From a virus, in the IMG/VR virus record IMGVR_UViG_3300037628_000424, positions 1 to 24,402 of that record: a stretch of DNA of 24,402 nt, one strand, 5' to 3'. Numbering within the stretch: the stretch's first letter is position 1; every line of letters starts with the position of its first letter. Positions 1 through 24,402 of the stretch are shown piece after piece. Below the pieces are notes generated by a model that saw nothing but the letters and a program-made list of their open reading frames with translations, was not told the DNA's origin and made no database searches. The translations under genes were made by a program, and so were the position numbers.

Positions 1-2
1 GA

Positions 3-152
3 TGGGTTTATGGAGAGAAATACGACGCTGAGAAGCGCATCCATCCTGACCTCGTGCCTTATGACGACCTCGGCACGTTGGAGCGGGATAAGGACGCTGT
101 GTTTGTCGCCCTCTGTGAGATCGCTAGGCTCTGGGTGAGGGAAGAGGAGTGA
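3..152 (+). CDS. RyR-domain protein, C-terminal fragment
   Basis: This is the 3' end of an open frame cut by the window edge; 49 residues are visible. It reads WVYGEKYD, then [10 protein letters not shown], then a hydrophobic helix ending LWVREEE. A Trp-x-x-Gly-x-x-x-D segment followed by HP-x-LVPY-x-x-L is the hallmark of the RyR domain (ryanodine receptor repeat), which occurs as a small stand-alone domain in phage and bacterial proteins of unknown role. The TGA stop overlaps the GTG start of the next gene. The family call rests on motif recognition; the N-terminus cannot be seen. Confidence 0.7.
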
Positions 153-577
153 AACAGAAAGAATCAGGACAGTTGTGCACCCTCTATTACTTGGTCGCTC
201 GTTTGGCCGAAGCCGTGGGTGAGGCTCCCATCCGGAACAAGGTCTGGAGCCACAAGGTAGACGACAAGTGGTTCATCAAGATCAACGGACACCCTGAGAC
301 CGTCGATGGGATTCCCCCGTATTGCCTCTTTGTCGAGTTCGATGGCTACCCTGCGGGTTGCCTGACTCCTTTCGAGGGGAGTTTCGCTGCGGGATCCGCT
401 GCCAATGAGGACGAATTTATCAGGGTACTGAAAGAGAAACTGACGGGCCTGGGTGTCAACCTGGATGACCTCCGGGAAGTCGATGTGAGGGAGAAGGAGC
501 ATGAAGACCATCCGAGCTTGGCTGATCAAGGTGTTGACCCGGAGGATTGGGCCGAAAAGGAGGACCGGAATGGGTGA
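149..577 (+). CDS. Hypothetical protein, 142 aa
   Basis: The gene starts with GTG at 149, overlapping the upstream TGA, with GAGGGAAGAGG as ribosome binding site. The protein has an N-terminal helix, then an alternating aromatic/hydrophobic central part that looks like a small alpha/beta fold ([16 protein letters not shown]). The C-terminus is highly acidic ([13 protein letters not shown] to [10 protein letters not shown]). I do not recognise a family. Its context among small acidic, overlapping genes suggests a phage accessory protein. Confidence 0.8.
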
Positions 578-974
578 TATCTACTACAAGGTTGTGCAAA
601 AGAGCGGGAGAAGCATGGTGTCCTGTTGCCCTCCGATGGGAGCCAAGGTCACCTACTGGAAGGACAAGTGGGCGCATCCTATCAATGGGACTATCGGACT
701 GCTCGTCTTCAACGATCTCCACAATGCGAAGGGCTGGAGTCATGGAGGCCGGGAGATTTGGGAGTGTGAAATCAAAGGGAAGGCCAAGGAGGTCAAGTAC
801 CTGGGCCAAGTGTCCAAGAAGATCGAGGTCTTCACATGGCCCGACGATCCAGCTGAACTCCGGGCCGGGATCTTGCGACGAGCAGCTCTGTGGGAAGACG
901 GAGGCTTCTGGATCACGGCTCCCTCGGGAACGCTGGCGGTCCAGGGCGTGAAGCTGCTGCGGAAGGTCGCATGA
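570..974 (+). CDS. Hypothetical protein, 134 aa
   Basis: I chose the ATG at 570 over the upstream ATG at 501 because AAGGAGG sits 7 nt before it and the longer form would overlap the previous gene deeply. It overlaps the end of the 149-577 gene by 8 nt. The protein ([13 protein letters not shown]...) is rich in beta-prone stretches and Trp residues, has a Cys pair early (SCCPP) and ends basic (VKLLRKVA). Its size and the pattern of an xxW-C-E-I strand followed by KEVKYLGQV resemble single-domain phage proteins. I recognise no catalytic motif. Confidence 0.8.
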   Translation: MGDIYYKVVQKSGRSMVSCCPPMGAKVTYWKDKWAHPINGTIGLLVFNDLHNAKGWSHGGREIWECEIKGKAKEVKYLGQVSKKIEVFTWPDDPAELRAGILRRAALWEDGGFWITAPSGTLAVQGVKLLRKVA

Positions 975-1180
975 AGATCACGATCAGCACCACGGTTATC
1001 ACCTTTGAGCCTCACGACGAGAAGCACAACAGGTTAGCCGTGAAGACACTGGCCGGGGTGTTGGATTGCTTCCCGCCGAAAGATGAGTCCGGTGAGCGAT
1101 TGATGACACGATTGGCCGGGATGGTGGAGTTGGCACAGGCCGTGAAGCACCTGGCGCAGCTCAAGGGAGGGGAATGTTAG
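971..1180 (+). CDS. Small hypothetical protein ending in a motif-encoded GEC tail
   Basis: The 69-aa gene begins at ATG 971 in an ATGA overlap with the gene upstream. The N-terminal half is a beta-hairpin type (MKITISTTVITFEP); the C-terminal half is a predicted helix (LAGMVELAQAVKHLAQLKG). The last three codons and the TAG stop are exactly the dispersed 12-mer GGGGAATGTTAG, so the protein ends Gly-Glu-Cys. The function is unknown. The tail is probably a by-product of the DNA motif and not a protein feature, although a C-terminal Cys could in principle matter. Confidence 0.78.
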   Translation: MKITISTTVITFEPHDEKHNRLAVKTLAGVLDCFPPKDESGERLMTRLAGMVELAQAVKHLAQLKGGEC

Positions 1181-1227
1181 GTCTAGCTTGAGCTTGCGAG
1201 TACAGACGTTTGTACGGGGAATGTTAG
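1169..1227 (+). repeat. Two copies of GGGGAATGTTAG (1169-1180, 1216-1227)
   Basis: The first copy provides the stop of the 971-1180 gene and the second lies in the intergenic gap. Between them is an imperfect palindrome, GTACAGACGTTTGTAC, at 1199-1214. Confidence 0.9.
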
Positions 1228-1242
1228 CCCCAGGTGGTGGAG

Positions 1243-1258
1243 TGTTTCATGTGAAACA
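1243..1258. promoter_or_regulatory. parS-like palindrome
   Basis: TGTTTCATGTGAAACA matches the chromosomal parS consensus TGTTTCACGTGAAACA at 15 of 16 positions. parS is the ParB/Spo0J loading site. It lies in a 90-bp gap just before the AGGAGG of the HAD gene. Alternatively it is an RNA hairpin (TGTTTC/GAAACA, 6 bp) next to that ribosome binding site. No ParA or ParB gene is visible in the window, so partition use would need one elsewhere on the element or from the host. Confidence 0.5.
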
Positions 1259-1270
1259 TAGGAGGATGAC

Positions 1271-1624
1271 GTGAAGCTGAAGATAGCGGTTGATTTCGAT
1301 GGAGTGATCCACAGGTACAGCAAGGGCTGGCACGATGGTACGGTATATGACCCACCCATGCCTGGATGCCGAGATGCCATGAAGCGGCTGAAGGAGCGCG
1401 GTCACAAGATCATCATCTTCACCACTCGCGGGAACGACAAGGGACTGAAAGAGGAAGCTGCGGAGTGGCTGAAGGAGCACGATATCCCGTATGACACGTT
1501 CCACAGCGGAGGTAAACCGCCAGCGCACGTTTACCTGGATGATCGGGCCTTACGCTTCACGGAATGGGAAAAGGCCTTCTTCGATATCCTTGAGATCGAG
1601 GAGAAAGAGGGGGAGAAGCTGTGA
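1271..1624 (+). CDS. HAD-superfamily phosphatase-like protein
   Basis: The 117-aa protein starts at GTG 1271 behind AGGAGGATGAC. Haloacid dehalogenase motifs are visible in order: motif I DFDGV (residues 8-12, nucleophile D8 and acid D10), motif II TTRG (51-54), a lysine at about 82 and motif IV YLDDRA (88-93). A cap domain is essentially absent. This size and the TTRG and YLDDRA pattern resemble compact phage HADs related to the phosphatase half of polynucleotide kinase/phosphatase. A small phosphate-ester hydrolase is the safe call; the substrate is unknown. It leads the 1271-2641 gene run and overlaps the next gene by GTGA. Confidence 0.85.
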   Translation: MKLKIAVDFDGVIHRYSKGWHDGTVYDPPMPGCRDAMKRLKERGHKIIIFTTRGNDKGLKEEAAEWLKEHDIPYDTFHSGGKPPAHVYLDDRALRFTEWEKAFFDILEIEEKEGEKL

Positions 1625-1854
1625 GCGTTCCTCAGACACTACTCCTACTTCTGTCGAAGCTGTCTCAAATCAAGGGTTACGCCGAGGGGATGCAGGAGGG
1701 CTTCAGTATGGCCCACCCGGAGAATTTGGACACCGCCCTCCTCTCCGAACACATAAACAAGGGACTGGCCCATCTCAATAACTTGATCGACGAAGCCCTG
1801 AAAATCGAACAAGAGTTGAGACTGGAACTCAGACAACGAGGAGAATCAATATGA
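1621..1854 (+). CDS. Small helical protein, 77 aa
   Basis: GTG 1621 overlaps the HAD stop (GTGA) and the 3' end overlaps the next start (ATGA), which places it firmly in one translationally coupled operon. Nearly the whole sequence is predicted amphipathic helix (LLLLSKLSQIKG; LNNLIDEALKIEQELRLELR), so a coiled-coil or helical bundle is likely. The function is unknown. Confidence 0.78.
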   Translation: MSVPQTLLLLLSKLSQIKGYAEGMQEGFSMAHPENLDTALLSEHINKGLAHLNNLIDEALKIEQELRLELRQRGESI

Positions 1855-2150
1855 ATGACGAACAAGAGATTTGGTATGGATTCTGTACCTACTGGACCGA
1901 CGAGTGGGATAGTCTGTCGGCCACGGAACCAGTGGAGGGTGAGGCAATCAGTCACGGTATCCCTTGCTGCCCGGAGTGTGGGTCCGTGGGCTATCAGATG
2001 ACCCTCCAGGACTGGAACGAGGGTATCGAGAAGTACGAAGCTGAAGGTCACGCTGGCTACGCCGCATTTATTGAGGGACTGAAGGAACAATGCAACGGGA
2101 AGCTGACTATCATGGAACTCTGGAAGCAGAGGACCGAAGGGGAAGGTTAG
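1851..2150 (+). CDS. Zinc-ribbon-like hypothetical protein, 99 aa
   Basis: ATG 1851 is in an ATGA overlap and preceded by AACGAGGAGA. A CCPEC motif followed by GSVGYQM near residue 42 looks like half of a zinc knuckle; a partner Cys lies about 40 residues later. The protein is acidic and rich in Trp and Tyr. Its last codons come from GGGGAAGGTTAG, a one-base variant of the dispersed 12-mer, giving the ending Gly-Glu-Gly instead of Gly-Glu-Cys. Confidence 0.78.
   Translation: MNDEQEIWYGFCTYWTDEWDSLSATEPVEGEAISHGIPCCPECGSVGYQMTLQDWNEGIEKYEAEGHAGYAAFIEGLKEQCNGKLTIMELWKQRTEGEG
2139..2150 (+). repeat. Variant motif GGGGAAGGTTAG
   Basis: One base (T to G) differs from the 12-mer, and it again supplies the stop codon of the gene it closes. 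Confidence 0.65.
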
Positions 2151-2158
2151 AACTGATT

Positions 2159-2641
2159 TTGAATCGAGAACTCGATCTCTTTGAAAAGAACGATCCCAAT
2201 TTCGTTGATGATCTCAAGAAAAGCAACGATCACGTTTGGAAGGTAGCTAAATGGTTACAGGGGAAAGGGTACGCCGTAACGGTTTTGCCTCTCCGGATCC
2301 GGGAAAAGATCGAGGATATGTCTCAGTTCTCCGACTCGGGAGATATTGAGATCAGGCAGCGCATCGAAGTAAAGCAACGGTTCTTGGATTTCCATGATAA
2401 AAGCTCATATCCATTTCCGACAGTCATTGTTGATGTTGCCCATGCCTGGGATAACGCGAGACCCAAGCCCTTCGCCTATATCATCACCAATAAGAGTTCG
2501 TCCTGCTGCCTCATGGTGAAGGGAGATACCAGGAAGCACTGGTCAAGAGTTGAAAAGATGGACACAAAGAAGCATCGAATGAGGACGTTCTATGAATGTC
2601 CGATCGAATACTGTGAGTTTTTCAGAGTGGGGGAATGTTAG
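2159..2641 (+). CDS. PD-(D/E)xK-like nuclease candidate
   Basis: The frame is open from ATG 2090. The first 20 codons of that version overlap the previous gene out of frame and look non-protein-like, so I prefer TTG 2159 (MNRELDLFEK); the start is uncertain. With that start, residues 60-72 read SGDIEIRQRIEVK. An Asp followed eight residues later by E-V-K is the catalytic pattern of PD-(D/E)xK nucleases, and it is preceded by a helix (VWKVAKWLQGKGYAVTVLP) as in that fold. A cleavage role in DNA processing or host defence is inferred. The end is GEC-stop from the 12-mer. Confidence 0.68.
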   Translation: MNRELDLFEKNDPNFVDDLKKSNDHVWKVAKWLQGKGYAVTVLPLRIREKIEDMSQFSDSGDIEIRQRIEVKQRFLDFHDKSSYPFPTVIVDVAHAWDNARPKPFAYIITNKSSSCCLMVKGDTRKHWSRVEKMDTKKHRMRTFYECPIEYCEFFRVGEC

Positions 2642-2668
2642 GGCATCATGCCCGGTAGGGAGTGTTAG
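2630..2668 (+). repeat. Two motif copies (2630-2641 exact; 2657-2668 AGGGAGTGTTAG)
   Basis: The first copy closes the nuclease gene. The second lies 27 bp further in the intergenic gap. GGGCATCATGCCC (2641-2653) between them is a short inverted repeat. Confidence 0.88.
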
Positions 2669-2707
2669 CAGAAGGTTCTCCAATCGGGCAAAAACGCGGA
2701 GGGTATT

Positions 2708-2980
2708 ATGAAAAAAATCGTGATCGTCATGGACAGGGGGGTTATTGATGCGAGGTACGACGATGGGACCGTGCTGCGCCAAGGAGAGGATACCGCTTTC
2801 CTCGGTCGGCTGGAGATCAACATGAAGGCCCACGGGGATCTCATGCCCGACAATCAGATCCGGGGCTTCCTCAATACAGTCGTGCTGCCTCAACTCGATC
2901 TTTTCTCTCGCCAGATTGAGACTGAAGTGATTGAGGAAGAGGAAGTGGCTTTGGAAGCTGAAGTTGGTCCAGCACCGTAA
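2708..2980 (+). CDS. Hypothetical protein, 90 aa
   Basis: ATG 2708 follows CGGAGGGTATT. The N-terminus is a clear beta strand (KKIVIVMDRGVI), followed by DARYDDGTVL, and the C-terminal 15 residues are acidic and low in complexity (EVIEEEEVALEAEVG). I recognise no family. Confidence 0.8.
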   Translation: MKKIVIVMDRGVIDARYDDGTVLRQGEDTAFLGRLEINMKAHGDLMPDNQIRGFLNTVVLPQLDLFSRQIETEVIEEEEVALEAEVGPAP

Positions 2981-2987
2981 CAACTTT

Positions 2988-3260
2988 ATGGCTACCATAG
3001 AGCTTTTTTTAGAGGAGCCTGGGTTCATGGGTTTGTTTCTTTTCGTGATCGCGCAGCTGTGCATGATGGTCGCTGCGGGAGTCGTCGGTTACATCATCGG
3101 GAGACACTATGAAACGACCGAAGTTGCCGAAGCCAGCGGACAACATCGAAGTGGCCGAGATGGAATTGAAGGTCGAGAAGGGATGGAAGTTGAACCCCTC
3201 AGCCTCTCAGGGGGCCATGTTGCAGGAGATCCAGAGCCTTCTCGAGCGGATCAAGCGTGA
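2988..3260 (+). CDS. Single-span membrane protein overlapping the next gene
   Basis: ATG 2988 opens a 90-codon frame. Residues 13-38 form a strong transmembrane helix (FLFVIAQLCMMVAAGVVGYI) followed by GRHYE. The last 50 codons overlap the 3109-3333 gene in another frame and are of biased, non-globular composition, so only the first half may be under selection. The start lies 8 nt after the upstream stop, and the ribosome binding site is weak. A small phage membrane protein is plausible; a lysis role is possible but unsupported. Confidence 0.55.
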   Translation: MATIELFLEEPGFMGLFLFVIAQLCMMVAAGVVGYIIGRHYETTEVAEASGQHRSGRDGIEGREGMEVEPLSLSGGHVAGDPEPSRADQA

Positions 3261-3333
3261 CGACACGAAGATCCGCCAGCTTGAGGAAATGAAGCGGATC
3301 AACTGGAAGGAGAATCCCGAAGGGGAATGTTAG
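3109..3333 (+). CDS. Small coiled-coil-like protein ending GEC
   Basis: ATG 3109 follows GGGAGACACT. The 74-aa protein starts basic and Pro-rich (MKRPKLPKPAD) and then forms a long charged helix (MLQEIQSLLERIKRDD to IRQLEEMKRI) typical of a coiled coil. It ends NPEGEC-stop, using an exact 12-mer. It shares 152 nt with the membrane-protein frame upstream. Confidence 0.72.
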   Translation: MKRPKLPKPADNIEVAEMELKVEKGWKLNPSASQGAMLQEIQSLLERIKRDDTKIRQLEEMKRINWKENPEGEC

Positions 3334-3389
3334 TCCAGCACCTAATATGGGGAATGTTAGCTCGTGATCGCCGCCAGAGGGAATGTTAG
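3322..3389 (+). repeat. Three motif copies (3322, 3349, 3378)
   Basis: There are two exact copies and one AGGGAATGTTAG copy, spaced 27 and 29 bp. The first is the stop of the preceding gene and the others fill the 78-bp gap before the next ribosome binding site. Confidence 0.9.
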
Positions 3390-3411
3390 TGTGGAGCCAC
3401 CAGGAGGATGA

Positions 3412-3618
3412 ATGACCAACCCAGGCCCGATTTGGAAATGTGAGTGTAGCGAGTGCAACTGCGAAGAAGCTGCCATCAAAGAAGATTTCGATATTGACGC
3501 GATTTGCGGTCCCTGCGGCCGGGGTGTCCATAGAGCAGAGAGAGAGCACCAAGCCAGCCTGGAGACCCGGAAGCGGATCAAAGAGGAGGAGCAAAAGCTG
3601 AAGGACCGGGAGGACTGA
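3412..3618 (+). CDS. Cys-rich zinc-binding-type protein, 68 aa
   Basis: ATG 3412 is placed by CCAGGAGGATGA. Cysteines occur as C-x-C-x2-C-x-C near residues 10-16 (CECSECNC) and C-x2-C at about 34-37 (CGPCGRGVH), consistent with one structural zinc. The C-terminal third is a charged helix (RKRIKEEEQKLKDRED). The function is unknown. The stop overlaps the next start as TGATG. Confidence 0.8.
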   Translation: MTNPGPIWKCECSECNCEEAAIKEDFDIDAICGPCGRGVHRAEREHQASLETRKRIKEEEQKLKDRED

Positions 3619-4178
3619 TGAAGAACCTTAAAGAGTACCGATTCAGGGATAAGGCCGGTTGGGGGGAAGGCCCCTGGCAGAGCGAACCGGACAAGATGCA
3701 ATGGATCGACGAGGAAACCGACCTCGATTGCCTCATGGTTCGAGGTCCACACGGCTCCTGGTGCGGTTATGTCGGAGTGATGGATGGTCACCCCTTCTAT
3801 GAAAAAGCCTATAACAACGACTCAGAGCCGACGATGTATGACCTGGACGTGCATGGAGGGGTCACTTTCACCGACGTGTGTCAGGACCACAACAAGGAGC
3901 ATGGAGTGTGCCACGTCCCTGCGGCCGGCCGATCAGATCACGTCTGGTGGATCGGCTTCGATTGCGCCCACGCCTGGGACTGGTCACCCAAGTTCGATGG
4001 GGATCCGCTCGGCGTAATTCCAGCACCTAGTCTCGGGGCCAAGGCCCGACACCTGTCCGACGCTGTCGATTTCGGTGGAGGCTTTGAAACCACCTACAAG
4101 GACCTCGACTACGTCCAGCAGGAGATCCGGTCACTGGCGCAGCAGATCAAAGCGGTCTACGACAAGGCGGTGATGTGA
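3618..4178 (+). CDS. Conserved phage protein of unknown function (GFDCAH type)
   Basis: The 186-aa protein contains the signature string seen in a very common phage hypothetical family: GYVGVMDGHPFY near residue 51, a VHGGVTFTD segment at about 79, WWIGFDCAHAWDW at about 110 and a C-terminal TYKDLDYVQQEIRSLAQQ helix. The conserved His, Asp and Cys residues suggest metal binding or catalysis, but no activity is known to me. It is one of the best indicators that this window is phage-derived. It overlaps the next gene by GTGA. Confidence 0.88.
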   Translation: MKNLKEYRFRDKAGWGEGPWQSEPDKMQWIDEETDLDCLMVRGPHGSWCGYVGVMDGHPFYEKAYNNDSEPTMYDLDVHGGVTFTDVCQDHNKEHGVCHVPAAGRSDHVWWIGFDCAHAWDWSPKFDGDPLGVIPAPSLGAKARHLSDAVDFGGGFETTYKDLDYVQQEIRSLAQQIKAVYDKAVM

Positions 4179-4582
4179 GCTATTACGTCGAAGATTACTA
4201 TGAGGTCTATAACGAGAAAACGGTACGGGCACGCGTCGAGCATATCTGTGATGCCTGTACCGAAAAGATCTCCATTGGTCACCTCTACACTCGTATTGGC
4301 ATCATCTTCGAGAAGGTCGCGGAAACCATCAAACGGTGTCTCCGCTGCCAGACCATCCACGTTCACATTCGCGGCCTGGATACAGGCGGGGACAGCTGGC
4401 CTGACGAGAAACTGAATTGTGGAGAGAACTACAAGGATCATTGGGGGGTTGACCCTCCGGAGGAGATCCAAGACCTAGCCTTCGTCACTCCAGATGAGGC
4501 ACAGAAGGTCTGTGAGACTCAGATCTACGTCGAGACAATCAACCAGGTGGTCAGACACGCCAAGGAGAGAAGGCCGAAATGA
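4175..4582 (+). CDS. Zinc-finger protein, 135 aa
   Basis: GTG 4175 overlaps the upstream TGA. Residues 23-60 carry HICDACTEKISIGHLYTR then CLRCQTIHVHI. This C-x2-C, I-x-x-G-x-x-Y, C-x2-C layout is common in small phage zinc-ribbon proteins, where the hairpin binds one zinc. The remainder is acidic with a C-terminal helix (INQVVRHAKERRPK). DNA- or protein-binding is possible; no enzymatic motif is seen. Confidence 0.85.
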   Translation: MSYYVEDYYEVYNEKTVRARVEHICDACTEKISIGHLYTRIGIIFEKVAETIKRCLRCQTIHVHIRGLDTGGDSWPDEKLNCGENYKDHWGVDPPEEIQDLAFVTPDEAQKVCETQIYVETINQVVRHAKERRPK

Positions 4583-4785
4583 GCATCGTCTACAAGTGCG
4601 AGAACTGCGGATTGATCATCGAGGACAGCAGCGAGGTCTACTCCATCGGCAAGAGGCATTGGGACAACATCGACCTCTGTTGGGACTGCTTCATGATGGC
4701 CCTCAACCTGGGTGATGGGAAGTATTTCGGATGGATGGGAGTCAAGAAGCACGTTATGAAACTACTGAAGGCGGCTACAGGATGA
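4579..4785 (+). CDS. Small zinc-ribbon protein, 68 aa
   Basis: ATG 4579 is in an ATGA overlap and AGGAGAGAAGGCCGAA precedes it. It has CENCG at residues 7-11 and CWDC at 34-37, a complete two-knuckle zinc ribbon, plus a short amphipathic C-terminus (VKKHVMKLLKAATG). The function is unknown. Confidence 0.82.
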   Translation: MSIVYKCENCGLIIEDSSEVYSIGKRHWDNIDLCWDCFMMALNLGDGKYFGWMGVKKHVMKLLKAATG

Positions 4786-5066
4786 GAACGAACGGAAGCA
4801 ACCCAAAGATCACTATTGACGTTGGTGGAGTCGCTGGAGGAACAAGAAACGTCCCCGATCAGATGGTGGGGGTCCTGTTCTCCGGGGTAAAGGGTGGAGC
4901 TGGTCCAACTCCAGAGAAGGACGAACTGATCTCAAAATTGTTCAGGATGAAGATCCACGTCGGCTGCTGCGGGAAGGAGTACACCTTCGACTTCACAACC
5001 TTCCCCCGTGAGGACCTCAAATGCGACTGTGGAGCGAAGGGCCGTTGGGTGGTCAAGTATGAGTAA
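4782..5066 (+). CDS. Hypothetical protein with C-terminal Cys cluster
   Basis: I chose ATG 4782 because it overlaps the upstream TGA and has GAAGGCGGCTACAGG before it. The N-terminal 40 residues are Gly-rich and probably flexible (VGGVAGGTRN, GVKGGAGPTP). The C-terminal part has VGCCGKEY, a strand (TFDFTTFPRED) and CDCGAKGRW, giving four Cys for one metal site. I recognise no family. Confidence 0.78.
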   Translation: MRTNGSNPKITIDVGGVAGGTRNVPDQMVGVLFSGVKGGAGPTPEKDELISKLFRMKIHVGCCGKEYTFDFTTFPREDLKCDCGAKGRWVVKYE

Positions 5067-5454
5067 GAACGTCAGGCTCTACCGCTTCTACAATCTGGAC
5101 AAGGAGAAGCGTGGGGAACCCTTTGCTGAGTGTGACCACCACATCGAAGCATTCAAGCGCGGAAGGAAACCAGCTGCCCCTCAACTGATCCTGGAGAAGA
5201 TCGCGGACGAGGCCCTATGGTCGTGCAATAAGTGTGACCACGAAGAGGCCGAGAGAACGGAGCGGCTCCGTAATTTCAAGGACAGTAGGACACAGAAGGA
5301 CCCCGTCTGGAATGTCGTAGTCAGGAATAGAGAGAAGTCTGGGATAGGGGTAAGCGTCCAGTCCGATGCCTGGTCCTACCGCGAGGACCTCTCAGATATC
5401 GACCAAGTGACCTACGAGATCATTGCCAAGACGAGGCCAGTGAGGGAAGCATGA
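5059..5454 (+). CDS. Hypothetical protein, 131 aa, zinc-knuckle type
   Basis: ATG 5059 overlaps the previous gene by 8 nt. The sequence begins with a strand (NVRLYRFYN), then ECDHHIEAF and LWSCNKCDHEEAE, a plausible Cys/His metal site. The C-terminal half (VWNVVVRNREKSGIGVSV) is strand-rich. The function is unknown. It ends in an ATGA overlap. Confidence 0.78.
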   Translation: MSKNVRLYRFYNLDKEKRGEPFAECDHHIEAFKRGRKPAAPQLILEKIADEALWSCNKCDHEEAERTERLRNFKDSRTQKDPVWNVVVRNREKSGIGVSVQSDAWSYREDLSDIDQVTYEIIAKTRPVREA

Positions 5455-5711
5455 GCGAACGAGCCTTCAAGTCCACAGCTCACCTTGAGGAAGGCTGGCA
5501 CGTCGAGTGGACCGGCTGGAAGCTGTGTTCGTCCTGGCCGATGAAGATGGGGGCCTGGTGGGGTGTCGGCCCAGACAATAAAACCTTCATTCAGGCCCGA
5601 TGTTGGGTTGGGGATGAGGAGGAGGATAGCAGCGTCCTGGGCCACGCCAAAGATGAATCACGGCTCCGACTCAGAATGTATATCTACGAGTCGTCGAGAG
5701 GGGAGTGTTAG
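5451..5711 (+). CDS. Hypothetical Trp-rich protein ending GEC
   Basis: ATG 5451 is in an ATGA overlap. The 86-aa protein has six or more Trp residues (WHVEWTGWKL, WPMKMGAWWGVG) in a compact beta-like pattern. It ends SSRGEC-stop, where the tail and stop come from GGGGAGTGTTAG, the G variant of the 12-mer. Confidence 0.78.
   Translation: MSERAFKSTAHLEEGWHVEWTGWKLCSSWPMKMGAWWGVGPDNKTFIQARCWVGDEEEDSSVLGHAKDESRLRLRMYIYESSRGEC
5700..5711 (+). repeat. Motif copy GGGGAGTGTTAG
   Basis: This copy supplies the stop of the preceding gene and, through its GGGGAG, may be part of the ribosome binding site for ATG 5714 just after it. Confidence 0.85.
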
Positions 5712-5713
5712 GG

Positions 5714-5926
5714 ATGCCTTCAGCTTCACTCGGAGTCTGTCCAGTGGACGACAAACACCAGGTCACCCAGATCAGCGCGTCCAGGGAAGGCTATCTGGAA
5801 TACTGCTGCCAGTGCGCAAAATGGCGAACAAAGATCGACCTACGGCCCATCCGCGCCGAGTTGAGGGCAATGGGAGTCGATCCGGACGCGGGAGTGTTAG
5901 CAAAGCGTCAGTGTGGGGAATGTTAG
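5714..5926 (+). CDS. Small Cys-containing protein with two motif copies in its coding sequence
   Basis: The start is taken at ATG 5714, 2 nt after the motif; a GTG inside the motif (5705) is also in frame. The 70-aa product has a YCCQCAKW cysteine cluster near residue 32. Two copies of the dispersed motif lie in the last 40 nt. The first is read as Gly-Val-Leu-Ala and the second as Gly-Glu-Cys-stop, so the same DNA word is used in two reading frames within one gene. Confidence 0.7.
   Translation: MPSASLGVCPVDDKHQVTQISASREGYLEYCCQCAKWRTKIDLRPIRAELRAMGVDPDAGVLAKRQCGEC
5889..5926 (+). repeat. Two motif copies (CGGGAGTGTTAG 5889; exact 5915)
   Basis: The spacing is 26 bp; both lie inside the end of the 5714-5926 gene. 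Confidence 0.88.
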
Positions 5927-5939
5927 GACTAGATACGCC

Positions 5940-6149
5940 ATGAAACCAGCCTGGGTGAAGTGGATCATTGACACGTTCAAAACCGACGAGATGCGCTACG
6001 AGGTCAGAGCCACGAACGCAGAGGGAAAGGACTTTGTCGTCGGTTGGTCTTCGCTGCGCAGCGGGGGGACCCCTATGAGCATCGTCAAAGAGCATCCAGA
6101 CTGGCACTCGCCCATCGTTATTGACACTAAAGAGGGAGTATTGGGATGA
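5940..6149 (+). CDS. Hypothetical protein, 69 aa
   Basis: ATG 5940 follows a motif-derived stop by 14 nt with only a weak ribosome binding site. The protein reads MKPAWVKWIIDTFKTDEMRY onward, with a central strand pair (DFVVGWSSL) and PIVIDTKEGVLG at the end. The terminal AGGGAGTATTGG resembles a decayed copy of the 12-mer. It overlaps the next gene by ATGA. The function is unknown. Confidence 0.7.
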   Translation: MKPAWVKWIIDTFKTDEMRYEVRATNAEGKDFVVGWSSLRSGGTPMSIVKEHPDWHSPIVIDTKEGVLG

Positions 6150-6421
6150 CTGACGGAGATAGACCTCTCAACAACGATTGGGTCCTGGGACCCGAGCCAC
6201 TGGACCTCTGGGAAGCTGCCTTCTCCTGGGGCCGGGGGATGGAGCCGTACCGGGGGACACAGAGGGGGAATGTTAGATCCAGCAATACGGGGACTGTTAG
6301 ATCTCGACTGCCCAGATGCCCGTTCTGCGGTGCACCGACCAAATGGATCCGCGACAAGCTGTTCTGCCGCGATTGTGGCTACTTCGAGTCCTGCTGCGAC
6401 GGTGGGAAAGAGGCACTATGA
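6146..6421 (+). CDS. Zinc-ribbon protein with motif-encoded linker
   Basis: ATG 6146 is in an ATGA overlap. The 91-aa protein has a Trp-rich N-terminal part and a C-terminal zinc ribbon (CPFCGAP at about 58-64, CRDCGY at about 74-79). Between them, residues 41-53 read GNVRSSNTGTVRS, which is two dispersed motifs 24 bp apart read through in frame. The motif therefore sits at a domain boundary without breaking the gene. Confidence 0.78.
   Translation: MTDGDRPLNNDWVLGPEPLDLWEAAFSWGRGMEPYRGTQRGNVRSSNTGTVRSRLPRCPFCGAPTKWIRDKLFCRDCGYFESCCDGGKEAL
6265..6300 (+). repeat. Two motif copies (6265 exact; 6289 GGGGACTGTTAG) inside a gene
   Basis: The copies are 24 bp apart, which keeps the reading frame open. 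They encode GNVR and GTVR. Confidence 0.85.
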
Positions 6422-6645
6422 GCCAGATTGATGATGGATGGAGGGTACTGGACGAGATCCTGTTGAATCATCCGGGACAGGAGAACGGAGACAGGATGGG
6501 GGACGCGAAGAAGAGACAGCGCATGACCCGAGAGGAAATGAAGGTCATCCTGGATAAGCTGTTCAACATCACCGATGAGCTGTCTATCGAGGTCGTCTGG
6601 GAACACATGCTGGAGGTCTGGGCCAAGGCAGATGGGGAATGTTAG
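6418..6645 (+). CDS. Small helical protein, 75 aa, ending GEC
   Basis: ATG 6418 overlaps the upstream TGA with GGTGGGAAAGAGGC before it. The product is highly charged and helical (DAKKRQRMTREEMKVILDKL to ELSIEVVWEHMLEVWAKA). It is the last convincing gene before the long non-coding region, and its Gly-Glu-Cys-stop is the first motif of the densest array. Confidence 0.78.
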   Translation: MSQIDDGWRVLDEILLNHPGQENGDRMGDAKKRQRMTREEMKVILDKLFNITDELSIEVVWEHMLEVWAKADGEC

Positions 6646-6756
6646 AACGGTGTTCCCTGGGAATGTTAGATGGGGGCTTCAGTACGGGAATGTTAGGTGG
6701 ATTGAGGCTCCAGGTCGCAGAGGGAGTGTTAGGTACTGGATCTCCGGGAATGTTAG
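6634..6756 (+). repeat. Array of five motif copies
   Basis: Copies lie at 6634, 6658, 6685, 6721 and 6745, with steps of 24, 27, 36 and 24 bp. They differ only at base 1 and at the A/G of base 6. The first is the stop of the 6418-6645 gene; the others lie in its 3' flank. The array marks the end of the rightward operon. Confidence 0.92.
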
Positions 6757-6871
6757 CTCAGAAGAAGTGGAATATACAGAGAAAAGTGTATAAATACGAG
6801 ATCGGGAGGATAGAGAGAGTGTGGGTTAGGTGGGTAGTTTCCGGGTCAAATAAAAAAGATGGTCAAATAGC

Positions 6872-6919
6872 ATGCACCCTTGCACCATTTCGGGAGCCGG
6901 TTTGGTGAATAGGGTGCAT
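6872..6919. other. 48-nt symmetric hairpin / inverted repeat
   Basis: Arms ATGCACCCT (6872-6880) and AGGGTGCAT (6911-6919) pair perfectly. Inside them CACCA/TGGTG and CGG/CCG also pair, separated by small symmetric internal loops around a 3-nt tip. No T-run follows, so a simple terminator is unlikely. A cruciform, replication hairpin or large operator fits better. Confidence 0.7.
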
Positions 6920-6984
6920 AGTAAATCAGCAAAGTATTTGACTGACCCCGAAAACCCCCCTGTTTTGTTTTAGCTCGCTGAAAC

Positions 6985-7058
6985 ACCTTTCACCACCTTT
7001 CACCACCTTTCACCAAATTAGAGCCTGAGAAGAAAGGACTTACAGGATGGTGAAAGGT
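6985..7058. repeat. Iteron-like repeats: three tandem ACCTTTCACC plus one inverted
   Basis: Perfect 10-bp units start at 6985, 6995 and 7005, in phase with one helical turn. An exact inverted copy, GGTGAAAGGT, is at 7049-7058. Confidence 0.85.
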
Positions 7059-7196
7059 ACCCCCCCCACTCCCAAGACTTTAGTATAGGAAACCCGGAAA
7101 CCCTTTTAGAGATTTATAGAAAGAGTTATGACCCCCTTTCCTTGCACCCAATACATTTACACAGGATATCCTCTTGATAGAAAAGATCTTAACTCT

Positions 7197-7290
7197 GGTG
7201 AAAAGTGTCCAGGGACCTTTCACCACCTTTCACCACTTCCCTCTGAAGTCACTGAAAAAGAATGTCTTCTGGCTCCAGGGACCTTTCACC
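7197..7290. repeat. Second iteron cluster
   Basis: ACCTTTCACC units start at 7215 and 7225 and again at 7281, with a one-mismatch inverted copy at 7197-7206. The 7215 and 7281 units share the flank TCCAGGG, so a longer segment was duplicated. Confidence 0.82.
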
Positions 7291-7345
7291 ACTTATCCAG
7301 TTGCACACATGTTGTGCAGCAGCCTTCCAGTTCTTGCATAAAACC

Positions 7346-7573
7346 ATGAATGAGCGGAAGGATGGATTTAGTAAATTCTTCTCCAAACTCAGTATCAATT
7401 CCACTCACCCCGAGTCGGCGCCACTCTTCGATGAAGAACCGCCAGACTCATCTCCGCTGCCGCTGGCAGCAGCACACGAGGACCAATCAGTACAGGACCA
7501 GGCCGATCAACCCTTTGAAGAGGCTGTGCCTCTTGAAGATGAACTAGCCGACCTTCTGGAATCTATTGATTGA
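7346..7573 (+). CDS. Acidic, probably disordered protein, 75 aa
   Basis: I chose ATG 7346 because earlier in-frame starts lie inside the iteron region; its ribosome binding site is weak. The N-terminal 15 residues are basic and aromatic (MNERKDGFSKFFSKLS); the rest is acidic and rich in Pro, Ser, Asp and Gln (FDEEPPDSSP, FEEAVPLEDELADLLE). Such composition suits a protein-binding tail or regulator. It is the first gene of a three-gene overlapped cassette next to the iterons, so a role in replication or transcription control is inferred only from position. Confidence 0.7.
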   Translation: MNERKDGFSKFFSKLSINSTHPESAPLFDEEPPDSSPLPLAAAHEDQSVQDQADQPFEEAVPLEDELADLLESID

Positions 7574-7941
7574 AACCTCTTAGAGTTACTAACGCCGCCG
7601 CCTCTCACATCTTTACTGAGTGCTTCATTCAGTATGAAGTCTTGGGTGAGGCAGACCCTCGCTTACTGGCCGATGACCCACTTCTCCAAGACTTCGTTTT
7701 TGACTTCGATATCGTCGCTTCCCGGGTCCTCACTCCCGTAGAGCTCAAGTTATTCAAAATGAGGGCCAAGTACAGGATAAAACCAACCGATTGTCGTCAG
7801 ACGCTACAGCTCTCATGGGATGGCTATCGGCATATGAAGGAGCGGATCCGCATCAAACTCGGCCGCGGTCTCGTCCACTATCGTCTTTGGCCGCTGGAGA
7901 ACTACTTCAATGACAATCACGAAAAAAAGGTGAGCTTTTGA
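7570..7941 (+). CDS. Helix-turn-helix protein, sigma region 4-like
   Basis: The start is TTG 7570, overlapping the upstream TGA; no better start exists downstream. Residues 54-100 read VLTPVELKLFKMRAKY, then a Cys-containing helix and LSWDGYRHMKERIRIKLGRGL. An LTPxE start, a turn and a second helix ending IKLGRxL is the layout of sigma-70 region 4 and related DNA-binding modules. No region 2 is present, so it is not a complete sigma factor. It could be a transcription activator or a site-binding protein for the nearby repeats. The last residues (WPLENYFNDNHEKK) are a short polar tail. Confidence 0.7.
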   Translation: MKPLRVTNAAASHIFTECFIQYEVLGEADPRLLADDPLLQDFVFDFDIVASRVLTPVELKLFKMRAKYRIKPTDCRQTLQLSWDGYRHMKERIRIKLGRGLVHYRLWPLENYFNDNHEKKVSF

Positions 7942-8021
7942 CTTCTATTCGTCACCGGCTGCGGGTAAGATTCTCGCTGTGGTTTCAACGCCTTCTCTCT
8001 AAACTACTCTGGAGGATACTC

Positions 8022-8339
8022 ATGGTCGATGAAAAACCCGACCAGTCCCTTGTAAAGTCCGATCGCTCGGACCAGCTCCACGAGCAGCACGACGTTGACA
8101 GCCTCTCCCGTTTGATGCTTGAGCAAAAGGAGAGCTTTGATCGCAGCTTGCTCGAGGAGAGGCTTTTCAGCAATAAACTCAAAGGCTGGCTGGATCGGTA
8201 TTCCCGCATGAAAACCGATCACCGGATTATGGAAGACCAGTTAATGCAGGAAGCTGCCGTTCTCTTGGGGAACCCACCGCGACAGGCGGGCCCGGAGGAA
8301 ACCCCGGAAGCAGAACTGGTAGATCCTCCGGAGGAGTGA
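8022..8339 (+). CDS. Charged helical protein, 105 aa
   Basis: I favour ATG 8022, which follows GGAGGATACTC. A TTG at 7938, overlapping the previous stop behind AAAGGTGAGC, would add 28 basic hydrophobic residues and is a real alternative. The protein is mostly charged helix (SLSRLMLEQKESFDRSLLEERLF) with a coiled-coil look and an acidic Pro-rich tail. It is the last gene before the convergent junction. The function is unknown. Confidence 0.75.
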   Translation: MVDEKPDQSLVKSDRSDQLHEQHDVDSLSRLMLEQKESFDRSLLEERLFSNKLKGWLDRYSRMKTDHRIMEDQLMQEAAVLLGNPPRQAGPEETPEAELVDPPEE

Positions 8340-8384
8340 TACTCTCAGTGAGCCTTGCTAGGGTCTTGAGCCGTTCAGTCACGG

Positions 8385-8396
8385 TGGGAATGTTAG
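8385..8396 (+). repeat. Motif copy TGGGAATGTTAG at the convergent junction
   Basis: This lone copy is 46 nt past the stop of the last rightward gene, in the 123-bp gap between converging transcription units. No strong rho-independent terminator is visible there. Confidence 0.85.
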
Positions 8397-8462
8397 GGTA
8401 CTCTTTACTTTAAGGGGTGCAAGAGCTTGCGGGACTGTCGGTTAACCGCGTCACGGCCAACC

Positions 8463-8666
8463 TCATCGTCGAATATCTGGCCGGCCTTGCTTCGCAGCCC
8501 TAATTGCCTTATTCAGTGAAGTGTCCAGGTCCGGCCAGCAGTAAACCATTAACTTCCTCAACATTAGAACAACCCCGATGAATCCGACAGCTATGACACC
8601 AAACAGCCACGAAATACCATCTATGAAATAGTACACGTTCCACACCCAAGTTAATAAATCGCTCAT
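8463..8666 (-). CDS. Small membrane protein, 67 aa
   Basis: The start at 8666 (MSDLLTWVWN) is set by GAGGAGGAAGA. Residues 9-37 are hydrophobic, with one clear transmembrane helix (WLFGVIAVGFIGVVLML) and possibly an amphipathic first segment, followed by a basic tail (RAAKQGRPDIRR). This is the last gene of the leftward block. Size and topology would allow a holin-like or inner-membrane accessory role, but nothing specific supports it. It overlaps the upstream gene by ATGA. Confidence 0.8.
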   Translation of the reverse strand: MSDLLTWVWNVYYFIDGISWLFGVIAVGFIGVVLMLRKLMVYCWPDLDTSLNKAIRAAKQGRPDIRR

Positions 8667-9295
8667 TCTTCCTCCTCTGCGTATTGAACGCAGCTGCACC
8701 CAATTAACTGACCCCCACACTTCGGGCATTCCTCCACGTCACAGCCTGGGTGATGAAACTTACCAACCTTCGCGCCACAGTCATGGCAGCGACCTCCGTC
8801 ACTTCCCCAATCCGCTCTGGTTTCCTCGCCGTGCTTGACCGGCGGTACGTTGGTCCCGTCTTTCATCGGGATAACAAACTCCCGACACCCGTCCGACTCG
8901 TACATGCCCCGCTTACAGTCCTTGCACAGCGCACCGATCTTGCTGGACCACGCCTTGATCGATCCACCCGCGATCCTCCAGGTAGTCCTTGGCAACCCCA
9001 CGATGAACTTGTCCTTGAACTGCTGGTGGAAGTGGACCGCCGATGATGGGTCCCCTTCGCCTGTTCGTGCATACGTCTGTACTTTGACTGGATCTTCCTC
9101 GAACCAGTCAGTCAGGATCGCCAGAGCCAGATCCGCTGGACCGCTGCCCCCGTAACCCCACTCGAACCCATCCGGTGAGTGGTAGGAAACGTGGGTCAAT
9201 GGCTTTCGGTTCCCAACATTGGACTGGTCGGGGACAACAGTGACAGTCAATTCATTCTCAACCCTTCGGCCTTGGTAAGATTTACCCTTGTTCAT
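8663..9295 (-). CDS. DUF6166-type domain fused to a Cys-rich zinc domain
   Basis: The start at 9295 follows GGAGGGAAGCAC. Residues 38-80 contain YHSPDGFEWGYGGSGPADLA and LAILTDWFEE, the signature of the DUF6166 family found in many phages and mobile elements, then HQQFKDKFIVGLP and a helix ending IKAW. The C-terminal part has CKDCKRGMYESDGC, RCHDCGAKVGKFHHPGCD and ECPKCGGQLIGCSC, enough Cys and His for about three metal sites. The second domain also occurs on its own in bacteria. The function of both parts is unknown. Confidence 0.85.
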   Translation of the reverse strand: MNKGKSYQGRRVENELTVTVVPDQSNVGNRKPLTHVSYHSPDGFEWGYGGSGPADLALAILTDWFEEDPVKVQTYARTGEGDPSSAVHFHQQFKDKFIVGLPRTTWRIAGGSIKAWSSKIGALCKDCKRGMYESDGCREFVIPMKDGTNVPPVKHGEETRADWGSDGGRCHDCGAKVGKFHHPGCDVEECPKCGGQLIGCSCVQYAEEEE

Positions 9296-9557
9296 GTGCT
9301 TCCCTCCATGCCAATTTGAACTCGTCCAAGGCTTCAACCTCGTCGCGCAGCCCTTCGACTTCGTCGGTGAGTTCCTTATACAAGGTTTCTGCGATCTCAT
9401 AGGTCTCAACCGCCTTGGCAATGGCGACTGCACGCTCAAGTCTCGCATCGAAAATCTCGTCACTTGAAAGTTCAGCGACGAGGCAGTTCTTGTCGTCGAG
9501 CAGATAAATCCGCTTACCCATATGCTCGACTCTTAATGGTCGTGAGTGGATATACAT
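9282..9557 (-). CDS. Coiled-coil protein, 91 aa
   Basis: The start at 9557 follows GGAGGACGA. A short N-terminal beta part (MYIHSRPLRV; RIYLLDDKN) is followed from about residue 35 by a continuous acidic helix with heptad-like leucines (ARLERAVAIAKAVETYEIAE and so on). It overlaps the next gene by 14 nt. Probably a dimeric accessory protein; the family is not recognised. Confidence 0.8.
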   Translation of the reverse strand: MYIHSRPLRVEHMGKRIYLLDDKNCLVAELSSDEIFDARLERAVAIAKAVETYEIAETLYKELTDEVEGLRDEVEALDEFKLAWREAHEQG

Positions 9558-9565
9558 TCGTCCTC

Positions 9566-9997
9566 CTATCGTTTCGTTAATCTTTGGATGACGTGAGCCA
9601 GAAACGCAGCGCGTCTGCCTCCTTTTTGTCGAACATATAGAGATCTCAAAGCCTCCAGGTTCTCCTCTAGCTCCTTATAGGCTCCGGCCTTCTCAGCGCG
9701 TTCGGTGTCCAGTTGTATCGAGATGGCTCGATCATCGGCGGCAGCCTTCAGTCGTATCTCTTTATCCTCCGAGATATCCTGACCGAAAATATAGGCCGGG
9801 GAGCCGTGAACTATGATCCCGCCATCCTTCTCTCGCTTGACCTCGACTTCGTACAGGCTTCCAGGGGAACTCGCCGGGAGCTTCTTGAAGACTCGAAACT
9901 CTCCGTCTTCGTCCTGATAGGACTGGAAGAGAGTCTTCCCGTCCCTGATCCGCCCCATATATCTCCAGGTTTCCATCTTCGGTTTCTTTGGTTTCAT
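9566..9997 (-). CDS. Hypothetical protein, 143 aa
   Basis: ATG 9997 follows GAAAGGAGTGAT and overlaps the recombinase stop. The first half is strand-rich (ETWRYMGRIRDGKTLFQSY; LYEVEVKREKDGGIIVHG); the second is a long charged helix with a basic end (FLAHVIQRLTKR). It is translationally coupled to the serine recombinase, so it may be co-regulated with it, but no accessory-factor motif is visible. Confidence 0.78.
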   Translation of the reverse strand: MKPKKPKMETWRYMGRIRDGKTLFQSYQDEDGEFRVFKKLPASSPGSLYEVEVKREKDGGIIVHGSPAYIFGQDISEDKEIRLKAAADDRAISIQLDTERAEKAGAYKELEENLEALRSLYVRQKGGRRAAFLAHVIQRLTKR

Positions 9998-10578
9998 ATC
10001 ACTCCTTTCTCTTTCATCCTTCTGTGCAGCACAGTCTTGGAGACACCTACCAGTTCAGCGATCTTCCTCCAGGATTTCCCTTCGTGGCGCAGCACAATAG
10101 CCCAAGCCTCGTCGAACTGTGTCTCCCTGCGACCGAGTTGAGTACCGTTTCTCCTGGCTCTGTCCAGTCCAGCCAGTACTCGTTCGTTAATAAGCTCGCG
10201 CTCAAATTCGGCCATGATGCCTATTAACCCGAACATGGCCCTTCCCATCGGTGTTGACGTGTCCACCGCTTCCTGGTGTGAAACGAACTGGACCCCCAAT
10301 TCGCTGAACTCCCTCAAGGCAGAAACCAGATGGTGTAGGCTCCGCGCAAAGCGGTCGAACTTCCACACCATGACAATGTCGAATTTCCCCCGCTTCGCGT
10401 CTGCCATCATCCGATCCAGAGCCTCTCGGGACTCCTTGGTTCCGCTCACCCCTCGGTCAACGTACTCCTCGACGATCTCCCACTTGCGCCGTTTCGCCAT
10501 CTCCCGCAAGTCCTCCAACTGCATACCTTCGTCTTGGCGCACCGTTGAGATCCTTGCGTAAATCGCTGCGCGTTTCAT
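9994..10578 (-). CDS. Small serine recombinase (resolvase/invertase family)
   Basis: The start at 10578 (MKRAAIYARIST) overlaps the upstream TGA; earlier in-frame starts lie in the neighbour. At 194 aa it matches the usual size of resolvases and invertases. Visible are the nucleophile Ser11 in YARIST, GVSGTKESRE at 43-52, the catalytic DRFARS at 75-80, the hydrophobic E-helix AMFGLIGIMAEFERELINER (114-133) and a C-terminal helix-turn-helix (KSWRKIAELVGVSKTVLHRR, 168-187). Such enzymes resolve multimers, invert segments or move DNA by cutting both strands at short sites. I saw no obvious res or inversion site next to it. Confidence 0.95.
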   Translation of the reverse strand: MKRAAIYARISTVRQDEGMQLEDLREMAKRRKWEIVEEYVDRGVSGTKESREALDRMMADAKRGKFDIVMVWKFDRFARSLHHLVSALREFSELGVQFVSHQEAVDTSTPMGRAMFGLIGIMAEFERELINERVLAGLDRARRNGTQLGRRETQFDEAWAIVLRHEGKSWRKIAELVGVSKTVLHRRMKEKGVI

Positions 10579-10754
10579 ACCTGGGCCTCCTCCAATTCCC
10601 TCATCAACTCCTCCGGATCCGCGAGCTTCCCCGCAATCCACAGGGACAAGAACCCCTCAATGATGTTACTGATGACAGTGTCCTTCCCCATGGCCTTCTG
10701 TCTCGCTGCAATCAGTACCGATTTCTCGACCGTGATCTTGATTGGCTGTTTCAT
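10575..10754 (-). CDS. Ribbon-helix-helix-like DNA-binding protein, 59 aa
   Basis: The start at 10754 (MKQPIKITVEK) follows AAAGGAGGACAA. A KITVEKSVLIAARQKA strand-helix, then a short turn and DTVISNIIEGFLSLW, fits the ribbon-helix-helix fold of small repressors such as Arc or the antitoxin type. It is immediately upstream of the recombinase in an ATGA overlap, so it may regulate that gene. The start context (AAGGAGGACAAATGAAACAG) is identical to that of the gene starting at 11979. Confidence 0.75.
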   Translation of the reverse strand: MKQPIKITVEKSVLIAARQKAMGKDTVISNIIEGFLSLWIAGKLADPEELMRELEEAQV

Positions 10755-10765
10755 TTGTCCTCCTT

Positions 10766-11104
10766 TCAGCAACCGTTGAGTGCTACCGCTGCCGCTACCG
10801 ACAGGCCTAGCAGCACGATTCGTTCAATAACGTCTGATCTGGTCATCTTCTTTCGTTCCTCCAATGGCTCTCCTAATCCTCTCCGGTCAGTGTTGAGCGG
10901 TGAGCAACAACCAGCCCCGAACGCCGGAGAAAACTCCGAACCTGGCTGCAAAACAATCCAGTCGTGACGACCACAACTGTACTCACCTGGCCTATGGCCC
11001 TCTAAAAAGCGACAGGCTGTTTCGTCTTCGTTCCATTCCCCGAAAGGACACAGTGCCTTCTTGCAGCAGTATCCCGATCTCAGACAGGCTCTAGCGTCGG
11101 TCAT
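10766..11104 (-). CDS. Cys-cluster protein with hydrophobic C-terminus
   Basis: The start at 11104 (MTDARACLRSGYCCKK) follows GGAAGGATTACT. Eight Cys residues lie in the first 70, in a pattern (GYCCKKALCPFGEW; ACRFLEG; YSCGRHDWI; FGAGCCSPLN) seen in a conserved phage protein family probably binding Zn or an iron-sulfur cluster. After RKK, MTRSDVIERIVLLGLSVAAA in the same frame is a hydrophobic helix; it could be a separate 26-residue peptide starting at that Met. The function is unknown. Confidence 0.78.
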   Translation of the reverse strand: MTDARACLRSGYCCKKALCPFGEWNEDETACRFLEGHRPGEYSCGRHDWIVLQPGSEFSPAFGAGCCSPLNTDRRGLGEPLEERKKMTRSDVIERIVLLGLSVAAAVALNGC

Positions 11105-11696
11105 AGTAATCCTTCCGTATCTGTCTGGCCTCTGATGCCTCCGATCTCCCGTTGAGCATGATGGTGTGATACAGCCGTTCAATTTCGACTGCGATTCTGA
11201 CGGTCACCCTCTCCTTGTGTATCTGAAGTGCAGGAACCTTGCGCCCTAGACGCTTCGCCAAGTACGACTTGGTGTAGCCCTCCTCAAGTAATTCGTTTAT
11301 CAGCTTCCAGGTTGGGCCAGCTGGTATGATCCCCGCTGCACCCTTGGCTGATTCGTCAACCTGTAGGATTCGATGTTCCGTCTTCGCAAAGATCCGCTTA
11401 CGCCTACCCAATTTGATTTCGTGCAAAATCGTGTCGGCCACTCCACTGGCATGATGTACGGATCTTCTGCCGACACCATTCTTTGACAGCATAATCAGGT
11501 GTTCTCTGGCCTCGTCAGCAGAAACGTACCCTGTTTTTCGGCCAGTCTCTTTGATCTCCCGCTGCCGATCCGTTTCGTATTGCGAGTAAGCTCCCCTGCA
11601 AGGCAGACACCGGCATCCCCCTAGATACTTCATCCTCACACCGTGAGGCTTGACCTTCGCCAGTTCTTTGGCCGACTTCAGAGTATCGAGTGCCAT
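11091..11696 (-). CDS. Predicted DNA-binding protein of a type common in actinophages
   Basis: The start at 11696 (MALDTLKSAK) is set by AAAGGAGCAGG. Residues 18-45 carry HGVRMKYLGGCRCLPCRGAY, a C-x-C-x2-C knuckle frequent in small actinobacterial and actinophage proteins. From about 58, ADEAREHLIMLSKNGVGRRS, then HHASGVADTILHEIKLGRRK and an ERIL-type segment, resembles two helix-turn-helix units. A further one lies at LLEEGYTKSYLAKRLGRKVP. Transcription or site-binding control is likely. Confidence 0.82.
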   Translation of the reverse strand: MALDTLKSAKELAKVKPHGVRMKYLGGCRCLPCRGAYSQYETDRQREIKETGRKTGYVSADEAREHLIMLSKNGVGRRSVHHASGVADTILHEIKLGRRKRIFAKTEHRILQVDESAKGAAGIIPAGPTWKLINELLEEGYTKSYLAKRLGRKVPALQIHKERVTVRIAVEIERLYHTIMLNGRSEASEARQIRKDYYDRR

Positions 11697-11706
11697 CCTG
11701 CTCCTT

Positions 11707-11838
11707 TCATGCACAGCAATAGATGTGCAGCAGACATGCGACTACCCATCCATGCTTTGCCAGTTTCCTCAACCGACGTGGACCACCATCGGTACACACA
11801 GCCAGTGAGAGTCCAGTGATAAACAAAAACAGTTCCAA
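11707..11838 (-). CDS. Small two-helix membrane protein, 43 aa
   Basis: This gene fits a gap that otherwise looks empty. TTG 11838 follows directly on the TAA of the upstream gene with GGAGG 4 nt before it, and the TGA ends just before the next ribosome binding site. The product has two hydrophobic segments, LFLFITGLSLAVC and WVVACLLHIYCC, joined by a basic Gly/Pro-containing loop (GGPRRLRKLAKHG). A hairpin (TGCACA/TGTGCA, 11710-11729) overlaps its 3' end. The function is unknown. Confidence 0.62.
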   Translation of the reverse strand: MELFLFITGLSLAVCTDGGPRRLRKLAKHGWVVACLLHIYCCA

Positions 11839-11979
11839 TTAACCTCCTCGGTTCAGTTCAATCCACTCCAAGAGCCGTGCGAATACGGTTTGGGGCAACT
11901 CCAGGTTGACGTTTGCTTCCAAGGCTTTGATCTGGAAGCGGATCTCCTCTTTGATCTCATCCACTGTTATCTGTTTCAT
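11839..11979 (-). CDS. Short helical protein, 46 aa
   Basis: The start at 11979 (MKQITVDEIKEEIRFQ) follows GGAGGACAA. The frame is mostly amphipathic helix with a central NVNLELPQTVFARLLEWIE. It overlaps its neighbours at both ends by start-stop coupling. No family is recognised. Confidence 0.75.
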   Translation of the reverse strand: MKQITVDEIKEEIRFQIKALEANVNLELPQTVFARLLEWIELNRGG

Positions 11980-12194
11980 TTGTCCTCCTTCGTGATGGTG
12001 CGCCCGTCCGTGTTCGCTTGACGCACCAACCTGTACTCGTCGTCCCATGATTCTTCACACCCAAGGCAAAACATTCTCTGGTAGACGTGGTTCCCTTCAA
12101 CGTCAAACGAGTCTCCCTGTATGTCGTCGCATTGGCAGAACGGACACTCACCACTGACGGTTTCAGGGACCTTTTCTTCAATCGTTAAACCCAT
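11976..12194 (-). CDS. Zinc-ribbon protein, 72 aa
   Basis: The start at 12194 (MGLTIEEKVPE) follows AAGGAGGAACAGA. ECPFCQCDDIQG at about 19 and MFCLGCEESWDD at about 43 form a complete zinc ribbon resembling those in many phage small proteins; the tail is basic and polar. It is translated in overlap with both neighbours. Confidence 0.8.
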   Translation of the reverse strand: MGLTIEEKVPETVSGECPFCQCDDIQGDSFDVEGNHVYQRMFCLGCEESWDDEYRLVRQANTDGRTITKEDK

Positions 12195-12930
12195 TCTGTT
12201 CCTCCTTCTTCGCCATTTTCTTCGGTACAACGCTGCACCCTCTACAGTAAATCCAGATTTCCATGGCCTCGTTGTCGCCTGTTGGCCTGTGATGCACATA
12301 AGGATCATCCCCCGGCCATCTTTCACACATGACACAGACCGTGGACCGCTCCGCGTTCTCCCGGCCTCCAGTAATCAAATCCATAAACCAAGCCTGATTG
12401 ACCTTGTCCAACCGGAACTCCAGTGGGTAGGCAATCACAAACTCCAGCACATCCCGCTCGGTGAAATGCCAAGTGCTTCGATCTCCGTTCTCTCCGCGCC
12501 GTTTCCCTTTGAGCTTCTTCTCCTTCATCCAACGCTGGATAACCCTGTGATCCATCCCGAAGCATTGCTCCAATAGGTGCAAGGTGTAGCCTTCCCTGAT
12601 CGCTACGCGCCGAATCTTCTCCCGCTTGGCCTTGAGCATGACCGCAGCAAGACTGCGTTTGAGCTTCTTGGCTATGTACTGCGCACTGGCAGAGCATAGG
12701 TAATCACGGAGGAACTTCTCCTCAACCTCCGTCCAGTTGCGTCGGTCTGCTGCTACTGTCAGGCCCAACACTCCAGCACGTTTCTTGATCTGCCAAACTG
12801 GATACCAGTCGTCAAACTCCTTGGCAATCCAGGCTGCTCGTCCTGCAACCTTTCCGTTGTAGTGCTGGCGCATGAACTCGTCCTGCTCCTCGGTCCAGAA
12901 ATACTTTCTCTTGCCCCCGCGCGGTGTCAT
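12178..12930 (-). CDS. Multi-domain DNA-binding protein (SANT/Myb-like plus winged HTH plus zinc)
   Basis: At 250 aa this is one of the larger proteins here. Residues 11-52 (FWTEEQDEFMRQHY) and 66-105 (NWTEVEEKFLRDYL, then IAKKLKRSLAAVMLKAKR) are two Trp-led SANT/Myb-type tri-helical repeats as used by phage and transposon DNA-binding proteins. Residues 115-165 (YTLHLLEQCFGMDHRVIQRW to WHFTERDVLEFV) form a MerR/excisionase-like winged helix. The C-terminus has CVMCERW, VHHRPTGD and YCRGC, a Cys/His metal site. It likely binds repeated DNA sites, and could be a regulator of motifs in this genome. The start at 12930 is translationally coupled. Confidence 0.85.
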   Translation of the reverse strand: MTPRGGKRKYFWTEEQDEFMRQHYNGKVAGRAAWIAKEFDDWYPVWQIKKRAGVLGLTVAADRRNWTEVEEKFLRDYLCSASAQYIAKKLKRSLAAVMLKAKREKIRRVAIREGYTLHLLEQCFGMDHRVIQRWMKEKKLKGKRRGENGDRSTWHFTERDVLEFVIAYPLEFRLDKVNQAWFMDLITGGRENAERSTVCVMCERWPGDDPYVHHRPTGDNEAMEIWIYCRGCSVVPKKMAKKEEQNGFND

Positions 12931-13208
12931 ATCGGTTGGCCGGTTGTGGGCGATAGTTTCCCTGGGTTTTTGTTCTGGTCATAAGCCCTGGTCTGGAGAT
13001 ACTCCTCGTCGCCTTGCTCGTCCACCAGATAGCCGATGACCTCGTCGGCGTACTCCGTTGGGTGACCAGAATAACTGTCCAACATTCCGTGATTGAGCTT
13101 GGGCAGTAGGATCTTTTCAGCCTCGTCAATGGCTTCCCGCTGCGAGTCAGCTTCCACGTCCTCAACCACAACCCTGACCGTCACATAAAAGTGGACGTTG
13201 TGCTTCAT
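12927..13208 (-). CDS. Hypothetical protein, 93 aa
   Basis: ATG 13208 follows AAAAAGGGGGGACT. A beta-alpha-beta opening (HFYVTVRVVVEDVEADSQRE, then AIDEAEKILL) is typical of small phage proteins with a ferredoxin-like half; the C-terminal 25 residues are polar. It overlaps both neighbours. The function is unknown. Confidence 0.8.
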   Translation of the reverse strand: MKHNVHFYVTVRVVVEDVEADSQREAIDEAEKILLPKLNHGMLDSYSGHPTEYADEVIGYLVDEQGDEEYLQTRAYDQNKNPGKLSPTTGQPI

Positions 13209-13432
13209 AGTCCCCCCTTTTTAAGAAACGTATCCTTCGTTGCGTCAATCACGAACTTTGGACCTGGGAAGTCTGCGAAGCGGCCCTTTCTCACGAAGTA
13301 GTACCGTCCTCCTAGACTCTTGACCGTGCAACCGTCTTCCCCGATGAACGCAGCCTTCACCAACACGAAGTCGCTTTCATAAGGCAGTTCAATCGAACCG
13401 TTTACCGACACCCATTTACCTACGTTTTCCAT
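13205..13432 (-). CDS. Hypothetical beta-rich protein, 75 aa
   Basis: ATG 13432 is directly preceded by AAAGGAATAGGGA, a variant of the start-associated motif, and a second AGGATAGGGG copy lies just upstream. Its strands (WVSVNGSIELP, DFVLVKAAFIG, GRYYFVRKG, KFVIDAT) suggest a small beta barrel. No catalytic signature is seen. Confidence 0.8.
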   Translation of the reverse strand: MENVGKWVSVNGSIELPYESDFVLVKAAFIGEDGCTVKSLGGRYYFVRKGRFADFPGPKFVIDATKDTFLKKGGL

Positions 13433-13462
13433 TCCCTATTCCTTTCTTCCCCCTATCCTGTC

Positions 13463-13918
13463 TCACACGTTGCCGTAGTGGATCATCTTGATTCGCCTCG
13501 GAGATCGCTCCCAATAGGCCACCGACACGAACTCTGGTGCGCCATCCCACAAGATCAGATAAACCGCTCCCATGTATCCTGGCCCACCAGTGATGTAGTT
13601 CCGAAACACCGCGATATAGGCCGATTGCACCTGTTCCAGTCCACCCCCCGGCCCTTGGACCTCGTCTTCAATCGCGCTATCACGATCCTCAGAGTCTTCT
13701 GCGACCAAACAGGTGTCAGCGTACGCATAGGCAAGTATCTTTACCTCAGACTCCGTTGGTTGCTCCGGATGATTGTCGCTCTTGAATGGCACAGACTCAT
13801 CTAGCAACCCCTTTGCCTTGCGATACGTCACCATCAGGTCAGGCCACTCCTTTTTGGCCCAATCGTGAACCGCGTCAACGTCAGCTACAAACTCGCGCAA
13901 GATTTCAAGTTCGCTCAT
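13463..13918 (-). CDS. Hypothetical acidic protein, 151 aa
   Basis: The start at 13918 (MSELEILREF) follows GGGGGGAGA. An N-terminal helical half (VADVDAVHDWAKKEWPDLM, then YRKAKGLLDE) precedes an acidic linker. A C-terminal strand-rich half (AYIAVFRNYITGGPGYMGAV, YLILWDGAPEFVSVAYWE) looks like a small beta domain. The second half resembles other phage orphan proteins; no family is recognised. Confidence 0.8.
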   Translation of the reverse strand: MSELEILREFVADVDAVHDWAKKEWPDLMVTYRKAKGLLDESVPFKSDNHPEQPTESEVKILAYAYADTCLVAEDSEDRDSAIEDEVQGPGGGLEQVQSAYIAVFRNYITGGPGYMGAVYLILWDGAPEFVSVAYWERSPRRIKMIHYGNV

Positions 13919-14096
13919 TCTCCCCCCTTCCCTCTGGCTCATCGGTGAAGTCAACCAAAACCTCATTGCAATCCATACACTCAATGGCGATGTTTATTGG
14001 GAACTTCTCGGTCCCGTAATTTCCTATCTCGATGTTGTGACCAAGATGAGGCAGTAACCGCTCTTTGGCCTGGGCAAACATTCCTTCAAAAGTCAT
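13905..14096 (-). CDS. Small Cys-pair protein, 63 aa
   Basis: ATG 14096 follows GGATAGGAGGGTTCA. An N-terminal helix (FAQAKERLLPHLGHNIEI) leads to a CMDCNEVLVDF strand. The single C-x2-C could bind metal as a dimer. It overlaps the next gene by 14 nt. Confidence 0.77.
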   Translation of the reverse strand: MTFEGMFAQAKERLLPHLGHNIEIGNYGTEKFPINIAIECMDCNEVLVDFTDEPEGRGENERT

Positions 14097-14205
14097 TGAA
14101 CCCTCCTATCCAGGCGAATTTCGCCACACTGACAATCACCGCCACTTCAACGAGGACAACGAACTGGATGAGCGCAGCCCACACGAAAACCTGCAATTCG
14201 CTCAC
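14086..14205 (-). CDS. Small membrane protein, 39 aa
   Basis: A GTG at 14205 overlaps the upstream stop as GTGA, GGGAGG lies 4 nt before it, and the TGA lies inside the next gene's start region. The sequence is one long hydrophobic helix (VFVWAALIQFVVLVEVAVIV) with a short polar end. It exactly fills a gap that otherwise breaks the overlap pattern, which supports it despite its size. Confidence 0.62.
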   Translation of the reverse strand: MSELQVFVWAALIQFVVLVEVAVIVSVAKFAWIGGFNDF

Positions 14206-14618
14206 GATGCCTCCCTTCTCATCTTGAGAATCTCGACCTCTGGCCGTGTCCCGCGCAGTCTTCTTATGATGTACTCAATCTGCGCTACCTTTCCTCTGGT
14301 GTTGATTTCGGACATCTGCGTCAATGCCAACTCGTGAACCAACTCGTCAAGGCTGTCGTCGGCCCATTGCCCTAGCTCAACCTCAAGAAGTCCCCGGATC
14401 AACAGGTCCTCTTTCGTCCTGGCAAAATTGTCGTCCAGTTGGTGTTCGACCTGTGGAACTCCCCGCACAATATGGATCTTGGAGTTTGGAGCGGTCACAC
14501 CAAGCTCCTTCCTGGCCTTCAGGTACGCTTCTTGTGGGGAGTTAGCCCGAACCTCACCAGCAAAGCCCTTCCGGTCGTCTTCCGACTGCCTAACGTAAAC
14601 TAAATACAAGTCTTTCAT
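14202..14618 (-). CDS. Hypothetical protein, 138 aa
   Basis: ATG 14618 follows AGAAGGAGGACGA. The opening LYLVYVRQSEDDRKGFAGEV, then RANSPQEAYLKARKELG, is a beta-alpha pattern; the rest is helical and acidic with a basic C-terminus (YIIRRLRGTRPEVEILKMRR). The function is unknown. Confidence 0.8.
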   Translation of the reverse strand: MKDLYLVYVRQSEDDRKGFAGEVRANSPQEAYLKARKELGVTAPNSKIHIVRGVPQVEHQLDDNFARTKEDLLIRGLLEVELGQWADDSLDELVHELALTQMSEINTRGKVAQIEYIIRRLRGTRPEVEILKMRREAS

Positions 14619-14633
14619 TCGTCCTCCTTCTGG

Positions 14634-14831
14634 TTAATAAAATCGTCGCCGGTTCGCTTGGACCTCCACTTCATCCAGCTTGTGTTCCACCAACTGAATG
14701 TATCGGTGTAGCTCCCTCAACGCGTCAATGATCTCCGTGTCAATGTCCTCGCCATTGCCTTCCATCTTTCTGGACAGGGCCGTTTGCAGCTTGGAGATTT
14801 TGCCTTGGGTGATTAGCGATTGCCTCATCAT
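14634..14831 (-). CDS. Helical hypothetical protein, 65 aa
   Basis: The start at 14831 (MMRQSLITQGK) is placed by GGAGGAGAACACG and overlaps the upstream stop. It is mainly charged helix (DIDTEIIDALRELHRYIQLV, EHKLDEVEVQANRR) and is likely a coiled coil. Confidence 0.77.
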   Translation of the reverse strand: MMRQSLITQGKISKLQTALSRKMEGNGEDIDTEIIDALRELHRYIQLVEHKLDEVEVQANRRRFY

Positions 14832-15304
14832 CGTGTTCTCCTCCTGTAAGGAGCGTCCTGGTAGACCCCAACCCCCCTGATACTGGTCACCCAACTGGAG
14901 AGGATCCCCTCGCCTCCGCTTGAATCCTTGCGCTTTATCTCCAGGTAGATCGGCTTCCAACCTGTAGACTTCCCAACATAGAATCGCTTCTTGTTTCCGT
15001 CTTCTTCGATGACTTCAACGCGCTCCCCTGACAGGTAGTAAGGCGTGAACCTTTCGTCCAGTTTTGATTCGTCAACGAAGTCCTCGCGCTCCACTGGTGT
15101 CATTGAATCCCACCGCTGCGGGTTCATTGGCTCGTCAGGCTCGGCCTTCTCTCCAACCGAATAGCACAAGGCTCCGCACTCTGGACACTCCAGGTCCGTG
15201 AAGATGCTCCCGCGCTCCATTCGCATGAGAATATCTTTAGCCTCGTTACACTGGTCCTCGGTGAACTCCTTGGCACAGTTGTCGCACTTAAAGTGTTCTT
15301 TCAT
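14828..15304 (-). CDS. Zinc-ribbon protein, 158 aa
   Basis: ATG 15304 follows GGAAGGATAGCGC, close to the start-associated motif. KCDNCAKEF at about 6 and ECPECGALCY at about 39 form a zinc ribbon spaced by a helix. A central acidic part and a C-terminal strand-rich part (RVEVIEEDGNKKRFYVGKS) follow. It ends in a basic RRRTR. Unknown role, probably nucleic-acid or protein binding. Confidence 0.8.
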   Translation of the reverse strand: MKEHFKCDNCAKEFTEDQCNEAKDILMRMERGSIFTDLECPECGALCYSVGEKAEPDEPMNPQRWDSMTPVEREDFVDESKLDERFTPYYLSGERVEVIEEDGNKKRFYVGKSTGWKPIYLEIKRKDSSGGEGILSSWVTSIRGVGVYQDAPYRRRTR

Positions 15305-15662
15305 GCGCTATCCTTCCTGCTGCACACTCGCAATCTTCAGGGATTTCCCTGCAAAATCGGCAACGGTTTGGTACGGGTTTCAGTAGCTCTTGTCTCCCGC
15401 CTTTATCTATGGCCTTCCGAATAGCTTGCTTCGGCTCGACACGGCAACGCCGGGAAATAACCTTCCAGGCATCCAGGTCCCGCACGTCAAACTCGTGCAT
15501 ATCGTCTTCGGTGGTTCCCTCGGTGTCGTCCGTCAACTGGACCTGAAACCAATACTCCCATGGTCCGTTGCCGTAGTCGTCGTTTCTGTAGCTGTGGTAG
15601 ACCTCCACTTCCTTGTGTTCCAAGAACAAGTCAGGCTCTACCCATTCGTAAATGTATGGCAT
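15288..15662 (-). CDS. Hypothetical protein with C-terminal Cys cluster, 124 aa
   Basis: ATG 15662 follows AAAGGAGTAACG. The first two-thirds are beta-rich and acidic (KEVEVYHSYRNDD, WEYWFQVQLTDD). A helix (DAWKVISRRCRVEPKQAIRK) leads to RCRFCREIPEDCECAAGR, four Cys in 12 residues. It overlaps the next gene by 17 nt. No family is recognised. Confidence 0.78.
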   Translation of the reverse strand: MPYIYEWVEPDLFLEHKEVEVYHSYRNDDYGNGPWEYWFQVQLTDDTEGTTEDDMHEFDVRDLDAWKVISRRCRVEPKQAIRKAIDKGGRQELLKPVPNRCRFCREIPEDCECAAGRIAHERTL

Positions 15663-15664
15663 CG

Positions 15665-15952
15665 TTACTCCTTTCCTTGTTTGTCGGCCATATCTTCTCG
15701 GACTATCCCCGGTGACTGGTGCGCATACGGAGGTTCCTCTTCAACAACCCCCCACCCTATGTCATGGATTTCATTGCTAGTCAGTTCCGATTCGACCTCT
15801 ATAATCACAACCTCCTCGCCGTACTCCCTCAAGTAAGGCCGTTCAACCACTGTCACTTGCTTGATCTTTGGATGCTTGGTGAGGTTATCGACATACCCTT
15901 GCTCGTCACCTTCGTGTTCGCACTCGTAAAACTCGCATCTGCGTACCTTCAT
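15665..15952 (-). CDS. Hypothetical protein, 95 aa
   Basis: ATG 15952 follows TTGGAGGACTG and shares TGATG with the upstream gene. It begins VRRCEFYECEHEGDEQ and has a central strand (EVVIIEVESELTSNEI). It is acidic. The function is unknown. Confidence 0.78.
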   Translation of the reverse strand: MKVRRCEFYECEHEGDEQGYVDNLTKHPKIKQVTVVERPYLREYGEEVVIIEVESELTSNEIHDIGWGVVEEEPPYAHQSPGIVREDMADKQGKE

Positions 15953-16290
15953 CAGTCCTCCAATCCTGCTTCAAAGTAGGTTTCGGGGCCGTAGCTCAAC
16001 AGGTACTCGCGCCGGTTCTCCCGGTAGGTGTTCATGGGGTTCTCCCATGCCTCTGGCTCTGGTTCCTCTCCCTCAAACTCAAAATAGTCGTCGGCCAAGA
16101 TCGCGTTCAGGATCTCGTACACCCTGGCATCTTTTATGCCGATTGCGTCGGTGTACTGACAAGCGTAGTAGCTCACCCAATGGTCAACGTACTCGCTTCC
16201 TTCCTCCCCCGCGAAACGTGCCATATCCTGCAACGCTGTGTCGTGTTGCAAGTCTGACAGCACGTTCTTTTCATCTGGTTGTAAAATCAT
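15952..16290 (-). CDS. Hypothetical acidic protein, 112 aa
   Basis: ATG 16290 is preceded by GGAGGATAGGGA, the start-associated motif, which also contains the TAG of the upstream gene. The protein is helical and acidic, with many Tyr and Trp (HWVSYYACQYTDAIG; DYFEFEGEEPEPEAW). The strong negative charge could suit a DNA mimic, but many of its neighbours are also acidic. Confidence 0.78.
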   Translation of the reverse strand: MILQPDEKNVLSDLQHDTALQDMARFAGEEGSEYVDHWVSYYACQYTDAIGIKDARVYEILNAILADDYFEFEGEEPEPEAWENPMNTYRENRREYLLSYGPETYFEAGLED

Positions 16291-16293
16291 TCC

Positions 16294-16503
16294 CTATCCT
16301 CCCATCCCGTCAGCAATTTCTTTCAGGCCAGCTTCAACAGACGTGCTGATATTCTCCAGGGCATCAGCTACCCTCTCTGTGCTGGTGTACGCAGCGACTT
16401 CGTCAATCGACTTACTGACACTTTCGAGCGCGTCTGCTATCGCATACGCAGCATCGGTTATGTTGACCTCTCGCCCATTCCTCGTCGTTTCCCAAACTGT
16501 CAT
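16294..16503 (-). CDS. Helical hypothetical protein, 69 aa
   Basis: ATG 16503 is preceded by TTAGGAGGATAGGGA. The protein contains two similar helical segments, DAAYAIADALESVSKSIDEV and ERVADALENISTSVEAGLKE, suggesting an internal duplication or a dimeric bundle. Its stop TAG lies within the next gene's ribosome binding site. Confidence 0.78.
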   Translation of the reverse strand: MTVWETTRNGREVNITDAAYAIADALESVSKSIDEVAAYTSTERVADALENISTSVEAGLKEIADGMGG

Positions 16504-16514
16504 TCCCTATCCTC

Positions 16515-17141
16515 CTAAAATGCAAAGTTGGTTCTCGGATGCCTTACCTTCACTTGCCAGTGGCCGTTGGTATTCTCCCGCTCACAATCGCGCAGCTTGC
16601 CCCATGGATCTTTCAACACTAGCCCTTCGTCCTCTGGACTGGTGATCGCATGAAACACGCTCGTCAGTTCCTTCTTGATCGTCCTGGCTAACCAGACATT
16701 CCGCGAAGCCAAGTAGTGTGACCTTGCTTCGGCTGCAATAAACGGCTCTACCCGCTCATACAACACGCTCTGACGCTCCGTAAACGTCGAACCAAGGGCG
16801 TAGTGACCCTCCAACACAACGTAATCAAAGAGGTACAGCCGGTTCCTAATGTCCTTCACCTTGGAGTGGATTAACTCCCCTATCAACACGGTCCATGCCT
16901 TGCTTCCGAACATTTCCCAAAGCAACTGGACCGTTTCTGGTGGAGGCTCCCACTTCAGCGTGTCTTGGTGTCTGTTGAACCACTGGAAGGTCTGCTCGGG
17001 ACCGATGCCGATAACAGCACAGGTCCCGTTCTTCTTGAACTGACCAACCCACCCCCGCCGTTGATACATGCGTATCAAGTCGCACGTCACCGCCGACTCT
17101 GGCCGGGGGGGGAATAGATACCGCCACTCGCTGAAGCTCAT
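16515..17141 (-). CDS. Minimal ATP-dependent polynucleotide ligase (DNA/RNA ligase)
   Basis: The nucleotidyltransferase motifs are visible in order. Motif I is QFKKNGT with Lys36 in a K-x-N-G context, where a covalent AMP-lysine forms. A GEL segment with Glu89 and LYLFDYVVLEG (103-112) match motif III. DEGLVLKDP (171-179) is motif IV and WQVKVR (195-200) is motif V. At 208 aa it is essentially only the adenylation domain, with no OB-fold or DNA-binding extras, so it is among the shorter ligases. It would seal nicks, DNA or RNA, in phage replication or repair. It lies 3 nt after the 17145-17849 gene with a weak ribosome binding site, so coupling is likely. Confidence 0.85.
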   Translation of the reverse strand: MSFSEWRYLFPPRPESAVTCDLIRMYQRRGWVGQFKKNGTCAVIGIGPEQTFQWFNRHQDTLKWEPPPETVQLLWEMFGSKAWTVLIGELIHSKVKDIRNRLYLFDYVVLEGHYALGSTFTERQSVLYERVEPFIAAEARSHYLASRNVWLARTIKKELTSVFHAITSPEDEGLVLKDPWGKLRDCERENTNGHWQVKVRHPRTNFAF

Positions 17142-17144
17142 GCC

Positions 17145-17849
17145 TTACAGGATCTCCGCGTCAAACAGAATCTTGAGAGCCTTCTTTTTCTGCTCTCCGC
17201 TGTCCTTGCAGTTCTCCAGCACGAACCGGCCCACACTTATCACGGCCAGCTTGCCCAACACTTCTCGCAACTCGTCTTCCTTGTCTGCTGCTTGGGCCAA
17301 CTGTGGGAGCGTCTGCTCACTCACCGCGTAGTGCTTCTCGGCGGTCTGCTTCATTACCACCGTCACGCCTTTCAGCTTCGGGTGGTTCTGGATTGCTTCG
17401 GCTACCGCTCCGATGATCTTCTGGTCCTTCAGAATTTCAGGATTGATAACCAACCGCTCCGGTACGGCTTCGATCTCGTCAACATGGATGCCCTTCTCGA
17501 TCAGCTTGAGCGCAACGTCCTCGTCCAGTCTGGCATTGCTTCCACGTTTGCGGAGACTCACTAGACCCGTAGACAAGTCACCCCTCGCGGTGAAGCTGTC
17601 AGGCTTGGTCCCTGTCGCAAGGATCTGCGTTACGAACTCATCCGTAGCCAGTTCCTTGATCGCGTCTTTCATCTGTACCGATACAGACTTGATAGCCTTC
17701 TCAACTATGCCAAGTGCAGCGACGAGGTCGAAGTCAATGAAGGGAATCACCAGTCTGTTTGTGCCCTTACCCTTCGTCGGCTTCGGTGCGGTTTGGATCT
17801 CGGGAGCATTGAACAATGCTTCCGCTGTTACGGCCTTTGCTTTACCCAT
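17145..17849 (-). CDS. Hypothetical protein, 234 aa, coupled to the ligase
   Basis: ATG 17849 follows AAAGGAGGATAGGAA, the start-associated motif. After a Pro/Lys-rich N-terminus (APKPTKGKGTN) it has a long helical region with Val/Ile-rich segments (AALGIVEKAIKSVSVQMKDA) and a basic stretch (SLRKRGSNARLDED). Later come LVINPEILKDQKIIGAVAEA and GVTVVMKQTAEK, alpha/beta in look. No family is recognised. Its position directly before the ligase suggests a partner in nucleic-acid metabolism. Confidence 0.8.
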   Translation of the reverse strand: MGKAKAVTAEALFNAPEIQTAPKPTKGKGTNRLVIPFIDFDLVAALGIVEKAIKSVSVQMKDAIKELATDEFVTQILATGTKPDSFTARGDLSTGLVSLRKRGSNARLDEDVALKLIEKGIHVDEIEAVPERLVINPEILKDQKIIGAVAEAIQNHPKLKGVTVVMKQTAEKHYAVSEQTLPQLAQAADKEDELREVLGKLAVISVGRFVLENCKDSGEQKKKALKILFDAEIL

Positions 17850-17887
17850 TTCCTATCCTCCTTTTTTTCCTCAACCATGCTCGTCAG

Positions 17888-17913
17888 GCTCCGACTAGGT
17901 TGACTCACGGAGC
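17888..17913 (-). other. Hairpin D upstream of a start-associated motif
   Basis: GCTCCG/CGGAGC arms (6 bp) with a 14-nt loop lie about 40 nt before ATG 17849. In leftward RNA it shares the start GCTCCGTGA with the hairpin at 19853. The surrounding 110-bp gap also has an orphan AAAGGAGGT without a usual start codon after it. Confidence 0.5.
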
Positions 17914-17959
17914 AAAGACCAAGGTTACCCCTGGCCTTTTCGCTATTGCTTACCTCCTT

Positions 17960-18220
17960 TCAAAATACTGGCTCCCAAGGCTCCCCCGGTAGGTGCGCTC
18001 GGAAGCCGGGGTAACCGTAGTTCCACACGGCCCAATCGTGGGCATGTTCCAACCCCTTCTCGGTGCAGATTCCGTGAACGTACCCGCCATCTTCATTGGC
18101 GACCACCCATGTGTCAGGGTTTGGGTCACACTCGTCGTTCTCACACAGGATCGCAAACGTCCAGGGCATTTCTTTCGTGGGTTTAGGTTGCTTTTGGATC
18201 TCAAACGTAGCCTTTGGCAT
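17960..18220 (-). CDS. Hypothetical protein, 86 aa
   Basis: ATG 18220 is preceded by AGGAGGATAGGGAAT and by the promoter at 18244. CENDECDPNPDTWV and HGICTEKGLEH give three Cys plus His, possibly a metal site; the C-terminus is rich in Trp, Gly and Pro. No family is recognised. It is the first gene after an internal promoter of the leftward block. Confidence 0.78.
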   Translation of the reverse strand: MPKATFEIQKQPKPTKEMPWTFAILCENDECDPNPDTWVVANEDGGYVHGICTEKGLEHAHDWAVWNYGYPGFRAHLPGEPWEPVF

Positions 18221-18243
18221 ATTCCCTATCCTCCTTTTCTGTT

Positions 18244-18273
18244 AGTGTACCATGATCGTATGACCATACACAC
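18244..18273 (-). promoter_or_regulatory. Leftward promoter/operator P2
   Basis: The 20-bp TACCATGATCGTATGACCAT (18248-18267) is identical to that at 22880. Aligned to that promoter, the -10 is TACACT and the -35 is GTGTGT (weak) with the same 18-bp spacer. A weak -35 with a conserved spacer suggests regulator control. Confidence 0.5.
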
Positions 18274-18275
18274 AC

Positions 18276-18491
18276 TTAATGCACTGGATACTCGTCAATG
18301 TACGGGTCCCTGTCACATTCCTTGTGATCGTTAAAGAACTGGTCAACGTCTTTATTCTCCAGTGTCGGCCCTTCAGCCGGTGTTGATTCCTCGCATTGCC
18401 AGCACACCCAATCACGATGAAGATTGCTGCGGGGGTAGGGGTTTTCTAGCTTCACCCTTCCCCCTGTCCCTTCAGTTGGTCTGTAAATCAT
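18276..18491 (-). CDS. Hypothetical protein, 71 aa, Cys pair
   Basis: The start at 18491 (MIYRPTEGTGG) follows AAGGAGGGCGC. It has VCWQCEES near residue 30 and ECDRDPYID at the end, a possible four-ligand site with His. It overlaps the upstream gene by ATGA. Confidence 0.75.
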   Translation of the reverse strand: MIYRPTEGTGGRVKLENPYPRSNLHRDWVCWQCEESTPAEGPTLENKDVDQFFNDHKECDRDPYIDEYPVH

Positions 18492-18730
18492 GCGCCCTCC
18501 TTGGCTCTTTGGTAATCGGTCCATGCGTCCGTTGCCTCGGTGTAATCCAGGTGTGGGCAACCATTCCCCATGTTCATCTGCTCACACTTCTTTCGGCACT
18601 CGGCTTGCATCTTTCCGCACAACGCGACCTGAATCCGCGTTCGCTTGATAGGGCATCCAACATACCCATTTGCCATCTGTTTCTCCGCGTCACTCAGCTT
18701 GTAGGCTTTCTTCTTGTTGTACCGTGCCAC
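18488..18730 (-). CDS. Cys-rich protein, 80 aa
   Basis: GTG 18730 follows GGGAGGCTCTA and shares TAGTG with the RadC-like gene stop. Six Cys (GCPIKR, LCGKMQAECRKKCEQ, GCPHLD) in 40 residues suggest a zinc or disulfide knot; the N-terminus is basic (MARYNKKKAYKLSD). The function is unknown. Confidence 0.78.
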   Translation of the reverse strand: MARYNKKKAYKLSDAEKQMANGYVGCPIKRTRIQVALCGKMQAECRKKCEQMNMGNGCPHLDYTEATDAWTDYQRAKEGA

Positions 18731-19188
18731 TAGAGCCTCCCTTCATCAGCGAAACTGTAGTAGGTTGGCCCACCCACTATGATGTGATCCACAACAGGGA
18801 TACCGATGATCTTCCCTGCCTTCACCAGTTTCTCGGTAATGCTCACGTCCTCTTTGCTCGGTGATGGGGATCCGCTCGGGTGATTGTGTAGCACGATGAT
18901 CTTAGAGGCTCCGTTGATGATCGCTGCGCGGAAGACTTCCCGACAATGAACCAAGGAAGCATTGACAATGCCAGTGGACACCACATGAATCGAGCGCACA
19001 GCGTTTCCTGTATCCAGGTGGAGAGCTATGAACTGCTCAACGTCACGCTCGTTCAGGGACACAAATGCTCTGAAGACTTCCTGACTATTGACCACCCTTG
19101 CCTTGAACTTCCCCAAGGCAACTGGAACCACTGGCTTATCCCTGACGGTGAGAAACACTTCCTTGATCGCGTAGTTTCCCTTCGTCAT
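18730..19188 (-). CDS. RadC-like JAB/MPN-domain protein
   Basis: The start at 19188 overlaps the upstream TAA (TAATG). The metalloprotease-type JAMM motif is complete: Glu47 in SLNERD, then HNHPSGSPSPSKED at 101-114 with His101, His103 and Asp114. The domain ends with PVVDHIIVGGPTYYSFADE, the usual RadC ending. The helix-hairpin-helix N-terminus of full-length RadC is absent, as in the many short mobile-element versions, and the activity of these is unclear. A role in recombination or anti-defence is only inferred. Confidence 0.93.
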   Translation of the reverse strand: MTKGNYAIKEVFLTVRDKPVVPVALGKFKARVVNSQEVFRAFVSLNERDVEQFIALHLDTGNAVRSIHVVSTGIVNASLVHCREVFRAAIINGASKIIVLHNHPSGSPSPSKEDVSITEKLVKAGKIIGIPVVDHIIVGGPTYYSFADEGRL

Positions 19189-19514
19189 TACAGGGTCCCC
19201 ACTATGGTGAACTGTGGTTGAATCCTGCCGGTAAACATATCGCCGGTATCGAGCGTACCTTCGACCAGTTCCAAGATGATCTCCTTGGCTTTGTCGTAAT
19301 CGCACCAACTGAATGTAATGCTCTCAATCTGCTGGCCGTCGCGGTAGACTGCGTACTCTTGCGCTCCGTCTTCACTGAACGCGTCATTGAAAAACAGTAG
19401 ACCCTCCAACTCGAAGCCACTGGACACTGTCCATGTGCGTTCAATCAGAGCCTCCGTCAAGTCGTCAACGGTGAGGTACTTCTTAACTTGGTACTTCCTT
19501 TGGTAGTGAATCAT
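19188..19514 (-). CDS. Hypothetical protein, 108 aa
   Basis: ATG 19514 follows GGGAAAGGATAGGGAA, the start-associated motif, with hairpin A upstream. It is a beta-rich, acidic protein (FELEGLLFFNDAFSED, YAVYRDGQQIESITFSW). The C-terminus is strand-like (RIQPQFTIVGTL). It is coupled to the RadC-like gene. The function is unknown. Confidence 0.8.
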   Translation of the reverse strand: MIHYQRKYQVKKYLTVDDLTEALIERTWTVSSGFELEGLLFFNDAFSEDGAQEYAVYRDGQQIESITFSWCDYDKAKEIILELVEGTLDTGDMFTGRIQPQFTIVGTL

Positions 19515-19553
19515 TTCCCTATCCTTTCCCGACTGGTTAGTACAGCCGACACA

Positions 19554-19576
19554 CCCCCGCGACGAAGTCGCGGGAG
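19554..19576 (-). other. Structured RNA element, hairpin A
   Basis: In leftward RNA there is a 10-bp stem (CUCCCGCGAC with GUCGCGGGGG, one G-U) and a 3-nt loop, followed by a GGCUGUACUAA-like flank and the start-associated ribosome binding site of the 19188-19514 gene. It is related to hairpins B and C. Confidence 0.72.
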
Positions 19577-19589
19577 CGGTTCTGCCATG

Positions 19590-19793
19590 CTAGACTTCGG
19601 TCCTTGCACAACACACGCAGACTCGCTGCGCCTTGATTGCTGGCCTGAAGTTAGTGCCACACTCGTGACACCAGTAACCGCGATAAAACGGTACTCCCTG
19701 GCCTTGACCCGGACGAAACAAGACAGCCTCGGCCAGTTGGCCGGTGTCCATCCTCGCTTGGTCCAGTGTGGGAAGCTGTGTTGATGTTCCCAT
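19590..19793 (-). CDS. Zinc-ribbon protein, 67 aa
   Basis: ATG 19793 follows GGAAAGGATAGGGAAACC. The first 35 residues are polar (LPTLDQARMDTGQLAEAV) and the C-terminal half has WCHECGTNF and VCVCCARTEV, a complete zinc ribbon. It is flanked by hairpins A and B. The function is unknown. Confidence 0.77.
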   Translation of the reverse strand: MGTSTQLPTLDQARMDTGQLAEAVLFRPGQGQGVPFYRGYWCHECGTNFRPAIKAQRVCVCCARTEV

Positions 19794-19811
19794 GGTTTCC
19801 CTATCCTTTCC

Positions 19812-19872
19812 GGCGGTCTACCGCCATTTGGCTACTCCGTGCAGCCACCACGCCCCGCGACAAGTCACGGAG
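19812..19872 (-). other. Structured RNA element, hairpin B (with second hairpin)
   Basis: The main stem is 19853-19861 with 19864-19872; the two C-A mismatches on the + strand become G-U pairs in leftward RNA. GGCUGCAC follows it. A second, perfect hairpin GGCGGTCTACCGCC (19812-19825) separates it from the ribosome binding site. Just upstream, GGGAGGATATCA precedes an ATG with a 3-codon frame (MYP) at 19894. Confidence 0.72.
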
Positions 19873-19908
19873 CGTTATTGCGTCACGGATACATTGATAT
19901 CCTCCCTT

Positions 19909-20742
19909 CTACATGTTCCAGGCTCCGTCTAGCGCGACTAAGTCTGGCTGCTCATCTTCCTGTACTGCTCTTTGAACTTCGGCCAGTGACAGGTTAACCC
20001 TGAACGTGTGACCGATCTCCCGTTCAACATCGACGTACTCTTGGAGTAGCTCCGGTTTATCCTTCCCCGCAATCACCAAAGCTGCCTTTGGTGCGAAGAT
20101 GCAAAAGCAACAAGACAGCCTCGGCATTCCAATGTCATACGCTCGATGGTGTCGCACTCCCGACTCTTTGATATCTGCCCAGACTTCAGCCTCCGTCCAG
20201 TTGTGAATCGGTAACCAGTTGTAAACCGTGCGGCTCTTGGTACTCGCGTTCTTGTTCCTCTCAAAGACTCGCTTCTTCTTCCGTGCTGGTGACTCCTCCG
20301 CTCTGAAGCCGAAGACGTTCAGGATCTTGGTGTGGTGTCTCCTGTCCCTTCGTACTTTCCTGTCCAGCGCGGTCAACACTCGGCTGCATGGCGTTCTCTT
20401 AAAGTCACTGGTGCAATATCGTGCGGTGTTGCTCGGCCACATTCCTCGCTGTCTGACGTAGTCCAATAGGTTTGTACTCTCGTCACCGTCTTTGGTTCTT
20501 CGTCGGACCACGCTAAACCTCACGCCATAATGCTCTGCTTGTTCCCTCGCCAGTTCTGGACAGCCTTCCCACTCGACCTTATCAAGATCCGCGTGTGCTG
20601 CCTCTATGCGGGACAATGGATAACCCTGACGCTTTGCCAACTGGACAACAGCCCTTAACGCGGTCTGACTATCCTTCCCGCCTGACGTGTTGACCATGAT
20701 CGCGTCATACTTCCATAGCTTCACTTCAACAATCGGTGTCAT
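19909..20742 (-). CDS. PAPS reductase-like PP-loop protein
   Basis: The start at 20742 (MTPIVEVKLWKYD) overlaps the upstream TAA. Residues 20-25, SGGKDS, are the PP-loop that binds ATP pyrophosphate in CysH/DndC/tRNA-thiolase-type enzymes. AHADLDKVEWEGCPE (49-63), RYCTSDFKRTP (108-118) and PRLSCCFCIFAPK (207-219) are the usual later motifs of the phage and mobile-element branch. At 277 aa the size fits. Known relatives activate or transfer sulfur, or act as adenylating enzymes in DNA or RNA modification. Which reaction occurs here is unknown, and no other phosphorothioation gene is nearby. Confidence 0.92.
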   Translation of the reverse strand: MTPIVEVKLWKYDAIMVNTSGGKDSQTALRAVVQLAKRQGYPLSRIEAAHADLDKVEWEGCPELAREQAEHYGVRFSVVRRRTKDGDESTNLLDYVRQRGMWPSNTARYCTSDFKRTPCSRVLTALDRKVRRDRRHHTKILNVFGFRAEESPARKKKRVFERNKNASTKSRTVYNWLPIHNWTEAEVWADIKESGVRHHRAYDIGMPRLSCCFCIFAPKAALVIAGKDKPELLQEYVDVEREIGHTFRVNLSLAEVQRAVQEDEQPDLVALDGAWNM

Positions 20743-20939
20743 TATTCGATCCCTTCCGGTTTTGGTTGGCATATCTGCTCGACTGCCTCCAGCGGTGTCA
20801 CACCTTGGAGGTAGTAAAACAGAGCGGTGTCCCAATCCTGCCTTCCCGCTGTCTCGGGTCTTCGCTCGATCATTCGAGTATCGAACCGACTCATCCAAGC
20901 CTGACGTTGACGTTGTTCGCGTTTGCTTAATTTTCTCAT
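20742..20939 (-). CDS. Basic hypothetical protein, 65 aa
   Basis: ATG 20939 follows GGAAGGGGATAGG, the start-associated motif, with hairpin C upstream. The N-terminus is highly basic (RKLSKREQRQRQAW), then helical (DTALFYYLQGVTPLEAVEQI). It overlaps the PAPS reductase-like gene by TAATG, so it is probably co-translated with it. Confidence 0.77.
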   Translation of the reverse strand: MRKLSKREQRQRQAWMSRFDTRMIERRPETAGRQDWDTALFYYLQGVTPLEAVEQICQPKPEGIE

Positions 20940-20977
20940 CCTATCCCCTTCCTGACTGCTTTAGTGCAGCCACACCC

Positions 20978-20998
20978 CCCCGCGACGGAGTCACGAAG
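20978..20998 (-). other. Structured RNA element, hairpin C
   Basis: A 9-bp stem in leftward RNA (CUUCGUGAC with GUCGCGGGG) has three G-U pairs, all C-A on the + strand, and a 3-nt loop. It is flanked by CACC/GGUG-type pairing and followed by GGCUGCACUAA. It stands 40 nt before ATG 20939. Confidence 0.75.
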
Positions 20999-21014
20999 CG
21001 GTGTTGCCACGCTG

Positions 21015-21365
21015 TTATTCTTCCTCGTTATAGATCCGATGCGCGAGCCGTTTGAGAAGATCCGCAGGGACATACCGAACTATCAGACGCGGAGTATTTA
21101 CAGCCCTCGCTGCGTGTGCCATACCTCGCTGGTAATCGCTGTCCCACTTCCTGCCGACTCCATAGCCTTCGATCTTCTTGTTGATCCTATCGTGCATCCC
21201 TTCCTCAAACTCGCGCAGGATTACCTCGCGTGTCGCTGGATACCAAGACCCAAGGCCGTGATCGTATTCCGTGCCAACTGGTGCAGCCTTGCAATCCTTC
21301 CAGGCTTTGACGTACTGGCCGACACTCACTGTTTTGGTGCTTGCTGGTAGGTGGATAACGTGCAT
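21015..21365 (-). CDS. Hypothetical protein, 116 aa
   Basis: ATG 21365 follows GGAAGGGGGGAAGATA and overlaps the upstream TAA. It opens with strands (HVIHLPASTKTVSVGQYV), with an amphipathic middle (REVILREFEEGMHDRINKKI) and a basic helical end (ADLLKRLAHRIYNEEE). No family is recognised. Confidence 0.78.
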   Translation of the reverse strand: MHVIHLPASTKTVSVGQYVKAWKDCKAAPVGTEYDHGLGSWYPATREVILREFEEGMHDRINKKIEGYGVGRKWDSDYQRGMAHAARAVNTPRLIVRYVPADLLKRLAHRIYNEEE

Positions 21366-21790
21366 TATCTTCCCCCCTTCCAGTGGTCGCTATTGGCCGA
21401 AGTCTTGAAGACTCTGCAAGGGATCACCGCATTGATTCCATTGTGGGCCGTGTGGTAATCACGGTGGAAGAACCAGACCGATCCTAACCGCTGCTCTCCG
21501 GTGTCTTTCAGTTGATCGTGTTGGATGCAAGGCTCCAGTCCACCCGAGTAACTGAGGTATCCGTCACCGAAGTAGAAGCTACCGCCGATGGGACTGGTCT
21601 GTATTCCCATGCCTTCCTCCTTCCCCCAATCGTGTGAGAATCGGTGTGTGACACCATCGGCAAACTCGATATAATCCCCTACCCTTGCGCCTTCTCTTTT
21701 GTCCCACTGGTAGACCCGAGCGGTCAGAATATCGTGGTCCCTGTCGTCTGGTGTGATGTGTTGATCGTTCACAAAGTTGGCTCGAATCAT
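21365..21790 (-). CDS. Conserved phage-type hypothetical protein, 141 aa
   Basis: ATG 21790 follows AAGGGAGCCGAGT. The sequence (YQWDKREGARVGDYIEFADG, THRFSHDWG, GGSFYFGDGYLSYSGGLEP, CRVFKTSA) is beta-rich and has the look of a widespread phage and bacterial orphan family. No catalytic residues can be assigned. It overlaps both neighbours. Confidence 0.8.
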   Translation of the reverse strand: MIRANFVNDQHITPDDRDHDILTARVYQWDKREGARVGDYIEFADGVTHRFSHDWGKEEGMGIQTSPIGGSFYFGDGYLSYSGGLEPCIQHDQLKDTGEQRLGSVWFFHRDYHTAHNGINAVIPCRVFKTSANSDHWKGGR

Positions 21791-22044
21791 ACTCGGCTCC
21801 CTTCCATTGCCCAGTTATTCTCTCTCTGTTTCTTTTCCCATCGGTCAACGATGTAGAGGCCCAACTGTTGCGCGTTCGCCTTTGGCACGTCATAGGTGTA
21901 CCGCTGGACACGTCTGGGCTTTCTTCCTCTGGTCACGATTGAGTAGCGGTCAGTGTTCATGTATTGACGCAAGACCCAAAGGAATAAACGACCGATGATG
22001 TTGTTGGGGATCTTGGCAAACTGGACTGCTGGTGCTTTCTTCAT
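21787..22044 (-). CDS. Basic hypothetical protein, 85 aa, ending EGSRV
   Basis: ATG 22044 follows GAAGGGAGCCAAGT. It is a basic protein with FLWVLRQYMNTDRYSIVTRG, then GRKPRRVQRYTYDVPKA, which could bind nucleic acid. Its C-terminus EGSRV is produced by the repeated start-junction sequence of the next gene. Confidence 0.77.
   Translation of the reverse strand: MKKAPAVQFAKIPNNIIGRLFLWVLRQYMNTDRYSIVTRGRKPRRVQRYTYDVPKANAQQLGLYIVDRWEKKQRENNWAMEGSRV
21791..21806 (-). promoter_or_regulatory. Repeated translation junction, copy 3
   Basis: GAAGGGAGCCGAGT before ATG 21790. Copies also precede ATG 22044 and ATG 22331 (GAAGGGAGCCAAGT). Each serves as ribosome binding site and encodes the previous protein's EGS(Q/R)V end. 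Confidence 0.8.
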
Positions 22045-22331
22045 ACTTGGCTCCCTTCATTCACTTCCGTGGCACGTTCATACGCTTCCGAGAATGTAGT
22101 CAGTGACTCGCTCCCTGTCAGACTGGCGATCTTGCTGGAGAAGAGGATGCACACCGGATGCCGGTTCCTCTGGTCCGTGTCGAATCCCATTTCGCATAGC
22201 GTGTGCATGTGGCGAGCAAATGAGGAAACGACTCCCGAAAGATTGCAAGCGTCTTGGACTGCCATCGCGTCACGATACATGGGGGCTAACTTCTCCCTCA
22301 TTTCTGCCGGTGTCACTGTGTACTGATTCAT
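22041..22331 (-). CDS. Helical hypothetical protein, 96 aa, ending EGSQV
   Basis: ATG 22331 follows GAAGGGAGCCAAGT. It is a mostly helical protein (PAEMREKLAPMYRDAMAVQD; SFARHMHTLCEMGFD). Its ending EGSQV is encoded by the ribosome-binding junction of the next gene. No family is recognised. Confidence 0.78.
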   Translation of the reverse strand: MNQYTVTPAEMREKLAPMYRDAMAVQDACNLSGVVSSFARHMHTLCEMGFDTDQRNRHPVCILFSSKIASLTGSESLTTFSEAYERATEVNEGSQV

Positions 22332-22591
22332 ACTTGGCTCCCTTCTCCGTTCATTGTGTCCAGCGTTTCAGAGGCCCACTGTAAGCCAGTGGTGATCTGT
22401 CTCACTTCGTCGGCTGTCAGTCTGCCCAGCTTGGCAAACTTCCAAGAACCGTTCTTGGTGTTGCGTTCTCTTTTGATCTGGACCTTGGGTGTGCTTCCGT
22501 TGTACTGATAAATCCCGACCGTCAATCTGACCCCACCCACGGAGTAGACTTCCTTGGTTGCGATTTCTTTGTCTAGGCTTTCGTCAAACAT
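22328..22591 (-). CDS. Hypothetical protein, 87 aa, ending EGSQV
   Basis: The start at 22591 (MFDESLDKEI) follows GAAGGATAGGGAATCA, the start-associated motif. Strands GGVRLTVGIYQYN and KVQIKRERN are followed by a helical end (LTADEVRQITTGLQWASETL). Hairpin E stands upstream. The function is unknown. Confidence 0.78.
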   Translation of the reverse strand: MFDESLDKEIATKEVYSVGGVRLTVGIYQYNGSTPKVQIKRERNTKNGSWKFAKLGRLTADEVRQITTGLQWASETLDTMNGEGSQV

Positions 22592-22624
22592 TGATTCCCT
22601 ATCCTTCTCCCTACCTTGCGCTCG

Positions 22625-22656
22625 GGTCCGTGTCCAAGTAGAGGAAAACACGAACC
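22625..22656 (-). other. Hairpin E upstream of a start-associated motif
   Basis: Nine pairs in leftward RNA (GGUUCGUGU with ACACGGACC, one G-U) around a 14-nt loop, about 35 nt before ATG 22591. Confidence 0.6.
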
Positions 22657-22668
22657 AGGGGGGGGAAA

Positions 22669-22851
22669 CTATTCCCCTAATCCCATGGTGTAAACGTGGT
22701 TGGCAATGGCATCCCAATGGCTCTCCACTTGGTGTGGAGCGTACTGAGAGAAGATATCCATCTCCTCCTCAGTGATTGCCTTGGCTTCGATTGCCTCGGT
22801 GATTTGCTTGGAGTGAAGAGTTGAAACTTGAGGGTCTTTTGGTGTTTTCAT
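22669..22851 (-). CDS. Small helical protein, 60 aa, first gene of the leftward block
   Basis: ATG 22851 follows AAAGGATAGGGAAAT, the start-associated motif, about 18 nt from the predicted transcription start. The protein is helical and acidic (KQITEAIEAKAITEEEMDIF) with a Trp/His segment after it. Its TAG lies in a GGGGAA/TTCCCC hairpin (22662-22677). Being promoter-proximal it may be expressed early; the function is unknown. Confidence 0.78.
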   Translation of the reverse strand: MKTPKDPQVSTLHSKQITEAIEAKAITEEEMDIFSQYAPHQVESHWDAIANHVYTMGLGE

Positions 22852-22875
22852 ATTTCCCTATCCTTTCTTATATTC

Positions 22876-22905
22876 ATATTACCATGATCGTATGACCATG
22901 GTCAA
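22876..22905 (-). promoter_or_regulatory. Leftward promoter/operator P1
   Basis: TTGACC (22900-22905), an 18-bp spacer and TAATAT (22876-22881) form a good sigma-70-type promoter. The spacer carries the 20-bp sequence shared with P2 at 18248, itself an imperfect dyad (TGATCGT ATGACCA). It should drive the whole leftward gene block. Confidence 0.72.
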
Positions 22906-23012
22906 CACTCAGAAGCCTGTCCGCTCGATTTCGCTCGAAGGTGTCCCGCAAACCCTTGAGAATATGCAGCCCACAAGCCAGTAGAGACAGGGGTCAAAAC
23001 CCAGAAAACACC

Positions 23013-23040
23013 TGTCCCGTAGTCAGGAGTCTACGGGACA
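23013..23040. other. Perfect 10-bp inverted repeat
   Basis: TGTCCCGTAG and CTACGGGACA flank an 8-nt loop. No T-run follows on either side, so it may be an operator, a replication structure or a recombination site more than a terminator. Confidence 0.75.
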
Positions 23041-23082
23041 CCGATTTGACGAATGGATGCGTCGAGGATGGCCGTGACAGCG

Positions 23083-23111
23083 TTTACTCGAAGTAGGCAA
23101 GGGGATAGTAT
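23083..23111 (+). promoter_or_regulatory. Possible rightward promoter
   Basis: TTTACT, a 17-bp spacer and TAGTAT match sigma-70 elements at four of six positions each. It faces the rightward genes, which begin 600 bp later. Confidence 0.28.
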
Positions 23112-23193
23112 AGGATGGTTCACGCTCAAACGAAACGGACTGGCCGGTGACGCGGTGAGCATATTTGTCGGCGGTTCACCCTCGGCCAGTCCA

Positions 23194-23253
23194 CCAGACC
23201 AGACCACCCAGACCAGACCACCACCACCCAGACCAGACCGGCCAGACCAGACC
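23194..23253. repeat. Four direct repeats CCAGACCAGACC
   Basis: Copies start at 23194, 23208, 23228 and 23242, with steps of 14, 20 and 14 bp. The paired arrangement suggests two dimer sites or an iteron cluster. Confidence 0.85.
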
Positions 23254-23718
23254 GAAGAAAGAAGGAAGGAAGGAGGGGTCAAAAAGGAGTCGAATCCCCG
23301 GAATCCTCCAGCGGAGCAGGAGTCCCTTACTCCATGCTCTATGCTTACCCTATAACCGCGTCTCAGTAATTTTATTTTTTTTCTCTCTGGATTGACCTAC
23401 ACATACACACCTAGACGTGTTATCCTCTTTCTGCGCTTCCGAGGGTGTGTGCTTGGCTCCGAGCCTGAAAGGGAAACTGCGTGTGGTCATAAGAACACCC
23501 TCTATGAGTTCGCCCTGGTCGTCTGCTGCGCTCTTTGACAGGGTGCTTCGGAAGGATCGGCCAGGATGGATGGGGAGGTTCTTCATTCAGACGGCGAGAA
23601 GGAGAACGGCTGCGCGTAAGCGAAGCGGGGAATACATGCTCTCCGCTCCCTCCGTATTATTAACCAGGTGGTGTGGCTCTTATGAGTTTCTTGGAGGAGA
23701 GGTTTCTAGGGGGACTAG

Positions 23719-23877
23719 ATGAAAGTGGTCAAGGAGGCCAAAATCCGTGAGATTCAGCGTGAACTTGTGAAGGCGGAGGACAACTTCAGGAAGGCGACGG
23801 TGTTCCTGGGCCACGCCCGGGAGATGCTGTCAGCGGTGTCGGGGAATGTTAGACATACACCCAGGCGGGAGTGTTAG
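23719..23877 (+). CDS. Small helical protein, 52 aa, ending REC
   Basis: ATG 23719 follows AGGGGGACTAG, with GGAGGAGAGG further up. The product is a charged helix (AKIREIQRELVKAEDNFRKA) then a short hydrophobic part. Near the C-terminus SGNVRH comes from an exact dispersed 12-mer read in frame, and the end Arg-Glu-Cys-stop comes from a second copy 25 bp later. The frame is short, but the motif usage matches the other genes here. Confidence 0.65.
   Translation: MKVVKEAKIREIQRELVKAEDNFRKATVFLGHAREMLSAVSGNVRHTPRREC
23841..23877 (+). repeat. Two motif copies (23841 exact; 23866 CGGGAGTGTTAG)
   Basis: Spacing 25 bp. The first copy is internal to the 52-aa gene and the second provides its stop. 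Confidence 0.88.
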
Positions 23878-23925
23878 ATAAGAGCGTGTCAGGCCCACCA
23901 AAATTTTTTATGAGGGGGTGAGAGA

Positions 23926-24168
23926 ATGGGCGAACAGACTGAGGAGCAGAAGTGGAGTCCGACGATAGCGAGGTACAGCTTGGGACCGAACGTGATGGTG
24001 GTAGCGCGGACGCGGATCGAGGGGGCATGGTCGGCTTACTGTGCAGCGGTGCAGGGCCAGTCGATCTCGCATGATGAGAAGTTCACGTTGGACAACGGAA
24101 CGAAGCTGCCCGAGAAGATAGCGAGGGCGATCTTCGAGCAGTTCGAGGAACTGAAATACGTTTCTTGA
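23926..24168 (+). CDS. Hypothetical protein, 80 aa
   Basis: ATG 23926 follows GAGGGGGTGAGAGA. The protein has a beta segment (NVMVVARTRIEG), a middle helix and an acidic C-terminal helix (PEKIARAIFEQFEELKYVS). The next motif copy lies 2 nt after its stop. The function is unknown. Confidence 0.8.
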   Translation: MGEQTEEQKWSPTIARYSLGPNVMVVARTRIEGAWSAYCAAVQGQSISHDEKFTLDNGTKLPEKIARAIFEQFEELKYVS

Positions 24169-24170
24169 TT

Positions 24171-24182
24171 GGGGATTGTTAG
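24171..24182 (+). repeat. Variant motif GGGGATTGTTAG
   Basis: One-base variant, placed immediately after a gene's stop codon. Confidence 0.72.
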
Positions 24183-24207
24183 CATACGCAGCGCAGATTG
24201 ACCCGTA

Positions 24208-24360
24208 ATGATGGAATTGATCTTGCTGGCGATGGTAGTTGTTTTTTTCGGAGCGGCGTTGACGAAAGCGTTCAAGTTCGCCCTGGGCCTCGCGCGGGCT
24301 AAACCCCACCATACCCCTCAATGTGGGCGCGGCCGGGGCGATTCAGTGAGGGAATGTTAG
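24208..24360 (+). CDS. Small membrane protein, 50 aa, ending REC
   Basis: The start is ATG 24208 or 24211 with a weak ribosome binding site. Residues 3-18 are a transmembrane helix (ELILLAMVVVFFGAAL), followed by a basic part (TKAFKFALGLARAK) and a Gly/Arg-rich end. Arg-Glu-Cys-stop is supplied by AGGGAATGTTAG. Hydrophobicity and the motif-derived stop support it. Confidence 0.6.
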   Translation: MMELILLAMVVVFFGAALTKAFKFALGLARAKPHHTPQCGRGRGDSVREC

Positions 24361-24391
24361 ATGTGCACCTACTCGGCTCGGGGAATGTTAG
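24349..24391 (+). repeat. Two motif copies (24349 AGGGAATGTTAG; 24380 exact)
   Basis: Spacing 31 bp. The first closes the 50-aa gene and the second lies in the gap that runs off the window. Confidence 0.88.
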
Positions 24392-24402
24392 CAAACTGAG
24401 CC

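Follow-up and report, generated by a model that had tools for sequence, protein, structure and literature searches.

In a 24.4-kb virus record (the window, that is, the whole stretch of DNA that was analysed), the 18-base joint GAAGGGAGCC(A/G)AGTATGA links four consecutive minus-strand genes, g1-g2-g3-g4, and related records carry these genes in different arrangements. Judging from the sequences compared, cassette-like gain, loss, and reordering of genes at identical joints appears well supported for this locus. We assign a probability of about 0.6 to the reading that homology at the joint caused the changes at g1-g4 and the change at a second place in the window, where a 69-aa gene lies between two copies of another word.

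Source of the window and its relatives

Genes in the window were called with a simple script, supplemented manually with a few starts. Scanning a viral collection yielded a 108-kb record, 3300024521_000001 (G001), a 14.2-kb record, 3300037247_000714 (G002), a 15.9-kb record, 3300022707_002346 (G003), and two distant fragments, 3300020234_000197 (G004) and 3300023284_001479 (G005). Since the alignment of the window spans both ends of G001, we read the latter as circular or terminally repeated. Family searches showed that G001 encodes SbcC-like and exonuclease proteins and, above the Pfam cut-off, an SU10-type adaptor; portal-like matches were obtained below the cut-off. Because of the adaptor and the portal-like matches, we take the window to be a portion of a tailed phage genome.

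A nucleotide search of the whole window against a phage collection gave no match, nor did a protein search with one G001 protein as the query, and a search of genome contigs with the g4 alignment returned no relative. Exact-pattern scans of viral contigs returned L006 and seven of the eight records of one scan, each with one copy. L006 looks unrelated, as judged from the region around its match, and the other seven single-copy records were treated likewise. Only four records carry the joint, namely the window, G001, G002, and G003.

The joint between g1, g2, g3, and g4

The window was searched for GAAGGGAGCCAAGTATGA with up to three mismatches, and exactly three matches were found, all on the minus strand, where 0.02 were expected by chance (Table 1); none of 100 shuffled sequences reached three matches. 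The sequence-only reading had placed one junction at the starts 21790, 22044, and 22331 and had claimed that the same bases provide the ribosome binding site (RBS) and start of the next gene as well as the end of the previous protein, EGS(Q/R)V. Both claims were borne out, the first by the three matches and the second by the sequence of each joint, which contains the last codons of the upstream protein, the stop codon, the RBS, and the next start codon, with ATGA forming a 4-base stop/start overlap. The C-termini upstream of the joints read EGSQV, EGSQV, and EGSRV, and the proteins are otherwise unrelated. None of g1, g2, g3, and g4 had a Pfam or PHROGs match at E 0.01.

The 39 called NTGA starts of the window form 741 pairs. 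Agreement at 13 or 14 of the 14 preceding bases was seen in just four of these, namely the three pairs of g1-g4 joints and one pair at the second word, AGGATAGGGAA (16290/16503). As read from these bases, the joint exceeds the length that an RBS needs. In G001, the full joint is found only at three orthologous, adjacent places and nowhere else across 108 kb. We regard it as practically certain from the sequence that the joint is a gene-to-gene joint within an operon of small phage genes.

Table 1. Positions of the joints, words, and genes in the window.
Feature	Positions	Strand	Remarks
g1, 87 aa	22328..22591	-	diverged allele (68% aa) in G003
g2, 96 aa	22041..22331	-	missing in G003; diverged homologue g2' after g3 in G002
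g3, 85 aa	21787..22044	-	
g4, 141 aa	21365..21790	-	also in G004 and G005, joint absent there
Joint J1, GAAGGGAGCCAAGTATGA	22328..22345	-	g1 end EGSQV*, RBS and g2 start; exact match (0 mismatches)
Joint J2, GAAGGGAGCCAAGTATGA	22041..22058	-	g2 end EGSQV*, RBS and g3 start; exact match (0 mismatches)
Joint J3, GAAGGGAGCCGAGTATGA	21787..21804	-	g3 end EGSRV*, RBS and g4 start; one mismatch to GAAGGGAGCCAAGTATGA (A to G, position 11)
AGGATAGGGAA copy	22595..22605	-	just upstream of g1 (start 22591); identity step of the G003 g1 allele begins nearby
GGAGGATAGGGAATGA copy	16500..16515	-	start of the 69-aa cassette gene
69-aa gene	16294..16503	-	between two GGAGGATAGGGAATGA copies
GGAGGATAGGGAATGA copy	16287..16302	-	where the 69-aa gene ends and its downstream neighbour starts (16290)

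Gene arrangements in the relatives

The order g1-g2-g3-g4 is found in the window and in G001, whose three joints are identical to those of the window. G002 has the order g1-g3-g2'-g4, all three boundaries matching the joint at all but 0-2 bases, and its g2' is 64% identical to g2 in amino acids over the alignment and about 76% in nucleotides. G003 has the order g1-g3-g4 and lacks g2; the joints between g1 and g3 and between g3 and g4 are GAAGGGAGCAAAGTATGA and GAAGGGAGCAGAGTATGA, respectively. That is, the check proposed by the sequence-only reading, namely to look in relatives for changes exactly at the junction, found changes exactly between copies of the joint in the loss of g2 (G003) and in the swap of g2' and g3 (G002). 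By the identity of g4, G003 is the most diverged of G001, G002, and G003 (about 91% vs 96%).

Since g2 is missing in G003 and g2 and g2' occupy two different joints, one simple reading would be two separate gains of related g2/g2' cassettes; another would be one loss and one move of g2. The distinct allele represented by g2' and the variant peculiar to the G003 joints make an assembly error unlikely. The two ends concerned in the g2 loss match at 19 bases, and a match as good was reached by a fraction of 0.003 of the 666 pairs of minus-strand starts in the window and of 0.0003 of 3000 random position pairs.

All 11 joints in the four records keep GGGAGC and TATGA, differ from J1 of the window at no more than 2 of 18 bases, and are embedded in unrelated flanks. 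Position 11 is A after g1 in all four records and G after g3 in all four; it thus tracks the upstream gene, indicating that the left part of the joint moves together with this gene. Both G003 joints carry C-to-A at position 10, which is a weak hint that the joints of one genome may be kept alike.

Steps in identity were located using a change-point fit, and the positions given here are those of each comparison. Between the window and G003, identity changed from 70% to 90% at 518 (support 514-532), where the joint is located at 520-537. The fit put the upstream end of the diverged G003 allele of g1 at 295 (support 271-324), with the g1 start at 274 and AGGATAGGGAA at 260. When g2/g4 of the window was compared with G002, the step was at 271 (support 269-308) and the joint at 269-286; when g1/g3 was compared with G002, the step was about 110 bases within g3 (527, support 486-527) and the joint at 400-417. 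The steps between the window and G001 were broad and unplaced. A step in or beside the joint was therefore seen in two comparisons (the g1 allele of G003 and g2/g4 with G002).

A gene whose product begins with MKRQKPREITVDEAL or MKQKPKEITVDEAL (L011 535-753; L026 from 806) lies upstream of g4 in one distant relative and downstream of it in the other, so that reordering near g4 extends across the wider group.

A second word and the 69-aa gene

A separate, second junction word had also been claimed from the sequence alone, and this proved correct: AGGATAGGGAA is present in eight minus-strand copies in the window with at most one mismatch, where 0.51 were expected. With the 69-aa gene as the query, no tblastn match was obtained in the available sequence of five relatives, and in all five, one copy of the word links the neighbours of this gene, with G004 and G005 sharing AGGATAGGGAATGA. 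The comparison with relatives hence agreed with the claim at the second word as well; gain of the 69-aa gene in the window lineage would be the simplest reading of this empty site.

In addition, an intergenic repeat of ~75 bases, ACACCGCTTCGTGAC..GTCGCGGGG..GTGGCTGCACTA, was observed on the minus strand at about 20950-21013, 19810-19888, and 19518-19592, upstream of the starts 20939, 19793, and 19514. It ends in or near AGGATAGGGAA and recurs in the relatives.

Proposed mechanism

Several joints show identity over 16-19 bases, and a gene together with one joint may therefore act as a cassette. Translation would be coupled across the joint. A joint could pair homologously with another joint, in the same genome or in a co-infecting phage, and the pairing would insert, remove, or move the cassette while all reading frames and RBSs stay intact. 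We infer recombination itself from its end states, and pairing and exchange from the three arrangements and the identity steps at the joints. For RecA recombination, a stretch of 16-19 bases is short. Recombination of the annealing type, acting on short homology, may be involved, and the SbcC-like and exonuclease proteins of G001 could support it. The ERF, RecT, Rad52, and AAA_24 families (the last of which we take to be Sak4-type) were each found in none of the five records, which are mostly fragments and in which remote homologues could escape.

Other gains, losses, and moves

Because viable swaps must break near gene ends, breakpoints at joints would be partly expected without any targeting. 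Untargeted (illegitimate) recombination combined with selection would account for the locus if only exchanges at gene ends survive and the joints are alike owing to a strong RBS and the stop/start overlap. Phage mosaicism is explained in PMC3233612 by either of two models; the first invokes homologous recombination at boundary sequences that are short and conserved, and the second, which corresponds to the present one, random illegitimate recombination and selection.

We assessed 16 gain/loss comparisons, chosen by hand because the difference was clean and one-sided; one gene that is missing in two relatives accounts for two of them, and differences with other DNA on both sides, as well as permutations, were left out. 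At least 17 matching bases at both ends were found in 2 of the 16 comparisons (g2 and the 69-aa gene). One comparison had 11 matching bases, at the word GGGAATGTTAG, one had 10, shifted off the breakpoint, and the remaining 12 had 9 or fewer; for 666 start pairs used as the null, the median was 8 and the 99th percentile was 17. That most other gains and losses in these genomes lack a long end repeat speaks for untargeted recombination, as does the relocation of the MTFEGM gene in G003, where the new joints share only about 4-6 bases. When rearrangement was judged by eye, about 3 of 5 repeat-flanked genes and about 10 of 31 others were rearranged, and we claim no enrichment.

The identity of the joint, however, is longer than an RBS needs, and no other NTGA pair agrees at 13 or more of 14 bases apart from one pair at the second word. 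Moreover, the new joints of the G002 swap all remain the joint, whereas untargeted breaks should have altered at least one of them, as with the MTFEGM gene. We consider untargeted recombination a somewhat unlikely explanation of the g1-g4 and 69-aa gene changes.

The sequence-only reading held that cassettes were added by recombination at identical joints and named gene-order changes unrelated to the joints as evidence to the contrary. Such changes were found elsewhere in these genomes, for the MTFEGM gene and in 12 of the 16 comparisons. The comparisons favour the claim at g1-g4 and at the 69-aa gene, and it is not a general rule; from these sequences, identical joints appear to be one route of gene exchange and not the sole one.

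In the window, the MTFEGM gene (14096-13905) precedes the MSELEI gene, and in L020 (12522-12686) it is located between the MENVGK and MKHNV genes; its breakpoints fall at start codons, with almost no common joint sequence. Gene order also differs between 5451-6149 of the window and G001 (L014 2048-3143), in the placing of the MSERA gene relative to the SLGVCP and MKPAWV genes, and GGGA(A/G)TGTTAG is found near several of these breakpoints.

Regulatory element, recombinase site, or duplication

The joint could also be a start-associated regulatory element, with a phage or host factor acting on the word at the translation start and the shuffling being incidental. An element of this kind is described in PMC3203893, in which the SAS of cluster K mycobacteriophages is a short asymmetric repeat just upstream of the ATG of non-structural genes, in one orientation and with 11-19 copies spread across the non-structural half of the genome; the action of a factor at the translation start has been proposed for SAS. 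The joint is likewise placed a few bases upstream of starts in a single orientation and extends past the RBS, which favours regulation, as does the C-to-A change at position 10 of both G003 joints, as if they were kept alike. The joint nevertheless differs from SAS in its sequence, in having three clustered copies vs 11-19, and in overlapping upstream coding sequence. The SAS word GGGATAGGAGCCC, with at most two mismatches, had no match in the window, where 0.67 were expected, and its five matches in the relatives were scattered, had two mismatches, and were at none of these joints. Membership in SAS was rejected on sequence and copy number. A regulon would be expected to have more than the three full copies, all adjacent, of the 108-kb G001; at g4 of G004 and G005, the word is missing; and the position-10 change affects a single site in each of two joints. 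A regulatory role as the explanation is thus improbable in our estimation, and it would be compatible with recombination at the word.

Integron cassettes consist of a gene and a boundary that are inserted, lost, and reordered, and the joint resembles them in gain, loss, and reordering, that is, at most in how it would work. Among 10 window proteins scanned against Pfam and PHROGs, the only recombinase was a serine recombinase (9994-10578, minus strand; Pfam Resolvase E 9.4e-47; PHROGs DNA invertase), which is conserved at 98-99% in two relatives and at 68% in a third. It is small and lies in the same gene block, and its conservation in three relatives would suit a joint that serves as the site of this or another recombinase in an integron-like manner. 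The joint, however, shows no palindrome by eye, both the joint and AGGATAGGGAA, which are unrelated words, would need to be sites, and G004 has the recombinase (68% aa) yet no such joint at g4; site-specific recombination is very improbable. Least credible is tandem duplication, in which g1, g2, and g3 would be diverged copies of one gene with inherited ends: it is suggested by the adjacency, small and similar size, and common C-terminus of the three genes and was rejected as the origin of the common ends because BLASTP revealed no convincing similarity beyond the tail (g2/g3, none; g1/g2, the six-residue tail only, E 0.29; g1/g3, nothing noteworthy, E 0.94).

Comparison with boundary sequences and PeSLs

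The preferred reading, homology at the joint, has a precedent in the boundary (linker) sequences of which lambdoid phages provide examples. As here, a short identical sequence lies between genes where modules are exchanged, and homologous recombination is invoked. An identical short sequence was found at 11 joints in four records, and the arrangements differ exactly there. In contrast to boundary sequences, the joint lies in coding sequence, its 18 bases comprising C-terminus, stop, RBS, and start. A single boundary also recurs from gene to gene along an operon of small genes, which makes present, absent, and permuted states all visible. On the sequences, we regard the joint as a new example of the known reshuffling at boundary sequences, with coding joints as its particular feature.

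PeSLs are said to be promoter/stem-loop cassettes of T4-type phages (work attributed to Arbiol, 2010, and Comeau, 2014). Similar to the joint, a PeSL is a repeated sequence between genes that is said to mediate shuffling; a PeSL consists of a promoter and a stem-loop, whereas the joint is a translation junction in an operon, within overlapping genes. PeSLs may have a nearer counterpart in the longer intergenic element that ends in AGGATAGGGAA. In PMC4503421, PeSLs are cited as mediating gene shuffling in T4-like phages.

Whether phage gene order is reshuffled at boundaries through targeted homology or through random breaks and selection is an old question. A repeated 18-base word whose relatives show present, absent, and permuted states, together with the empty site at the second word in five of five relatives, makes the targeted model testable, provided that a phage of this group can be cultured. 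It is doubtful that the start-site words GAAGGGAGCC..ATGA, AGGATAGGGAA, and GGGAATGTTAG form a general cassette system without a recombinase, in which they would be expression signals as well as interchangeable homologous joints. If this were true, any small gene with the right ends could enter, leave, or move along accessory operons, leaving its neighbours unharmed.

Other repeated words

GGGAATGTTAG is present in 24 copies in the window with at most one mismatch, all on the plus strand, where 0.35 were expected. The copies are located at 1170-8396 and 23842-24391, many of them tandemly arranged at intervals of 24-36 bases, the spacers being variable (e.g., 6635, 6659, 6686, 6722, and 6746). 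The word often closes a protein as ..EC* and is also intergenic, and many copies are found on one strand in G001. Two distant genes of G001 (L015 start 12546 and L018 start 10858) have 13 of 14 pre-start bases in common, CAGACGCCTGTAC, which is possibly another joint word. Upstream of the starts 22851 and 18220, a near-palindrome, ATGGTCATACGATCATGG, is found on the minus strand and resembles an operator or a shared promoter region. Lastly, ACCTTTCACCACC repeats are clustered on the plus strand at 6978-7297 of the window, where few genes were called; this stretch is possibly an origin or a regulatory region.
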